Shown here piece after piece: positions 1-64,000 of a DNA stretch of 64,000 bases. The translations under genes were made by a program, and so were the position numbers. Below the pieces are notes generated by a model. The model was not told where the DNA came from. It ran no database searches and saw only the letters and a list, made by a program, of their open reading frames with translations. The stretch's first letter is position 1. Each line of letters opens with the position of its first letter. Source of the stretch: Fodinicola acaciae (GTDB lineage: Bacteria; Actinomycetota; Actinomycetes; Mycobacteriales; HKI-0501); the NCBI RefSeq assembly GCF_010993745.1, contig NZ_WOTN01000003.1, forward strand, positions 558,001-622,000, written 5' to 3'.

Positions 1-579
1 CCGGAAGGTCTCCCACGGCCCGGCGCCGAGATCTCGAGCCGCTTCCTCCAGCGACGGATCCAGCGTCGCCGCGCGCGCTCGTACGGTGATCGCCACGAAG
101 GACAACGAAAACATGATGTGCGAGATCAGGATCGTGAGATAGCCGCGCGGAATGTCGAGGTTGAGGAACATCGACAGCAGCGAGGCGCCCATCACCACCT
201 CGGGAGCGGCGATCGCGGCGAACATGACCGTGTCGAGGATGCCGGCGCCGCGGAAGCGATAACGCGCGAGCGCGAGACCGATCAGAGTCCCCAGCGCACC
301 AGCGAAAATCGCGGTCAACAACGCGATCGTCAGCGAGTTGAGCAACGAGATCGTCAGGTCCGGGATCGCGAACACGTCCCGATACCAGTGCAGTGTGAAA
401 CCCTGCCAGGTGTTGTTGAACTTTCCCCTGGTGTCGTTGAAACCAAAGACGATCATGCCGGCAACGGGTACGAACAGCCAGGCCAGCACGACCCAGGTCC
501 AGACCCGCAGATAGCGGCCGGAGCGCTGCACGCGTGCGGCCGGCGGAGCGACGGCGGTTTTCTCGGCTGTTGCGGTCAT
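1..579 (-). CDS. ABC transporter permease, PotC-like (3' end outside window)
   Basis: Inner-membrane permease of a spermidine/putrescine-type ABC importer. The 193 visible codons start MTATAEKTAVAPP, and hydrophobic segments follow from about residue 25 (VVLAWLFVPVAGMIVFGF). The last visible residues, DPSLEEAARDLGAG, are the EAA loop that docks on the ATPase, so perhaps a quarter of the protein is missing beyond base 1. The ATG overlaps the stop of the upstream permease by four bases (ATGA), which implies translational coupling. It is the last visible gene of an operon aldehyde dehydrogenase, ATPase, binding protein, permease, permease. Substrate is inferred from family and context. Confidence 0.9.
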   Translation of the reverse strand, partial: MTATAEKTAVAPPAARVQRSGRYLRVWTWVVLAWLFVPVAGMIVFGFNDTRGKFNNTWQGFTLHWYRDVFAIPDLTISLLNSLTIALLTAIFAGALGTLIGLALARYRFRGAGILDTVMFAAIAAPEVVMGASLLSMFLNLDIPRGYLTILISHIMFSLSFVAITVRARAATLDPSLEEAARDLGAGPWETFR

Positions 580-1439
580 CGCGCGGCCGCCTCCATGATC
601 TCCTTGGTGCCGAGCGCTCGCGCGTACGCGAAAATGCCGATCAGCAGCAACGCCATCAGGGTGAACGAGAGCACGGACGCGATCGGATAGTTGCTGGCGA
701 CGAAATACTGCGACTGGATGACGTTGCCGATCATCGTGTTGGCGGTGCCGCCGAGCACCTGCGCGTTGACGAAGTCCGAGCTGGCCGGCACGAACGTCAT
801 GATGACGCCGGCGAAAACGCCCGGCAGCGACAGCGGCAGGATGATCTTTCCGAAGATCGCGGCCTTTCCGGCGTAGAGGTCGCGGCCGGCCTCGACGACG
901 CGGTGGTCGACGCGGTCCAGCGCGAGGTAGATCGGCAGCACCATGAACGGCAGCCAGTTGTACGTCAGCCCCAGGATCACCGCTGGAGCCGTCGCCAGGA
1001 TGTGGAAGTCCTCGGGCAACAGGCCGATCGCCTTGAGTGGCCCGAGGAGGACGCCGTTGTCGGAAAGCAGAAAGCTCCACGCGGTCGTACGCAGGACGAA
1101 GGACACGAAGAACGGCAGCAACATCAGCAGCAGATACGTCGATTTGCGCGCGCCGCCGTGGAAAGCGATCCAGTATGCCATCGGATAGGCCAGCACGATC
1201 GCGATGACCGTCGCGGCCAGACCGTACAACAGGGATCGGATCAGCTGGGTGTGATAGAGCGAGATCGCGTGGGTGTAGTTGGAAAAGCTCCACGTCGGCG
1301 TGAAGCCGGTGACCACGTCGCCGGTCTGCAGCGACAGCGAGAGCATGAAGACCGCGGGGATCACGAAGAAGATCGCCAGCCACAGACCACCTGGCAGGAT
1401 CAGAAAGTACGGCGCGAGCGCCGCGCGCAGCCTGTGCAT
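576..1439 (-). CDS. ABC transporter permease, PotB-like
   Basis: First of two permeases of the polyamine-type importer (287 aa). It begins MHRLRAALAPYFLILPGGLW and has about six predicted membrane helices. The EAA-loop region VVEAGRDLYAGKAAIFGKI lies around residues 185-205. It starts four bases after the binding-protein stop and overlaps the next permease by four bases. Family knowledge: PotB/PotC pairs form the channel that is energised by PotA. The exact substrate (putrescine, spermidine or a related amine) cannot be read from the sequence. Confidence 0.9.
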   Translation of the reverse strand: MHRLRAALAPYFLILPGGLWLAIFFVIPAVFMLSLSLQTGDVVTGFTPTWSFSNYTHAISLYHTQLIRSLLYGLAATVIAIVLAYPMAYWIAFHGGARKSTYLLLMLLPFFVSFVLRTTAWSFLLSDNGVLLGPLKAIGLLPEDFHILATAPAVILGLTYNWLPFMVLPIYLALDRVDHRVVEAGRDLYAGKAAIFGKIILPLSLPGVFAGVIMTFVPASSDFVNAQVLGGTANTMIGNVIQSQYFVASNYPIASVLSFTLMALLLIGIFAYARALGTKEIMEAAAR

Positions 1440-1443
1440 CGGC

Positions 1444-2655
1444 TCACCCCTGCGTGATCGGCTGGAAGATGTCCTGGAACGTACGGTCCTCTGTCGGTGT
1501 CAACGGCCGGAAACTGTGCAGCCGCGCGTAATCCGAGGCGGACGGATAGACCAGCGGGCTGCTGGCGACCGCCTCCAGCGACTCCTTGTCGTCGCCGGTC
1601 GCGGCGGCCGCGTCCGCGCGGATGACCTGCTGTGTGCTCGGCACCGGCGTCACGTAGTTGATGTATTCGGTGAGCCCGGCGGCGATTTTGGGGTCGTAGA
1701 AGAAGTCCATCAGCTCAAGCGCGTCCAGCGGGTTCTCCGCCGAGATCGGGATGCACATGTTGTCGGTCCACAGCGAGCCGCCTTCCTTCGGGATGACGAA
1801 CTTCAGGCCGGTGCCCTCCGACACGTTCTGCTGGAAGATGTCGCCGGACCAGGCCATGGTGATCCACAGGTCGCCGTTGGCAAGTGACTTGATGTAGGTC
1901 TGGTCGTAATAGGCGCGGACGATTCCCTTGTCGCGCTGCTCTTTCAGCGTCGCCGCGGCCTTCTTCCACTCGGCCGGTCCGGCCGTCGCCGGGTCGATGC
2001 CGGACCGGTACATGCCGAAGTAGCCGAGCTCGTCGGTCGCCGAGAACATGCCGACTTTCCCGGCGTACGCCGGATTCCACAGCTCCTCGATGCTGGTGAT
2101 CTCCTTCTTGACGTACTTGGGGTTGTAGCCGATGCCGGTGATGCCGGAGGTCCACGGGATCGTGTAGACGTTGCCCGGGTCGAAGACCTCCCTCTTGTAG
2201 GTCGGACCCGCGTTTTTGGCGTAGTTGGGCAGCTTGCTGTGGTCGAGCGGCACCAGATAGCCGAGCAGCTGCAGCTTGGTCAGCTCGATGCCGTTGGTGA
2301 CGACCATCAGGTCATAGCCGATCGACTGGCCGGCGGCCAGCTGCGGCTGGATGCGGCCGAACCAGGACGGGTCGTCCTGGATGACCTCCTGGTAGTTGAC
2401 CTTCGTGCCGGTCGCCCTGGTGAACTCCTTGAGCTGCGTACGCTGCTCGTCCATGTAGAGCGGCCAGTTGGCGAAGTTGACCTTGCCGTGCCGCTCCTGG
2501 CCGGACCAGAAGGTGGCGATCTCCTGCCGGGTCGGCGGCGGTTTCTGCTTCCCTTTCACACCACAGGCTGCCAGCGAAACCCCGCCGGCCAACGCGAGAC
2601 CGAGCACCGACCGGCGGGAAAGCGTTGCTCCGCGCAGGAAAGCGGCGCGGTTCAC
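1444..2655 (-). CDS. Polyamine-type extracellular substrate-binding lipoprotein (PotD-like)
   Basis: Solute-binding protein of the importer (403 aa). The N terminus has a twin-arginine motif (SRRSVLGLAL) followed by a lipobox SLAAC with the lipidated cysteine near residue 31, so export is probably by Tat and anchoring on the outer face of the membrane. The body (VNFANWPLYMDEQ near residue 60, then LMVVTNGIELTKL and PWTSGITGIGYN) matches the PotD/PotF family of bacterial extracellular binding proteins. Its start overlaps the 3' end of the ATPase gene by four bases. Confidence 0.9.
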   Translation of the reverse strand: MNRAAFLRGATLSRRSVLGLALAGGVSLAACGVKGKQKPPPTRQEIATFWSGQERHGKVNFANWPLYMDEQRTQLKEFTRATGTKVNYQEVIQDDPSWFGRIQPQLAAGQSIGYDLMVVTNGIELTKLQLLGYLVPLDHSKLPNYAKNAGPTYKREVFDPGNVYTIPWTSGITGIGYNPKYVKKEITSIEELWNPAYAGKVGMFSATDELGYFGMYRSGIDPATAGPAEWKKAAATLKEQRDKGIVRAYYDQTYIKSLANGDLWITMAWSGDIFQQNVSEGTGLKFVIPKEGGSLWTDNMCIPISAENPLDALELMDFFYDPKIAAGLTEYINYVTPVPSTQQVIRADAAAATGDDKESLEAVASSPLVYPSASDYARLHSFRPLTPTEDRTFQDIFQPITQG

Positions 2656-3803
2656 GACTGGACCGCCAGCGCGTACGAGTGCCGCGGTTGCCAGCAGAGC
2701 CAGACGCGGTCGCCGCGCTCGGCGACGTCGGAAGCGTCCGAGCCGTTCTGCAGGAAGACGGTCATGTCGGCGCCGGACTCGGTGCGTACGGCATAGTTGG
2801 TGGACGTGCCGAGATAGACGACCTCGGTGACTTCGCCGCGAATACGGGAAAAGTCGCCGTCCGGCTCGGTCGCGGACAGCCGCACCTTCTCCGGCCGTAC
2901 GGTCAGCTCGACCTGCTCGCCGACCGTCGCATGTGGACTCTCCACGACGATGCGCTGACCGTCGCCTGGCTCGATGACGGCGTGTCCGTCGACAACTTTG
3001 GCCACCGGCCCGGACAACAGGTTGGAGGTGCCGATGAATCCGGCGACGAAGCGCGTCGCCGGCCGTTCGTAGATGTCTCTGGGGTCGCCGAGTTGTTCGA
3101 CCACGCCGGTGTTCATCACGGCGATCCGGTCGGACATCGTCAGAGCCTCGCCTTGGTCGTGTGTCACGTACACGAAGGTGATGCCGACCTCACGCTGGAT
3201 GCGTTTGAGCTCGATCTGCATGGACTGGCGCAGCTTCAGGTCGAGCGCGCCGAGCGGCTCGTCGAGCAGCAGCGCGCGCGGCCGGTTTACCAGTGCACGC
3301 GCCAAAGCCACGCGCTGCTGCTGGCCGCCGGAGAGCTGGCCGGGACGGCGTTTCTCCATGCCGGTGAGCTCGGTCAGCTCGACGATGTCCTTGACGCGGC
3401 GGGTGATCTCCGCTCGGTCGATCCGCTTGCGTCGCAGTCCGAACGCGATGTTCTCGAAGATCGTCATGTGCGGAAACAGCGCGTACGACTGGAAAACCAT
3501 GTTGACGTCACGGCGATGCGCCGGCAGCGCGGTGACGTCTTCGCCGTACAGGTGCACGGATCCGGTGCTGGGGACCTCGAAACCGGCGACCATCCGCATG
3601 GTCGTGGTCTTGCCGCAGCCGGACGGGCCGAGCAGCGAGAAAAACTCGCCCTGGCCGACCTGCAGGTCCAGCTGGCGGACCGCGGCCACGTCACCGTGTG
3701 CCGAGGCGTAGGTCTTGCTGACCCCGACCAGGCCGATGGCCGGCCGGTCGTCAGCGTCCGGAGCCGCCGTCGCGGCGGTCGATGTCGTTGCCGTGTCAGC
3801 CAT
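2652..3803 (-). CDS. potA: Spermidine/putrescine ABC transporter ATP-binding protein
   Basis: Cytoplasmic ATPase of the importer (383 aa, usual PotA length). Walker A GPSGCGKTTT, Q-loop VFQSYALFPH, signature LSGGQQQRVALARAL, Walker B ALLLDEP and switch His in VTHDQGEAL are all present. A C-terminal TOBE-type beta domain follows (residues about 290-375). The ATG has an AGGAG eight bases upstream. Only 18 bases separate it from the aldehyde dehydrogenase, so the five genes probably form one transcript. Confidence 0.93.
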   Translation of the reverse strand: MADTATTSTAATAAPDADDRPAIGLVGVSKTYASAHGDVAAVRQLDLQVGQGEFFSLLGPSGCGKTTTMRMVAGFEVPSTGSVHLYGEDVTALPAHRRDVNMVFQSYALFPHMTIFENIAFGLRRKRIDRAEITRRVKDIVELTELTGMEKRRPGQLSGGQQQRVALARALVNRPRALLLDEPLGALDLKLRQSMQIELKRIQREVGITFVYVTHDQGEALTMSDRIAVMNTGVVEQLGDPRDIYERPATRFVAGFIGTSNLLSGPVAKVVDGHAVIEPGDGQRIVVESPHATVGEQVELTVRPEKVRLSATEPDGDFSRIRGEVTEVVYLGTSTNYAVRTESGADMTVFLQNGSDASDVAERGDRVWLCWQPRHSYALAVQS

Positions 3804-3821
3804 GCGAACGCTCCTGCCAGA

Positions 3822-5240
3822 TCAGTCCCCGAAGTAGCTCATGACGTGCTTGACCCTGCTGTATTCTTCCAGCGAGTAAAGGGAAAGGTCCTTACCGTAG
3901 CCGGAGTGCTTGAAACCGCCGTGCGGCATCTCCGCGACGATCGGGATGTGCGTGTTGATCCACACGCAGCCGAAGTCCAGCCGCCGCGAGACCCGCATCG
4001 CGCGCGCGTGGTCGCGCGTCCAGACGCTGGAGGCCAGACCGTACTTGACGCCGTTGGCCCAGGTCACCGCCTCGTCCTCGTCGGTGAACCGCTGGACCGT
4101 CACGACCGGACCGAAAATCTCGTCCTGGATCAGCTCGTCGTCCTGCCGCAGGCCGGAAATCACCGTCGGCGCGTAGAAAAACCCGCGATCGCCGACCCTT
4201 GTGCCACCGGTCGTGACCTGTGCGTGCGCCGGCGCGCGGTCGACGAAGCCGCTCACGCGCGCGAGCTGGTTGGGATTGTTGAGCGGACCATAGTCGTCGT
4301 CCGGACCGCCGGTGGTGGTTTTCGTTGCGGCTTCGGTCAAAGCGGCGACGAAGTCGTCGTGCACGCGCGGCGCCGCGAGCACGCGTGTGGCGGCCGTACA
4401 GTCCTGGCCGGCGTTGAAATATCCGGCGCCGGCGATCGCCTCGGCGGCCTTTTCCACGTCCGCGTCATCGAAAACGACGACCGGCGCCTTGCCGCCGAGC
4501 TCCAGATGCAGCCGCTTGAGATCGCGCGACGCGGACTGCGCGACCTCCATGCCGGCGCGTACGCTGCCGGTCACCGACACGAGCTGCGGGATCGGATGGT
4601 CGACCAGGGCGCGGCCGGTGTCGCGATTTCCGGTCACCACGTTGAAAACTCCGGCCGGCAGAAACTCAGCGCCGATCTCGGCGAGCAGCAGTGTGCTGGC
4701 CGGCGTGGTGTCGGAGGGCTTGAGCACGGTAGCGTTGCCGGCCGCCAACGCTGGCGCGAACTTCCACGCCGCCATCACCATCGGATAGTTCCACGGCGTC
4801 ACCTGGCCGACGACGCCGATCGGCTCACGCCGGATCCAGGACGTGTGGTTGGCCAGATACTCACCGGCCGCGCGGCCCTCCAACGTACGCGCGGCGCCGG
4901 CGAAGAACCGTACGCAGTCCAGGATCTGCCAGATTTCCTCCGTACGCGTGACTTCGCGCGGCTTGCCGGTATTCCTGCACTCGACCTCGACCAGCTCGTC
5001 GGCGCGCGCTTCGATCGCGTCGGCAAACCGGAACAACGCGAGACTGCGCTCGGCCGGCGTCGCCTCACCCCACCCAGGCGCCGCCTCCGCCGCCGCCCGG
5101 AAAGCCGCGTCGACATCCTCGGCCCCCGACCTCGGCGCCTGCGCGTACACCTCCCCGGTCGCCGGATCGACAACGTCGTCAGTCCGCCCGTCCAGCGCCT
5201 CCACGTACGCGCCGCCGACGAAGTTACGCAGCTGCAGCAC
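3822..5240 (-). CDS. Aldehyde dehydrogenase, gamma-aminobutyraldehyde/betaine-aldehyde type
   Basis: NAD(P)-dependent oxidation of an aldehyde to its acid (472 aa). The general base is Glu247 in LELGGK and the nucleophile is Cys281 in GQDCTA. The nucleotide-binding stretch TPWNYPMVMAAWK lies at about 149-161. Being first in an operon with a polyamine-type importer suggests it oxidises 4-aminobutanal or a similar aminoaldehyde from putrescine breakdown, but betaine aldehyde cannot be excluded. The start chosen is GTG (VLQLRNFVGGAYVEA), with GAGGGAG just upstream. Confidence 0.9.
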   Translation of the reverse strand: MLQLRNFVGGAYVEALDGRTDDVVDPATGEVYAQAPRSGAEDVDAAFRAAAEAAPGWGEATPAERSLALFRFADAIEARADELVEVECRNTGKPREVTRTEEIWQILDCVRFFAGAARTLEGRAAGEYLANHTSWIRREPIGVVGQVTPWNYPMVMAAWKFAPALAAGNATVLKPSDTTPASTLLLAEIGAEFLPAGVFNVVTGNRDTGRALVDHPIPQLVSVTGSVRAGMEVAQSASRDLKRLHLELGGKAPVVVFDDADVEKAAEAIAGAGYFNAGQDCTAATRVLAAPRVHDDFVAALTEAATKTTTGGPDDDYGPLNNPNQLARVSGFVDRAPAHAQVTTGGTRVGDRGFFYAPTVISGLRQDDELIQDEIFGPVVTVQRFTDEDEAVTWANGVKYGLASSVWTRDHARAMRVSRRLDFGCVWINTHIPIVAEMPHGGFKHSGYGKDLSLYSLEEYSRVKHVMSYFGD

Positions 5241-5304
5241 CGCACCAGCTCCCTCTGGTTGGTGGTTGATGACTGTCGACTTTGGCAGAGATGCGACGCT
5301 TGGA

Positions 5305-5350
5305 CAAGTGATTCCGTTGAGAAAGTTGGCGAGAGGTACGGAATCGCTTG
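5305..5350. promoter_or_regulatory. Inverted repeat upstream of the dehydrogenase/transporter operon
   Basis: Two 13-base arms, CAAGTGATTCCGT at 5305-5317 and ACGGAATCGCTTG at 5338-5350, match at 12 of 13 positions with a 20-base spacer. They lie 65-110 bases upstream of the operon start. It could be a regulator operator or an RNA hairpin; nothing in the window identifies the regulator. Confidence 0.4.
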
Positions 5351-5401
5351 TGATGGGAGGAGAGCGCGGAGGTAGGAGGGTGCGTCTTCCCTTTTCTTGC
5401 C

Positions 5402-5575
5402 TTGGGGAGGTGGTCGCGTCTCTGTTTGTCGCGTTGGGGAGGTGGTTGCGTCTCTTGTTTGTTGCGTTGGGGAGGTGGTCGGGTTTTCTGCTTGTTGCGT
5501 CAGGGGGGTGGTTGGGTTTTTCGCCTGCGCGGCGGGCGCTCCTGCGCGGAGGGCGACCTCAAGGGAGGGGGCGCG
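5402..5575 (+). repeat. G/T-rich tandem repeat plus GC-rich tail (copy A)
   Basis: Four degenerate copies of a 32-33 base unit built on TTGGGGAGGTGGTTG start at about 5402, 5434, 5467 and 5500. They are followed by a conserved tail containing GCGCGGCGGGCG and GGGCGACCTCAAGGGAG. The tail recurs inverted at 6062-6130 and directly, with a 14-base deletion, near 31038-31075. Runs of G make the plus strand prone to quadruplex formation. Short open frames here exist on all frames and look like by-products of composition. Confidence 0.7.
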
Positions 5576-6061
5576 TGGACGCCAATCGGTGTACATGGGG
5601 GGTGCGGGCGGCGGTTGCGGTCGGGGCTGGGTTCTCCAGGCTTGCTCGGTCACGTATGGGAAGCAACCCGTCGGGATGGACGCCAAACGATCGTGCTGTA
5701 GCGGCTGACTGAGTAATACTTGTTTAACAAGACATCAAAACGGACATCTGTTGCAGGCCAGTAGTCACAACAGCATTGTCAGCCTCAGCGGTCACACCCG
5801 TCACAGCCCGTAGTGATCGCGGCGGCGTGAAAGCCTTGTTCCTTGCGTCCAACGCTAGTAACTCGACATTCATGCCATCCGCAAACCTCACAATCCCGAC
5901 ATTTAGCGCTCCACGCGTCTTCCCGTCCCACATAGTGGACCCTCTCGCCACCCACCGAGACGCCACCGCGGCTCCGGTGCCCTAGCCACACTCCTGGTCC
6001 GGTTTGTCCGTTCCACACCACGTACGAAACCGCACCCGCGGCACCCAACCGGACCAACAAC
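5576..6061. other. Intergenic stretch without a recognised gene
   Basis: This stretch between two inverted copies of the G/T-rich repeat includes a less GC-rich part at about 5700-5940. Small frames are open on both strands (5724-5966 minus, 5776-5985 plus), but neither has a convincing ribosome binding site or a recognisable domain. It may be a decayed gene or mobile-element remnant. I see no RNA gene or operator here. Confidence 0.5.
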
Positions 6062-6233
6062 GAAACCCCGCGCGCCCTCCCCTTGAGGTCGCCCTCCGCG
6101 CAGGAGCGCCCGCCGCGAAGGCGAAACCACCCCCCAAAACCCAACAATCATGAAAACCCAACCCCATCCCACAACCAACCAAAAAGCAGGTACGCGGCCA
6201 CCCGGCTGCGTACCTGCCCCCAAAACCCAACCC
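6062..6233 (-). repeat. G/T-rich repeat (copy B, inverted)
   Basis: Read on the minus strand, this has the same parts as copy A: units of GGTTGGGTTTT, then TTCGCGGCGGGCGCTCC and GGGCGACCTCAAGGGGAGG. It directly abuts the 3' end of the membrane-protein gene at 6234, and the terminator hairpin at 6186-6217 is embedded in it. With copy A it makes an inverted pair about 490 bases apart. Confidence 0.65.
6181..6217 (-). terminator. Rho-independent terminator of the Ig-like membrane protein gene
   Basis: On the minus strand a perfect 10-base stem (GCAGGTACGC / GCGTACCTGC, bases 6208-6217 and 6186-6195) with a 12-base loop is followed immediately by TTTTT. It lies 17 bases past the stop at 6234, as expected for intrinsic termination. 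Confidence 0.8.
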
Positions 6234-7580
6234 CTATGACTGCGGCGTAATCAAGGTGTACGAGAAAACACCACTCTCCCGACAGGTACCGCCGCCCTGT
6301 TTCTGGTTGTTGACAGTCAGCGGATCCCCGGCCTTCACACAGTTGATACGCAGCTGAAGACGCTGCGGAGGCGCCGGGTTCGTTGTCGTTGTCGGGCGGC
6401 TGAGGGTCAGGGTCGGGTTGAATTCGTATTTGAGCTCGAAAAGGTTGTCCAGGGCCTGCGGACCCCAGACGCGCTGGCCGTCGACCAGGATCTCGACGGT
6501 GCCGGAGTCCTTCTGCGGGTTCTGGATGGTCACCGACGGGACGATGATGGTCTGGCCGCTGCCGGGCCGCAGTACGGCGGAGTTCGTGGTGAGGCTGCTC
6601 TGCTGGCCGTTCACCGCCGCGACGCTCAGATAGCCGAACTCGACGGAGGTGACCGGTGCCTTCTTCGCGCCGCCGGGGCCGGTCGACGGCGCGGGGCTGG
6701 CCGGGCCGCCGGCATCCGGGGGCGCGCCGGGGGTGCGGTCGAGGCGCTGGTTGGCTTTCTTCGCGTCGGCCGCGGCCTGGTCGACGGCGGCCTTCTGCTG
6801 TGCCGCGGCGGTCTGCGCGGCGTTGTTGGCGACCTGCTCCAGCGTCGGCTTGGCCAACAGAAACCATGCTGCCACCAACAAAACCAGCAGAGCCAGGATG
6901 GCGGCGATCCACCGGAAGATGTTGCGCGGCAGGATCGGCAGCTGCAGCATGTTGGCGTCCAGCACGATCGGCTGACCGTCGGCCGGGGTCACCATCAGCT
7001 GGAACGGCCGGGTGATCGGCTGGCCGCGCCAGTGTGCGTGCCGGGACCGCAGGTCGACCGCGGAGAACAACGCCTGACCCGGTTGTACGGTCAGCGACGA
7101 CGGCCGTGGCCGCACGTCCAGCTGCCCGTCCGGGTCGCCGCCGGTCAGGTCGACGTGGACGGGGACGTTGCCGGTGTTGTCGACGGCGACCTCGTGGCGC
7201 GCCTTGCGCCGCCCCCTGGACGTACGCGGCGTGATCTCCGCGGTCGTCTGGAAGAACGGCAGCACCCGCACCAGGCCCTCGACCGCGGTCGCCGCGCCCG
7301 GGTTCTCGGCCGGCAGCACGCGTACGGCATAGGGATGCTCTCCGGCGCGTACGCGCGAGGACCGCGGCGGCGCGAACGTGACCGACACCTCGGCGTCGTT
7401 GTCGGGGTAGATGTTGACCACCGCCGGCTCGACGGTCGACCAGCCGGCCGCCGGCCCGACGACCTCGAAGCGATACTGCTCGATGATCGGGCTGTTGTTC
7501 CGGATGGTCACACCGGTGGATGCGGTGGCGCCGGGCTCGATGTCCAGAGTCGGCGCGTCAAGGGTCGCGTGAGTGCTCAC
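6234..7580 (-). CDS. Ig-like domain membrane protein at the edge of the contractile injection locus
   Basis: A 448-residue single-pass membrane protein of unknown function. Residues about 1-215 form beta-rich, Ig/CARDB-like repeats (GATASTGVTIRNNSPIIEQY, VSVTFAPPRSSRVRAGEHPY). A membrane helix follows (FRWIAAILALLVLLVAAWFL, about 220-242), then an alanine-rich probable coiled coil, a Pro/Gly linker and a second beta domain. The start is GTG at 7580 (VSTHATLDAP); the frame is open 25 codons further upstream, but that extension looks non-coding. It is divergent from the LuxR gene. Proteins of this design are common beside actinomycete CIS loci, so a role in anchoring or sensing is inferred. Confidence 0.8.
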   Translation of the reverse strand: MSTHATLDAPTLDIEPGATASTGVTIRNNSPIIEQYRFEVVGPAAGWSTVEPAVVNIYPDNDAEVSVTFAPPRSSRVRAGEHPYAVRVLPAENPGAATAVEGLVRVLPFFQTTAEITPRTSRGRRKARHEVAVDNTGNVPVHVDLTGGDPDGQLDVRPRPSSLTVQPGQALFSAVDLRSRHAHWRGQPITRPFQLMVTPADGQPIVLDANMLQLPILPRNIFRWIAAILALLVLLVAAWFLLAKPTLEQVANNAAQTAAAQQKAAVDQAAADAKKANQRLDRTPGAPPDAGGPASPAPSTGPGGAKKAPVTSVEFGYLSVAAVNGQQSSLTTNSAVLRPGSGQTIIVPSVTIQNPQKDSGTVEILVDGQRVWGPQALDNLFELKYEFNPTLTLSRPTTTTNPAPPQRLQLRINCVKAGDPLTVNNQKQGGGTCRESGVFSYTLITPQS

Positions 7581-7742
7581 GAAGGGCACCGTAGGGGCTG
7601 ATCCGCCACAGGACACCCGACGCAGGGGAACCCCTTCGGGCAACGTGGAGCGCACTTTAAGGGCACGTTAATCCCGCTGAGGATGCTGGTCGCACAACGT
7701 CGGCGCCACATGGGTGAGCGCTCATTTCGGCAGGTGGTTGAC

Positions 7743-8369
7743 ATGATCGAACGGCTTCCAGTCCTTCTGCACGCACGCGACCCGATCTCCTACGCCGGGA
7801 TCAAGGGGCAGCTGGCACCGCGGCCGGAGGTACGCATCGTCAGCAACGACGAATGGCAGACGGCCAAGGTCGCGCTGGTGGTGACCGACCGGATCGACGA
7901 GGCGGCGATCCGTGCGCTGCGCGGACTGCGCGCGCGTGCGATCAACCGGCTGGTCATCGTCGCGACCCAGATCGAGGAGTCGGAGCTGGTCGCGGTGGTG
8001 GAGATCGGCGTCGCCGGCCTGGTACGCCGCGCGGACGCGACCGCCGAGCACCTGGTGACCGTGCTCAAGTCGGCCGCCGCCGGCGACGGCGCGGTGCCGC
8101 CGGACCTGCTCGGCCGGCTGCTCAACCAGGTCGGTCAGCTGCAGCGGCAGGTGCTCGGGCCGCGCGGACTGACCTTCTCCGGGCTGGCCGAACGCGAGGT
8201 CCAGGTGCTCCGGCTGGTGGCCGACGGCTTCGACACCGAGGAAATAGCCCAGAAGCTGTCGTATTCTCAGCGTACGGTCAAAAACGTCCTCCACGACGTG
8301 ACCAGCCGCCTGCACCTGCGCAACCGCAGCCACGCCGTCGCGTACGCGCTCAAGCACGGACTTATCTGA
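7743..8369 (+). CDS. LuxR-family response-regulator-like transcription factor
   Basis: A 208-residue regulator with an N-terminal receiver-like region (RLPVLLHARDPISYAGIKGQ) and a C-terminal LuxR helix-turn-helix (LAEREVQVLRLVADGFDTEEIAQKL, about 145-205). The receiver looks degenerate: the usual acidic pocket and phospho-Asp are not evident, so phosphorylation may not be the input. The chosen ATG at 7743 has AGGTGG eight bases upstream; in-frame starts at 7683 and 7710 are alternatives. It lies between the divergent Ig-like membrane gene and the CIS genes, so it probably controls the locus (inference). Confidence 0.82.
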   Translation: MIERLPVLLHARDPISYAGIKGQLAPRPEVRIVSNDEWQTAKVALVVTDRIDEAAIRALRGLRARAINRLVIVATQIEESELVAVVEIGVAGLVRRADATAEHLVTVLKSAAAGDGAVPPDLLGRLLNQVGQLQRQVLGPRGLTFSGLAEREVQVLRLVADGFDTEEIAQKLSYSQRTVKNVLHDVTSRLHLRNRSHAVAYALKHGLI

Positions 8370-8384
8370 TCGGGCAACCAGAAG

Positions 8385-8398
8385 TGCCCCATGGGGCA
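8385..8398. promoter_or_regulatory. Perfect 14-base palindrome with extra half-site, candidate operator
   Basis: TGCCCCATGGGGCA at 8385-8398 is a perfect palindrome, followed at about 8406 by a second CTGCCCCAT half-site. It lies in the 142-base gap between the LuxR gene and the large propeller gene, upstream of the CIS transcript. It could bind the adjacent LuxR protein, or act as a short hairpin after that gene. Confidence 0.45.
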
Positions 8399-8511
8399 GT
8401 TCTCCCTGCCCCATTGCATGTCCAACATCTGGTCCCAATTACCGGCCCGTCAAGCGACGGTAGGTGCCGGTGCCAGCCGGGGTGCCCCGACACGAGTGGG
8501 TGAAGAGCAGA

Positions 8512-11500
8512 GTGTCTAGACGCGGCACGTTGTGGTCACGTGTGCGTATGGCGGCCTGCATGTCTGGTGCAGCGTCGCTTGTGTTGGCTTTGGCGGTCGC
8601 ACCGACGACGCCGGCCCTCGCGGTCGCGCGTCCCGGTGCACCGGCGCACCAGAGCGGAAATCCGAGCTTCGACACCAGGCTCGGCTACGCCGGCGGCGGC
8701 GTCGAGCAGCTGGCCGCCGGCACGGCGGCGACGCGCGTACTGCCGTCGACCGACACCACGATCACCCGCGACACGGACGCTTTCGCGCGTGGCGCGGCCG
8801 TCACCTGGGTGACCAAGACTGCGACCGGCGGCGGAGTCAAAGCCGACGGCGACATCGCCTACTGGAGTGGCGGCGTCGCACCGATGGTCCGCCTCACCAG
8901 CGACGCGTACGACGACCGCCATCCGGTGCTCAACCCGGCCGGTACGCAGATCGCCTTCGCGTCCAACCGGTCCGGCAACTGGGACATCTGGACCATCGGC
9001 GTGGATGGCACCGGGCTGCACCAGGTCACCACCAGCCGCGCGGTCGACGACTATCCCAGCTACAGCCCCGACGGCACGCAGCTGGCCTTCAGCAGTACGC
9101 GCGACGACCCGTCCGGCGACATCTACACCGTCACCATCGCCGACGGCACGGTGAAACGGCTGACCACCACGGCCGGCGTCGACACCGAGCCAGCCTGGTC
9201 GCCGAGCGGCACCAAGGTCGCCTTCGCGACCGACCGCTATCGCCGCGGCGACCGGCTGGCAGACGTCGTCACCATCACGCTGTCCAACAACGCGATCACG
9301 CGGCTGACCACGCCCACTACCGACGGCGACGAGCCGGCCTGGTCGCCGGACGGTACGAAGCTCGCCATCACCTCCCGCACGGCCGACCTCTCCGGCGACA
9401 TCTACACGATCAACCCCACCGCCGGTAGCGCGCGTACGGCCGTCGCCGTCACCACCAAGCCGGAGTCGCGGCCGTCGTGGTGGACCTTCAACGGCACCAC
9501 CTCGGTCATCTACTCGACCTTCGTCGCCAAGGACAGGGGCGACATCTGGACGGCCGGCTGGACCGACCACCCGGACCAGGCCGACTACGACCGTACGGAC
9601 GTGACCAACACGATCAACGCGGACGAGGCCGACCCGGAGTTCTCCCCCGACGGCAGCAAGGTCGCGTACGCGGACTGGGACAACACCAACAACCGCAGCC
9701 ACATCGTGGTCGCCAACGCCGACGGCTCCAACCCGCAGGACCTCACGCCGCTGGTGAGCGGCCGGCAGGACACCCAGCCGACCTGGTCGCCGGACGGCAC
9801 GCTGGTCGCCTTCACCCGCGGCGGTACGCCGGCCGGCACCGGCTTCGTCACCAACCATCCGCAGCAGATCGTCATCGTGGACGCGGCGACCGGCGCGGCG
9901 CGTACGGGCATCGGCGACCCGTCCTCCGGACGGCCACGGACCGCGCTGTGGGACAGCTCGCCGTCGTGGTCCGCGGACGGCACGCGGATCGCGTTCGGCC
10001 GGGTCGGGGCGACCAGCGCGACGGCGACGCCGGACTACTACCGGATCTGGCTCGCCGACCTGTCCATCGGCGACGGCACGGTCGAGGTCGACAACCAGAG
10101 CCGCTTGCTCGGCACCGCCGACAACCACGGCACCTGCACCGTGAGCGGTGCCACCACCGCCGACTCCAGCCCGTCGTTCCAGCGGGACGGCGGCACCAAC
10201 TACATCGCGTTCGCGATCGGTGGTGGACGAGGCATCTGCCGTACGGACGCCGACGGCACCAATCCGTTGAAGATCCCGACGCCGACCAGCGCCGGCACGA
10301 TTTCGGATCTCGCGTGGGCTCCGGGCGGCAACACACTGGCGTTCACCTTCACGCCGGCTCCGCCGCCAGTGATCCGCTCCGCACCAGCGCCGAAGACCAC
10401 TCCCAAGACGACACCCAGCCCCAAGACGTCGCCGACCCCGACGCCGTCGCCCAGCCGCAACACCGGAGTCAGCCTCGGACAACCGGCCTCGACGGCGGAC
10501 AGCGCCTACACGGCGGTGCCGGCGCTGCACAGCGGTGGCGTGACCGCGAACCTGAGCACCGCGCAGATCTACACGGTCTTCGCGGCCGGCGACGGCGCGC
10601 CGGGTTACCTGACCAAGTCGGTCGACGTCCCCGGCGGCGCGGTGTCGCCGACCTGGCAGCGTACGAACGGAAACCCGCAGGTCACGGTGACCGCAGGACC
10701 GCAGCCGGCGACCGTCGGCAACGACCTCACCGTCACGTACGCGGTGAAGAACAACGGCACGACGCCGGTCAAGCAGGTGTGGACGAAGATCACCGCACCG
10801 GCCGGCCTGCAGGTCAAGTCGGTCACGCCGGCACAGTGCGCGAGCAACGGCAGCGACTGCTTCGTACCGACGCTGGCCGCCGGCGCGACCTTCACCGCGA
10901 CCATCACGTACACGATCACCGCACCGCTCAACTCGGCGGTCAGCGCGACCGCGCAGATGCAATATCCCGACGGCGCGGCCAGCTCCAGCGACTCGGCGAC
11001 CGTGCTGGCGGTCTCCGGCGGCCTGAACTACCGGATCGCGTACGCGAGCAACGACACCACCCAGGTGCTGCACGCGGCACCAGACGTCTCGCCGCAGCCC
11101 GCGCTGCCAAACGCGGAAGGCAAGTTTGGCAGTGACGCCAGCGGTCACGGCACCGCGATCGCCTGGGTCAGCCGCGACGCCGCGGTCGGCTCGGCGGAGA
11201 CGGATGGCGAGCTCATGTACGCCGCCAACGCCAATGCGACACCGGTGCGGCTGACCAACGACCTCAACAACCTCCGGCATCCGGCGATCTCGCCGGACGG
11301 CACCCAGATCGCCTTCGCCGACGACCGGTCCGGCAGCTTCAACATCTGGGTGATCAACGTGGACGGCACCGGCATCCGCCGGATCACCACCAGTCCCGGC
11401 ATCGACGACTATCCGACCTGGTCGCCGGACGGCCTCACCATCGCCTTCGCCAGCAACCGGTCGACCAGCGGCAACTTCAACATCTACAGCACGCCGGCGG

Positions 11501-13620
11501 CCGGCGGCGCGACCACGCAGCTGACCGGCACCACCGCGGCGAACACCGCGACGGTCAACACCCAACCGGCCTGGTCGCCGGACGGCACGCGGATCGCGTA
11601 CGCCACCAACCTGTTCCGCGGCACCACCGCGGCCGGGCTCACCGACGTGGCGGTCATCCTGGCCAACGGCACCGGCTCGCCGGTGCGGCTGACCAGCGCG
11701 ATGGACTCCAGCGAGCCGGCCTGGTCGCCGGACAGCCTGTCGATCGCGTACACGACGACCCGCTTCGACGGCGCCGGCGACATCTACACGCAGGCGCTCG
11801 GGGGCTCGGCCCCGCAGGCGGTCGCCGCCAGCAACGCGCCCGAGTCGCATCCGTCCTGGTGGACGCCGTCGGCCGGCGCCGCGGCGGACGTGCTCTACAC
11901 CTCGATCACCAACCTCGGCAACGGCGGGGACATCTGGAGCTCGGAGCTGACCGGCGGCGGCCGCTACGACCACAGCGACCGGCCGGTACGCGACGAGGCT
12001 GAGCCGGCGTTCAGCCTGGACGGCAGCAGGCTCGCCTACGTCGAGTACGACGAGCGCGGTGACAGCCGGATCGCGGTCTCCGACTTCGACGGCCGCAACA
12101 ACCGGTCGATCGCCGACTTCGGTGACGCGATGACCAGCGACTCGTCGCCGGCCTGGGCTCCCAACGGCCAGGTGCTCGCCTTCACCCGGTCGCAGTACGA
12201 GGCCGGCGACGAGGGCCGGACACTGGTCGACTCGTGGATCGTGATCGTACGTGTCGACGCCACCGGCGTGACCACGCTGCTCGACCGCGTGCCGCTGCCG
12301 GAAGGCCTGTCCGCGCAGGACTCGCAGCCGGCGTTCTCGCCGGCCAACGGCAGCCAGCTGGCCTTCACCCGCGCCACATACGACGACGAGGGCCGCCAGC
12401 AGCGGACGATCTGGCGGGTCACCGTCACGGTCGCCGGCAACACCGCGACGGTCGGCGATCAGACCGAGCTGACCGCCACGACGCTCGGCAACTGCCAGGG
12501 CGGCAGCAGCTCGGCGCCGTACGACCACTACTCGCCGGCCTGGTCGCCGGACGGCAGGAGCATCGCGTACGTCTCCTACCGGAACCTCGGCGAGGGCTAC
12601 AGCCAGCAGCTGTGCGTCGTGAACACGGCCGACCTGAGCTTCCGCTCGGTGATCAGCAACGTGAACAACTACAACGGCTATCTGGACAACCCGGCCTGGT
12701 CGCCGGACGGCAGGTACCTCGCGTACGACTTCACCGAATACAGCTCGACGACCTATTCGGCGATGGCCGCGGCCGCCGCCGACGTGAGCCCGTACGCGTC
12801 GATCTACCTGGTCGACGCGGCCGGTGGACCGGGGGCGAAGGCGCTGAGCACGCCGGGTGGAGCGCAGCAGCCAGCCTTCCAGACGCGGTTTACGCCGCCC
12901 ACCAGTGCGCGTCCGCCGCTGAATCCCAACGACGCGACCAACCAGCCGTTCTCGCTGCAGATCGCGCCGCAGCCCGGTGTGGTCGGCGGCTCACCGCTGG
13001 TCGCCACGTACACGATCCGCAACCTCAGCGACACCGCGAAAACCGCCGCGGTGTTGACCACCGGCCTGCCGGCGGCGCTGCCGGTGACCGGCAAACCGGT
13101 GATCGGCGGCGCCACCGATCCGACCGCCGACTGCAGCGCGGACGGCACGACCTGCCATCTCGGCATCATCACCAAGAACACGGTGATCACGGTCAAGGCG
13201 ACTATCGATCCGCGGGTGAAGATCGCCACCACGGTCAACGCGAAGCTGGACTACGTCGACGCGTCCGGTGCCAAACAGACGCTGCCAGCCAGCTCGCCGC
13301 TGGTCGTCGGCGAGCCGACGATCGCACTGCTGCCGTCGGTCGGTCCGCCCGGCCTGGTGCCGACCGCGCGCGGCGCCGGCTTCCCGCCGAACACCAAGGT
13401 CACGCTCGACTGGCAGTTCGGACTCGGGCAGAAGCCGCTCGAGGTGACGACCGACGGCAAAGGCAACTTCACGGTGCCGATCGTCGTGCCCTACCACGAC
13501 ATCAAGAACAAGCGGCTGGCCGGCGTACGGCTGACCGGCACCGGCCCCGGGTTCAAGCCGGTCACCAGCCTGCAGTACCAGGTCGGCGGCGTGCCGGACT
13601 TCCCAGGACCGAACCAGTAA
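8512..13620 (+). CDS. Giant secreted TolB-type beta-propeller protein with duplicated halves
   Basis: About 1702 residues with an N-terminal signal (MSGAASLVLALAVAPTTPALAVA). Many PD40/TolB-like propeller blades carry the signature W-SPDGT-IAF. Two large halves are built alike: blades (for example TQIAFASNRSGNWDIW near residue 140 and TQIAFADDRSGSFNIW near residue 925), each followed by a DUF11/CARDB-type beta domain. A last Ig-like domain closes the protein. A Pro/Thr/Ser linker (PKTTPSPKTSPTPTPSPS) sits near residue 630. The start is taken as GTG 8512 (VSRRGTLWSRVRMAACMSG); GTG 8500 or ATG 8548 are possible. It precedes the structural CIS genes in the same direction, 13 bases from the next. 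Function unknown; an extracellular binding scaffold is likely. Confidence 0.8.
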   Translation: MSRRGTLWSRVRMAACMSGAASLVLALAVAPTTPALAVARPGAPAHQSGNPSFDTRLGYAGGGVEQLAAGTAATRVLPSTDTTITRDTDAFARGAAVTWVTKTATGGGVKADGDIAYWSGGVAPMVRLTSDAYDDRHPVLNPAGTQIAFASNRSGNWDIWTIGVDGTGLHQVTTSRAVDDYPSYSPDGTQLAFSSTRDDPSGDIYTVTIADGTVKRLTTTAGVDTEPAWSPSGTKVAFATDRYRRGDRLADVVTITLSNNAITRLTTPTTDGDEPAWSPDGTKLAITSRTADLSGDIYTINPTAGSARTAVAVTTKPESRPSWWTFNGTTSVIYSTFVAKDRGDIWTAGWTDHPDQADYDRTDVTNTINADEADPEFSPDGSKVAYADWDNTNNRSHIVVANADGSNPQDLTPLVSGRQDTQPTWSPDGTLVAFTRGGTPAGTGFVTNHPQQIVIVDAATGAARTGIGDPSSGRPRTALWDSSPSWSADGTRIAFGRVGATSATATPDYYRIWLADLSIGDGTVEVDNQSRLLGTADNHGTCTVSGATTADSSPSFQRDGGTNYIAFAIGGGRGICRTDADGTNPLKIPTPTSAGTISDLAWAPGGNTLAFTFTPAPPPVIRSAPAPKTTPKTTPSPKTSPTPTPSPSRNTGVSLGQPASTADSAYTAVPALHSGGVTANLSTAQIYTVFAAGDGAPGYLTKSVDVPGGAVSPTWQRTNGNPQVTVTAGPQPATVGNDLTVTYAVKNNGTTPVKQVWTKITAPAGLQVKSVTPAQCASNGSDCFVPTLAAGATFTATITYTITAPLNSAVSATAQMQYPDGAASSSDSATVLAVSGGLNYRIAYASNDTTQVLHAAPDVSPQPALPNAEGKFGSDASGHGTAIAWVSRDAAVGSAETDGELMYAANANATPVRLTNDLNNLRHPAISPDGTQIAFADDRSGSFNIWVINVDGTGIRRITTSPGIDDYPTWSPDGLTIAFASNRSTSGNFNIYSTPAAGGATTQLTGTTAANTATVNTQPAWSPDGTRIAYATNLFRGTTAAGLTDVAVILANGTGSPVRLTSAMDSSEPAWSPDSLSIAYTTTRFDGAGDIYTQALGGSAPQAVAASNAPESHPSWWTPSAGAAADVLYTSITNLGNGGDIWSSELTGGGRYDHSDRPVRDEAEPAFSLDGSRLAYVEYDERGDSRIAVSDFDGRNNRSIADFGDAMTSDSSPAWAPNGQVLAFTRSQYEAGDEGRTLVDSWIVIVRVDATGVTTLLDRVPLPEGLSAQDSQPAFSPANGSQLAFTRATYDDEGRQQRTIWRVTVTVAGNTATVGDQTELTATTLGNCQGGSSSAPYDHYSPAWSPDGRSIAYVSYRNLGEGYSQQLCVVNTADLSFRSVISNVNNYNGYLDNPAWSPDGRYLAYDFTEYSSTTYSAMAAAAADVSPYASIYLVDAAGGPGAKALSTPGGAQQPAFQTRFTPPTSARPPLNPNDATNQPFSLQIAPQPGVVGGSPLVATYTIRNLSDTAKTAAVLTTGLPAALPVTGKPVIGGATDPTADCSADGTTCHLGIITKNTVITVKATIDPRVKIATTVNAKLDYVDASGAKQTLPASSPLVVGEPTIALLPSVGPPGLVPTARGAGFPPNTKVTLDWQFGLGQKPLEVTTDGKGNFTVPIVVPYHDIKNKRLAGVRLTGTGPGFKPVTSLQYQVGGVPDFPGPNQ

Positions 13621-13633
13621 TCGGGAGCGATCG

Positions 13634-14662
13634 ATGATCCACGAGGTAGACGAGGCCCTCCGCGAGCTGGTCCGCAACCGGGCACTGCCGGGAAGCGACG
13701 TGGAGGTCGCCTTCGAGGCCCCGACCAAGGAGTGGGCCGCTCGGCGGAACGCGCCGACGGTCAACGTCTACCTCTACGACATCCGCGAGGACCTGCGCAA
13801 ACGCAACCGTGGCATGCTCAACTCCTACGACGCGCAGGGAAAGATCGAGGCTCGTCACCTGCCGCCGCGCTATATCAAGTTGTCGTATCTGCTGACCGCC
13901 TGGACCCAGCGGCCGGAGGACGAGCACCGGCTGCTGTCGTCGCTGATGGGGTCGCTGTTCTTCTACGACGCGCTGCCGAAGGACATCCTGACCGGCTCGC
14001 TGGCCGACCTCGGCATGGACGTGCAGATCACCACGGCCCTGCCGCCGCCGGAGGACCGCTCCTTCGCCGACGTGTGGACGGCGCTCGGCGGCGAGCTGAA
14101 GCCGTCGCTGGACGTGGTGATCAGCGCGCCGATGATGACCGGGCGCGTCTGGCCGGCGGCGCCGATCGCCAGCACCGGCATGACGCTGGCCGGTGTCGAC
14201 ACGCAGACCGGCGAGGTCGACGAGCCGCTGCGGCACCACGTCGAATACATCGACGACGAGGACATCGTGGCGGCTGGCGGCGATGGCTCGGGCCGGCGGG
14301 TTTCGATGGCCAACGCGCGCGGTGGTGGCTCGGGTCGCGGTGGCAAGGGTCGGCGCGGTGGCTCGGATGGTGCTGACGGTTCGCCGGAGGGCGAAGGCGG
14401 CGGCGCGTCCGGTGGCGATACTGGCGCCGCTGGCGGCGGCGCGGCTGGGGCCGCGGCTTCGGCTGGTGGTACGGCTGCCGGCGGTGCGGCTGGTGGTCTG
14501 CGGCGTACGTTCCCCGCCGCGGGCGGAAGCGGTGGCAGTGTCGGTGTCGGTCCGAATGGCCAGCCGATGCCGCGGATCACCATGCGCCGGCGGCTGCGGA
14601 TCGCGCAGCGGGACAAGCCGGCCGACGGCGGCTCGACCGGTAAGGGGTCTGGCCAGAAGTGA
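13634..14662 (+). CDS. DUF4255 CIS tube/sheath terminator (Pvc16/Afp16-like)
   Basis: The N-terminal ~200 residues (IHEVDEALRELV, VNVYLYDIREDLRKRN, PPRYIKLSYLLTAWTQ) are the DUF4255/Pvc16_N domain. In Photorhabdus and Serratia particles the homologue caps the inner tube and helps end sheath growth. The rest (about 225-315) is a Gly/Ala/Ser-rich, probably disordered segment, then a basic tail (ITMRRRLRIAQR). At 342 residues it is longer than a bare DUF4255 domain because of this linker. The stop overlaps the GTG of the AAA+ gene by four bases. Confidence 0.88.
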   Translation: MIHEVDEALRELVRNRALPGSDVEVAFEAPTKEWAARRNAPTVNVYLYDIREDLRKRNRGMLNSYDAQGKIEARHLPPRYIKLSYLLTAWTQRPEDEHRLLSSLMGSLFFYDALPKDILTGSLADLGMDVQITTALPPPEDRSFADVWTALGGELKPSLDVVISAPMMTGRVWPAAPIASTGMTLAGVDTQTGEVDEPLRHHVEYIDDEDIVAAGGDGSGRRVSMANARGGGSGRGGKGRRGGSDGADGSPEGEGGGASGGDTGAAGGGAAGAAASAGGTAAGGAAGGLRRTFPAAGGSGGSVGVGPNGQPMPRITMRRRLRIAQRDKPADGGSTGKGSGQK

Positions 14663-16704
14663 CGACCGAACAGTCGGTGCTGGATCGGCTCGCCGTCCTG
14701 GAAAGCCGCGTCCGGCACGTACTCGCCGCGCGGCAGAGCGCGGATCCGCGGGCGGACGACGCGTTCCGCGGGCTCTACCTGTCCGACGAGATGATCGAGT
14801 CGCTGCTGGACGAGCCGCGCGAGCCGTTGACCGACGGCGCGCCGACCGGTCCGGCGGCGGCCGGCGATCCGAGCCGGCTCGGCCGGCTGGCCGCGCGGGC
14901 CGGACTGTCCGATGTGGACACCGAGCTGCTGCTGATCGCGGTGGCACCGGACCTCGACAGCCGGTTCGAGCAGTTTTACGGCTATCTCAACGATGACGTG
15001 ACACGGCGGCGCGCGACCGTCGGCCTCGCGCTGCGGCTTTGTGGTCTCCCGGAAACGTCCGCGGCCGGTCGCGCTCGGCTGACCGGTGACGCTCCTTTGT
15101 TGCGTACGGGCCTGCTGGCGCTCGAGGACGCCGACCGGCCGCTGCTCAGCCGGCAGTTGCGTGTGCCGGACCGGGTCGCGGCGTATCTGCTCGGCGACGA
15201 CCGGCCGGACGCCAGCCTGGCCGCGGTGTGCTGGCCGGACGACCTGTCCGGCCTGCCACCGCTGCCTGGTGCACCGGAGCTGGCGCGAGCCGTGGCGGCC
15301 GGCACGGCGTTGGCGTACTTGCGCGAACTGGCCGGCGGCAGCGGCCTGGCCGTCGCCGCGGCGGGGCTCGCGCTGGCCGGCCGGCCGACCCTGCCGGTCA
15401 ATGCGGAAGTGTTGGACAACAACGAAACCGATGCGTCGGTCGTACGCGCGCTGATGCTGGAGGCACTGCTGACCGGCGCCGGCATGGTGGCCGGACCGAT
15501 TGGCGCGGACGGACAACGCGGTCTGCGCAACATCGTCGAGTTGCTGGCGCACGCCGGCGTACCGCTGATCCTTTACGGCCCGGGCCGGTGGGATCCGCGC
15601 TGGGCCGACCGCGCGCCGCTGCGCGCCGACGCCGAGCCGGTCGGTCCGCAGGTGCGTGAGGTGTTGTGGCGCGGCATGCTCGACGGCACGCTCGGCACGG
15701 TTGATCCGGCCGAGGTGACGGCCCAGTTTATCCTTTCTCCAGTGCAAATCCGGCGTGCCGCGGCGGCTGCCCGTACGCTCGCCGTCGCCGAAGGTGGCCG
15801 CGAGGTGACCGCCGACCACCTGCGGCAGGGCTCGCGCGACCAGAACGCCGCCGGCCTGGAACGCCTCGCCCGCCGCATCGAACCGGCGGTCGGCTGGCCG
15901 GACCTGGTGTTGCCGGAGCAGGTCGCCGGCCAGCTTTCCGAGCTGTCCGCGCGGGCACGCCACCGCGAGCAGGTCCTCACCGACTGGCGCATGCGCCCCG
16001 GCGGCGGCCGAGGCCGCGGCGTCACCGCCCTCTTCGCCGGCGACTCCGGCACCGGCAAGACCATGTCCGCGGAGGTCATCGCCGGCGACCTCGGATTGGA
16101 CCTCTACACGGTCAACCTGGCGACGGTCGTGGACAAATACGTCGGCGAGACGGAGAAAAACCTCGAACGCATCTTCACAGAGGCGGCCGGCGTCAACGGC
16201 GTACTGTTGTTCGACGAGGCCGACGCGATCTTCGGCAAACGCTCCGAAGTGCGCGACGCGCACGATCGCTATGCCAACATCGAAAGCGCGTATCTGTTGC
16301 AGCGCATCGAAACCTTCGACGGGCTGGCCATACTGGCCACCAACTTACGCGCCAATCTCGACGAGGCATTCACCCGCCGCCTCGACATCGTCATCGACTT
16401 TCCCGTACCAGACGAGCCGCTTCGTCGGGCGCTCTGGGATCGGTGTCTGGGCAAGAGCTTGCCGCGAGCGGCCGACGTTGACCTGGATTTCCTGGCGGAT
16501 TCCTTCGAACTGGCCGGAGGTCATATCCGGTCGGCCGCGGTTACCGCGGCGTATTTGGCGGCTGAGGCAGGTCGACCGGTGAACATGGCTGATCTGGCCG
16601 GAGCGGTGGCGCGCGAATACCGGAAACTGGGGCGGCTCGTACTGGAGCGGGAATTCGGGAAGTACGTGGGAGTTTTGGCGCCGCGAGCGCAAAACGCCTT
16701 CTGA
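14659..16704 (+). CDS. AAA+ ATPase of the contractile injection system (Pvc15/Afp15-like)
   Basis: 681 residues. A long helical N-terminal region precedes one C-terminal AAA+ module with Walker A GDSGTGKT (near residue 460), Walker B VLLFDEADAIFG (near 515), and a sensor/arginine-finger region ILATNLRANLDEAFTRRLD. This is the ATPase conserved in eCIS loci and thought to help assembly or disassembly; it is not a ClpV. Start is GTG 14659, coupled to the DUF4255 gene by GTGA. A hairpin repeat follows the stop. Confidence 0.9.
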   Translation: MTTEQSVLDRLAVLESRVRHVLAARQSADPRADDAFRGLYLSDEMIESLLDEPREPLTDGAPTGPAAAGDPSRLGRLAARAGLSDVDTELLLIAVAPDLDSRFEQFYGYLNDDVTRRRATVGLALRLCGLPETSAAGRARLTGDAPLLRTGLLALEDADRPLLSRQLRVPDRVAAYLLGDDRPDASLAAVCWPDDLSGLPPLPGAPELARAVAAGTALAYLRELAGGSGLAVAAAGLALAGRPTLPVNAEVLDNNETDASVVRALMLEALLTGAGMVAGPIGADGQRGLRNIVELLAHAGVPLILYGPGRWDPRWADRAPLRADAEPVGPQVREVLWRGMLDGTLGTVDPAEVTAQFILSPVQIRRAAAAARTLAVAEGGREVTADHLRQGSRDQNAAGLERLARRIEPAVGWPDLVLPEQVAGQLSELSARARHREQVLTDWRMRPGGGRGRGVTALFAGDSGTGKTMSAEVIAGDLGLDLYTVNLATVVDKYVGETEKNLERIFTEAAGVNGVLLFDEADAIFGKRSEVRDAHDRYANIESAYLLQRIETFDGLAILATNLRANLDEAFTRRLDIVIDFPVPDEPLRRALWDRCLGKSLPRAADVDLDFLADSFELAGGHIRSAAVTAAYLAAEAGRPVNMADLAGAVAREYRKLGRLVLEREFGKYVGVLAPRAQNAF

Positions 16705-16732
16705 AGCACCGCCCGTTTTGTCCGTGCCGTTT

Positions 16733-16798
16733 TTCGCGAACTCGACGTTTTGGTGGTCGACACGCCGATAACGACCACCAAAACGTCAAGCTCGCGAA
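16733..16798. repeat. Long hairpin repeat after the AAA+ gene (TTCGCGAACTCGACG family)
   Basis: Two 27-base arms, 16733-16759 and 16772-16798, pair with two mismatches around a 12-base loop. The same arm sequence recurs at 31115-31178. It lies 28 bases after the AAA+ stop and about 190 bases before the sheath gene, so it may limit read-through between the cap/ATPase genes and the structural genes. Confidence 0.75.
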
Positions 16799-16986
16799 CT
16801 GGCCAGTTACCAACTTCCGTGGCACGCAAGGAAAGCATCCCCACACCGCGCGAGGCCTGAAAGACCAACGATCGCTGCCCTTTGAGGCACAAAGTGGTTC
16901 CCGAGAACCCATCCGGTTGGCCGTGTCCGGAGACTCTTAGCCGGACGAGGATTTCTGCGAGACAAAACCCTCGAGCGGGAGGCCTA

Positions 16987-18519
16987 ATGCCAACCTATCT
17001 GTCCCCTGGCGTGTACGTGGAGGAGGTCGACGCTGGTCAACGCCCGATCGAGGGCGTGGGCACCGCGGTGGCCGCCTTTGTGGGATTCGCGTCGCAGGGG
17101 CCGTTCAACACTCCGACGCTGGTGTCCAACTGGAGCCAGTACGTGCAGACCTTCGGCGAGTTCGTCGAGGGCACGTACCTCGCGCAGGCCGTCTACGGCT
17201 ATTTCCTGAATGGTGGCGGCAACTGCTACGTGGTTCGGATCGGAGGTGCGGCCTCCAACGGGAAGGCGGCCCTGCCGGCCGGCCCGCAGGCGCAGCTCGG
17301 CGCGTACCAGGTGGTGGCGAAGGAGCTCAACGCCGGCGACGGCGAGATCACCGTCGAGGTCGCGCCGGCAGCCGGCGAGAACCCGCCCGACGACCGGTTC
17401 ACGCTGAATGTCAAGCGTGGCAACAAGGTCGAGGAGACGTTCGAAAACGTCACCAGCAAGCGCGGCAAGGACAACGTCGTCACGCAGGTGCGCGAGCGGT
17501 CGAAGCTGATCACGCTGACCGAGCAGTCCGCCGGCCCCGGCGTCGTCGCGAAGCCGGCCGGCAACGCGACGTTGAAGCTGCCGCCGCCGGCGCCGGCCGT
17601 GCCGGAGCGGGTCAACGCCAACGACTACGTCGGCGACGTGGCCGACCGCACCGGTTTCGGTGGCCTGGAGACGGTCGAAGAGATCACCATGGTCGCGGCC
17701 CCTGACCTGATGACCGCGTACGAGGCCGGCGCCATCGACGGCGAGACGCTCAAGGCCGTGCAGCTGGGCATGATCGCGCACTGCGAGCTGATGGGTGACC
17801 GGATCGCGATCATCGACCCGCCGCCGAACCTCAACGCGCAGCAGGTGCTCAACTGGCGCAAGAACGAGGCAGGGTACGACTCGAAGTACGCCGCGCTCTA
17901 CTACCCGTGGCCGAAGGTTTTCAACCCGGCCAGCGGCAAGAACGAGTTCATCCCGCCGAGCGGTCACGTGGCCGGGGTGTGGGCCCGCAACGACAGCGAG
18001 CGCGGCGTGCACAAGGCGCCGGCCAACGAGGTCATCCGCGGCGCGGTGGCGCTGCAGAACACGCTGACCCGCGCCGAGCAGGAGCTGCTCAACCCGGTCG
18101 GCGTCAACTGCATCCGCACCTTCCCCGGCCGCGGCATCCGGATCTGGGGCGCTCGTACGCTCTCCTCCGATCCGGCGTGGCGCTATCTGAACGTACGGCG
18201 GCTGTTCAACTACCTCGAGGAGTCGATCCTCGGCGGCACGCAGTTCGTCGTCTTCGAGCCCAACGACGACGCGTTGTGGGCCCGGATCCGGCGCACCATC
18301 TCCGCCTTCCTGGTCAACGAATGGCGAAAGGGCGCCCTGTTCGGCCTGACGCCGGACGAGGCCTTCTACGTCAAGTGTGACCGCGAGACCAACCCGGCCG
18401 AGGGGATCGACGCCGGCCAGGTCGTCTGTGAGATCGGCGTGGCACCGGTGAAACCGGCCGAGTTCGTGATTTTCCGGCTCGCCCAGTTCTCCGGCGGCAC
18501 CAGCCTGGTGAACGAGTAA
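16987..18519 (+). CDS. Contractile sheath protein (Pvc2/Afp2-type)
   Basis: Major sheath subunit, 510 residues. The N terminus PTYLSPGVYVEEVDAGQRPI, including GVGTAVAAFVGFA, and the C-terminal domain (NPVGVNCIRTFPGRGIRIWG, LSSDPAWRYLNVRRLFNYLE) are the hallmarks of phage-tail sheath proteins. A variable insert occupies about residues 95-210. The ATG at 16987 has GGGAGG upstream; the frame stays open 105 bases further 5', but that part is non-conserved. Family knowledge: it forms the outer contractile cylinder around the inner tube. It opens the main structural block after a 282-base gap that probably carries a promoter. Confidence 0.95.
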   Translation: MPTYLSPGVYVEEVDAGQRPIEGVGTAVAAFVGFASQGPFNTPTLVSNWSQYVQTFGEFVEGTYLAQAVYGYFLNGGGNCYVVRIGGAASNGKAALPAGPQAQLGAYQVVAKELNAGDGEITVEVAPAAGENPPDDRFTLNVKRGNKVEETFENVTSKRGKDNVVTQVRERSKLITLTEQSAGPGVVAKPAGNATLKLPPPAPAVPERVNANDYVGDVADRTGFGGLETVEEITMVAAPDLMTAYEAGAIDGETLKAVQLGMIAHCELMGDRIAIIDPPPNLNAQQVLNWRKNEAGYDSKYAALYYPWPKVFNPASGKNEFIPPSGHVAGVWARNDSERGVHKAPANEVIRGAVALQNTLTRAEQELLNPVGVNCIRTFPGRGIRIWGARTLSSDPAWRYLNVRRLFNYLEESILGGTQFVVFEPNDDALWARIRRTISAFLVNEWRKGALFGLTPDEAFYVKCDRETNPAEGIDAGQVVCEIGVAPVKPAEFVIFRLAQFSGGTSLVNE

Positions 18520-18556
18520 GACCGACCGCTACCACTGAGAAAGCAGGAGAACCAAC

Positions 18557-19003
18557 ATGGCACTTCCCGATCTCGACAGAGCGGTCGGCTGGTCGTTTGG
18601 CCTGGAGATCGACGGCATCCAGGTCAAGGAGATCCAGGAGATCAGCGGCCTGAAGATGGAGCAGGACGTCATCGAGCTCAAGCACAACGCATCGCAGGAC
18701 GGCAAGTACATCAACAAAAAGATGCCTGGCCGCCAGAAAGCCGGCGAGATCACCGTCACCCGCGGCCTGTCCGACGACAAGTCGTTCGAGCAGCTGGTGA
18801 AGGACGCCCGCCTGGGCAACATGCCGGCCGCCCGCAAGAACGGCGCGGTGCTGGTCTTCGACTACCAGGGCGCGCCGATCAAGCGCTACAAGCTCACCAA
18901 CATGTGGGCCAAGAGCCTGGAGATCGGTTCGCTGAAGGCCGGCGGCACCGACGTACTCACCGAGAAGCTCACGCTGACCTACGAAACGATGGAAGTGGAG
19001 TAG
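18557..19003 (+). CDS. CIS inner tube protein 1 (T4 gp19-like)
   Basis: 148 residues (MALPDLDRAVGWSFGLEIDG, MEQDVIELKHNASQDGKY, GEITVTRGLSDDKSFEQLV), the phage tail tube family (gp19/Hcp-like fold). It stacks as hexameric rings inside the sheath. AGGAGA lies nine bases upstream of the ATG. A second tube paralogue is at 22340; two tube types are usual, one often contacting the baseplate. Confidence 0.93.
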   Translation: MALPDLDRAVGWSFGLEIDGIQVKEIQEISGLKMEQDVIELKHNASQDGKYINKKMPGRQKAGEITVTRGLSDDKSFEQLVKDARLGNMPAARKNGAVLVFDYQGAPIKRYKLTNMWAKSLEIGSLKAGGTDVLTEKLTLTYETMEVE

Positions 19004-19007
19004 CGCG

Positions 19008-19484
19008 ATGCGCCGCACCATGGCCCTCCCGGACGCCGCCGGGCCGGTGGCGTCCGGGTCGCCGGAGGCCGCCGCACCAGCGGCGGCGCCACCGGCGGCC
19101 GCAGCCGAGCCGAAGCTGCGCACCGAGTTCGCCTTCGAGCTGCCACGTGGATACGTGGACGAGGACGGAAAGGTGCACAAGCACGGCGTGATGCGGCTGG
19201 CGACCGCACGGGACGAGCTGATCCCGCTGCGGGACGACCGGGTACGCGAGAACCCGGCCTTCCTGACCGTGGTGCTGCTGGCCAGGGTGATCGTGCGGCT
19301 CGGTGACATCACCGACGTACACGCCATGATCATGGAGGACCTGTTCGCCTCCGACCTGGCCTTCCTCCAGGACCTCTACCGCCGGATCAACAGCGAGGGC
19401 CACACCCGCGCCGCGGTGACCTGCCCGGAATGCGAGCACCGGTTCACCGTCGACGTGGCAGGTGGTCGCCTGGGGGAATCGTGA
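19008..19484 (+). CDS. Small CIS assembly protein with CPEC motif
   Basis: 158 residues. An Ala/Pro-rich N terminus (about 1-40) precedes a conserved core (LRTEFAFELPRGYVDEDGKV, VMRLATARDELIPLRDD, NPAFLTVVLLARVIVRLG) and a C-terminal CPECEHRF. It is found after the tube gene in actinomycete and cyanobacterial CIS loci and is often called phage tail assembly or T4 baseplate-type protein. The single Cys-x2-Cys pair plus His is only half of a usual zinc ribbon, so metal binding might need a partner. It overlaps the next gene by four bases. Confidence 0.8.
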   Translation: MRRTMALPDAAGPVASGSPEAAAPAAAPPAAAAEPKLRTEFAFELPRGYVDEDGKVHKHGVMRLATARDELIPLRDDRVRENPAFLTVVLLARVIVRLGDITDVHAMIMEDLFASDLAFLQDLYRRINSEGHTRAAVTCPECEHRFTVDVAGGRLGES

Positions 19485-19639
19485 CGTACGCGACCGACCG
19501 GCTGCACGAGGAGATCGCGTACGTCGCCTACCACTTCCACTGGTCGTGGGACGAAATCCTCGACCTGGAGCACGGCGACCGGCAGCGCTACGTGGCGGAG
19601 ATCGCCAGGATCAACACCAGGATGAGTGAGGAACGGTAA
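19481..19639 (+). CDS. DUF6760-like small CIS protein
   Basis: 52 residues starting from GTG (VTYATDRLHEEIAYVAYHFH). The core HWSWDEILDLEHGDRQRYV resembles the short conserved proteins annotated as DUF6760 or tail-assembly partners beside the CPEC protein. The start is set by GTGA overlap with the previous stop and by GGGGGA ten bases upstream. The pair resembles the overlapping tail-assembly chaperone genes of phages, though here each gene has its own start. Confidence 0.8.
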   Translation: MTYATDRLHEEIAYVAYHFHWSWDEILDLEHGDRQRYVAEIARINTRMSEER

Positions 19640-19644
19640 CACGC

Positions 19645-22326
19645 ATGTGGCCATGGTCGTCACGCGTCCAGCGGGCCGCTCGGGACACCCCGAGCGGCCC
19701 GGCGGTGCCGCCTGACAATACGATCCGCGCTCGCGGACCCGCCGACTGGCAGGCGTTGCCGCCGATCGTCCCGGCGATCCCGTACCCACCGCTGGTCAAC
19801 CCGGTGCAGCGCTTCACCGCCGGCCTCACCAGCTGGCAGAGCCCCAGCTATCTGGGGACGCTCGGACACAGCATCGACCCGGACGGCCCGTCCGGTGTCA
19901 TTCCGGCGACACCCGTCGCGCCGGCTCAGCGGCAGACCGCGCTGCCGACCGGCGGCTCGGACCTGCCGCTGGCCATCCCGCCGGCGCAGCACCAACCCCG
20001 CCGCGGCGGGGCTTTCACCGTGCTGCAAAGGCTTTTCGGCGGTGGTGACAGCACGCCACCAGACTCCTTAGCGCCTGTTGTCGCGCGTACGCCGGCGGAG
20101 CTGCCGGTGAGCGCTCCGGCGGCGGTGCAGCGCGCCGCCGACACCTCAGCACCGGCGGCCGTCGGCTCGTCGATCGTTGAGACACAAGCGAATACGCCGT
20201 CGTACGAGGCGCCGACTGAGGCGCCGACGGTTGGTGCCGCGACGCCCGTACCGGTGCTGGACCCGCCGTCCGCTCCGGTCGCCGAGCCCGTCACCCGTAC
20301 CAACCACACCGACCTGGTGCTCGCCGCTCCGGTGCAGCGCTCGACACCCCTGACGACCTCGACGTTCACGCCGCCGATCCGTACGCTCACGCCGTTGCCG
20401 GCCGACACACCGCCGGTCGTGCCCGTCTCACGGGCGGCCGCCGACACGCCGCTGCTGGGCATGCCGGAAGCCGTCACGGAGACCGACGACTCCGGCGACG
20501 CGCCGACGAGCCAGCTCGGCGAGCTGCCGACCGCGCAGCGCTCCACCGGGACTTCCGTCGCTGGCACCGAAACTTTGGCGTCCTCCCCGGTGTCCATTGT
20601 GGACAGTGCGGCGCCGACGCTCGGCCTCGACAGTGAGCCGGCGGACACCGCCGGGGCGCCGCAGCCGACCACCCCCAGCGGTCCCCCGCCGGCGATGCCG
20701 GTCGTGCCGGCCGTCCAGCGCGCGGTCGACACCGACCCGCCGCGACCCGGCCTGGGGACACCTTTTTTCGCTGGTACGCCCGCTCCGCACGTCCAGCGGT
20801 CGGCCGCGGCCACGCCGAGCGTGACCCCGCGACCGCGCCGGCTCGGCCTCGGCGCGCCGCTGAACCCGCCGAGCGACGGCAACAACGAACCGCCGCCGTC
20901 GTCGACGCTGCCGACGGTTTCGCGCGCCGCCGAGGACAACGCGCCGCTCATCCCGCCGGCCGTACAACGGCTGATCAGCGGCGATATCAACGAAACTCCA
21001 GCGATCACAGAGCCGACGCCGGAAGCACCAAGCGCCGAGACCCCAGACCCTCCGGCGACGGCTCCGGACGGGCCGGCGACTCCTGATTCGCCGGCCACCC
21101 CTGACCTGCCGGTCGCGCCGACGCTGAACGCCGGCCAGCTGGCCGAGCCGGCGCCGGTCACCGCGTCCCCGGCGCCGGTCCAGCGTGCGGCGGCCGGCGT
21201 CGACATGCCGGTCGCGCCGACGTTGAACGGCGGCCCGACGGCCGAGCCGACGCCGCTCGACGCAGCCACCGCACCGGTCCAGCGAGCGACGACCGGCGTC
21301 GGCACACCGGCACGCACGACCGCGTCCACAGTGGACAGTGCTGCCAGCGTTTCCCACGGCAGCAACGGATCCGACCCGTACGCTGGCCTGCCAGTCCTGC
21401 CCGTCGCGCAGACGTCGTCCGTCGACACACCGACGCGTACGCCCGGCGCGCCAGCAACCAGCGTCACGCCGACGACCAGCACACTCGGCACCCAACCGAT
21501 CGCCACCACCGACGCACCGACCGACACCGTCGAGACACCGGATTTTGGTGCGCCAGAAGCAATGCCGGTGGTCCAACTGATCGCCGACCGGTCCCCCATG
21601 CCGATCCTGCCGGCGGCCGCCACGACCGCGAGCGCCGGCGGCTCGGGACCGCACGCCGTGCCATCGACCAACACGTGGAGCACCGCCACGCCGCAGGTGT
21701 ACGTCGCCCGATCCGCAGCCACCACACCAAAAACCACGTACGCACCGACGCCGGGCATCGACGTGTACGCGCCGGTGCAGCGGGCCGTCGCCACCGACGC
21801 CCCAACAGGCGCGGCACCGAGCGCAACGCCAGAGACGACCTCAGCATTCGACATCGCCTTCGGCACGACGCCGGCCGCCAGCCCGACCGCCAACGGCCGC
21901 AGCGCCACTTTTGCCGAGACAGCACCGAAAGTCGACCTGCCGACCGCACCGCGCGCACAGCAGAGCGTGCAGCGTACGCCGACCGGTACGCCACGGCTTG
22001 GCGCCGGCAGCCGGCAGCTCGTCCTGCCGCCGACGCAACAACAACTCACCGCCGAAGCCGTGCAGCGGATGGCCGCGCCGATGATCGCCGTACAGACGGA
22101 GCCAATCACCGTGCAGGCGGTGGAGACCGGTGAGCCGGCTCCGGCCGCCGAGCCCGCACCGGCAGCCGCACCGGCCGACGCAGCCCATCCGGGTGCCACG
22201 CCAGCTGCCGCGCAGGCACCGGAGGAGCTGCTGAAAACGCTGTTCGACCCGCTGCTGCGCCGGATCAAGGCCGAGCTGCGCAACGACCGCGAGCGCCGCG
22301 GCCTGATCACCGACTACCGACGCTGA
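19645..22326 (+). CDS. Large QR-repeat, Pro/Ala/Thr-rich CIS protein
   Basis: 893 residues, mostly low-complexity and predicted disordered. A conserved N-terminal part (MWPWSSRVQRAARD, then PSYLGTLGHSIDPDGPSGV at about 70-88) and a conserved C-terminal helix (LFDPLLRRIKAELRNDRERR) flank the repeat region. About fifteen VQR/AQR/LQR tripeptides, often APVQRA, punctuate it. Members of this kind lie between the small assembly proteins and the second tube protein in actinomycete CIS loci and vary greatly in length. Roles as ruler (tape measure), tube lumen filler or cargo adaptor are possible; none is proven here. No capsid or toxin domain is visible. Confidence 0.75.
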   Translation: MWPWSSRVQRAARDTPSGPAVPPDNTIRARGPADWQALPPIVPAIPYPPLVNPVQRFTAGLTSWQSPSYLGTLGHSIDPDGPSGVIPATPVAPAQRQTALPTGGSDLPLAIPPAQHQPRRGGAFTVLQRLFGGGDSTPPDSLAPVVARTPAELPVSAPAAVQRAADTSAPAAVGSSIVETQANTPSYEAPTEAPTVGAATPVPVLDPPSAPVAEPVTRTNHTDLVLAAPVQRSTPLTTSTFTPPIRTLTPLPADTPPVVPVSRAAADTPLLGMPEAVTETDDSGDAPTSQLGELPTAQRSTGTSVAGTETLASSPVSIVDSAAPTLGLDSEPADTAGAPQPTTPSGPPPAMPVVPAVQRAVDTDPPRPGLGTPFFAGTPAPHVQRSAAATPSVTPRPRRLGLGAPLNPPSDGNNEPPPSSTLPTVSRAAEDNAPLIPPAVQRLISGDINETPAITEPTPEAPSAETPDPPATAPDGPATPDSPATPDLPVAPTLNAGQLAEPAPVTASPAPVQRAAAGVDMPVAPTLNGGPTAEPTPLDAATAPVQRATTGVGTPARTTASTVDSAASVSHGSNGSDPYAGLPVLPVAQTSSVDTPTRTPGAPATSVTPTTSTLGTQPIATTDAPTDTVETPDFGAPEAMPVVQLIADRSPMPILPAAATTASAGGSGPHAVPSTNTWSTATPQVYVARSAATTPKTTYAPTPGIDVYAPVQRAVATDAPTGAAPSATPETTSAFDIAFGTTPAASPTANGRSATFAETAPKVDLPTAPRAQQSVQRTPTGTPRLGAGSRQLVLPPTQQQLTAEAVQRMAAPMIAVQTEPITVQAVETGEPAPAAEPAPAAAPADAAHPGATPAAAQAPEELLKTLFDPLLRRIKAELRNDRERRGLITDYRR
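21109..21306 (+). repeat. Two-copy 99-base direct repeat within the QR-repeat gene
   Basis: The segment beginning CCGGTCGCGCCGACG at 21109 returns at 21208, a 99-base (33-codon) period. Each copy encodes PVAPTLN, then AEP, then APVQRA/APVQRAT. This indicates growth of the low-complexity region by in-frame duplication. Confidence 0.8.
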
Positions 22327-22339
22327 GGGAGACGAACAG

Positions 22340-22777
22340 ATGGCCGACGACAACGCGGACGCTCCGGTGGCGGTGTGTTTCTTCGTGAAGATCGACGACG
22401 CCAACCTCGGCTCCTTCGACAGCTGTGACGGCCTCGGCCTGGAGGTCGTGATGGAGACCCGCGAGGAAGGCGGTCAGAACGGCATGGTCTGGCAGCTGCC
22501 GACCCGGATCAAGTGGTCGAACGTCAAGCTGACCAGGCCGGTCAGCCCGGACACCCAGAAGGTGCTGCAGTACTTCTCCAAGTACGCGAGCGGTTTCAAG
22601 CGGCAGACCGCGGTGATCGAGGCCCGCACGCTGGACGGCAAGGCGGTCACCAAGTGGTCGTTGTCCGGCGTGCTGCCGGTCAAGTGGAGCGGGCCGCAGC
22701 TGGGCATGGACAGCAACAAGATCGCCATGGAGACCCTGGAGCTCTCGCACCAGGGCTTCCTCAACGCGGCCGGTTAA
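22340..22777 (+). CDS. CIS inner tube protein 2 (T4 gp19-like)
   Basis: 145 residues (PVAVCFFVKIDDANLGSFDS, LEVVMETREEGGQNG, SNVKLTRPVSPDTQKVLQYF). This is a second member of the tail tube family, diverged from the one at 18557. Its position next to the LysM and spike genes suggests it is the tube-initiator ring contacting the baseplate, as Pvc5/Afp5 do. GGGAG lies about nine bases upstream of the ATG. Confidence 0.92.
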   Translation: MADDNADAPVAVCFFVKIDDANLGSFDSCDGLGLEVVMETREEGGQNGMVWQLPTRIKWSNVKLTRPVSPDTQKVLQYFSKYASGFKRQTAVIEARTLDGKAVTKWSLSGVLPVKWSGPQLGMDSNKIAMETLELSHQGFLNAAG

Positions 22778-22789
22778 GGGGAAACACAG

Positions 22790-23572
22790 ATGTCGCAGGC
22801 AGTCACGTTCAACTCGCCGGGAAGCCCAGCCAAAGGCGGCTATGCCTCGTCCCCGCCGGCCAACCTGCAGCGCGCCACGCTGAAGGTGCTCGAGCCGCCG
22901 TCGGACGCCACCCAGACCAAGCCGGGCGGCCCGATCGACGAGATCAAGTTTCAGTTCAACCCCAAGGAACTGACGCTCACCAAGACCGCCAACTGGGGTC
23001 CGGTCGAGCAGCGCAACGCCAAGAAGGGCGGACCGACCCAGTTCAAGGGGGCCCAGCCGGGAAAGCTCACGCTGGAGATGTTCCTGGACGCCACCGAGAA
23101 GATGGACAGCTCGGTGGTCGACACCGTCGAGAAGCTCTTCCAGTGCTGCGTGCCGACCGACAAGAGCCAGTCCAAGAGCAAGGCCTCGCCGCCGTGGGTC
23201 CAGTTCCAGTGGGGCGGCATGCTCAGCTTCCCCGGCTGTATCAAGAGCGTCACGGCCAAATACACGCTGTTCGCCTCGAACGGTACGCCGATCCGCGCGG
23301 TGTGCACGATCAACCTGGAGGAGATCTCCGGCGAGGAGAAAGGCCAGAACCCGACCTCCGGCTCGCTGGCCGTACGCGACGTACACACCGCCGTCGAAGG
23401 CGACACGCTCGCCTCGATCGCCAACAGCGCGTGGGGAAACCCGGAGCTGTGGCGCGAGCTGGCCAAGGCCAACGACATCGACAACCCGATGCACCTGCCG
23501 CCGGGGACCCGGCTGCTGGTGCCGGCGCTGGAGGAGCTCGGCCTCGGCGAGGACGGCGGCGTCCGTGGCTAA
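22790..23572 (+). CDS. LysM-containing CIS baseplate protein (Pvc7/Afp7-like)
   Basis: 260 residues. The N-terminal domain (IDEIKFQFNPKELTLTKTAN, TLEMFLDATEKMD, WGGMLSFPGCIKSV) is followed by a LysM module at about 197-250 (TAVEGDTLASIANSAWGNPE, PGTRLLVP). In characterised CIS particles this protein joins the tube to the spike hub; the LysM here is structural rather than proof of peptidoglycan binding. Its stop overlaps the GTG of the spike gene. Confidence 0.9.
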   Translation: MSQAVTFNSPGSPAKGGYASSPPANLQRATLKVLEPPSDATQTKPGGPIDEIKFQFNPKELTLTKTANWGPVEQRNAKKGGPTQFKGAQPGKLTLEMFLDATEKMDSSVVDTVEKLFQCCVPTDKSQSKSKASPPWVQFQWGGMLSFPGCIKSVTAKYTLFASNGTPIRAVCTINLEEISGEEKGQNPTSGSLAVRDVHTAVEGDTLASIANSAWGNPELWRELAKANDIDNPMHLPPGTRLLVPALEELGLGEDGGVRG

Positions 23573-25397
23573 CGAGAGCTTCGCCAACACGCTGCTGGTC
23601 GAGATCAACTCCACCAAGTTGCCGGCAGACCTGGCCAACCTGCTCGTCTACGCGTACGTGGACGACAGCCGCAACCTGCCGGACATGTTCATGCTGCGGT
23701 TCAAGGACCCCGACCAGGTCGTCGTGCAGAAGGCCAACATCCAGATCGCCGCGCCGATCAAGCTCAAGGTGCAGACCGCCGACCCGGCCGGCCCGGAGGT
23801 GCTGCTGGACGGCGAGATCACCGCGGTGGAGCTCAACGCCGACAAGTCCGGCACGTACACCGAGATCCGCGGCTATGACAAGGCGCACCGGTTCACCCGC
23901 GGCCGGCGCGTCGCCGCGTACCCGAACATGACGATCTCCGACATCGTCCGCAAGGTCGCGCAGCGCGCGAAGATCCCGGCCGGGGACATCGACAACATCA
24001 AGGGCTTTGGCGGCGACCCGCAGGCCCAGCTGAGCCAGGACAACGTCAGCGACGCCGACTTCCTGCAGCGGCTCGCCGATCTGGTCGGAGCGCAGTTCGC
24101 GGTGGTCGACGGCAAGCTCAACTTCAAGCTGCCGGAGCCGCCCAAGGACGCGCCGTCGGCGACCGCCAAGGCCAGCAAGAACCCGCAGGTGCTGGAGCTG
24201 GGCCGCAACCTGATCGCGATACGCGCGACTGTCACCGCCGCCGAGCAGGTGCCGGAGGTCGAGTCGCGCGGCTGGGACCCCAAGCAGAAGAAGTTCGTCA
24301 GCCAGAAAGGCACGCCGAAGCCGTCCGGCATCGAGGTCGCCGGCCTGGATCCGGTCGGCATGGCCGGCAAGGTCGGCGCGCCGCCGCTGCTGGCCGCCAA
24401 CTCCGCCTGGCGTACGCAGGCGACCGTGCAGGCCAACGCCGACGCGCTGGCCGCGCAGTTCGGCACCGCGGCCGCGGAGCTGGAGGGCGTCGCGCAGGGC
24501 AACCCCAAGCTGCGGGCCGGCGAGGCGGTCAGCCTGGCCAACGTGGCGCAGATGTTCGCCGGCAAGTACACGCTGACCACGACCCGGCACCTGTTCAGCC
24601 CGGAGGCCGGCTACACGACCGCGTTCACCGTGTCGCACCGGCAGGACCGGTCGTTCTACGGCCTGACCTCCGGCTCGACCGACGCCAGCGCCACGGTCAG
24701 CGGCCCGGTGCCCGCGGTGGTGACCGACCTCAAGGACCCGGACAAGCTCGGCCGGGTCAAGGTGAAGTTCCCGTGGATGTCCGACGACTACAACAGCGGC
24801 TGGGCGCGGACCGTGCAGGCCACCGCCGGCAACACGTACGGCTCGGTGTTCCTGCCGGAGGTCGGCGACGAGGTGCTGGTGGACTTCGAGAACGGCGACT
24901 TCGACGCGCCGTACGTGCTCGGCGGCCTCTACAACGGCAAGGACGCGCCGCCGAAGCTGGCGGCCGAGCCGGTGGACAGCGCCGGCGGCAAGGTCAACGT
25001 CCGCGCGCTGGTGTCGCGTACGCACCACCGGCTGGAGCTGATCGACGACCCGCAGGTCGACGCGATCCTGCTGTCCACCGGCGACGACAAGCTGCTCATC
25101 AAGCTCGATCACAAAAACCAGAACATCGAGGTCACCAGCAGCAAGACGATCGCGATCAAGGCGCAGAGCGGCATCAAGATCGACTCCGGCACCGGAACGC
25201 TGGAGATGAAGGGCCAGAAGGTCACCATCAACTCCCAGACCGACTACCAGCTGGACGCCAACGCCGGCATCAAGATGAAGGCCAACGCGGCGGCCAGCCT
25301 GGAAGGCGCGACGGTCAAGGTGGCCGGGCAGGGCACGGCCGAGTTCTCCGCCGGCGCGATCAACACCATCAAAGGTGCCATGGTCAAGATCAACTGA
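23565..25397 (+). CDS. VgrG-like central spike protein (Pvc8/Afp8-like)
   Basis: 610 residues. The gp27/phage late-control-D hub (about 1-370) includes LNADKSGTYTEIRGYDKAHR. The gp5 OB-fold (about 385-465) carries DPDKLGRVKVKFPWM and FLPEVGDEVLVDFENGDFDA. The C-terminal repetitive beta-helix spike contains TIAIKAQSGIKIDSGTGTLE. It forms the puncturing needle base that receives the PAAR tip encoded next. Start is GTG 23565, overlapping the LysM gene by eight bases. No C-terminal effector domain is fused. Confidence 0.95.
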   Translation: MANESFANTLLVEINSTKLPADLANLLVYAYVDDSRNLPDMFMLRFKDPDQVVVQKANIQIAAPIKLKVQTADPAGPEVLLDGEITAVELNADKSGTYTEIRGYDKAHRFTRGRRVAAYPNMTISDIVRKVAQRAKIPAGDIDNIKGFGGDPQAQLSQDNVSDADFLQRLADLVGAQFAVVDGKLNFKLPEPPKDAPSATAKASKNPQVLELGRNLIAIRATVTAAEQVPEVESRGWDPKQKKFVSQKGTPKPSGIEVAGLDPVGMAGKVGAPPLLAANSAWRTQATVQANADALAAQFGTAAAELEGVAQGNPKLRAGEAVSLANVAQMFAGKYTLTTTRHLFSPEAGYTTAFTVSHRQDRSFYGLTSGSTDASATVSGPVPAVVTDLKDPDKLGRVKVKFPWMSDDYNSGWARTVQATAGNTYGSVFLPEVGDEVLVDFENGDFDAPYVLGGLYNGKDAPPKLAAEPVDSAGGKVNVRALVSRTHHRLELIDDPQVDAILLSTGDDKLLIKLDHKNQNIEVTSSKTIAIKAQSGIKIDSGTGTLEMKGQKVTINSQTDYQLDANAGIKMKANAAASLEGATVKVAGQGTAEFSAGAINTIKGAMVKIN

Positions 25398-25427
25398 GTA
25401 CGACTTTTTAAGAGGAGACAAGGAAAA

Positions 25428-25715
25428 ATGCCACCAGCCGCGCGTCTCGGCGACCTGACACCGCATCCCGGTGTGGTCGCCGGACCGTGCGTACCCACCG
25501 TGCTGATCGGCGGCCAGCCGGCCGCGGTCGCCGGCGGAGCGAGCCTGCACACCTGCTCGATGCCGCCGCCGGCCGGACCGCATCCGCCGTCGCCGTTCGC
25601 CCCGGGCTGCCCGACCGTGCTGATCGGCGGCTCGCCGGCCGCGCGCGTCGGCGACATGTCCGGCTGCGGTGCGCCGATCCTGCCACCCGGCTGCCCGACC
25701 GTGATGATCGGCTGA
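25428..25715 (+). CDS. PAAR-repeat spike tip protein (Pvc10-like)
   Basis: 95 residues with PAAR-type motifs (PPAARLGDLTPHPGVV, CVPTVLIGGQPAAV, CPTVLIGGSPAARVGD). Three CPTV(L/M)IG turns form a small cone that caps the VgrG trimer; the conserved Cys and His residues usually hold a metal ion. A strong AGAGGAG precedes the ATG. Confidence 0.93.
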   Translation: MPPAARLGDLTPHPGVVAGPCVPTVLIGGQPAAVAGGASLHTCSMPPPAGPHPPSPFAPGCPTVLIGGSPAARVGDMSGCGAPILPPGCPTVMIG

Positions 25716-25728
25716 GAGGCGTACGAGG

Positions 25729-26211
25729 ATGCGACACGAGTTCATCGGCTCCGGCTGGGCCTTCCCGGTGCGCACCGACGCCACCGGCTCGATCGCGCTG
25801 GTCAGCGGCGAGCGCGAGGTGGCCGAGAGCATCCGGCTGATCCTCGCCACCGTCCCCGGCGAGCGGCCGATGCGGCCGGCCTTCGGCTGCAACATCCACG
25901 ACCTGGTCTTCGCGCCGGCCGACGCCGCCACCGCCGGCCAGATCGCGTACGAGGTGCGGATCGCGCTGGACCGGTGGGAGCCGCGGATCGTGCTGGACGA
26001 CGTGATCATCAGCTTCGACCGCGTCGAGGACGGCATGTTGCTGATCGACATCCGCTATCGGCTGCGGGACACCAACGACCCGCGCAACCTGGTTTTCCCG
26101 TTCTACACGATCCCCGCCCATGAGGGACCGGACGGCATCTCCGCGGAGGACCGACCGGCCGAAATCGCCGCCGCCACCGACGCGGTCGCGCTCAGCAAGG
26201 GAGATGCCTGA
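25729..26211 (+). CDS. gp25-like baseplate wedge protein (Pvc9/Afp9-like)
   Basis: 160 residues (FIGSGWAFPVRTDATGSIAL, SIRLILATVPGERPMRPAFG), the gp25/lysozyme-like baseplate family, which nucleates sheath polymerisation. The motif GERxMxPxFGC is typical. Its TGA shares one base with the ATG of the next gene (TGATG). Confidence 0.93.
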   Translation: MRHEFIGSGWAFPVRTDATGSIALVSGEREVAESIRLILATVPGERPMRPAFGCNIHDLVFAPADAATAGQIAYEVRIALDRWEPRIVLDDVIISFDRVEDGMLLIDIRYRLRDTNDPRNLVFPFYTIPAHEGPDGISAEDRPAEIAAATDAVALSKGDA

Positions 26212-28145
26212 TGGCACTGCCGACCCCCAACCTGGACGACCGACGGTTCCAGGACCTGGTGGACGAGGCCAAACGGATGGTGCAGCAGCGCTGTCCGGAG
26301 TGGACCGACCACAACGTGTCCGACCCGGGGGTGACGCTGATCGAGACCTTCGCGTTCATGGTCGACCAGCTGCTCTACCGGCTCAACCGGGTGCCCGACC
26401 TGCACTATCTGAAGTTCCTCGACCTGATCGGCGTGCAGCCGTTTCCGCCGACCGCGGCGACCGGCGACGTGACCTTCTGGCTGTCCGCGGCGCAGGAAAA
26501 CCCGATCCGGGTGCCGGTCGGCACCGAGGTGTCCAGCGTACGGACCGAGTCCGAGGAACCGGTGATCTTCACCGTCACCAAGAAGCTGGACATCGTGCCC
26601 TCCAGCCTCGTACGGCTCGCGCTGGCCAGCCCGCAGACCGCGCCGGTCGACCGTACGGACGAGCTGGAGGCCGAGGGCAACCCGATCCCGGTCTTCTCCC
26701 CCACTCCGCAACCCGGCGACACGGTGATGTTCGGCCTGTCGTCGGCCGTACCGAACTGCGCGATCCTGCTCCGCGTCGAGGCGCAGGCCGAAGGCGTCGG
26801 CGTCGACCCGCGCGACCCGCCGTGGACCTGGGAGGCGTGGGACGGCCAGGGCTGGGCCACCTGCGAGGTCGACTGGGACACCACCGGCGGCTTCAACAAG
26901 CCGGGCGACATCGTGTTGCACGTGCCCGGCTCGCACACGCCGTCGGTCGTCGGTCGCGCTCGCGCCGGCTGGATCCGCTGCCGGGTCACCGAGCCGGAGG
27001 AAGGCCAGCGGTTCTATTCGCTGCCGCCGAAGCTGTTCTCCGCGTCGGCCAGCACGATCGGTGGCACGGCGGCGGTCGCGCACGCGGACATCATCGTCAA
27101 CGAGATCATCGGCGAGTCCAACGGCGCCGCCGGCCAGCAGTTCACCTTCGGCCAGCTGCCACTGGTCGCGCCGGACGGTCCGATGACCGTCGAGGTGTCC
27201 AGCGACGACGGCTGGCAGGAGTGGACGCAGGTCACCTCCTTCGCCGAGTCGCGGCCGGCCGACCGGCACTTCACCCTGGACCCGGTGGCCGGCAAGCTGC
27301 AGTTCGGTCCGGCCGTACGGCTGCCGGAGGGCGGCATGCGCAACTACGGCGCCATCCCGCCGAAAGGCGCCGTCATCCGGGTGCCGGAGTATCGGACCGG
27401 CGGCGGCCGGCGCGGCAACGTGGCGCGCGGCGTGCTGCAGGTGCAGCGCGAGCCGATCCCGTTCGTCAGCAGCGTCATCAACCGCCGTCCGGCGACCGGT
27501 GGCGTGGACGGCGAGTCGGTCGAGGACGCCGCCGTACGCGGACCGTTGCTGCTGCGTACGAAGGACCGCGCGGTCACCGCGGAGGACTACGAGGCGCTGG
27601 CGATCGAGGCGGCTCCGGAGGCGGCGCGGATCCGCTGCGTGCCGGTCGAGGAGGCCGGCACCGCCGTACGCGTGCTGGTCGTACCGGCCGTCGGCGACAC
27701 CAACGACCTGCAGTTCGCCGACCTCAAGCCGAGCGAGGAGCTGCTGAAGAAGATCGCCGGCCACCTGTCCGGCCGGCGCTGCGTCGGCGCGCGGGTCGCG
27801 GTCGAGCCGCCGTTCTACCAAGGCGTCACGGTCGTCGCGCAGCTGACGGCACGCAACCGTACGTCCGCCGACGCCTTGCGAGCGCGCGCGTTGCGGACGC
27901 TGGACACGTATTTCAACCCGATCACCGGGGGCGCTGACGGCAAGGGCTGGCCGTTTGGCCGTCCCGTACAGGCCGGCGAGGTCTTCGCGGTGCTGCAGCG
28001 GCTGCGCGGCGTCGAGATCGTCGAAGGCGTGCAGCTGTTCGCGGCCGACCCGGTGACCGGCGACCGCGGCGAGCCGGTGCAGCGGATCGACCTGGCGGCC
28101 AACGCGCTGGTCTTCTCCTACCGGCACCAGATCAGGGTGCGGTGA
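26211..28145 (+). CDS. Baseplate J/gp6-like wedge protein (Pvc11-like)
   Basis: 644 residues of the putative baseplate assembly family. The N terminus reads PNLDDRRFQDLVDEAKRMV, WTDHNVSDPGVTLIETFAFM and RLNRVPDLHYLKFLDLIG. A beta-rich middle precedes a C-terminal J-like core (LRTKDRAVTAEDYEALAIEA, VRVLVVPAV). It forms the wedge ring around the hub together with gp25 and the gpI-like protein. It is translationally coupled at both ends. Confidence 0.93.
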   Translation: MALPTPNLDDRRFQDLVDEAKRMVQQRCPEWTDHNVSDPGVTLIETFAFMVDQLLYRLNRVPDLHYLKFLDLIGVQPFPPTAATGDVTFWLSAAQENPIRVPVGTEVSSVRTESEEPVIFTVTKKLDIVPSSLVRLALASPQTAPVDRTDELEAEGNPIPVFSPTPQPGDTVMFGLSSAVPNCAILLRVEAQAEGVGVDPRDPPWTWEAWDGQGWATCEVDWDTTGGFNKPGDIVLHVPGSHTPSVVGRARAGWIRCRVTEPEEGQRFYSLPPKLFSASASTIGGTAAVAHADIIVNEIIGESNGAAGQQFTFGQLPLVAPDGPMTVEVSSDDGWQEWTQVTSFAESRPADRHFTLDPVAGKLQFGPAVRLPEGGMRNYGAIPPKGAVIRVPEYRTGGGRRGNVARGVLQVQREPIPFVSSVINRRPATGGVDGESVEDAAVRGPLLLRTKDRAVTAEDYEALAIEAAPEAARIRCVPVEEAGTAVRVLVVPAVGDTNDLQFADLKPSEELLKKIAGHLSGRRCVGARVAVEPPFYQGVTVVAQLTARNRTSADALRARALRTLDTYFNPITGGADGKGWPFGRPVQAGEVFAVLQRLRGVEIVEGVQLFAADPVTGDRGEPVQRIDLAANALVFSYRHQIRVR

Positions 28146-28726
28146 GGTCGATGCGTAACGCGGTGACCGAGCTGCCGACCGCCTACCCGATCGGCGCGCA
28201 GCTGCCGGCGGTCTATCTGGAGGACGAGTTCACGCAGCGGCTGACCGACGCACTCGACCAGGTGCTGGCGCCGGTCTTCGCGGTGCTGGACTGCTTCGCG
28301 GTCTACATCGACCCGCGGCTCGCGCCACCGGACTTCCTGGACTGGCTGTCGGAATGGGTCGCGGTCCATCTGGACGAGGGCTGGACGCCCGAACAGCGGC
28401 GTACGTTGGTCACCCACGCGGTGCACCTGCACCGCTGGCGGGGCACGGCGCACGGCCTGTCGACGGTGACGAAGCTGTTGACCGGCGGACAGGTCGAGGT
28501 CGCCGACTCCGGTGGCTGCTCGATCTCGCAAACCGCCAACTCGGCACTGCCTGGCTCGTCGCCGGCGCAGGCGGTCGTCCGGCTGCGGGTCCCCGACCCG
28601 GACCAGGTCGACCTGCGACGGCTGCGGTCGGCGGTGGCCGAGACGATCCCGGCGCACGTCGCCGTACGAGTCGAAGTCTCCTCGTCCAATCCTGCGGGCC
28701 CCAAGAAGACAGGTGCTTCCGGATGA
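28142..28726 (+). CDS. Tail protein I-like baseplate component (Pvc12-like)
   Basis: 194 residues (LPAVYLEDEFTQRLTDALDQ, PRLAPPDFLDWLSEWVAVHL, HAVHLHRWRGTAHGLSTVTK), the phage P2 gpI-type family found in CIS baseplates. Start is taken at GTG 28142, overlapping the previous stop (GTGA); ATG 28151 with GAGG before it is the alternative. The 3' end overlaps the ATG of the zinc-ribbon gene. Confidence 0.9.
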   Translation: MRSMRNAVTELPTAYPIGAQLPAVYLEDEFTQRLTDALDQVLAPVFAVLDCFAVYIDPRLAPPDFLDWLSEWVAVHLDEGWTPEQRRTLVTHAVHLHRWRGTAHGLSTVTKLLTGGQVEVADSGGCSISQTANSALPGSSPAQAVVRLRVPDPDQVDLRRLRSAVAETIPAHVAVRVEVSSSNPAGPKKTGASG

Positions 28727-30063
28727 TCGTGTGCAAGACCTGCGGCGAGCAGAACGAGAACGACGCGCGGTTCTGCGCCAACTGCAGCTCGTACCTGGAA
28801 TGGGACGGCCAAGCGGTGCCGACCGGGCCGGTGCCGGTGCACATGCTGGACCGCAACCAGCCTGCGCCGACCCAGGGCGGCACGCCGCCAGCCACCCCGA
28901 GCACGCCGACTCCGCCGGCCGGTGGCGGCAGCGACACGCCGTACACACCGCCGCCGACGACCGTGATCAACGTGCCGCGCGAGATGCTCAACCGGCCGGC
29001 CAGCGGCCTGGCCGGCGATCCGGGCGCGCCGCCACCGCCGCCTGCGCCACCGCCCGCTCCGCCTACCGGTCCGGCTCCTGGTCCGCCCGCTGGTCCGCCG
29101 GCGGGCTACAACCCGTATCCGGCCGGCGGTTATCCGGCTCCGCAGAACCAGCCGGCACCTGGTCACCCCGCGGGTCCACAGCCGCGGATGCCCGGGGCGC
29201 AGCAGCCGTCCGAGCCGGTACGACGGCGCCGCCGCCAGCCGACCCCGACGCCGGAGCCGGGCGTGGCGCCGGGCGAGATCGCCTGCCGGGTCTGCGGCAC
29301 CGGCAACACCCCTGACCGCCGGTTCTGCCGCACGTGCGGCACCGCGATGCTGCAGGAACAGGCACCGCCACCGGAGCGGATCGGCTTCTGGCGCCGGCTG
29401 TTCGGCGGCCGGAGCGCGCGCGAGGCAGCCGAGGCCGGCACGCGGCACCGCAACGTACGGCAGCCGATCCACTGGGTCCGTCCGGTGGTCATCCTCGCCG
29501 TCATCGCCGGGCTGCTGTTCGTCGGTCTGGGACCGGCACGGCCGTACATCGTCAAGGGCATCGACCTCGCGCGCGACCGCTTCGCCACCAAGGTCGTGGT
29601 CAATCCGCAAGGCTGGAAGCAGTCGTCGTCGTACGCCTCGCCGGCGACAGCGCTCGGAGACAAGAATGGCGCGACTTTCTGGGCTCCGGGTAAGAAGGCG
29701 CCGAACGGCGGCATCGGCTCGTGGTTCGAGGCGTCGTTCTCGCCGGCCATCGGACGGCTGACCAGCATCCAGGTGCTCAACGGCATTTCGGCCAACCCAC
29801 CGGACTACGCCGCCAACCGGAGACCGTCCGTCCTCAACTGCACGCTGACGAACGCGGCTGGTGACACCTTCACCTCATCGGTCGACCTGACGCTCGACGA
29901 CGTGCCAGGAGCGAAGGAATACACCTCCGTCAACGGCAACAACGTCACTGACGTCAAGTGCGTGATCAAGGCCGCGTACCAGGGTGACGCGACGAAGCCG
30001 CTGGCGATCAACGAGGTGACCTTCTTCGAGGACAAGAGTCGCAAGGTCACCATCGGCAAGTGA
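28723..30063 (+). CDS. Zinc-ribbon, single-pass membrane protein with C-terminal discoidin-like domain
   Basis: 446 residues. The first zinc ribbon has C4, C7, C18 and C21 (CKTCGEQ, FCANC). A long Pro-rich linker (about 45-185), a second ribbon (CRVCGTGN, FCRTCGT; about 186-210), a membrane helix (VVILAVIAGLLFVGLGPA, about 247-265) and a C-terminal beta domain (about 290-440) follow. The last resembles the discoidin-like or NADase-type glycan-binding family. Topology is probably ribbons inside and beta domain outside. It is the last gene of the CIS block, coupled by ATGA. By family and context it is a candidate for the protein that docks the cytoplasmic particle to the membrane, as described for CisA-type proteins in Streptomyces; that link is inference. 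Confidence 0.82.
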   Translation: MIVCKTCGEQNENDARFCANCSSYLEWDGQAVPTGPVPVHMLDRNQPAPTQGGTPPATPSTPTPPAGGGSDTPYTPPPTTVINVPREMLNRPASGLAGDPGAPPPPPAPPPAPPTGPAPGPPAGPPAGYNPYPAGGYPAPQNQPAPGHPAGPQPRMPGAQQPSEPVRRRRRQPTPTPEPGVAPGEIACRVCGTGNTPDRRFCRTCGTAMLQEQAPPPERIGFWRRLFGGRSAREAAEAGTRHRNVRQPIHWVRPVVILAVIAGLLFVGLGPARPYIVKGIDLARDRFATKVVVNPQGWKQSSSYASPATALGDKNGATFWAPGKKAPNGGIGSWFEASFSPAIGRLTSIQVLNGISANPPDYAANRRPSVLNCTLTNAAGDTFTSSVDLTLDDVPGAKEYTSVNGNNVTDVKCVIKAAYQGDATKPLAINEVTFFEDKSRKVTIGK

Positions 30064-30065
30064 GC

Positions 30066-30839
30066 TCAGCTGGTTTTTCGGCGTAACAGCTCGAAACTCA
30101 CGACGGCGGCGGCGGTCGAGACGTTCAGCGACTCGACCTCGCCGGCCATCGGGATGCGGACCCACATGCCCACGTACGGCTTGACCTGCTCGCTGAGGCC
30201 GTGGGTTTCCCCGCCCAGCACGAACACCACGCGCTCGGGAAATTCGGCCTCGTACAACGAAAGTGGCCCCTCCGAGTCGAGACCCACCAGGACGTAGTTG
30301 GCCTCCAGCAGCTGCGCGGCGGCCTCCTCGGCCGTCGAGCAACGCAGAATTGGTGCGCGGAAAGCGATCCCGGCCGACGCCTTGACAACCAGCGGCCCCA
30401 GACCTGCGACGCCGTGGTGCGGCACGACGATGCCGGCGACGCCGGCAGCGGTGGCGGCGCGGATGATCATGCCGACGTTGGCCGGCGTGGTGATGCCGTC
30501 AAGGAGCAGCAAGGCGTCCGGCTGCTGCCGGTAGTCGACGTTGACGGCGGCGCCGAGCGTACGCATCCGCGGCGCCAGCACGTCGGCCATCACGCCCTGG
30601 TCCTGCTTGCCGTTGCCAGCCAGCCGCTTGATCCGGTCCGCGTCGACGCGGCGTACCGGCACATCACGGGTCTTCGCCGCGCGCAGGATGTCGTTGACGG
30701 AGTCGCCGCGTGCCTGGTGCGCGAGCAACACCTTGTCGACCTTGAGGTTGGCGTCGTGCAACGCCTCGACCACCGGCTTGCGGCCGTACACGGTCACGAA
30801 CCGGTCCCGCGGCGAGTCCTCCGTCACGGCTGTCAGCAT
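30066..30839 (-). CDS. TrmH-family (SPOUT) RNA 2'-O-methyltransferase, RlmB-like
   Basis: 257 residues. A substrate-binding domain (FVTVYGRKPVVEALHDANLK) precedes a SPOUT knot with the three family motifs DGITTPANVGMIIRAATAAG, VFVLGGETHGLS and IPMAGEVESLNVSTAAAVVS. It transfers a methyl group from SAM to a ribose in rRNA or tRNA; the 23S rRNA G2251 enzyme RlmB is the closest named type. ATG 30839 is chosen because the frame upstream runs into repeat sequence. It converges on the CIS locus with a gap of two bases. Confidence 0.88.
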   Translation of the reverse strand: MLTAVTEDSPRDRFVTVYGRKPVVEALHDANLKVDKVLLAHQARGDSVNDILRAAKTRDVPVRRVDADRIKRLAGNGKQDQGVMADVLAPRMRTLGAAVNVDYRQQPDALLLLDGITTPANVGMIIRAATAAGVAGIVVPHHGVAGLGPLVVKASAGIAFRAPILRCSTAEEAAAQLLEANYVLVGLDSEGPLSLYEAEFPERVVFVLGGETHGLSEQVKPYVGMWVRIPMAGEVESLNVSTAAAVVSFELLRRKTS

Positions 30840-30946
30840 TTCATCCCTGTGATTTCGGCGGCGTCGAGCCCGGCAGCGGAGGAGAGTCCGCGCGTACGGC
30901 CGGATGCAAGCGGCGTGGTCAGCTTCGGCGGGTTGGCGGCCTGAAA

Positions 30947-31090
30947 TTGCGTTGGGAGCTGGTTGCATCTCCTTTTGTTGCGGTGAGTGGGTGGTTGGGT
31001 TTTCTGTTTGTTGCGTGGGGTGGGTGGTTGGGTTTTCGCCTTCGCGGCGGGCGACCTCAAAGGGAAGGGGCGCATGGACGGCGGTCTGTT
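30947..31090 (+). repeat. G/T-rich repeat (copy C)
   Basis: Units of TGGGTGGTTGGGTTTT spaced about 33-40 bases are followed by CGCCTTCGCGGCGGGCG and CGACCTCAAAGGGAAGGGG. Compared with copies A and B it lacks the 14 bases GCTCCTGCGCGGAG. It lies upstream of the methyltransferase gene, just beyond the right end of the CIS locus. Apart from this and the hairpin at 31115, the gap 30840-31220 shows no gene. Confidence 0.7.
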
Positions 31091-31114
31091 TGTGTGAGGG
31101 TGCGGGCGGGTCGC

Positions 31115-31178
31115 TCGCGAACTCGACATTTTGGTGGAGTTTTAACGCTACAACACCACCAAAACGTCGAGTTCGCGA
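31115..31178. repeat. Long hairpin repeat (TTCGCGAACTCGACG family, second copy)
   Basis: The arms 31115-31139 and 31154-31178 pair over 25 bases with two mismatches; loop 14 bases. The arm is the same sequence as at 16733-16798. It lies 42 bases past the stop of the aldo/keto reductase on the minus strand, again at a gene 3' end, so it may act as a transcription-stopping or RNA-protecting hairpin. Confidence 0.75.
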
Positions 31179-31220
31179 AACCACATCTCAATTCAGACCG
31201 GTAATCGGACGTGCTGCGGG

Positions 31221-32306
31221 TCAGCTTTCGTTGAGGTGGGGGCCGATCAGGGTGAGGTCGGCCGAGCCGAGGCGGTGGAAGCCATCCGGCGACGCGCCGC
31301 GGTCGGCCTGGGCGATGCCGAGCTGGTGCCAGTACGGATAGAGCAGCCGCGGTCGGCTGACCTTCTCCAGCCGCGCGACCTCATCGTCGGTGAGCTCCAG
31401 GTCGGCCGCCGCGAGGTTGTCGGCCAGCTGCTCGCTCGTACGCGCGCCGACGATCACCGACGACACCGCCGGCCTGGTCAGCAGCCAGGCGATCGCCACC
31501 TGCGCAGCCGATACGCCGTGCGCCTCACCGACCTCGACGAGCACGTCGACGATGTCGTAGAGCAGCGCCTCGTCGTGCACGGGCGGCTCGCTCCAGTCGC
31601 TGAGGTGCCGGCCGGACTCGGGTTTGCTGTCCCTGCGGTATTTTCCGGACAGCAGGCCGCCGGCCAGCGGACTCCAGACCAGGATGCCGAGGCCCTGGTC
31701 GACCGCGGCCGGTACGAGCTCGTACTCGGCGTCGCGGCTCTGCAGCGTGTAGTGGATCTGCTCACTGACCGGCCGGGCCCAGCCGTTGCGTTCGCTGATG
31801 CCGAGCGCCTTGAGCAGGTGCCATCCAGAGTAGTTTGACACACCGACGTAGCGCACTTTTCCGCTGCTCACCAGGTGATCGAGCGCGCCGAGCGTCTCCT
31901 CCAGCGGCGTGACGCCGTCCCACTCGTGCAGCTGGTAGAGGTCGATGTGGTCGACGCCCAGCCGGCGCAGGCTCGCCTCGGCCTGGGTGATGATGTGCTG
32001 CCGGGACAGGCCGACGTCGTTGACACCGCGGCCCATCGCAAAACGTACCTTGGTCGCGATCAGCGCCGCGTCACGCTTGCCAGCGAGCGCTTTTCCCACG
32101 TATTCCTCGGAAACACCGCCAGAATACATGTTGGCGGTGTCGATGAGGTTGCCGCCGGCGTCCAGGAACTGGTCGATCTGCCGCGCCGCCTCGTCCGCAC
32201 CGGTGGTGCCGACGTTGGCGAAGCCGCCTCTGCCGCCGAAGGTCATGGTCCCCATCGTCAACGTGGAGATCCGCAGGCCTGAGTGTCCGAGCTGTCGATA
32301 GCGCAT
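31221..32306 (-). CDS. Aldo/keto reductase
   Basis: 361 residues, NADPH-dependent oxidoreductase with a TIM barrel. The family start MRYRQLGHSGLRISTLTMGT, the catalytic Asp/Tyr region DTANMYSGGVSEEYVGKAL, Lys in ALIATKVRF and His in YQLHEWDGVTPLEETL are present. A C-terminal NADP-binding stretch reads SSVIVGARTSEQLADNL. It is closest to the YajO/general stress 69 group; substrate unknown. Next upstream is a small hypothetical gene four bases away. Confidence 0.9.
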   Translation of the reverse strand: MRYRQLGHSGLRISTLTMGTMTFGGRGGFANVGTTGADEAARQIDQFLDAGGNLIDTANMYSGGVSEEYVGKALAGKRDAALIATKVRFAMGRGVNDVGLSRQHIITQAEASLRRLGVDHIDLYQLHEWDGVTPLEETLGALDHLVSSGKVRYVGVSNYSGWHLLKALGISERNGWARPVSEQIHYTLQSRDAEYELVPAAVDQGLGILVWSPLAGGLLSGKYRRDSKPESGRHLSDWSEPPVHDEALLYDIVDVLVEVGEAHGVSAAQVAIAWLLTRPAVSSVIVGARTSEQLADNLAAADLELTDDEVARLEKVSRPRLLYPYWHQLGIAQADRGASPDGFHRLGSADLTLIGPHLNES

Positions 32307-32310
32307 GCGC

Positions 32311-32604
32311 CTACCGTACGTCCGGCGCGCGCCTGTCCGACACGACCGGGGTGGATTCCAACACCCTGGCCAACAACGCTCGGGCCTGTTCCTCGTTGAA
32401 CGGGCGGTCGGTCCACGCGACACCGGTCGCCGGACCCCAGTGGATGCCATAGCGCTCGTCCGCGTTGACCGCGAGCCTTCGCCACCACAGCCGGATGATG
32501 GCGGCGACCTCGTCGGCCGGCAGGTCCGCCGGCAGCGCCGCGTGAGCACGTTCGCGCATCTGCCGCGGGCTGAACGGCGCCGCGAGATAGAACCAGGTTC
32601 GCAT
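32311..32604 (-). CDS. Small hypothetical protein
   Basis: 97 residues, MRTWFYLAAPFSPRQMRERA onward; I do not recognise a family. It is mildly amphipathic with a Trp-rich middle (RLWWRRLAVNADERYGIHWG) and no membrane segment. ATG 32604 is preferred over GTG 32610 because GGAG lies five bases before it. It ends four bases before the aldo/keto reductase and is probably co-transcribed with it. Confidence 0.6.
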   Translation of the reverse strand: MRTWFYLAAPFSPRQMRERAHAALPADLPADEVAAIIRLWWRRLAVNADERYGIHWGPATGVAWTDRPFNEEQARALLARVLESTPVVSDRRAPDVR

Positions 32605-32664
32605 CGTCACTCCTTGTCGTACAGGTGTGACGCTGCGAGGCGCGGCTTATGACGCGGTTTCTGG

Positions 32665-32964
32665 TCAGAGGTCGTAGTCGGCGCGCCTGGACTCCGGTAC
32701 GAGGTCGACATAGTCCGGATGCTTGGCGATCCAGCCGCGTACGAACGGACACTCCGGCAGGACGGCCAGACCACGCTCGCGTGCGGTGTCCAGCGCCGCG
32801 CGTACGAGCTGACCACCGACGCCCTTGCCTTTGTGCGCCGGATCGACCTCGGTGTGCGTGAAGGTGATCCGGCCGGGACCGGTCGTGTACGCGGCGAAGC
32901 CCGCGACCTGGTCGCCGTCCTTGACCTCGAAGCGGTGCTTGCCCGGGTTGTCGGTCACATCCAT
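32665..32964 (-). CDS. Short GNAT-like N-acetyltransferase (COG2388 type)
   Basis: 99 residues, a minimal GCN5-related fold. The core HTEVDPAHKGKGVGGQLVRA contains the acetyl-CoA pyrophosphate loop (Q/R-x-x-G-x-G/A type, KGKGVG), followed by ALDTARERGLAVLPECPFVR. The small YjdJ-like subfamily usually lacks a known substrate. It lies 20 bases downstream of the large oxidoreductase and may share its transcript. Confidence 0.85.
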   Translation of the reverse strand: MDVTDNPGKHRFEVKDGDQVAGFAAYTTGPGRITFTHTEVDPAHKGKGVGGQLVRAALDTARERGLAVLPECPFVRGWIAKHPDYVDLVPESRRADYDL

Positions 32965-32984
32965 GCGGCCGACGTTACCCCCGG

Positions 32985-35900
32985 TCAGCTGGCAGCGGTC
33001 GCGAGTTTGGCGCGCAGCTCGGTGAGCCGCTCGCGATAGCGTTCGACGTTGGCCAGCTTGATCTGCTCGTAGCCGCGCACCAGGTCCGGCAGACCGGCGA
33101 TCTCGACCGCGACCACGTGTCCGTCGCCGAGCCGGTCGAGCGTCTCCTCCACCGCTTCGCGATATTCGGCGATCAGCGCGCGCTCGACCCGGCGTACGTG
33201 TGCGTAGCCGAAGACGTCCAGCGGCGTGCCGCGCACCTTGCGCATCGCCTTCAACACTGAGAAAGCCGGCCGCGCGGTGGCGCCGAGCGTGATCTTTCGC
33301 TTCATCCCGAGCGCACGCAGGATCGGCGGGTGCAGCTTGTACGCGTGCCGCGCGCCGGGTCCGAAGCGAGCGGTGATTTCCTGCCGCAGAGCCGGATCAA
33401 GCGACAGCCGTGCCACCTCGTACTCGTCTTTGTATGCCATCAGCTTGTAAAGGTTGCGCGCGACGGTCTCGGTGAGCTCGGTCGAGCCGACCGCCTCCTC
33501 GGCCTGGCGTACGCGCTCGACGAAGTCCACATAGGACTTCGCGTACGCCTCGTTCTGGTAGGCCACCAGATCCGGCACACGGATCGCCAGGATGTCGCGC
33601 AACGCCGACCCCGGCGCGGCCTTGACCTGGTCGGTGAGCGGCGAGATTTCCTCGCGGCGTACGGCATCCGGCACGCTGGTCAGACCGTCCACTGTGGACT
33701 TCAGCGCGGCCGGGTCGGCGACAGCCTGGCGGCCGCGGCGGAATGCCTGCTTGTTGGCCTCCACCTTGACGCCGTTGAGCTCGATCGCCTGCTCCAGCGC
33801 GTCGGCCGGCAACGGCAGGCAACCGGCCTGATAGGCGGCGCCGACCAGCAGCATGTTGGCATACTGGTCGTCGCCGAACAGCGACTCGGCGAGGCCGCGC
33901 GCGTCCACGTACACGGCCTTCTCCGCGCGGCTGGCCTCACCGATCCTGGTGAGCACTCCGTCCGGATCGGGGAACGTGACGCCGGTGTCCATGATCATCT
34001 TGCCGGTCGGTACGCGCGTCGTGGACACCACCGCGACCGTCCTTTGTGGACTCGCGGCGGCCAGGTTCTTCGGATCGGCGGCGACCAGAAGGTCGGCACC
34101 AAGATAGAGGTCGCACTCGCCGGCGGCCAGTTTGTTGGCGACCTCCATGGGTTCTTCGCTGAGTTTCAGATCGGAGACGACCGCGCCTCCTTTCTGCGCC
34201 AGGCCGAGCTGGTCGAGGCCACGTACGTGCCGGCCGGCGATCACCGCGGCCGCGCCGAGCACCTGCGACAGCGTGACCACGCCCGTACCACCGACGCCGG
34301 TGATCCGCATCGCGAAGTTTTCCCGCGAGACCTGGATTTCCGGCTCCGGCAGGTCGTCGGTGAGGTCTGCCGCGACCGGCTTCGGCCGGCCGGCTCCCGG
34401 CTCCACGGTGAGAAAAGACGGGCAGTCGCCGGCCAGGCAGGAGTAGTCCTTGTTGCAGGACGGCTGGTGGATCTGTGTTTTCCGGCCAAACTCGGTGTCC
34501 ACCGGCTGCACCGACATGCAGTTGGATTTGTCGCCGCAGTCGCCACAGCCTTCACAAACCCGCTCGTTGATCATCACGCGGGTGGTCGGATCCGGCGCCA
34601 GGCCGCGCTTTCGCTTGCGACGCAGCTCGGTCGCGCACTCCTGGTCGTGGATCAGCACGGTCACGCCCGGCACTTTCGCCAGCGTCTCCTGCGCTTCGGC
34701 GAGCCGGCGGCGCTGCCAGACCTCGGCTTTGGTCGGCAGCCACACGTTTTTGTAGGTCTTGGGATCCTCGGTGGTGACGATGATCCGCTTGACGCCCTCG
34801 GCCAACAGCATGCGGCAGATCTCCGGGATCGACCGTACGCCGGCCGCCTGCTGGCCGCCGGTCATCGCGACCGCGGAGTTGTAGAGCAGCTTGTACGTGA
34901 CGTTGACGCCGGCCGCCACGGTCGCGCGCAGCGCGAGGCTGCCGGAGTGGTGGAAGGTGCCGTCGCCGAGATTCTGCACCAGATGCCGGTGTTCCAGAAA
35001 CGGCGCCATGCCGATCCACTGCGCACCCTCGCCACCCATCTGGGTGACACCGGTCAGGTTGCCGAACTTGTCGGAGTCCATGACCAAAACCATGGCGTGA
35101 CAACCGATGCCGGCACCGACCAGCGAGCCGTCCGGCGATTGGGTGGACGAGTTGTGCGGGCAACCGGAGCAATAGAAGGGCGTACGCGCCAGCAACGGCA
35201 ACGAAATCCGCGCGCGCTGCTTCGGCTTTTCCTGCCAGGCCTGGACACTGGGCAGGTCGCCGAGCCTGGTCGCGATCGCCTTCGCGATGATGTCCGGGTC
35301 GAGCTCGCCGGAGCGCGGCAGCAACACGCGGCCGTCCGGCGTGAGCTTGCCGGTCACCAGCGGCGCGTCTGGCCTGCCGTACAACCGATCCTTGACGGCC
35401 GTCTCGATGAACGGCCGTTTCTCCTCCACCACCACGATCTCGGCCAGGCCGGCGGCGAAGGTGTCCACAATGGACGGTTCGAGCGGATGGACCATGCCCA
35501 GCTCCAGCAGCCGTACGCCGCGGCGCGCCAGCTCCGCGTCGTCCAGGCCGAGCATCCGCAACGCCTGCCGCAGGTCGAGATAGGTCTTGCCGGCGGCAAC
35601 GAAACCGATCCGGTCGCCGGCCGTCCGCGCGGTGATCCGGTTGAGACCGTTGGCGGCCGCATAGCGCCTGGCCAGCTCGATGCGCGGCCCGAAAAGCGAC
35701 GCCTCCAGACCGTCGAGCGTCGGCCGTACCAGGTTGCCGGTCGGCCGGTGCAGATACGACGAGCCGTCGACGACCAGGTCGGGCAGCACCGGCACGATCC
35801 GGTCCGGATGCACCTGCGCGGTCGCCGCGCCGTCGGCCACGTTGGTCGCCATCTTGACCGCGACCCACAGCCCGCTGACGCGCGACATCGCGACCGCGTG

Positions 35901-36446
35901 CTGGCCGAGGTCGAGTACGCCCTGCGGATCGGCCGGTGACACCACCGGCATGCCGAGATCGGCCAGCGCCATCTCCGAACTGCTCGGCACCGTCGACGAC
36001 TTCGCCACCGCGTCGTCACCGACGAACGCCAGCGCGCCGCCGTTGGGATGGGTCCCCATCAGGTTGTTGTGCCGCAACGCATCGCCCGCGCGGTCCAGGC
36101 CCGGCGCCTTGCCGTACCAATAGCCGGTGACGCCGGAATATTTCAGGCCGCCGACGATCCCGGCCAGCTGACTGCCCTGCACGGCGGTCGCGGCCAGCTC
36201 CTCGTTGACGCCCGGCTGGAAGACGATCTGGTGCTCGTCCAGCAGCCGGCGTTCGCGACCGAGCGCCAGGTCATAGCCGGCCAGCGGCGAGCCCTCGTAG
36301 CCGGAGATGAAGGCCGCCGTGTTACGGCCAGCGCGCGCGTCCGCACGGCGTACGTCCAGCGGCAGGCGGACCAGCGCCTGCACTCCGGTCAGGTAGATCA
36401 GTCCGTCCGTACCCGCGTATCGCTCGTCCAGCAGGCGTCCAGCCAC
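32985..36446 (-). CDS. Indolepyruvate ferredoxin oxidoreductase family protein (fused subunits)
   Basis: 1153 residues combining all subunits of a 2-oxoacid:ferredoxin oxidoreductase. An N-terminal pyrimidine-binding half precedes the thiamine diphosphate site (GDGTFHHSGSLALR), an iron-sulfur region CEGCGDCGDKSNC with CNKDYSCLAGDCPSF, and the gamma domain GVGGTGVVTLSQVLG. It oxidatively decarboxylates aryl- or branched-chain 2-oxoacids to acyl-CoA with ferredoxin as acceptor. Start is GTG 36446 (VAGRLLDERYAGTDG) with GAGG upstream. A TetR regulator lies upstream in the same direction across the 162-base palindrome. Confidence 0.92.
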   Translation of the reverse strand: MAGRLLDERYAGTDGLIYLTGVQALVRLPLDVRRADARAGRNTAAFISGYEGSPLAGYDLALGRERRLLDEHQIVFQPGVNEELAATAVQGSQLAGIVGGLKYSGVTGYWYGKAPGLDRAGDALRHNNLMGTHPNGGALAFVGDDAVAKSSTVPSSSEMALADLGMPVVSPADPQGVLDLGQHAVAMSRVSGLWVAVKMATNVADGAATAQVHPDRIVPVLPDLVVDGSSYLHRPTGNLVRPTLDGLEASLFGPRIELARRYAAANGLNRITARTAGDRIGFVAAGKTYLDLRQALRMLGLDDAELARRGVRLLELGMVHPLEPSIVDTFAAGLAEIVVVEEKRPFIETAVKDRLYGRPDAPLVTGKLTPDGRVLLPRSGELDPDIIAKAIATRLGDLPSVQAWQEKPKQRARISLPLLARTPFYCSGCPHNSSTQSPDGSLVGAGIGCHAMVLVMDSDKFGNLTGVTQMGGEGAQWIGMAPFLEHRHLVQNLGDGTFHHSGSLALRATVAAGVNVTYKLLYNSAVAMTGGQQAAGVRSIPEICRMLLAEGVKRIIVTTEDPKTYKNVWLPTKAEVWQRRRLAEAQETLAKVPGVTVLIHDQECATELRRKRKRGLAPDPTTRVMINERVCEGCGDCGDKSNCMSVQPVDTEFGRKTQIHQPSCNKDYSCLAGDCPSFLTVEPGAGRPKPVAADLTDDLPEPEIQVSRENFAMRITGVGGTGVVTLSQVLGAAAVIAGRHVRGLDQLGLAQKGGAVVSDLKLSEEPMEVANKLAAGECDLYLGADLLVAADPKNLAAASPQRTVAVVSTTRVPTGKMIMDTGVTFPDPDGVLTRIGEASRAEKAVYVDARGLAESLFGDDQYANMLLVGAAYQAGCLPLPADALEQAIELNGVKVEANKQAFRRGRQAVADPAALKSTVDGLTSVPDAVRREEISPLTDQVKAAPGSALRDILAIRVPDLVAYQNEAYAKSYVDFVERVRQAEEAVGSTELTETVARNLYKLMAYKDEYEVARLSLDPALRQEITARFGPGARHAYKLHPPILRALGMKRKITLGATARPAFSVLKAMRKVRGTPLDVFGYAHVRRVERALIAEYREAVEETLDRLGDGHVVAVEIAGLPDLVRGYEQIKLANVERYRERLTELRAKLATAAS

Positions 36447-36546
36447 CCCACACCTCGCTCAGCTCACGGCATTTCCTGCACCCTAACCCGCGGATTGCCG
36501 CGAATCACGGCCCGCCGGATTCGCTGTTCCGCCACCCAAAACGTCA

Positions 36547-36708
36547 GAGCCTGCTGGTAAACGGTGGTGCGTGAGAGTCGAGATCCAAACGTCGCTCTGC
36601 CGGTGCCAGGCGGAGCCCCCAATAGCAGCGCTATGGTGGGGTTTCGGCCGGTGCCGGCAGGCCGCGTTTGGGCTCGGCTGTCGCGTGCCACCGTTTACCA
36701 ACAGGCTC
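36547..36708. repeat. 162-base imperfect palindrome overlapping the tetR 3' end
   Basis: The outer arms 36547-36567 and 36688-36708 match at 20 of 21 bases (GAGCCTG-C/T-TGGTAAACGGTGG). Pairing continues inward, with mismatches, to the centre near 36628, so the whole element can fold into one long hairpin. It carries the last ~26 codons and the TAG of the tetR gene in its right half. Size and form fit a MITE-like insertion or a large terminator-type hairpin. Confidence 0.7.
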
Positions 36709-37425
36709 TCGGAGATTGTCGATGATCAGGGTGAGCGTGAAGTCGAAGCGGTCGTGGCCGGTGCCGGAGGTCAGCTCCTGCGCGTAGCGCCGCGTGTACG
36801 GAAAACGGTCGGCCGGCAGGGCGGTGAAGCGGCTGATCAGGTCCTGCTGGCCGACCACCCAACCGTCGCCGTGATTTTGTTGTCGTTGCTGGACAAGCGA
36901 GCGCTCCAGGGCATAGCCGCAGACGTAGAGGGTGAGCGCGTCGCGAGCCCAGGCGGCGGTCCGCGGCCGTACGCCGCCGGCCAGCAGGATCGCCAGGATC
37001 CCTTCGCCGACCCGCAGGGTTTCCAGGTGGGTGGGCACCATGGCCAGGGCCGCGCGCGCGACACCGGGATGTTTCAGGTACTGATCGCGCATCTGCGCGT
37101 ACACCTCGCGCAACTGCTCGCGCCAGCTGGCCGGATCCGGCTCCGGCAGCTCGATCTGCGCGCTCAGCCGGCCGATCAGGAGGTCGTCGAGGTCGTTCTT
37201 GTTGACGATGTGGGCGTACAACGAGGACGGACCGGTGCCGAGCACAGCTGCGACCCGGCGGATGGTCAGAGCGTCGTATCCCTGCGTGGCGACGACCTGC
37301 AGTGCGGCGTCGGTGATCCGGTCGAGCGTGATCGGCGTCTTGCGTGGCGCCGGCGTCGGGTCCGCCGGCGGTTGCGCGTGACGAGCCGCGCGGCGCTGTC
37401 TGGGATCGGCTGGCACGTACGCCAC
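36631..37425 (-). CDS. TetR-family transcriptional regulator
   Basis: 264 residues. The N-terminal helix-turn-helix (ITDAALQVVATQGYDALTIR, RVAAVLGTGPSSLYAHI) is followed by a ligand domain of the TetR C-terminal type ending near FDFTLTLIIDNLRE. The last ~25 residues (GKRWHATAEPKRG..., PAETPP) come from the palindrome at 36547-36708 and look appended. The frame extends upstream into the hairpin repeat at 37461, so GTG 37425 (VAYVPADPRQRRA) is taken; GTG 37416 is also possible. It may control the downstream oxidoreductase (inference). Confidence 0.82.
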   Translation of the reverse strand: MAYVPADPRQRRAARHAQPPADPTPAPRKTPITLDRITDAALQVVATQGYDALTIRRVAAVLGTGPSSLYAHIVNKNDLDDLLIGRLSAQIELPEPDPASWREQLREVYAQMRDQYLKHPGVARAALAMVPTHLETLRVGEGILAILLAGGVRPRTAAWARDALTLYVCGYALERSLVQQRQQNHGDGWVVGQQDLISRFTALPADRFPYTRRYAQELTSGTGHDRFDFTLTLIIDNLREPVGKRWHATAEPKRGLPAPAETPP

Positions 37426-37460
37426 CCTACCCGGCCACACGAACTTAGTTCGTGACGTCA

Positions 37461-37513
37461 GGTCGCATGGCCACCATGCTTGCGTCCAGCGCACGCATGG
37501 TGGCCATGCGACC
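37461..37513. repeat. 53-base hairpin repeat (GGTCGCATGGCCACC family), copy 1
   Basis: A perfect 19-base arm GGTCGCATGGCCACCATGC at 37461-37479 pairs with 37495-37513; a short inner stem TGCG/CGCA encloses the loop. It lies seven bases past the groEL stop. A second copy is at 40806-40858 with changed but still paired loop bases. Confidence 0.8.
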
Positions 37514-37520
37514 ACTCGGC

Positions 37521-39882
<2,362 letters not shown>

Positions 39883-39895
<13 letters not shown>

Positions 39896-40716
39896 GCTTC
39901 GACGAAGCGCAGCAGGGCGTCGCGGTCGTCACGCGCGCCGCGAGGTGGCACGACGATCAGCCGATCGACGCCGGCACGTTCGTACGCCTCGACCAGCTCG
40001 CGGCTCAGCGGCTGGTCCGGTGTCACCGACACCTCGACTTTTCCCAGCTCCGCTGGCCTTTCGCGAGTCTCGGCCGCCTCGCGCAGCTGCCGTACGCAGT
40101 CGCCGGCCGCCGCCGGGTCGAGCCAGAAGCCATACCAGCCGTGTCCCCGCTCGACCACCCGCGCGTACGTCTGCGGCGCCTCGCCACCGAAGTGGATCGG
40201 CGGCGCGTCGATCGCCGGCTCGGCGCGCATGTCGCGGAAGTCCACGTACGTGCCGGAATAGCCGGTCTTTCCGGACCACAACGCGGACATCGCGTCGAGA
40301 TATTCGACCGTACGCGCACCACGGCCGGCCAGCGGCACGCCGAGCGCGCGGAACTCCGGCTCCAGGTAACCGACTCCGACGCCGAACAGGAACCGGCCGC
40401 GGCTGGCGCGTACCAACGTGGCGACTTCTTTGGCGAGTATCAACGGATTGTGCAGCGGCACGACGGTGACACCGGTGCCCAGCTTCAACGTCGTGGTGTG
40501 CGCGGCCAGGAACGCGAGGCTGACAAAGGGATCCAGGAACGGCGTCCGCGGACTGGTGATTCGCGGCTGCCGGCCGGTCGGCGGATCGGGCAGCACATAA
40601 TGCTCGCCGGTCCAGGCACTCTCCCAGCCACTCGCCTCGGCGGCCTTCACCACCTCGGCCGCGACCGCCGGATCCGCGCAGACAAAGCCGTTCACCATGA
40701 AGAGACCGAATTTCAC
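39883..40716 (-). CDS. LLM-class (luciferase-like) F420- or flavin-dependent oxidoreductase
   Basis: 277 residues, a TIM-barrel bacterial-luciferase-like protein. Typical segments are VKFGLFMVNGFVCADPAVAA at the start, GTGVTVVPLHNPLILAKEVA and GVGVGYLEPEFRALGVPLAG in the middle, and PIHFGGEAPQTYARVVERGH. The subfamily is commonly F420-dependent in actinobacteria, but the cofactor cannot be proven here. Start is GTG 40716. Substrate unknown. Confidence 0.88.
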
Positions 40717-40805
40717 AGCCCCAACCTAGGCCGAGCCACCGGCGGCGACCAACGACACTTCCGGATCGCCGCCATGCCGCCCCAGCATGTCAACCACCGC
40801 CCGCC

Positions 40806-40858
40806 GGTCGCATGGCCACCATGCTTGCGTTGAACGCACGCATGGTGGCCATGCGGCC
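40806..40858. repeat. 53-base hairpin repeat (GGTCGCATGGCCACC family), copy 2
   Basis: The same left arm as at 37461 occupies 40806-40824 and pairs with 40840-40858 with one mismatch. Loop bases differ (TTGAA against TCCAG) yet the inner stem is kept, the pattern of a conserved structure. It lies nine bases past the DUF2071 gene stop. Confidence 0.8.
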
Positions 40859-40867
40859 AAAGAGAAC

Positions 40868-41635
40868 TCAGCCGGCGCGGGCGGGCCGAAGGCGGCCGCG
40901 GTGCCAGCCGTAGTTGACATCCGCCATGTAGAACGCGCTCGCCAGGATCGGCTTGGTGCCGGAGAAAAGGCCGTGCTGGAAGTACGAGACACGGCGTACG
41001 TCCACCGCGACCGGACGCGGTTCCCAGTTGCTGCGATAGGTCCGTACGACCACGATGCCGCCGTCACGGCCGGGCGCGAACGTGTAGCCGCGCGGACCGG
41101 CGTACCGCCTGGCGTCGTCCGGGTTGGCGAAAACCGTGTCCCAGAGCGGAGTTTCCTTCAGATTCGCCACCACGTCGACATCGGCGGTGCCGTCGGCGGA
41201 GTGCGCGACGAAGCGTACGGCGTCGTCCTGCTCCTCGGTCCACGCCTGGATGCGCTGGTGGTCGTAATCGGTGAACACGTTTCCGGTCCTGGTCAACAAT
41301 GCGCTGTCCGCATCGTTTCGTAGATGGCGCAGTCCGCGCAGGATCCGGCCGCCAGGTGTCTGATAGCGCGCGAAAACCCTGTATCCGGTCATGATCGTGC
41401 GCAGGCCCATCATCCGCGGCAGGCCCGGCAGTCGCAGGTGACGCAGGCTGACCAGCGCGACGGCGACCAGTGCATGCCGTTCTCCGTAAGGAGAACGATA
41501 GATCTCCAGGTCGAGTCCGGCCGGCAGCAACGGCTGCACCTGTTCCGGCGGTAAGGCGTAGGTGATCACCAGTGAGTGGTCGAAATGTGCATGTACAGGC
41601 AGTGGATGGCGGCTCAGCGCACGAAAAAACGACAC
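40868..41635 (-). CDS. DUF2071 family protein
   Basis: 255 residues of the uncharacterised DUF2071/COG3361 family. Recognisable stretches are VITYALPPEQVQPLLPAGLD, GERHALVAVALVSLRHLRLP and FARYQTPGGRILRGLRHLRN. Structurally the family relates to acetoacetate decarboxylase-like barrels, but no activity is known. Start is taken at GTG 41635 (VSFFRALSRHPLPVHAHFD), since the codons further upstream that read as Val are GTC. A GTCCA-N3-TGGAC palindrome lies 15 bases upstream of it. Confidence 0.8.
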   Translation of the reverse strand: MSFFRALSRHPLPVHAHFDHSLVITYALPPEQVQPLLPAGLDLEIYRSPYGERHALVAVALVSLRHLRLPGLPRMMGLRTIMTGYRVFARYQTPGGRILRGLRHLRNDADSALLTRTGNVFTDYDHQRIQAWTEEQDDAVRFVAHSADGTADVDVVANLKETPLWDTVFANPDDARRYAGPRGYTFAPGRDGGIVVVRTYRSNWEPRPVAVDVRRVSYFQHGLFSGTKPILASAFYMADVNYGWHRGRLRPARAG

Positions 41636-41736
41636 GTTCAGCTTTCTCTGTCCAATGTGGACACCGACGGCTGGACAATAGCGCAGCGGCCGATCGGAGG
41701 GTGACAGGCCCCGGTGGACGTGGTAATCCGGTGGAT

Positions 41737-42258
41737 ATGACCGATGAACGGATCGACCCCGCGTGTGCGGTCGCACACGGGATGACAACCGAGCTGGCCG
41801 GCGACCGGCTGTTGGTGGCCGTGTTCGCGTCGCCGGTCGCGGCATTCCTGGTGCGGTACGCGACCGACGCCGGCTTCCAGACCGTACTCGTCGAGCCGGA
41901 CGCGGAGCGACGCGGCCAGGCCGAGAAGGACGGCCTGATCGCGGCGGCCGACGTGCCGGCGCTGGACGGCACCGCGGACGTGGTCGTCACCGACCATCAC
42001 CGCGCGGAGCTGGGTCAGGTGCTGGCCGACTCGCTGAAGCACCCGGCGCGGTGGATCGGCGTGATGGGCAATCCGCGCCATCCGGGGCCGCATGTCCAGG
42101 CGCTGCGCGAGCTCGGCGTGGCGCAGGCCGACATCGACCGCGTACACCGGCCGGTCGGCCTCAACATCGGCTCGCGGCGGCCGGCCGAGATCGCGGTGGC
42201 CACGCTCGCCGGCCTGCTCGCCGACCGCAACAACCGGCCGGGCGGCTTCCACTTCTGA
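41737..42258 (+). CDS. XdhC-like Rossmann-domain protein
   Basis: 173 residues with only the C-terminal Rossmann domain of the XdhC/CoxI family: RLLVAVFASPVAAFLVRYAT, ADVVVTDHHRAELGQVLADS, RWIGVMGNPRHPGPHVQALR and VGLNIGSRRPAEIAVATLAG. Full-length relatives help insert the molybdenum cofactor into xanthine dehydrogenase-type enzymes; here the N-terminal XdhC domain is absent and no molybdoenzyme is nearby. ATG 41737 is preferred over the longer frame. It converges on the CobW gene, 12 bases apart. Confidence 0.8.
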   Translation: MTDERIDPACAVAHGMTTELAGDRLLVAVFASPVAAFLVRYATDAGFQTVLVEPDAERRGQAEKDGLIAAADVPALDGTADVVVTDHHRAELGQVLADSLKHPARWIGVMGNPRHPGPHVQALRELGVAQADIDRVHRPVGLNIGSRRPAEIAVATLAGLLADRNNRPGGFHF

Positions 42259-42270
42259 CCACCGCGAGGG

Positions 42271-43389
42271 TCAGACGAAGCAGTCGGCGTACGGGTCGGG
42301 GAACTCCAGCCACGCCTCCTGGCCGAGCGCCAGCTCGTCGTCGGTCAACAAGCAGGCGGTCAGCAAGGCACGCAGGTGCGCACGGTCGCCGCCCACGTCG
42401 ACGAAGACCAGCTCGACACAGCGGTCGCCGAAGTACTCGTCCCAGCCGAGCGACGCCGCCGTACGACGGCCCGGCGACGCCTCCGACCAGTCGGCCTCGG
42501 CGGCGGCCAGCCACAGGCCGGCGGCCCCCATGCTGACGCCGCAGCCGTGCGACTCGTACGCGATGACCGTGTCCGGTTGGGTGGCCAGCCACAGATGGCC
42601 GCGGCCGCGTACGGTGTGCTCGATCAACTGCGGCAACGCGGCGTCCAGCCGGCCGGGATGGAAAGGCCGCCGCGCGGTGAAATGCAGCGCGCTGCCGAGC
42701 GCGACGGGCAGCCCTTCGAGACCTCGCAGCGCGGCGGTCGGCGTGGCCAGGTCGCGATGCGGACCGCGCAACACCGACGCCGCCTCGCTGACCGGCCGCC
42801 GCGAGACCCACGGCACCAGCGACGCGAGCAGGTCGGCCACGGCCAGGTCAGCGGTGTCGACCAGTACGACGTCGGCAAACTCCAGCTGCCGCAGGATGAC
42901 GCCGGCGACCGCGCGGTCGTCGTCCGGCGCGGTCTGCCGGCCGCGGTCGGCCAGGTCGTCCTCGCCGGTCAGGTCCGCGACGAACGTCCCGCCGTCGATG
43001 GCGGTGACGAACGCGCCGAGCCGCACCCAGTCGAGCAGAGGCCGTCCGTCGATCACGCAGGCGACGCAGGCGGAGGCGATCTGCTCCGGCTCGACGATGT
43101 CCGGCAACACCAGCAGCTGGTCGGCGTCCGGCCGGGCGCGCGCCAGCCGTACGAGCGTCGGCAGTACGTCCTCACGCAGCGAGCACGACACGCAGCCGTG
43201 CACGAGGTCGACCGTCTCGGACTCCAGCACCTCGTCGGCGGTGCAGACGAAGCGGTGCAACCGACCCTCTGCCAGCGCGGACAGGTCGTGACGGATCACG
43301 ACCAGCGACCGGTCAGCCGTCAGCAGCTCTTCGGTGGCGGCCCGGGTGGCGCGACGGCTGAACCCGGACAGCACCGTCACTCGTGGCAT
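42271..43389 (-). CDS. CobW-family metal-associated protein lacking a normal P-loop
   Basis: 372 residues of the CobW/COG0523 family: an N-terminal G3E-like domain with HGCVSCSLREDVLPTLVRLA (the family metal-binding CxxC-type motif, reduced) and a C-terminal CobW_C domain (ALHFTARRPFHPGRLDAALP, LVFVDVGGDRAHLRALL). The Walker A loop, normally GFLGAGKTT, reads GFSRRATRA, so GTP hydrolysis is doubtful. With a Zur-type box 20 bases upstream it is probably part of the zinc-starvation response. Confidence 0.85.
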   Translation of the reverse strand: MPRVTVLSGFSRRATRAATEELLTADRSLVVIRHDLSALAEGRLHRFVCTADEVLESETVDLVHGCVSCSLREDVLPTLVRLARARPDADQLLVLPDIVEPEQIASACVACVIDGRPLLDWVRLGAFVTAIDGGTFVADLTGEDDLADRGRQTAPDDDRAVAGVILRQLEFADVVLVDTADLAVADLLASLVPWVSRRPVSEAASVLRGPHRDLATPTAALRGLEGLPVALGSALHFTARRPFHPGRLDAALPQLIEHTVRGRGHLWLATQPDTVIAYESHGCGVSMGAAGLWLAAAEADWSEASPGRRTAASLGWDEYFGDRCVELVFVDVGGDRAHLRALLTACLLTDDELALGQEAWLEFPDPYADCFV

Positions 43390-43407
43390 GCACCCTCCAG
43401 ATCGAGA

Positions 43408-43422
43408 TGAAAACCATTTTCA
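43408..43422 (-). promoter_or_regulatory. Zur-type box upstream of the CobW gene
   Basis: TGAAAACCATTTTCA, a perfect 6-3-6 palindrome (extendable to ATGAAAA...TTTTCAT), matches the AT-rich Zur operators of actinobacteria and stands out in GC-rich DNA. It lies 19-33 bases upstream of the CobW start, where bound repressor would block transcription. Confidence 0.82.
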
Positions 43423-43464
43423 TTACGGTCTGGAAGCGAGGCTACGCCAGGACGTTCGGTAGAG

Positions 43465-43698
43465 CTAGAGCAACCCCCGCCGCGCGGCCCACACGATGGC
43501 CTGGACCGGCGCGCGTACGCCCAGGTGGTCGCAGATCGCACGGGTCCGCCGGCGGACCGTACGCGCGGACAGCTGCAGCCGGCGGGCCACCGACTCCAGT
43601 GGCAGGCCGTCGGCGAGCAGCCGCAGCAGCACCACGTCGTCCTCGGTCAGCGGCTCGAAGCTCCGCAGCACCGCCGCATCTTCGGTCATAACGCTCAC
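43465..43698 (-). CDS. Stand-alone LuxR-type DNA-binding protein
   Basis: 77 residues comprising only a LuxR/GerE helix-turn-helix: LTEDDVVLLRLLADGLPLES, VARRLQLSARTVRRRTRAIC, DHLGVRAPVQAIVWAARRGL. No receiver or ligand domain. Start is GTG 43698 with GAGGAGG five bases upstream. It lies 45 bases after the rhamnose dehydrogenase stop on the same strand; a role in that operon is possible but unsupported. Confidence 0.78.
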   Translation of the reverse strand: MSVMTEDAAVLRSFEPLTEDDVVLLRLLADGLPLESVARRLQLSARTVRRRTRAICDHLGVRAPVQAIVWAARRGLL

Positions 43699-43743
43699 AT
43701 CGGCCTCCTCACGCCGTTGGAGATCTGGTCACCCTGACCCGGT

Positions 43744-45798
43744 CTAACGCAGGAACGCGGCTGCGACCCCGGCGTCGACCGGGATGTGCAACCCGGTGGT
43801 GTGTGACAGTTCGTTGCCGGCGAGTACGGCCACCGCAGCGGCCACCGTCTCCGGCAATACCTCTCGTTTCAGGAGCGTGCGCTGCGCGTAGAACTCGCCG
43901 AGTTTCTCCTCGGGAACCCCGTAGACCGCGGCTCGCTGTGCCCCCCACCCCCCGGCGAAGATCCCCGAACCCCGGACCACCCCATCCGGGTTCACGCCGT
44001 TGACTCTGATGCCAAACTCACCCAGCTCGGCGGCCAGCAGCCGCACCTGGTGAGCCTGGTCCGCCTTCGCCGCGCCGTACGCGACGTTGTTCGGACCGGC
44101 GAAGACCCCGTTCTTGCTGGAGACGTAGACGATGTCGCCGCCGAGCCCCTGCGCGACCATCACCGCCGTCGCCGCTCGGGACACCAGGAACGAGCCGCGC
44201 GCCATCACCGCGTGCTGCACGTCCCAGTCCTGGTCGGTGGTGTCCAGCAACCGCTTCGAGATCGACAGGCCCGCGTTGTTCACGACCAGGTCGACCCCGC
44301 CGTACGCGAGGCTCGCGGCGGCGACCATCTCCGCCACCGCCGCGGCGTCCGACACGTCGGCGGCCACCGCCACCGCGACATCGGCCTCACGTAAAGCTTT
44401 CTGTTGTTCGCCGAGCTCGGCGGCCACCTCGGCGGCCCGCTCGGCGTCCCGGTCGGCGACCACGACGCACGCGCCGTCGGCGGCCAGCCGCACGGCGGTC
44501 GCGCGGCCGATGCCGGAGGCACCGCCGGTGACCAGCGCGACCCGACCGGCCAGCGCCTTCGGTTTCGGCCGCCGCGCCAGCTTGGCCTCCTCCAGGGCCC
44601 AGTACTCGATCCGGAACTTCTCCGACTCGTCGATCGGCGCGTACGTCGACACTGCCTCGGCGCCGCGCATCACGTTGATCGCGTTGACATAGAACTCGCC
44701 GGCGACCCGCGCGGTCTGCTTGTCGGCGCCGTAGGAGAACATGCCGACGCCAGGCACCAGCACGATCGCCGGATCGGCGCCACGCATCGCCGGAGAGTCG
44801 GCGTCGGCGTACTTCTCGTAGTACGCGCGGTAATCGTCGCGATAGGCCGTGTGCAGCTCGCGCAGCCGCTCGACGACCCGCTCCAGCGGCGCGTCCGGCG
44901 GCAGGTCCAGCACCATCGGCCGCACCTTGGTGCGCAGGAAGTGGTCGGGACACGACGTGCCGAGTGCGGCCAGCTCCGGCATCCGTTGCCGGCCAACGAA
45001 ATCGAGGACGACCTCGGTGTCGGTGAAGTGGCCGACCTGACGGCGGTCGGTCGAGGCCAGGCCGCGCAGCACCGGCGCGAGCTCGGCCGCGCGCGCGTGC
45101 CTCGCGTCGTCGCTCAGCGGCGCGTGTACGAGTGCGCCGAACGGATCGGCCTTACCGTGCTTGGCGAGGTAGTCGGTGGCCGTACGGATGATCTCCAGCG
45201 AGTGCGCCTCACAGCGTGCCGAGTCCTCGCCCCATGCGGTGATCCCATGGCCGCCGAGTACGACGCCGATCGCCTGCGGATTGTCACGTTTTATCGCCGC
45301 GATATCGAGGCCGAGCTGGAATCCCGGCCGCCGCCACGGCACCCACAGCACGCGGTCGCCGAAGCAGTCGGCCACCAGCCGCTCGCCGTCGGCCGCGGTC
45401 GCCAGCGCGATGCCGGCGTCAGGGTGCAGGTGGTCTACGTGAGCTGCGTCGACCAGGCCGTGCATCGCGGTGTCGATCGACGGGGCCGCACCACCTTTGC
45501 CGTGCAGGCAGAAGTCGAAGGCGGCGACCATCTCGTCCTCGCGCGCCACTCCCGGATAGCTGTCGACGAGCGCGCGCAGGCGGTCGAGCCGCAGCACGGC
45601 CAGGCCGTTCTCGGTGAGCGTGCCGAGGTCGCCACCGGAGCCCTTCACCCACATCAGGTCGACCGGCTGGCCGGTCACCGGGTCCACCGCGCTGCCCTTC
45701 GCCGAGGCGTTGCCGCCGGCGAAGTTGGTGTTGCGCGGGTCGGCGCCGAGCCGGTGGCTGCGCGCGAGCAGCTCGGCGACCTGCGGATGCGTACTCAT
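43744..45798 (-). CDS. Bifunctional rhamnulose-type class II aldolase / short-chain dehydrogenase
   Basis: 684 residues. The N-terminal ~400 form a class II aldolase domain (RNTNFAGGNASAKG, LMWVKGSGGDLGTLTENGLA, HVDHLHPDAGIALA). The C-terminal ~260 form an SDR with TGGASGIGRATA and catalytic Ser plus YGAAKADQ (Tyr-x3-Lys). Known members (RhaE/RhaW type, YuxG) cleave L-rhamnulose or its phosphate to lactaldehyde and oxidise the product. It lies 71 bases downstream of L-rhamnose isomerase, supporting a rhamnose catabolic operon; no kinase is in the window. Confidence 0.9.
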   Translation of the reverse strand: MSTHPQVAELLARSHRLGADPRNTNFAGGNASAKGSAVDPVTGQPVDLMWVKGSGGDLGTLTENGLAVLRLDRLRALVDSYPGVAREDEMVAAFDFCLHGKGGAAPSIDTAMHGLVDAAHVDHLHPDAGIALATAADGERLVADCFGDRVLWVPWRRPGFQLGLDIAAIKRDNPQAIGVVLGGHGITAWGEDSARCEAHSLEIIRTATDYLAKHGKADPFGALVHAPLSDDARHARAAELAPVLRGLASTDRRQVGHFTDTEVVLDFVGRQRMPELAALGTSCPDHFLRTKVRPMVLDLPPDAPLERVVERLRELHTAYRDDYRAYYEKYADADSPAMRGADPAIVLVPGVGMFSYGADKQTARVAGEFYVNAINVMRGAEAVSTYAPIDESEKFRIEYWALEEAKLARRPKPKALAGRVALVTGGASGIGRATAVRLAADGACVVVADRDAERAAEVAAELGEQQKALREADVAVAVAADVSDAAAVAEMVAAASLAYGGVDLVVNNAGLSISKRLLDTTDQDWDVQHAVMARGSFLVSRAATAVMVAQGLGGDIVYVSSKNGVFAGPNNVAYGAAKADQAHQVRLLAAELGEFGIRVNGVNPDGVVRGSGIFAGGWGAQRAAVYGVPEEKLGEFYAQRTLLKREVLPETVAAAVAVLAGNELSHTTGLHIPVDAGVAAAFLR

Positions 45799-45869
45799 GT
45801 CTCGCTCTCTGTCAGCCCCGAAACGTTGTTGACGGCATCGTTGCCGAAGTTGCACAACAAAGCGGTTTG

Positions 45870-47051
45870 CTATGCGCCCCAGCCCATAGCCGACCCGCCG
45901 ACCCGCTCCGCCTCAATGCGTTTCTGGTAGCCGGACCGGTGGTACGCCCCGATCGGATCCGGATCGACCCCCATGTCCTCACGCAGCTGCGCCAGCAACG
46001 GACGTACGTCGGTGGAGAACGCGTCCATCAACACCGCATGCGCTCCAAGCACATCACCAGATGCCTGCGCCTGAGTCAACGCTTCCCGGTCAACCAATAA
46101 TGCTTTCGCCGTCGCCTCCTGGACGTTGAGCACGGAGCGCAACATCGCCGGGATTTTTGGCTCCAGGTTGTGACATTGGTCGAGCATGAACGCGACGCCG
46201 GCGTCGGCCGACAATGCACGTGCACCGACGATCTCGTTCATGATCCGGAAGAGCTGGAACGGATCGGCGGCGCCGACCATCAGGTCGTCGTCGGCGTAGT
46301 TCCGGCTGTTGAAATGAAAACCGCCGAGCTTGCCCTGGCCGAGCAGCACCGCCACCAGGAACTCGATGTTGGTGCCGGGAGCGTGGTGGCCGGTGTCGAC
46401 CAGCACCTGCGCGCGGTCGCCGAGGCGTACGCAGTGCGCGAACGAGGTTCCCCAGTCCGGCACGTCCATCGTGTAGAAGTGCGGCTCGAAGAACTTGTAT
46501 TCCAGCAGCATGCGCATGCCGTCCGGCATCCGGTCGTACGTCTCGCGCAGCGCGGTGTGCAGCCGCTCCTGGCGCGCCGAAATGTCGTCCTGGCCGGCAT
46601 AGTTGGTGCCGTCGGCAAACCACAGGGACAGCAGCGTCGAGCCGGTCGCCTCGCCGATCTGCACACATTCCAGCAGGTGGTCGGTCGCCTTACGCCGTAT
46701 GCCGGGGTCGGGATTGCAGACGCTGCCGAGCCGGTAGTCGTCCTCCTGGAAGACGTTCGGATTGATCGCGCCGATCCTTATGCCTTTGTCGATGGCATAT
46801 CGCGCGAGTTCCGAGTAATCGTCCACTTTGTCCCAGGGTATGTGGATCGCCACGCTCGGTGCCACGCCGGTCAACGCGTGCACCATGGCCGCGTCGTCGA
46901 TCTTCTCGTACGGCGTGCGCGGCACACCTTCCTGCGCGAAAACCTTGAAGCGCGTGCCAGAGTTGCCGTAGGCCCACGACGGTGTCTCGATCCGCTGCGC
47001 GCGCAGGGCGGCGACGACCGCCTGACGGCGGGCCGGGTCGAGCTCGGTCAT
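45870..47051 (-). CDS. rhaI: L-rhamnose isomerase
   Basis: 393 residues, TIM barrel of the RhaI (Pseudomonas stutzeri type) sugar isomerases, interconverting L-rhamnose and L-rhamnulose with divalent metal. Key stretches are [60 protein letters not shown] and [18 protein letters not shown], containing the metal-ligand Glu/Asp/His residues. ATG 47051 has GGAGGAG upstream. First gene of the rhamnose pair. A partial LacI-like half-site (TTGAAACGATT) lies about 40 bases upstream. Confidence 0.92.
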
Positions 47052-47333
47052 CGGCGGTCTCCTCCAAGGCAGCCGGCACAGGTGCGTAAATCGTTTCAAT
47101 CCCGTGCTGTGACGTAGCCTTGGCCCTGACGAGGCATGATGTCAATAGTTGGCGCCCAACCCGTGTGAGTTGGGCAACGAGCCACGCGACGCTTCCGGAC
47201 CGGTCAAGGAACCGGTGAATGATCACGCCAAAACGCCAAAAGCGCCGGTAAAGCCGTGGATGCCGGCGGGCCGGCGCAGCGCGGGAGGATCTTGTCCCGG
47301 CGGTTTCGACAGCAAATATCAAATTGGATCCAA

Positions 47334-47355
47334 CCACTGACCATGCGGTCAGTGG
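47334..47355. repeat. Perfect short hairpin CCACTGACC/GGTCAGTGG
   Basis: Nine paired bases around the loop ATGC. Symmetric enough to be either an operator or an RNA hairpin; there is no T-run after it on either strand, so a classic terminator is unlikely. Confidence 0.5.
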
Positions 47356-47467
47356 GATCGGTTCGCGCGCCCGGCGCCGGCTATTTACGAGCCACCGCAG
47401 CGAAACTAACCAATCGGACTTATCCAGCTAATTACGATAATTACCATTTACCAACTATGCGGCGAGG

Positions 47468-47507
47468 AGGAGGCCACTGCCGTCACCGAACCGCGTGGGG
47501 TGGCCTC
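47468..47507. terminator. Hairpin GGAGGCCAC/GTGGCCTCC, possible terminator
   Basis: A nine-base GC-rich stem (47468-47476, 47499-47507) with a 22-base loop lies about 50 bases past the 3' end of the sulfotransferase gene on the minus strand. Only a weak T/A stretch follows, so the assignment is tentative. Confidence 0.4.
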
Positions 47508-47554
47508 CTTACAAGAACCTGACCGGTTTCAGCCAGTGATCTGACCGCTACAGG

Positions 47555-48223
47555 TCAGTTTTCCGGCAGTTTTCCTTCCAGCACCATCTCCCGGAAGGAG
47601 GCGCCGTCGTTGACGCGCGGAAAATCCTCGTCCGGCACCGGCGCGCCGAGGAAGTCGCACAGCCGCTGCCATCCCTCCCCGACCTGGTATTCCAGCAGCC
47701 GGTCGGCCGGGATCGCGTCGCGTACGGCCTGATTGTGCTGCTCGAACACGGAAATCGCGTACGCGCGGTCCTCGAAGCGGCCGCCGAAGGTGCGCTGCCA
47801 GATCAGCTCGTCGACCAACTTGCGGCGGTCGTCGCGCGGCAGGCCGGCGAGCCGCTCCCGCATCGCCGGTGGCATCGTCTCCGGGTTCATCGCCAGCTTG
47901 CTGACGTAGTAGATCGTGTTGGCGACGCTGTCGTACCACTTTTCCGGGTCTCGCACCGAAAGCAGCACCTTGGCCCGCGGATAGCGGTCGGCCAGCTCGC
48001 GCCAGTACGTGCAGCCCGGCCAGTCGACGGTGGCCTGATAGCCGGCGAAGGTGCGGTCCCAGTCCGGCTCGCCGGCCATCGCGGCCGTCCAGTCGTCGAT
48101 CCGGTCGAGGTTGTCGATCACCTCCACCATGTGATAGCACGGCCCGAAGCCGAGCGTCTCCAACGCGGTTTTCAGCGACAGCGTGCCGGTCCGTCCGAAC
48201 CCGGCTCCGATGACCTTCAGCAT
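47555..48223 (-). CDS. Sulfotransferase family protein
   Basis: 222 residues. The PAPS-binding loop is MLKVIGAGFGRTGTLSLKTA (phosphosulfate loop GFGRTGT), with the 3'-phosphate motif in AKVLLSVRDPEKWYDSVANT. The length fits the short actinobacterial sulfotransferase/P-loop family. It would move a sulfo group from PAPS to an unknown acceptor. ATG 48223 begins exactly at the conserved beta strand, so the longer open frame upstream is rejected. Confidence 0.86.
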   Translation of the reverse strand: MLKVIGAGFGRTGTLSLKTALETLGFGPCYHMVEVIDNLDRIDDWTAAMAGEPDWDRTFAGYQATVDWPGCTYWRELADRYPRAKVLLSVRDPEKWYDSVANTIYYVSKLAMNPETMPPAMRERLAGLPRDDRRKLVDELIWQRTFGGRFEDRAYAISVFEQHNQAVRDAIPADRLLEYQVGEGWQRLCDFLGAPVPDEDFPRVNDGASFREMVLEGKLPEN

Positions 48224-48411
48224 GCCGGGAAGTCTGCCAGATGCCTCGGTGTCCGAGCTTTCGGAATTTCGGTTGCCGGCATGATCGATCGACCGCACCA
48301 TGACCGAGTGACCACACCAGTGAGCAAGCTGCAGACCCGCGTCCGTACGACCACTCGTACGACGCGACAGCAGCGCTGCTCCGGTGGCGGTCACCGCGCG
48401 CGCTTCCGACG

Positions 48412-49032
48412 GTGATCGCCGCGATCGTCGCGGGGGCCGTCGCCGGCTGGGCCGTGGCGATCCCGATCGGTGCGATCGGGACGCTGCTGATCAGCCTGTC
48501 CTCGCGGGTCTCGCTGCGCGTCGGCGCGGCCGCCGCACTCGGCGTCGCCACCACCGACGGCGCTTATGCCCTGCTGGCAACCCTTGGCGGCGCCGCGGTC
48601 GCCGCCGCGATCGTGCCGGCCGCACCCGTGTTGCGGTGGGTCGCGGTCGTCATCCTGATCGTGATCGCGGCGCGTACGGCATGGACCGCCACCCGGCACT
48701 TCCGTGAGAAGACCGTGCCGCCGCCGGGAGCGCCACTGAGCACGCCGTTGCGCGCGTACGCGAGCTTCGTCGGCCTGACCGCGGTGAACCCGACGACGGT
48801 GTTGACCTTCGCCGCGTTGGTCATCGGACACTCGGCGGCGTTGGCGTCGGTGGCCGAGCAGGTGGCCTTCGCGTTGGCGGCCTTCGTCGCCTCCGCGGCC
48901 TGGCAGCTGCTGCTCGCCGGCGGCGGCGCGGTCGCGGGACGGTTTCTCGGCACGCCGAGCGGCCGGCTGGCCAGCGCGTACGTCTCCAGCGTCGTCATCG
49001 TCGCGCTCGCGGCCAAAACCGTCCTCGGGTAG
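48412..49032 (+). CDS. LysE/RhtB-family exporter
   Basis: 206 residues with about six membrane helices. Family features are GAVAGWAVAIPIGAIGTLLI with the N-terminal P-I-G pattern and SFVGLTAVNPTTVLTFAALV with the conserved NP. It exports amino acids or related metabolites; substrate unknown. GTG start 48412. The stop lies 26 bases before the MFS gene. Confidence 0.85.
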   Translation: MIAAIVAGAVAGWAVAIPIGAIGTLLISLSSRVSLRVGAAAALGVATTDGAYALLATLGGAAVAAAIVPAAPVLRWVAVVILIVIAARTAWTATRHFREKTVPPPGAPLSTPLRAYASFVGLTAVNPTTVLTFAALVIGHSAALASVAEQVAFALAAFVASAAWQLLLAGGGAVAGRFLGTPSGRLASAYVSSVVIVALAAKTVLG

Positions 49033-49058
49033 TGGTCGCCGTGGTTCAATCTGGGGCC

Positions 49059-50297
49059 ATGGCGACAGCCCTGCAGGAGGCGACCACACCGGCCACCGGT
49101 GGCTGGATCGCGAAGTGGACGTTTGCCAGTTTCGGCTGGCTGATGCCCTATTACGCGGCCGCTCAGGTGCTGCTGCCGAAGCAGGCCGACCAGGTCGCCG
49201 GCAACAGTCGCGAGGCGGTCATCGGTGTCGTCACGGTGGTCGCCTCTGTCGTGACGATCGTCGTCAACATCGCCGTCGGCGCCTGGTCCGACCGTACGCT
49301 GCACCGCCGCGGCCGCCGGCAGGTCTGGGTCCTCGGCGGCACCCTGGTGACCGGTGTTTTCCTTGCCGCGCAGGGTTTTCAGACCACGGTCGTCGGCATG
49401 GTGCTGGTGTGGGCCCTGGTCCAGGTCGGCCTGTCGATGTCCAGTGCGGCGCTTTCCGCGGCGATCCCGGACGACGTGCCGGTCAACCAACGCGCGTTCG
49501 TGTCGGCTTTCTGGGGAGTTTCCAGCACAGTCGGTCCGCTGATCGGCATCGCGTTGGTCAGCCTGGTGCTCACCGAGGTGCTGCCGGGCTTTCTCGGCAT
49601 CGCGATCCTGGCCGTACTGCTGTCGTTGCCGTTCGCATTCGGCACTCGCGGCGTGCCACTGACCAAGGACCAGCGGCCGCCGTTTTCGTTGCGGCGTACG
49701 CTGATCGGCATCGTCGAGCCGCTGCGGCACCGCGACTTCTCCTGGGCCTGGAGCGGCCGGTTTTTCATCCAGCTCTCCAACGCGCTCATCCAGGTCTATC
49801 TCTACTATTTGTTGCAGGACCGGCTGCACGTCGACCCGCAGCTGTGGACGCTGATCCTGGTCGGCCTCTACACGGTTTTCGCGGTGGCTGCGGCGATTCC
49901 GGCCGGCCGGTGGTCCGACCGTACGATGCGGCGCAAGCGGCTGGTGGTCATCGCCGCGGTCCTGCAGGGCCTGGCCGGACTGGTGTTCGCCTGCTTCACC
50001 AACCTCCCGTCCGCGATCGTCGCGGCGATTTTCCTCGGTCTCGGCTGGGGAGCGTATTCGGCCGTGGACCAGGCGCTGATCACGCAGGTGCTGCCCAAAG
50101 CCGAGCATCGCGGCAAGGATCTCGGCATCATCAACATCGCCAACAATCTGCCCTATGTCTTCGCCGGCGCGATCGGCGGCCTCGTCCTGTCACTGCTCGG
50201 ACGTGACCAGTTCGGCTATCCGACCATCTATGTTCTGGCCGTCGTGGCCGCGATCATTTCCGCGCTGACCGTACAGCCGATCAAGAGCGTGCAGTGA
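49059..50297 (+). CDS. Major facilitator superfamily transporter
   Basis: 412 residues, about twelve membrane helices. MFS loop motifs include GAWSDRTLHRRGRRQVWVLG between helices 2 and 3 and its repeat GRWSDRTMRRKRLVVIAA in the second half. It resembles sugar/cation symporter-like actinobacterial MFS proteins. ATG 49059 has GGGG just upstream. It overlaps the next gene by four bases, suggesting a joint role that the sequence does not reveal. Confidence 0.88.
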   Translation: MATALQEATTPATGGWIAKWTFASFGWLMPYYAAAQVLLPKQADQVAGNSREAVIGVVTVVASVVTIVVNIAVGAWSDRTLHRRGRRQVWVLGGTLVTGVFLAAQGFQTTVVGMVLVWALVQVGLSMSSAALSAAIPDDVPVNQRAFVSAFWGVSSTVGPLIGIALVSLVLTEVLPGFLGIAILAVLLSLPFAFGTRGVPLTKDQRPPFSLRRTLIGIVEPLRHRDFSWAWSGRFFIQLSNALIQVYLYYLLQDRLHVDPQLWTLILVGLYTVFAVAAAIPAGRWSDRTMRRKRLVVIAAVLQGLAGLVFACFTNLPSAIVAAIFLGLGWGAYSAVDQALITQVLPKAEHRGKDLGIINIANNLPYVFAGAIGGLVLSLLGRDQFGYPTIYVLAVVAAIISALTVQPIKSVQ

Positions 50298-51067
50298 TTT
50301 CGCTTCTGACCTTCAACGTCTTGCAGCTGCCGTTACGCGGCTCGGCACGGCGCGCTTCTCTTGCGTTGCAAGTGATCCGTGACGCCGACGCCGACATCGT
50401 GGTGCTCAACGAAGCGTTCAACCGGCATTCTCGCGCGCTCATTTCCCAGCTGACCGGCTATTCCGTGACGGCGGCCGCTGGCGGCACCGGACGGCGTGGC
50501 TATCTCAGCCGGATGGTCGGCAGCGGCATTCACGTGCTGAGCCGGTTGCCGATCCTGGAGTCGTACGCGCACACGTACGAGGCGTATCAACCGCTGACCA
50601 CCGACGCACTCTCCGACAAGGGTGTCGCGCTGCTGTCGTTTGACGTGCCCGGCGGACTTTGGCTCGCCGCAACGCATCTGCAGGCCGACGAGCGCGGCCA
50701 CCGGCACGGCGTACGGCTGGTGCAGCTGGCCGAGTTGCGCGCGTTGGTGTCGGCGAAAGCGCCGGCCGACCAGCCGGTGCTGATCGCCGGCGACCTCAAC
50801 ACCGAGCCGGCCGACCGCCGCAGCGCCAACGCCGCGATCGACGGCCGGATCGAGCCTTCCGGCAGACTGCACGCCGCCACGTACGACGGCCGCAACCCGC
50901 TCACCGGTCGGCGCTATGCCGCGTACGCGGAAGTGCTGGACTATGTCGGCTATCTGGACGAAACCGGTCGCCGGCCACATCCGAAGATCAGCACGGAAAC
51001 GCTGGTTTTCCCACCAGGCCGCGAAGCCTCCGACCACTACCCCGTCCTCGCCCGCATCACCGTTTAG
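50294..51067 (+). CDS. Endonuclease/exonuclease/phosphatase (EEP) superfamily hydrolase
   Basis: 257 residues of the DNase I-like fold. The metal and catalytic motifs are LTFNVLQLP, VVLNEAFNRHSR, ATHLQADERG, IAGDLNTEP and SDHYPVLARI. The layout matches neutral-sphingomyelinase-like or general phosphodiesterase members. No signal peptide, so probably cytoplasmic. GTG 50294 overlaps the transporter stop (GTGA). Confidence 0.87.
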   Translation: MISLLTFNVLQLPLRGSARRASLALQVIRDADADIVVLNEAFNRHSRALISQLTGYSVTAAAGGTGRRGYLSRMVGSGIHVLSRLPILESYAHTYEAYQPLTTDALSDKGVALLSFDVPGGLWLAATHLQADERGHRHGVRLVQLAELRALVSAKAPADQPVLIAGDLNTEPADRRSANAAIDGRIEPSGRLHAATYDGRNPLTGRRYAAYAEVLDYVGYLDETGRRPHPKISTETLVFPPGREASDHYPVLARITV

Positions 51068-51243
51068 CCTCGACGACCACGTGTTGGCACCCGAGAGGCG
51101 TACGCGCTGGAGCCGTCACGTACCGGCGGCGGCGTGACTTTAACCGGACCGTAAACGGGTGCAGCGGCTCAGACTGGACGAGCAGCGACGGCCGGTTCGC
51201 CGTGAAATTGACGGGTCTGGGAAATGACAAAAGCGATCTCCGG

Positions 51244-51826
51244 CTAGGTATGGGGCTGATAGAGCGCCTCGACCTCGGGTATGTAGCGATCTTGTCTTGT
51301 TGGTTGGGGTTGTCGGCGGAGTCGGGTGCGGTGGTGGAACCACCGGGCGCGGGCTTGGTGGCGTCGTCGCTACAGGGTCCGGTGCGGATGATGCGTTGGG
51401 GGCCAGATCTGGCGGGTGAGCAGGGTGTATGGGTGTTTGATCTCGGCGACGGTCAGTGTGATCGGGCCCATGTCCGGTGGTGGCTGTTGGTCAGGTGTGT
51501 GGGGAAGGACGGGCGCTGGCGCGCGGGTTTTGGCGTGAGCGGCGGTGATCGCGCAGACGGCCAGCGCGGCCGTTGTCAGATCGATATGCCGGAACAGGGC
51601 GGTGTAGGGGCGGGCCTGGGAGTGATCCAGCCCGAAATGGTCTTGCCGAATTCGACGTCTTCCTGGACTGGCCAGCGCAGGCAGGCCACCCGGACCGGTG
51701 TCGTGAAGGCGATCGGCTCGGTCGGTGGAATGTAACAGTAGTGATTGGCAGCTCACCGGTGTCCAAATGCCTGCGGATCAGCAGGAAATGACGGGGACCG
51801 GTCGTGCTTACCCAGGCCCACGCGTA
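51244..51826 (-). pseudogene. IS701-type transposase, C-terminal part (split by an IS256-type element)
   Basis: Minus-strand fragments in three frames join into one transposase end: YAWAWVSTTGPRHFLLIRRH, then EPIAFTTPVRVACLRWPVQE, then HFGLDHSQARPYTALFRHID and a C terminus RYIPEVEALYQPHT before TAG at 51244-51246. This matches the catalytic C-terminal half of IS701/IS4-like transposases, with at least two frameshifts and an in-frame stop. Its missing front half lies beyond the inserted element at 53259-54089. Confidence 0.8.
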
Positions 51827-53258
51827 GGGCGTGTCATAACAACTGTGTAAGTCGGAGGTGGACCAAGATTGACTGGCTTGTTGGCTGGTCGGAAGGGACA
51901 CCGAGTGACTCAGAAATCATCGCCTGGTGATCGGGACGAGGCGGCGGCTGCGCGGCTGGCGGAGGCGTTCTCGGCGGAGACGATCGACGCGTTGTTGACT
52001 GACGCGAAGGCCGCTGGGACGCCGTTGGATGGCGTGGATGGTCTGCTGAACCAGATGACCAAGGCCGTGCTGGAGCGAGCCTTGCAGACCGAGATGACCG
52101 ACCATCTAGGCTATGAGCCAGGCTCATCCGAGGGTCGCGGGACCGGGAACTCACGCAACGGTCGGACCCGCAAGACGGTGTCCACGATCAGCGGCCCGGT
52201 CCAGATCGAGGTGCCGCGAGATCGGAACGGATCGTTCGAGCCGACGATCGTGCCCAAACATGCCCGTCGCCTCAAGAATATCGACGAGATGATCCTGTCT
52301 TTGTATTCACGTGGCTTGACAACGCGGGACATCGAGGCTCATTTGCTTGAAACGTATGGGATAAACGCGTCCCGGGAGTTGATCTCCAACGTCACCGACG
52401 TGGTCGTCGATGAGATCAAGGCGTGTGTCACAGTGGGGTCAGTCACGTCCGCTGGATGAGGTCTACCCGATCCTCTACGTCGACGGCATCCGGCTGCGGA
52501 TCAAGGACAACGGTGTGGTCACCACCAAGGGTCGCCTACCTGGCCATCGGGGTGGACGTCGATGGTCGCAAACACGCGCTGGGCTGCTGGATCCAGGACA
52601 GCGAGGGTGCCAAGTTCTGGGCCAAGGTCCTGTCCGACCTGCGCAACCGCGGCGTGAAGGACATCCTGATCGCCTGCTGCGACGGCCTGACCGGTCTCCC
52701 GGACGCGATCCGCTCGATCTTCCCGGACACCGTCGTGCAGACCTGTGTCGTGCACGTGATCCGCAACGCCATGCGGTTCGTTTCCTACAAAGACCGCAAA
52801 CCGCTGGCCCGGTCGATGCGCGAGATCTACACCGCGCCTAACCTGGAAGCCGCCGAGCTCGCCCGCGAGGAGTTCGCCAAACAACACGGAAAACAGTACC
52901 CCGGCGCCGTCGAGGTCTGGAACAACGCATGGAACGAGTTCACTCCGTTCCTGGACTACCCCGCAGAACTCCGCAAGGTCGTCTACACCACCAACCAGAT
53001 CGAGTCCATCAACTTCCAACTCCGCAAAATCACCAAAAACCGCGGACACTTCCCCGACAAAGACGCCGCCATGAAACTCATCTACCTTGGACTACGCAAC
53101 ATCACCACCCAACGCGGCGGAGAATCCGGAACCGGCACCTGGGGCTGGAGAATAGCACTTAACACCCTCACCCAAATATTCCCGGGAAGACTACCTTTCT
53201 GATAAAATAGGGAAAGTAGGCCAATCACCTTCGACTTACACATAAGTTGTGACAGGCC
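51827..53258 (+). mobile_element. IS256-family insertion sequence, inserted into an IS701-type gene
   Basis: About 1.43 kb. Imperfect terminal inverted repeats: the left end has GTGTCATAAC and TGTGTAAGTCG, the right end (minus strand) has CTGTCACAAC and TGTGTAAGTCG. The 9-base word CCACGCGTA occurs immediately outside both ends (51818-51826 and 53259-53267), a target duplication of the size expected for this family. End positions may be off by a base or two. Confidence 0.85.
51905..53202 (+). pseudogene. IS256-family transposase, two frameshifts
   Basis: The GTG start gives VTQKSSPGDRDEAAAA; the frame runs to about 52420 (DEIKA), continues in a second frame (SRPLDEVYPILYVDGIRLRI) and, after an extra G near 52536, in a third (VAYLAIGVDVDGRKHALGCW) to TGA 53202. 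The DDE residues are kept: D in YVDG, D in CCDGLTGLPDAI, E in NQIESIN. The first shift comes from about 13 extra bases near 52421. IS256 enzymes are normally read from one frame, so this copy is probably inactive. Confidence 0.85.
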
Positions 53259-54089
53259 CCACGCGTACTCTCGTTCGCCTTTGGAACCGTTGACCGAGCA
53301 GACCTGCCACGAGGCGGGCGGGAGAAACCGTCTCACCAACTCGTCGGCGCGTATTCTCAGCCCTTGGGCGGCGTCGACACCGAAGGCGCACCCGACCCGC
53401 ACGACGTAGCCGGTTCCGTTGTTCTCAAGGAAAGTTCGGGACTCGCTCGCCCTGCCGTAGACCTCGTCGCCGGCGCACCAGGGCGGCATCGTGCTATCAG
53501 CAACCATGTCAGTCAGAATGTCGATGACCAGCTGCGGCTTCGTTGGAAAGACCACGTCATCGCCGATTCCCAGCGCGACACGGCGGTCTGCGTCATCGAG
53601 CTGCCCGGCGGGCAGCCAGATCTTGGCGCCCACCAGGGCATGGCCGCCGCCTGTGGCGTACGACCAATAAACGGTGTTGACGCCATTGGCGACCCGGCCC
53701 GCGCAGCCCATATAGTGCCGTTGCGTGCCGGCCGTCGCGCTTCCCTGTTTCCCGCCCGGACTCATCCACCGCAGCCACTCGCAGCGACTGGTCCTTCAAA
53801 ACCCCACCACGAAACCGCGGATCACCGCTATCGCGGCGTCGTGATCCCACGCCGCGTGATTCAGCAGCCGCTGCATCCGGTCCAGCGTGGCATCACCAGC
53901 ATGCTCGGCCAGCGACCACCCATCCTTGCGCGGCAGGTCAGTCACCAACCCCACCGCGTACGTCCCCGCCTGCGTAAACGGTTCCACCCAGCCAACACAC
54001 GGCCACAACAAGCCATGCAACCTGGCCAAATTCGACCTCGCCAACTCACCCCCTCTACGATGGCAGCAGCAGCGCCTATTCCAGCTCAA
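53259..54089 (-). pseudogene. IS701-type transposase, N-terminal part
   Basis: The minus-strand pieces PRKDGWSLAEHAGDATLDRM and QRLLNHAAWDHDAAIAVIRG (53796-54089) are followed, after a frameshift, by GTQRHYMGCAGRVANGVNTV, GHALVGAKIWLPAGQLDDAD and GDEVYGRASESRTFLENNGT down to GSKGEREYAW. The YAW is exactly where the fragment at 51826 resumes. Order and motifs match the front half of IS701-type transposases. Confidence 0.8.
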
Positions 54090-54178
54090 CGCGCGCGCCG
54101 CGATTTACGTTGCATGGCAAAGGAAACACCTGACCCCGGCGGTGCGGCGTTGTCGGCCGATGGGGTATTATTGGCGGC

Positions 54179-55435
54179 ATGACCACTCCTTCATTTCAGC
54201 TGGCGGGTGATCCGTCGTTGCTGTCCGGCAAGGAGGAGTTCGCGGCCGCGTTGCGGTTGGCGGAGCAGGCGGTGCGTACGGCCAAAGCGGCGCTTCTCGC
54301 AGTGGTGAAAGCCGCCGATGACCAGACGATCGCGACGAAGTTCGGGCACGCCGACACGGCCGCGTTCCTGGAGGATTTCCTGAAGTTCTCCCCCACCGAG
54401 GCCAGCCGGTGCGTGCAGCGCGCACGGGCGTTCTGCGGCAGCCGCGCGTTGGCCACCGGTGAGAAGCTGGCGCCGCAGTTGGAATACGCCGGCGAGGCCA
54501 TGCGCCGCGGCGAGCTTGCCGATTCGCAGTTGGACGCGATCCGGACGATTATCACCAAGTTGCCGCGTCGGATCGGTATCCAGGAGCGGCGGTTCGCCGA
54601 GAAAACGTTGGTCGACGCGGCGTCCCAGTTGCGTGCACGTGAGTTGCACCAGCTCGGCAACCGCGTCCATGGCCACCTCGACCCCGATGGCACCATGCCG
54701 TCGGAAGAGGAGAACGCCACGCCGCGCCGCGAGCTGTATTTGCGCACCGGCACCGATGGTCGGCTCGCGTTCCGCGGCAGTTTCGATGCCGAGACGGGCA
54801 GCCTGATGCAGGAGATCCTCTCCCCGCTGGCCAAGCCACGGACCGACGACAAAGGCAAAACCAAAGACCGCCGCTCGGCCGCCGAACGCAACGGCGACGC
54901 GTTGGCCGACGCGCTGAATTTGATCGCGGACAGTGAGAAGCTGCCGATCCAGGGCCGCGAGCGTCCCCACCTGACGATCACCTTGTCGTGGGAGATGCTC
55001 AGGGACAAGCTCGGGCAGGTCCGCGCGTACGAAAACACCGTCATCAGCCCCGAAGCCGCCCGCCGGCTAGCGTGCGACTGCGACATCACTCCACTGGTGC
55101 TCGGCACCCAAAGCGAAGCATTGGACGTCGGCCGCACCGAACGGCTGGTCACCGACGAGCTGCGTAAGGCGTTGATCGCGCGTGACCGCGGCTGCGCGAT
55201 GATCGGCTGCACCCGACCCGTACGCTGGACGCGGGCTCACCACGTGCGGCACTGGGCCGACGGCGGTGAAACCTCCATCGACAATTGCGTGCTGCTGTGC
55301 GAGTTCCACCACCGAATGATTCATCATGGTGACTGGCAGGTCCGGATTGTTGACGGCGTTCCGGAGTTTATTCCACCGCAGTACGTGGACTTCGAGCAAA
55401 AGCCGCTACGAAATACCTACCACCTGTTCAACTAA
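54179..55435 (+). CDS. DUF222 and HNH endonuclease domain protein (13E12-type)
   Basis: 418 residues. The N-terminal DUF222 helical domain (about 20-290) precedes a C-terminal HNH nuclease with CAMIGCTRPVRWTRAHHVRH, NCVLLCEFHHRMIHH (His-Asn-His plus zinc-like cysteines). The family, known from the mycobacterial REP13E12 repeats, is multicopy in actinobacteria and often near mobile DNA. The gene is intact between decayed insertion sequences. An AT-rich TATTAT lies close to the ATG and may be a -10 box. Confidence 0.88.
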   Translation: MTTPSFQLAGDPSLLSGKEEFAAALRLAEQAVRTAKAALLAVVKAADDQTIATKFGHADTAAFLEDFLKFSPTEASRCVQRARAFCGSRALATGEKLAPQLEYAGEAMRRGELADSQLDAIRTIITKLPRRIGIQERRFAEKTLVDAASQLRARELHQLGNRVHGHLDPDGTMPSEEENATPRRELYLRTGTDGRLAFRGSFDAETGSLMQEILSPLAKPRTDDKGKTKDRRSAAERNGDALADALNLIADSEKLPIQGRERPHLTITLSWEMLRDKLGQVRAYENTVISPEAARRLACDCDITPLVLGTQSEALDVGRTERLVTDELRKALIARDRGCAMIGCTRPVRWTRAHHVRHWADGGETSIDNCVLLCEFHHRMIHHGDWQVRIVDGVPEFIPPQYVDFEQKPLRNTYHLFN

Positions 55436-55537
55436 ACCGAACAGGTGGACCACCAACCAACACAACACCCGTGCTCGTCCAACCAGGCCGACAACGCCAT
55501 CGACGGCGCGCGCCCGCTGGCGTCCGCCGCTGGAAGC

Positions 55538-56553
55538 CTAGACGAGTGATTCCTAATTAGTGGTCGTAGGCGGTCAGGGATCGTTTGATGGGTACGTTGA
55601 TGGCGCAGTTGTGCCAGATCGCGGCGGCGAGGGCGAGGAGTCGCTGGCTGATGCGTGCGTAGAGGCCTTCGGCGGTTCGAGCACCGTGTCGTTCCAGGGA
55701 GAGTTGGCCTTTGCCGGTGTCAAAGACGGACTCGATGAGCTGGCGGATGCCGCCGAGGTTGCCGAACCGGTGTTTTTCGTTTTTGCGGTCGGGACGGATG
55801 AAGGTGATGCTCAGGTCAGCGGTTTGGGTGCGGAAATCGGTGCCGGCGAAGCCTTTGTCGCCGATGAGCACGCATCGGTCGGGGAGCAGGTGCTGGTCAC
55901 GGGCGTGCCCGAGCAGTTCGATCGCGACCTCGCGTTCACCCAGTTTGGGGTTGGCCAGGCACCAGGCCCGATTGGCATGCCGTGCGCGGTCGTGACCAGG
56001 TAGAGCTTGACTGCCCAGTACCAGCGTGAGTGGCTGGCGCAGTAGCCGTATCCGGCGATCCCAGCCAGTGCGGACCGCTTGACGGTGCTGACCGAGCAGC
56101 CGCACGGGATCGGTGTGGCGTCGATGAACCGGTACTGATCCGATTCGGCGGACACTTGCCGCGCCAACTGGGCGATGACCTCGGCGATCACCGGCCCAGC
56201 CGCCGTGAGCCGCTTGGAGTACCCCGGCTGCTTGGGCAACCACGGGAACAAGTGACCCAACCGGCCGTAGCAAGCCCGCAACCAGTGATGTTGAGACGGA
56301 TAACCCAACAACACCTGCGCGACCGCCAGACACACCAACTCCGCATCGCTGAGCCGCTTGGGACGACCAGGCCGCCGCGCTGGCGAGCCCCCTCGTTGCG
56401 CGGATACCGGAACAACCTGGTCATCGACGAACACGTACAGTGCCGTCAGAAGGGTATCGAGGTCAGTCTTCACAAACCGGCATCGATACCCTTCGCCACG
56501 TCTACAGCCCAGCCACCACGCCGAGCATGATCAATTAGGAATCACTCGTCTAG
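55538..56553 (-). mobile_element. IS982-family insertion sequence
   Basis: Perfect 21-base inverted ends: CTAGACGAGTGATTCCTAAT(T) at 55538-55558 and its complement at 56533-56553. The outermost CTAG is itself a palindrome and could be a 4-base target duplication, giving an element of 55542-56549. Length about 1.0 kb is typical for IS982. Confidence 0.85.
55557..56473 (-). pseudogene. IS982-family transposase, one frameshift
   Basis: The first part starts MKTDLDTLLTALYVFVDDQV and keeps RFIDATPIPCGCSVSTVKRS (first Asp) and GIAGYGYCASHSRWYWAVKL. The frame shifts near 55985 after HGMPI and resumes with AWCLANPKLGEREVAIELLG, LIGDKGFAGTDF (second Asp) and RQLIESVFDTGKGQLSLERH (Glu), ending in LTAYDH. 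All catalytic residues remain, so it is a recent single-base loss or a site of ribosomal frameshifting. Confidence 0.85.
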
Positions 56554-56559
56554 TAGAGT

Positions 56560-57055
56560 GTCGTCGCTAAAATTTGAAAAGGTCGGTGTCGATCCGCAGA
56601 CGATCGCGAACGTGGCCAGGGCGTATGTCGAGCATGACGGTGATGTCGGGGCCACGATCCGGCGTAAGAGGCGGTCCACGCCGCCGGTCGAGCCGATCGT
56701 GACCGGTGAGGTCGAGGCCCGGCTGATCGCGCTGGGATGCTCGACGCCCCCGGAGGGCAGGTCGCGGTGGACGCTGCGACTGTTGGAAAAGCACATCGCG
56801 CTGATGCGGGACATGCCGAATCTGGATCACTCGACTATCGGGAAGGTTGTCAAAAAACGGCGTTTCGTCCTCACCTGAAGGAGTGCTGGACCATCCCCGC
56901 CGCGGCAACGGCGAGTTCGTCGCGCGAATGGAAGACGTCCTGGACGTCTACGTTCGCCCCTACGATCGGGCCGTTCCGGTGGTCTGCATGGACGAGAAGC
57001 CCTACCAACTCCTGGATCACGCCCGCGACCCGGTCCCGGCCGCCCCTTACCCAGA
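56560..57055 (+). pseudogene. IS630-family transposase remnant
   Basis: Fragment only. FEKVGVDPQTIANVARAYVE, PPEGRSRWTLRLLEKHIALM and DHSTIGKVVKK in one frame shift to FRPHLKECWTIP and then NGEFVARMEDVLDVYVRPYD, VVCMDEKPYQLLDHARDPVP. The DDE core beyond MDEKP is missing. The 5' side is cut near the IS982 right end. The following 57056-57238 shows no gene. Confidence 0.75.
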
Positions 57056-57238
57056 AAACTTGACAAGCAGCGTGTGCGCCCGCCGGGTGCGGCAGAGGCC
57101 ATTGACACTGTTGCGGCGCGGCTCAGGGCCGTCCGTGGCGCCGCGCACTCCGGCTCAGCGGCGATCCGCGCGACCGAGACATTCTCGCACCGCCACCGAA
57201 TACGCCTCTTCGGCCGCGCCCCCTGCGTCAGAAGCGCG

Positions 57239-58120
57239 CTATTTGGTGGAGCCCATCAGGAGGCCGGAGACGAAATGGCGCTGGAAGGCGAAAAACACGA
57301 TCGCGGTCGGGATCGCGGCGAGGATCGCGCCGGCGGCCACGACGTTCCAGTTGCTGACATAGCCACCCTGCAGGTTGAGCAGGGCGGCGGTGACCGGAAA
57401 CTTCGCCTGCGTACGCAGCACCGTGATCGACCAGATCAGGTCGTTGAAGATCCAGGTGGTGGCGAGCGCGCCGAGAGCGGCCAGCGACGGGCGGCAGAGC
57501 GGCAGGATGATCCGCCAGTACGTCTGCACCACGCCGGCGCCGTCGATCTTGGCGGCATCGGTGATCTCCAACGGAATCGACCGCATGAAGCCGTGCAGCA
57601 CGAACGTGTAGAAGCCGAGGCCGAAGCCGACGTGGATGGCGACCAAGCCGACCAGCGTGTCATAAATGCCGAGGCCTTCGCTGATCCGCGCGACCGGGAT
57701 GAGCAGGATCTGCGGCGGCAGCAGGTTTCCGGCCAGCATGGTCAGCAGGATCGCCCGGCGGAACGGAATGTGATAACGGCTCAGGGCAAACGCCGCCATC
57801 GACGCCAGCCACAGGCTCAGGATGACAGCCGGCACGGTCACCTCAGCGCTGGTCAGCAAGGCCAGACCGATGCCGCCCTCCCCCACCGCGGTGACGAAAC
57901 CGCCGAGACCAAAGGAATCCGGCAGTGCGGCCAGGCCACGCCGCGAGATGTCGTCGAACGACCGCACCGAAATCAGCACGACGAAGACCATCGGCGCGAC
58001 CCACAGCAGCGTCAGCGGCGTCATGATCGCGTGGAACAGCCAGCCACCTCGCCGCCGGCGCCGGGCCGGTGGGCGTACGGTCGCGGACACCGCCGGTTTT
58101 TCCAGCACTGGCGCGGCCAT
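57239..58120 (-). CDS. Carbohydrate ABC transporter permease (MalG-type)
   Basis: 293 residues, about six helices, start MAAPVLEKPAVSATVRPPAR. The EAA loop lies in LEITDAAKIDGAGVVQTYWR. The C terminus QRHFVSGLLMGSTK is typical of MalG/UgpE-type sugar permeases. Its ATG shares one base with the preceding stop (TGATG). Works with the next two genes; the ATPase is not encoded here and is probably a shared MsiK-like subunit. Confidence 0.92.
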   Translation of the reverse strand: MAAPVLEKPAVSATVRPPARRRRRGGWLFHAIMTPLTLLWVAPMVFVVLISVRSFDDISRRGLAALPDSFGLGGFVTAVGEGGIGLALLTSAEVTVPAVILSLWLASMAAFALSRYHIPFRRAILLTMLAGNLLPPQILLIPVARISEGLGIYDTLVGLVAIHVGFGLGFYTFVLHGFMRSIPLEITDAAKIDGAGVVQTYWRIILPLCRPSLAALGALATTWIFNDLIWSITVLRTQAKFPVTAALLNLQGGYVSNWNVVAAGAILAAIPTAIVFFAFQRHFVSGLLMGSTK

Positions 58121-59022
58121 CAGTCCTCCTGCCGGGTCGCGCGGACGAGGTAGGTGATGATGAACAGGATCGCCAGCGCGAAGATCACCACCGCGATCGC
58201 CGACGCATAACCGAGGTTGAGGAACGTGAAGCCCTGCTCGAACATGTAGGTGCTGAGCAGCTCCGACGAGTGGTACGGACCGCCGCCGGTCATGGCCCAC
58301 ACGATGTCAAAGGTACGCAGCGAATCGATCACCGTCACCGCGAAGACGACGGTGTTGACGCCGCGCAGCTGCGGCCACACGACATACCAGAATCGTTGCC
58401 ACGCCGTCGTTCCGTCGACGGCGGCGGCGTCGTCCAGCGACGGGTCGCAGCCTTTCAGGCCGGCCAGATAGAGCACCATGACATAGCCGACCTGTCGCCA
58501 GACGGCGGCGACGAGTACGGCGTACAGTGCCGTTTTCGGGTCGGCGAGCCACTGGTGTTGCCAGCTGGTCAGGCCGACCAGGCCGAGCGTGGCGTTGATC
58601 GTGCCGTCCGGCTGGTAGAGCACGCGCCAGAACAGTCCGGTCACCGCAAGGGAAAACACCATCGGCAGATAGATCGCGCTGCGATAGATGCCGACGCCGC
58701 GGCGCGGGCGGTTGAGTGCGACCGCGAGCGCCAGGCCGCCAGCCACCGACAGCGCGCCGAAGCCGATGGCCCAGATGACGTTGTTTCCGAGCGCCTGCCG
58801 GAAAACATCGTCGGCGAACAGATCGGTGAAGTTTTTCAGGCCGACCGACAGCGGCGCGCCCAGACCGTTCCACTTGGTCATCGACAGATAGAAACTGTTG
58901 ATGCCGGGCCAGAAAACCCAGCCGAGCTCGACCGCCGCCGGCACCAGCAGGAAAAGCCAGACCGGCCACGGCACGCGTCCGCGGACCGGCCTGCGTACGA
59001 CACGGCTGGCGGCCATCGTCAT
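58120..59022 (-). CDS. Carbohydrate ABC transporter permease (MalF-type)
   Basis: 300 residues, six predicted helices starting WPVWLFLLVPAAVELGWVFW. The EAA region is LDDAAAVDGTTAWQRFWYVV. ATG 59022 (MTMAASRVVRR) overlaps the binding-protein stop by four bases. Partner of the MalG-type permease; sugar unknown. Confidence 0.92.
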   Translation of the reverse strand: MTMAASRVVRRPVRGRVPWPVWLFLLVPAAVELGWVFWPGINSFYLSMTKWNGLGAPLSVGLKNFTDLFADDVFRQALGNNVIWAIGFGALSVAGGLALAVALNRPRRGVGIYRSAIYLPMVFSLAVTGLFWRVLYQPDGTINATLGLVGLTSWQHQWLADPKTALYAVLVAAVWRQVGYVMVLYLAGLKGCDPSLDDAAAVDGTTAWQRFWYVVWPQLRGVNTVVFAVTVIDSLRTFDIVWAMTGGGPYHSSELLSTYMFEQGFTFLNLGYASAIAVVIFALAILFIITYLVRATRQED

Positions 59023-60290
59023 GAAGACAACACCTTCTGCGCCGAGGCCTGCCACGCCGCGAGGATCGTCGAGACGTCCTTTGGTGAGTCGAGAAACTTC
59101 GTCAGCGCGGTGTCCGCGGTGGTCTGCAGCTCGTCGCTGGAGTCGCGGTTGAAGAACTGCGTGATCGCCTTGGCGCCGTTGAGCAGCTTGACGCCTTTCT
59201 GCACCAGCGGGGAGAAATCCGCCGTACTCACCTTCGACGAGGTCGGCAGGTTGGACGAGTTGGCCAGCTTGATGTATTGCTGCTGCGCGGCCGGCGAGGC
59301 CAGATACGTCATCAGATCCTTGGCGCCGGCCACGTTCCGCGACTTGGCGCTGGCGAAGAAGCCGTCGGTCGGCGCTTCCTCGGCCACGGGTACGGCCGGA
59401 TCGACGATCGGCACCTGGAAGAAGTCGATGTCGTCGAGGACGTCCTTCGGCACCGACTGCGTGACGAACGCGCCGATCAGATACATCCCGGCCGAGCCGT
59501 TGACCAGCGGCGTCACCGCGTCCTGCCAGGAGTACGAGCGACCTTTCCGGTCGAAGAACGGCACGATCTGCTTGTAGTAGTCCATCACCTTGCGCACTTC
59601 GGGGCCGTCGAAGGAATGTTTGCCGGCCAGCAGGTCACGGTGGAAGGTCGCGCCGTTGATCCGCAGGTTGAGATAGTCGAACCAGCCGGAGGCGACCCAC
59701 GCCGTGGAGCCGGTCCCCATCGTCAGCGGGTTGACGCCTTTGCCTTTCAACGTGTTGCACAGCGCCAAAAACCCCGGCCAGTCGGTCGCCGGCCGTACGC
59801 CCCACTTCGCAAACATCGACTTCCGGTAGAACACGCCCCACCAGTAGTAGCTGGTCGGTACGAAAATCTGCTTGCCGTCGGCCGCCGTCGACAGCTCGCG
59901 CAACGCCGGCGAGAAGCCGGCGCATGGCCCGTTTCCCTTCCACAGGTCGGAAACGTCGAGCAGGAAGCCTTTTTTGGCGTAGTCACGGGCAACCGAGCCG
60001 GCATACCAGGTGAGTACGTCCGGCGGGTTGGCCGAGTTGAGATAGGTCGGCAGCTGAGCGCGGAAGGACTCGATCGCGATGGTGTTCAGCGTGACCTTGG
60101 TTTTCGTATAGCCCTCAACGACTTTCGTCAGCGCGGCCTTCGGCGCCGCGTCCGACAGCGACGACTGCAGGGTCAGCGTGTCGGTGCCACCGCCACCGCC
60201 GGTCGGTGTGGTCGCACAGCCACCGAGTGCTGCCGCCGCACCGAGTCCGCCGAGACCGGCCAGAAATCCGCGCCGACTGATGTCGTTCAT
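59019..60290 (-). CDS. Sugar ABC transporter substrate-binding lipoprotein
   Basis: 423 residues. Tat-type signal ISRRGFLAGLGGL with lipobox LGGC (Cys25), then a Gly-rich spacer. The mature part (VLTWYAGSVARDYAKKGFLL, YYWWGVFYRKSMFAKWGVRP, AGMYLIGAFVTQSV) fits the family 1 sugar-binding proteins. First gene of a three-gene importer operon, divergent from the GntR regulator. Confidence 0.92.
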   Translation of the reverse strand: MNDISRRGFLAGLGGLGAAAALGGCATTPTGGGGGTDTLTLQSSLSDAAPKAALTKVVEGYTKTKVTLNTIAIESFRAQLPTYLNSANPPDVLTWYAGSVARDYAKKGFLLDVSDLWKGNGPCAGFSPALRELSTAADGKQIFVPTSYYWWGVFYRKSMFAKWGVRPATDWPGFLALCNTLKGKGVNPLTMGTGSTAWVASGWFDYLNLRINGATFHRDLLAGKHSFDGPEVRKVMDYYKQIVPFFDRKGRSYSWQDAVTPLVNGSAGMYLIGAFVTQSVPKDVLDDIDFFQVPIVDPAVPVAEEAPTDGFFASAKSRNVAGAKDLMTYLASPAAQQQYIKLANSSNLPTSSKVSTADFSPLVQKGVKLLNGAKAITQFFNRDSSDELQTTADTALTKFLDSPKDVSTILAAWQASAQKVLSS

Positions 60291-60358
60291 CTGAAGAGAA
60301 CCTCCCGGCTCGGGAACTCGTGTTCCGGCAAGGTTGCCGGCCCGGAGAACCAGCTGTC

Positions 60359-60368
60359 AAGATATCTT
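60359..60368. promoter_or_regulatory. AAGATATCTT palindrome between divergent transporter and GntR genes
   Basis: A perfect 10-base palindrome in an AT-rich stretch of the 117-base divergent promoter region, 40 bases before the GntR start. GntR/FCD proteins bind short palindromes of this kind, so it is a candidate operator for the transporter and for autoregulation. Confidence 0.4.
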
Positions 60369-60407
60369 CGTAATTAATGGTTACAGCTAGCGGGAGGAAC
60401 GGCCGGA

Positions 60408-61100
60408 ATGGGACGATCCGTACGACGTGGCATCCACGGCCAGACCGTGGAGACCATGGCGCGGCGCATCCTGTCCGGCCAGCTCCCGGAAGGCGCGACG
60501 CTGGACATCGCGGCGCTGCAGGCCGAACTCGACGTGAGCCTCACGGTCATCCGCGAGGCGTTGCGCGTACTGGCCGCGAAAGGCATGGTCGACGCGCGGC
60601 CAAAGCGCGGCACGTACGTCCGGCCGCGCGCCGACTGGAGCCTGCTCGACGGCGACCTGTTGCGCTGGCGCTTCGGTCCGCGGCCGCAACCCGGCCTCTT
60701 CCAGGACCTGCACGACCTACGCGAGATCGTCGAGCCAGGAGCCGCGAAGCTGGCCGCACTCCGGCGTACGGACGCGGATCTGCGGGCGCTGGAGGAAAAA
60801 CTCGGTCAGATGGCGGCGGCCACCGACCCGGCCGGCGCGGTCGAGGCCGACCTCGCCTTCCATCGCGCGCTTCTCGCGGCGACGCACAACGAGCTGCTCG
60901 TACGCCTGGAGGTCGTGATCGAGACCGGACTGGCCGAGCGCGACCGGATCGTGCACGGCGCGCTCGTCGACGACCCGGTCCCCAGCCATCGCGCGGTCGT
61001 CGACGCCATCAGGGCCGCCGACCCGGAGGCCGCCGCTGGTGCGGTGCTGCGCCTGCTGGTCAAAGCCGCCGAGGACGTGACCCGCGCACAGTCCGCCTAG
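60408..61100 (+). CDS. GntR-family (FadR/FCD) transcriptional regulator
   Basis: 230 residues. The winged helix is VETMARRILSGQLPEGATLD, AELDVSLTVIREALRVLAAK, GMVDARPKRGTYV; the FCD ligand domain is LHDLREIVEPGAAKLAAL, DLAFHRALLAATHNELLV, SHRAVVDAI, whose His/Asp residues usually hold a metal and an organic acid or sugar acid. Divergent from the sugar importer and likely its regulator. Confidence 0.88.
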   Translation: MGRSVRRGIHGQTVETMARRILSGQLPEGATLDIAALQAELDVSLTVIREALRVLAAKGMVDARPKRGTYVRPRADWSLLDGDLLRWRFGPRPQPGLFQDLHDLREIVEPGAAKLAALRRTDADLRALEEKLGQMAAATDPAGAVEADLAFHRALLAATHNELLVRLEVVIETGLAERDRIVHGALVDDPVPSHRAVVDAIRAADPEAAAGAVLRLLVKAAEDVTRAQSA

Positions 61101-61121
61101 GGCCTAGCCATTTTTCGGAAA

Positions 61122-62129
61122 CTAGACGGCGAAGGTGGTGCGGCGCTCGGAGCGGCGGTGGCGGCCTTTCGGCGCGGCCTTGCGGGACAGGTAGACGTTC
61201 GTGCCGAACAGGCCCATCGTGACGATGACCAGCGCGAACCCGGCGGCGACCAGGATCAGGCCCCAACGCGTCCAGTCCCTGGTGTCGTACGCGGCGGCCC
61301 GGTTGTCCGGCAGCTTGCCGCCGATGCCGGTGCCGCCAGGGGTGGCCGTGCCGGCGTTGCCGGCGTCGACCGCACCGGGGGCGCCGGGATAGCCGCCGCC
61401 GGGGTAGGACGGCAGCGTCGGCTGGCCGGTCGGCGTCTGGTACGACGGCTGTGTGTAGTCGGTGCCGGGGTTGGATCCGCTGCCGGGCGCGCCGGTCGTG
61501 CTGCCGGTGGTCGGTGTGTGCGACGGAGTCGGCGACTTGCTCGGCGTCTTGGACGGCGTCGGCGTCACCGTGGAACCGGGAGGACAGATCGTCTCGATCT
61601 TCGGCATGATCGCCGGCGTCTGCTGCGCGCCACCGTCGGCGATGTACTTCCACCCCACGACAGTGGCGTTGCCGATTTTCAGGTCCTGGCTGACTGTCTT
61701 GTCCTGCTGGACCCAGGAACCCTTGCCGTCCGAGGTCGCGAAGGCCCAGTAGCCGGCGTTGGCCGGCGGGGGGCTCTGGCAGCCGCCGGAGGGATAGTTG
61801 TCGATGAAGCAGGCCCGGCCGTCCGCGCCGAACTTCGCGTCCTTGTACGCGGCGACCAGCGCGTCCTTGGCGGTCATGCCGCTCCCCCAGCCGACGCACC
61901 TGAACTCGACCGCCTTGCCGGGGATGCCGTTGTCGACGACGACGCCGACGTGGTTGGGGTTGGCCGGCGCCGCGTACGCGCAGCCGGAGGCGAAGCCGAA
62001 GCTGGCCAGCGGTGTCCACGGTCCGACGATCAGCAGCGCGGCGGCGATCAGCGCCACCAGCGCGGCCGGAGACCACCACACACGGCGCGTACGCGACTGC
62101 TCCGGCAGTGTTGGGCCGGCGTCGGCCAT
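61122..62129 (-). CDS. Unrecognised surface protein with N- and C-terminal membrane helices
   Basis: 335 residues. Helix one (SPAALVALIAAALLIVGPWT) is close to the N terminus. An extracellular, beta-type domain with several cysteines follows (GCAYAAP, FRCVGWGSGMTAKDALVAAY, ACFIDNYPSGGCQSPPP, GYWAFATSDGKGSWV, about 55-160). A Thr/Pro/Ser/Gly linker (165-275) and a C-terminal helix (WGLILVAAGFALVIVTMGLF) with a basic tail complete it. The cysteine domain faintly recalls DUF4430/transcobalamin-like domains, but I would not assign a ligand. ATG 62129 has GGGAGGG upstream. Confidence 0.72.
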   Translation of the reverse strand: MADAGPTLPEQSRTRRVWWSPAALVALIAAALLIVGPWTPLASFGFASGCAYAAPANPNHVGVVVDNGIPGKAVEFRCVGWGSGMTAKDALVAAYKDAKFGADGRACFIDNYPSGGCQSPPPANAGYWAFATSDGKGSWVQQDKTVSQDLKIGNATVVGWKYIADGGAQQTPAIMPKIETICPPGSTVTPTPSKTPSKSPTPSHTPTTGSTTGAPGSGSNPGTDYTQPSYQTPTGQPTLPSYPGGGYPGAPGAVDAGNAGTATPGGTGIGGKLPDNRAAAYDTRDWTRWGLILVAAGFALVIVTMGLFGTNVYLSRKAAPKGRHRRSERRTTFAV

Positions 62130-62299
62130 GGCGTGGACCCTCCCTCGGGCTGCGGACAACATCTCCTCGTGAGGCGCCATTATCTACGAGAGGCCGCCAG
62201 CTCCGGTAGGAAAGTTGCGACTCGATTCGGCTTTATCTATACAAAATTAAGACGTCGGCCCGATCGTGCACCGGATAAATATGCTTTTGTCCGGACGTT

Positions 62300-62938
62300 T
62301 TAGTTTTGCGCGACAAATGCGTCTCGGGCGCCTTTCATGTGGTCGGTCATCTCCTGGCGAGCCTGCTCCGGGTCGCCGGTACGGATCGCGTCGAGCAGCC
62401 GGCGGTGCACGTCCAGCAGCGCCGTCGGGCCGGGATAGGTCGACTGCAGCTGCGCGAGGCAGAGCTGCATCTCCTCATGTACGCCGGCGTACGCGCGGCT
62501 CAACCGCGGACTGCCGACCGCGTCGACCAGTCCGACGTGAAAGTCGGTGTGCGCCTCCACGCGGTCGGCCCAGCTCGCCTCCGGCCCCATCGCCGCGAGC
62601 CCGGAGAGCAGCCGGTCTGCGTCCGCCCGCGAAAGCCCGCGGCGCGCGAGCGTGGTCACCACGTGCAGCTCGAGCGGTTCGCGCATGAAGAACAGGTCAT
62701 CGACGTCCTCGACGGTCAGCACCGGCACACGTGCCGACTTGCCGTGCTCACGTATGAGCAGGCCGCGCGCCACCAGCGACTGCAGCGCGGCACGCACGGT
62801 CGGCCGCGCGACCCGGTATTTGTCCGCCAGCGCCAGCTCCGGGATCGGTTCGCCGGGCCGCAGCTCGCCGCCGAGGATGCGCTCGCGCAGCTCGGCGACC
62901 AACGCGTCGGTCGTACTCGTGATCCGCAGGACGCTCAC
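62300..62938 (-). CDS. GntR-family (FadR/FCD) transcriptional regulator
   Basis: 212 residues. Winged helix ALVAELRERILGGELRPGEP, LADKYRVARPTVRAALQSLV; FCD domain EAHTDFHVGLVDAVGSPRLS and LLDVHRRLLDAIRTGDPEQA. GTG 62938 overlaps the HAD gene stop (GTGA), so the two are co-translated. It probably regulates its own operon through the site at 63652. Confidence 0.87.
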   Translation of the reverse strand: MSVLRITSTTDALVAELRERILGGELRPGEPIPELALADKYRVARPTVRAALQSLVARGLLIREHGKSARVPVLTVEDVDDLFFMREPLELHVVTTLARRGLSRADADRLLSGLAAMGPEASWADRVEAHTDFHVGLVDAVGSPRLSRAYAGVHEEMQLCLAQLQSTYPGPTALLDVHRRLLDAIRTGDPEQARQEMTDHMKGARDAFVAQN

Positions 62939-63627
62939 TCCGGGATCGGCCTTCCGTCGGCCAGGCCGGCCAGCGGCCACAGGTCGCGCCACACGTGGTC
63001 GGCCGCGACGCCGGCCCGCTGCGGCTCGTTGTGCCGGTTGACCCAGGCGGTCGTCAAGCCGGCGCGCTTGGCCGGCGCGTTGTCATATTTGAAGCCAAAA
63101 GCGACGTGGATGATCCGGTCCGCCGGCACCCCGATCTCGGCCAGCGCGTACGCGAAGAAGGCGTCGTCCGGCTTGTAGGTCCGGGTGTCCTCCGCGGTGA
63201 TCACGAAGTCGAACGCTACCCGGTGGTGGCGGATGCTGTGCGAGATGATGTCGCGGTCGGTGTTGGACAGGATCGCCAGCTTCATGCCGGCCGCCTTGGC
63301 CCTGGTCAGCGCGGGGTTGGTGTCGAGAAACGACGACCACGAGCGCATCGCGTCGGCCAGGTCGCGGCCAAGCCGGTCGTCGTACGGCCAGCCGTGCCGG
63401 TCGCAGAAGGTCGCAAGGCTCTCCGCCAGCACCTGCTTGTAGCTGCGATAACTGCCGCCGATGAGGTCATACTGGATCGCCTCGAACTCCTGCTGCAGCT
63501 CGCTGCCCGGCACCAGCAGCCGGTCGCCGTTGCGCAGCGCGAGCCGATAGAGGAACTGCGCGATGCCTCCTTCCCAGTCGGTCAGCGTCCCGTAGTTGTC
63601 GAACGTCGCCACCTCGTACGGCGCCAT
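62935..63627 (-). CDS. HAD-superfamily hydrolase, haloacid dehalogenase type II-like
   Basis: 230 residues. The nucleophile Asp10 is in FDNYGTLTDWEG, motif II is AILSNTDRD, the Lys is in RTYKPDDAFFAYAL and motif IV is HVAFGFKYDNAPAKRAGL. It matches type II haloacid dehalogenases and phosphonoacetaldehyde-like hydrolases; the natural substrate is uncertain. AGGAGGAG precedes ATG 63627. First gene of a two-gene operon with a GntR regulator. Confidence 0.87.
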   Translation of the reverse strand: MAPYEVATFDNYGTLTDWEGGIAQFLYRLALRNGDRLLVPGSELQQEFEAIQYDLIGGSYRSYKQVLAESLATFCDRHGWPYDDRLGRDLADAMRSWSSFLDTNPALTRAKAAGMKLAILSNTDRDIISHSIRHHRVAFDFVITAEDTRTYKPDDAFFAYALAEIGVPADRIIHVAFGFKYDNAPAKRAGLTTAWVNRHNEPQRAGVAADHVWRDLWPLAGLADGRPIPE

Positions 63628-63651
63628 AGCTCCTCCTGTCTGTTTGCCACT

Positions 63652-63662
63652 CTGTCTGACAA
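63652..63662. promoter_or_regulatory. FadR-type operator candidate
   Basis: CTGTCTGACAA contains the palindrome TGTC-T-GACA and fits the FadR-subfamily consensus TNGTNNNACNA at all but one end base. It lies 25 bases upstream of the HAD-GntR operon start, suggesting autoregulation. Confidence 0.5.
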
Positions 63663-63793
63663 TATGACACGCTCTTCGATCGCGGCAACCGGTCGGCAGC
63701 CTCCGCATCAGTCATGGGGGTGGAGATAAGTGCAGGTCAAGTCGGCAACCAACGCCAGTGACGGTGGCCGTACGGTCGGCGAGGCTCAGCCGT

Positions 63794-64000
63794 ATGACAA
63801 CCCAACTCCTCGCCACCGGCTGGCGGAAATACGGATGGCTGACGGCCGGGGCCGTGCTCGGCATGTTCGCGCTGCACAGCGAGTGGTCGATTCCGGTCGC
63901 CGGCTGGCTGTTCGCGATCTGCCTGATGCGGTTCACCCGCGGCACCGGCGTACTCGCCGGATTCGGCTGCGTCTTCCTGTCGTCCGCGGCCGCGACCATC
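63794..64000 (+). CDS. Membrane protein, N-terminal fragment (cut by window end)
   Basis: 69 visible codons from ATG 63794 (MTTQLLATGWRKYGWLTAGA). Two hydrophobic segments are seen (WLTAGAVLGMFALHSEW; GFGCVFLSSAAATI) with MRFTRGTGVLAG between them. It resembles the start of apolipoprotein N-acyltransferase-like or nitrilase-fused membrane proteins, but too little is visible to decide. Confidence 0.6.
   Translation, partial: MTTQLLATGWRKYGWLTAGAVLGMFALHSEWSIPVAGWLFAICLMRFTRGTGVLAGFGCVFLSSAAATI

What the first reader, a model, noticed from the sequence alone, without database searches (positions are those of the whole stretch)
28723..30063. Zinc-ribbon / Pro-rich / transmembrane / discoidin-like protein as candidate particle anchor
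Two Cys4 ribbons predicted on the cytoplasmic side, one helix and an outer beta domain make a natural bridge between a cytoplasmic CIS and the wall. It is translationally coupled to the baseplate gpI gene, so it is made with the baseplate. A link to CisA-type membrane-docking proteins is suggested by architecture only.
Basis: inference. Interest (0 to 1): 0.65.

Follow-up and report, generated by a model that had tools for sequence, protein, structure and literature searches.

The report
CisA-type membrane adaptor for injection particles
This gene encodes a membrane protein that very probably brings a cell's own phage-tail-like injection particles to its membrane so they can fire; it is a new relative of a protein already studied in Streptomyces, with some details that I did not find spelled out.

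Summary
The ORF 28723-30063 (446 aa) has two Cys4 ribbons, a Pro-rich linker, one transmembrane helix and a C-terminal beta domain, and overlaps baseplate gene cis12 by four bases. The CisA link is more than architecture. A profile of 15 Streptomyces proteins from the same place in CIS clusters matches it at E 3e-56; Cis11, Cis12 and sheath match the solved S. coelicolor CIS (9GTP); in 20 of 25 related loci the homologue directly follows cis12; in 41 Streptomyces genomes the 21 with a strong hit are the 21 with a high-scoring Cis11. So it is a Fodinicola member of the published CisA (SCO4242) family, whose deletion in S. coelicolor blocks firing. The outer domain is F5/8 type C (NADase_discoid, CBM32-like), whereas print suggests solute-binding or carbohydrate-degrading likeness. 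Added details: a first ribbon with LEWxG at the tip of a linker of 47-402 residues, a common juxtamembrane WWRR motif, and CIS-linked homologues in Chloroflexota. SCO4242 itself was not compared; docking, zinc and ligand are untested.

The parts
28723..30063 (+). cisA-like gene, 446 aa bitopic membrane protein
28732..28785 (+). zinc ribbon 1 (C4-C7-C18-C21)
   Evidence: pLDDT about 87-90 in the model
28792..28809 (+). YLEWDG after ribbon 1 (L25, E26, G29 invariant in 21 rows, W27 nearly)
28810..29268 (+). Pro-rich, predicted disordered linker (33 % Pro)
29284..29337 (+). zinc ribbon 2 (C188-C191-C202-C205)
29380..29400 (+). juxtamembrane IGFWRRL (WWRR-like in most relatives)
   Evidence: short helix 222-227 in the model
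29467..29538 (+). transmembrane helix (residues 249-272)
29539..29583 (+). helix after the membrane segment (273-287)
29587..30033 (+). F5/8 type C (NADase_discoid) beta-sandwich domain, expected outside
28142..28726 (+). cis12, baseplate wedge protein; stop overlaps the cisA-like start
26211..28145 (+). cis11, J-like baseplate wedge protein; published predicted partner of CisA
25729..26211 (+). gp25-like baseplate wedge protein (Cis9 type)
25428..25715 (+). PAAR spike tip
23565..25397 (+). VgrG-like spike (Cis8 type)
22790..23572 (+). LysM-type protein; the name Cis7 is recalled
22340..22777 (+). tube initiator (TIGR02241, CIS5 type)
18557..19003 (+). inner tube protein
16987..18519 (+). contractile sheath (match to the S. 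coelicolor sheath begins at residue 36 of the ORF that starts at 16882)
14659..16704 (+). AAA+ ATPase of the CIS cluster
13634..14662 (+). cap protein (Pvc16 N-terminal domain)

Best explanation
It is a CisA-family membrane adaptor of a type IId-like, probably cytoplasmic, contractile injection system. Its gene is coupled to the last baseplate gene. It sits in the cytoplasmic membrane with its N-terminus inside. Ribbon 1 with LEWxG at the tip of a disordered Pro-rich tether, ribbon 2 and the WRR juxtamembrane motif form the inner face that catches a free particle by its baseplate (Cis11 is the published predicted partner). The outer F5/8 type C domain is held by, or senses, an envelope glycan or similar ligand. 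Docking then lets the particle fire through the membrane. Shown here: gene, domains, family, neighbourhood. Shown by others in S. coelicolor: topology, and the need for CisA in firing. Inferred: ribbons as the docking surface, the ligand of the outer domain, the trigger.
For: Profile of 15 Streptomyces proteins from the same locus matches at E 3.2e-56 (search size set to 10,000) in two stretches: ribbon 1 (1.6e-5) and, from residue 53, nearly to the profile's end (2.6e-50). Cis11, Cis12 and sheath match chains of the S. coelicolor CIS: 2.6e-235, 1.9e-36, 1e-218 (9GTP identified). The homologue directly follows cis12 on the same strand in 20 of 25 loci, with a 4-base overlap in 14 of the 19 of these whose start could be placed. 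In 41 Streptomyces genomes 21 have a strong hit, and the same 21 have a TIGR02243 match over 400 bits. Outer domain: profile 7ji1 6.5e-20, model pLDDT 86, pTM 0.81, fold 2v72 CBM32 Z 16.5, 132 aligned, rmsd 2.2. Literature: CisA is bitopic, N-in, needed for contraction in situ, predicted to bind Cis11; Sco4242 has a Cys-rich probable Zn domain before the membrane helix and a conserved 150-residue C-terminal region.
Against: The profile score carries a composition bias of 34 of 191 bits. The window row has a long branch (1.41) and no well-supported place. No complex was modelled; zinc and ligand binding are untested. One high-scoring Cis11 copy (G038:C6, 441 bits) has no strong adaptor hit near it. 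Ribbon-ribbon-TM-F5/8C proteins without a CIS gene in the stretch held exist in Chloroflexota (L029, L031), so the architecture alone does not prove a CIS role. Vladimirov et al. did detect Sco4242 in purified particles, against Casu et al..
Confidence: 0.82

Rival explanations
1. Sensor and checkpoint first, holder second: the outer domain binds a stress signal, the protein oligomerises, and only then are particles allowed to fire. Not exclusive of the best explanation; the odds are for sensing being the main role.
For: Proposed in the discussion of the CisA paper, with a predicted pentamer of the C-terminal part. The outer domain is much more divergent than the ribbons (mean pairwise identity 34 % against 62 and 68 %), as expected of a ligand-specific part.
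Against: No ligand or pocket pattern was identified here; the published fold likeness was solute-binding, and no row shown in my fold searches is titled so. The ribbon figure is partly biased because ribbon 1 patterns drew the loci.
Confidence: 0.35
2. Tail-fibre equivalent: the protein stays on the particle and binds the target cell surface after release.
For: Gene position after the wedge genes is where fibres usually lie; Vladimirov et al. proposed a fibre and detected Sco4242 in all three purifications by mass spectrometry.
Against: A transmembrane helix; no density for CisA in the solved particle and no CisA peptides in purified particles, only in crude preparations from nisin-stressed cells.
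Confidence: 0.07
3. A general zinc-ribbon/F5/8C membrane protein that merely sits next to the CIS genes.
For: Relatives with the same order of parts and no CIS gene in the stretch held (L029, L031); ribbon plus LEW-like ends occur in other Chloroflexota membrane proteins.
Against: Synteny and co-occurrence; WWR[RT] or FWRR found in 21 of 22 Streptomyces loci and 17 of 20 linked loci, but in neither L029 nor L031; the genomes of L028, L029 and L031 also carry a Cis11.
Confidence: 0.04

Closest known systems
CisA / SCO4242 of Streptomyces coelicolor
   Same: Place after cis11-cis12, flexible N-terminal part, Cys-rich probable Zn domain before a single transmembrane helix, C-terminal region of about 150 residues.
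   Different: Fodinicola (Mycobacteriales) rather than Streptomyces; about 26-36 % local identity in the outer domain to 18 Streptomyces homologues. The first ribbon is not mentioned in the passages I read; the second corresponds to the published Cys-rich domain.
NADase_discoid / NADase_transloc F5/8 type C domain (NF047619, PF25302)
   Same: Outer domain scores above both curated cut-offs and is predicted to have the fold.
   Different: Here joined to a membrane helix and ribbons, no enzyme; the relative with a solved structure is the N-terminal domain of a streptococcal NADase.
Thylakoid-anchored CIS of Anabaena
   Same: A CIS tied to the cell's own membrane.
   Different: Anchored by an extension of its baseplate (PMC12237407 discussion), not by a separate bitopic adaptor.
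BN159_7588/7587 of the Streptomyces davawensis CIS
   Same: Proposed to attach a CIS to the cell envelope.
   Different: Described as a peptidoglycan-binding protein and its partner at the end of the cluster (PMC11126660, passages); homology to the present protein was not tested.

Membership tests
[quoted passage not shown]
   Overlaps cis12 by 4 bases; Cis11, Cis12 and sheath match best the S. coelicolor type IId CIS structures
CisA (SCO4242) family | Sequence homology with proteins at this locus in Streptomyces | tested here: met
   Profile of 15 Streptomyces locus-equivalents, E 3.2e-56
CisA (SCO4242) family | Direct or reciprocal match with SCO4242 or its S. albus homologue | not tested
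   Those sequences were not in hand
CisA (SCO4242) family | Cys-rich, probably Zn-binding domain of about 50 residues just before the membrane helix | tested here: met
   Ribbon 2, ending 48 residues before the helix; zinc itself untested
CisA (SCO4242) family | Single transmembrane helix | tested here: met
CisA (SCO4242) family | N-terminus cytoplasmic, C-terminus outside | tested here: inconclusive
   6 K/R before and 5 after the helix in the window; more before than after in 23 of 23 relatives
CisA (SCO4242) family | Largely unstructured N-terminal part | tested here: met
   Most of 35-171 at pLDDT under 50; the two ribbons are exceptions
CisA (SCO4242) family | Conserved C-terminal region of about 150 residues | tested here: met
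CisA (SCO4242) family | Needed for contraction of particles in the cell | not testable with these tools
   Needs deletion and cryotomography
F5/8 type C, NADase_discoid | Profile score above the curated cut-off | tested here: met
   NF047619 65.3 bits against 38; PF25302 33.3 against 27
F5/8 type C, NADase_discoid | F5/8C beta-sandwich fold | tested here: met
   Predicted model; the 50 entries shown have Z 14.4-16.5, CBM32 and discoidin among them
F5/8 type C, NADase_discoid | Binds glycan | not testable with these tools
   Needs binding assays
Periplasmic solute-binding protein (published fold likeness of CisA) | Solute-binding fold of the C-terminal domain | tested here: inconclusive
   No such family in the Pfam scan at E up to 1; no row shown is titled so, but absence from a list does not exclude it
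eCIS tail fibre | Fibre shaft and baseplate-attachment domain | not tested
   No fibre profile was searched

The most novel reading that the evidence does not exclude
CisA proteins work as a catch line: ribbon 1 with LEWxG at the tip of a tether of variable length picks particles out of the cytoplasm, ribbon 2 and WWRR seat the baseplate at the membrane, and an envelope-glycan-binding F5/8C domain reports wall state and so arms firing. The device is shared by Actinomycetota and some Chloroflexota, so it would be an old, general way for cells to fire injection particles through their own membrane.
Probability: 0.27. Interest if true: 0.65.

Novelty: new member of a known kind. Interest (0 to 1): 0.38.

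Why it matters
How a particle floating in the cytoplasm is brought to the membrane and triggered is open; CisA is the one factor reported in the papers I saw. Distant members tell which parts are constant: two ribbons, LEWxG, a WWRR-like motif, one helix and an F5/8C domain. They suggest that the outer ligand is a glycan or envelope surface and give precise mutants to test. CIS-linked members in Chloroflexi MAGs bear on a recent statement that Roseiflexus lacks close cisA homologues and may work differently (PMC12998442, passage).

Tried and rejected
Ribbon 1 plus LEW as a CIS-specific docking tag on other proteins: not supported. Chloroflexota proteins with similar N-termini (L088, L089, L091) have tails that look different by eye; no family scan was run on them and CIS genes were not sought near them. 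Two of six stretches taken for this (L090, L093) gave no ORF that fits the pattern.

Plasmid collection: no match. Defence library: none for this protein. PHROGs: only a weak ribbon match, 7.3e-4.

Cut-offs in the co-occurrence test (E 1e-20; 400 bits) were set after seeing the tables. The gap is wide for the adaptor (3.2e-21 to 3.1e-5), narrower for Cis11 (415.7 to 341.8 bits). Related genomes are not independent, so the 3.7e-12 printed is no true probability.

Five of 25 loci were not counted as linked: L010 (contig begins 110 bases before the match), L025 (Cis12 match on the opposite strand at a contig end, perhaps an assembly fault), L028, L029, L031 (no CIS gene found in the stretch held). 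Rows left out: A3 lacks L007, L025, L028, L029, L031; A2 lacks L025, L028, L029, L031; the tree lacks L007, L025, L028 and the duplicates L036, L038; one search lacks L007, L025, L036, L038, L042, L051, L054 and L028. One of 23 strong Streptomyces copies (G053:C1:892942) was not fetched or read.

Mirror-tree or coupling analysis between this protein and Cis11: not done, too few sequences.

Full report
What is there. The ORF 28723-30063 (+) is intact and encodes 446 residues. Its ATG overlaps the stop of the upstream gene (ATGA). From N to C: ribbon 1 (C4, C7, C18, C21) followed by YLEWDG; a linker 30-182 that is one third proline; ribbon 2 (C188, C191, C202, C205); IGFWRRL; AGTR; one hydrophobic helix at 254-272; a second helix; and a beta domain at 289-437. 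In the full-length model, made with 21 rows, both ribbons are confident, most of the linker is under pLDDT 50 and the overall pTM is 0.44, as expected of folded parts on a string.

Where it is. The window lies in an 8.86 Mb genome. A genome of the same genus, G001, and Fodinicola feengrottensis locus L007 share a contig of 248,021 bases, so the genus is very probably Fodinicola, Mycobacteriales. The gene ends a CIS cluster: cap, AAA+ ATPase, sheath, tube, two unnamed ORFs, tube initiator, LysM protein, VgrG-like spike, PAAR, gp25-like protein, Cis11, Cis12, then this gene. Cis11, Cis12 and sheath match chains of the solved S. coelicolor CIS best (9GTP is named in PMC12237407). It is the only TIGR02243 match in this genome. 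A second NADase_discoid match elsewhere in it is below cut-off (8.5e-6).

Relatives. A pattern scan of the species-genome collection gave 89 candidate stretches and 25 distinct loci. In 20 of 25 the homologue directly follows cis12 on the same strand; the other five are L010, L025, L028, L029 and L031. Of the 19 linked loci whose start could be placed, 14 have the same 4-base overlap; L009, L013, L015, L016 and L024 do not by my start choice. They come from Actinomycetes and Chloroflexi MAGs. All 21 rows of alignment A3 hit NADase_discoid. Invariant in 21 of 21: C4, C7, C18, C21, L25, E26, G29, C188, C191, N195, P197, R199, C202, G239, R241 and four residues of the outer domain. Both scan patterns came from ribbon 1, so its conservation in this set is biased. 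The Streptomyces set, found with a whole protein, is free of that bias.

Streptomyces. Those 21 are exactly the 21 with a TIGR02243 match over 400 bits; eight genomes with only weaker TIGR02243 matches and twelve without any have no strong adaptor. Of 23 strong copies, 19 lie 0.6-1.7 kb downstream of Cis11 on the same strand; the other four are on different contigs from it. One of 24 high-scoring Cis11 copies, G038:C6, has no strong adaptor hit near it. In S. atratus the two NADase_discoid matches are the two adaptors. Of the 22 Streptomyces loci read, three begin at the edge of the stretch held and lack an N-terminus; the other 19 have ribbon 1, and 21 of 22 have WWR[RT], L058 being the exception. 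In the loci, 17 of the 20 linked ones have WWRR, WYRR or FWRR; L009, L013 and L030 do not by that pattern. A profile of 15 Streptomyces loci finds the window protein at E 3.2e-56. The tree gives several lineages but cannot place the window row, which has a long branch.

Outer domain. The profile of 22 rows finds a solved F5/8C domain, 7ji1, at 6.5e-20 and others, CBM32 modules among them, at 3e-10 to 5e-7. 7JI1 is the N-terminal domain of the streptococcal NADase (review passages, PMC10818452). The model (pLDDT 86, pTM 0.81) matches CBM32, galactose oxidase and discoidin sandwiches at Z 14.4-16.5 in the 50 entries shown, and CBM32 and APC10/Doc1 domains by Foldseek. A shared fold shows no function. 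Print describes the Streptomyces domain as carbohydrate-degrading-like by HHpred (PMC10020575, section 11) or solute-binding-like by Foldseek (PMC12237407, sections 7 and 9). The words discoidin, CBM and NADase are absent from both main texts. F5/8C fits the first description better than the second.

How it works. Established in S. coelicolor: CisA is at the membrane, N-terminus in and C-terminus out; without it particles stay extended and stress-induced cell death falls; it was not found in the purified particle; Cis11 is its predicted partner through the cytosolic part (PMC12237407). An earlier paper did detect it in purified particles and called it a putative fibre (PMC10020575). By homology the same role is likely here. 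My inference adds that the two ribbons and the WRR motif are the docking surface. In 41 proteins (two of them, L029 and L031, not CIS-linked) the linker varies from 47 to 402 residues (CV 0.42), while the ribbon 2-to-helix distance (CV 0.16) and the part after the helix (CV 0.06) vary little. This fits a tether with a catching tip and a fixed seat at the membrane. It is not a demonstration.

Reach. CIS-linked members in Chloroflexi MAGs (L011, L012, L014, L015, L019-L023) extend the family beyond Actinomycetota. They look uncommon: 31 of 61 sampled genomes of that phylum have some match, mostly of ribbons alone, but only 3 of 61 a whole-profile match, at least one of them a seed. A group with both ribbons, a helix and an F5/8C domain but no WWRR (L029, L031; L092 by eye) forms its own branch in the tree, under a long-branch warning. 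No CIS gene was found in the stretches of L029 and L031; L092's surroundings were not searched for one. The genomes of L028, L029 and L031 do hold a Cis11. Whether these proteins serve the CIS is unknown.

Literature limits. Searches for CIS with CisA, zinc ribbon, discoidin, type IId and Chloroflexi covered open-licence papers only; one search listed 15 of 494 papers, most of them off topic. Supplements could not be read, so published alignments may already show ribbon 1.

Verdict. Real, correctly read, and a new member of the CisA family. Useful details are added, but the kind is known.

Noticed in passing
window 19645-22326 (+): 893-aa ORF just upstream of the tube initiator gene, with no match in Pfam, NCBIfam, PHROGs or PADLOC at the limits used. 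Its place resembles that of the S. davawensis tape-measure-related effector; it may be a cargo or effector.
   Followed up: partly
window 8464-13620 (+): 1718-aa ORF with many TolB/PD40 beta-propeller repeats and a DUF11 domain, after a LuxR-type regulator and just before the CIS cap gene.
   Followed up: no
window 19008-19484 (+): 158-aa ORF between the tube gene and the 893-aa ORF, weakly similar to a phage tail assembly chaperone (PHROG 508, 1.9e-6).
   Followed up: no
L007, 1-9334: The Fodinicola feengrottensis copy is split across frames in this gene, in cis11 and further upstream; several breaks in one contig suggest sequencing errors rather than decay.
   Followed up: no
L029, L031, L092: Chloroflexota ribbon-ribbon-TM-F5/8C proteins without WWRR (L092 by eye); for L029 and L031 no CIS gene in the stretch held. 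A possible family of unlinked CisA-like proteins.
   Followed up: partly
L027 and L067 (Streptomyces atratus): One genome carries two adaptors, each after its own cis12, only about 38 % identical.
   Followed up: no
L025, 3-578: CisA-like N-terminus on the plus strand over a Cis12 match on the minus strand at a contig end; perhaps an assembly fault.
   Followed up: no
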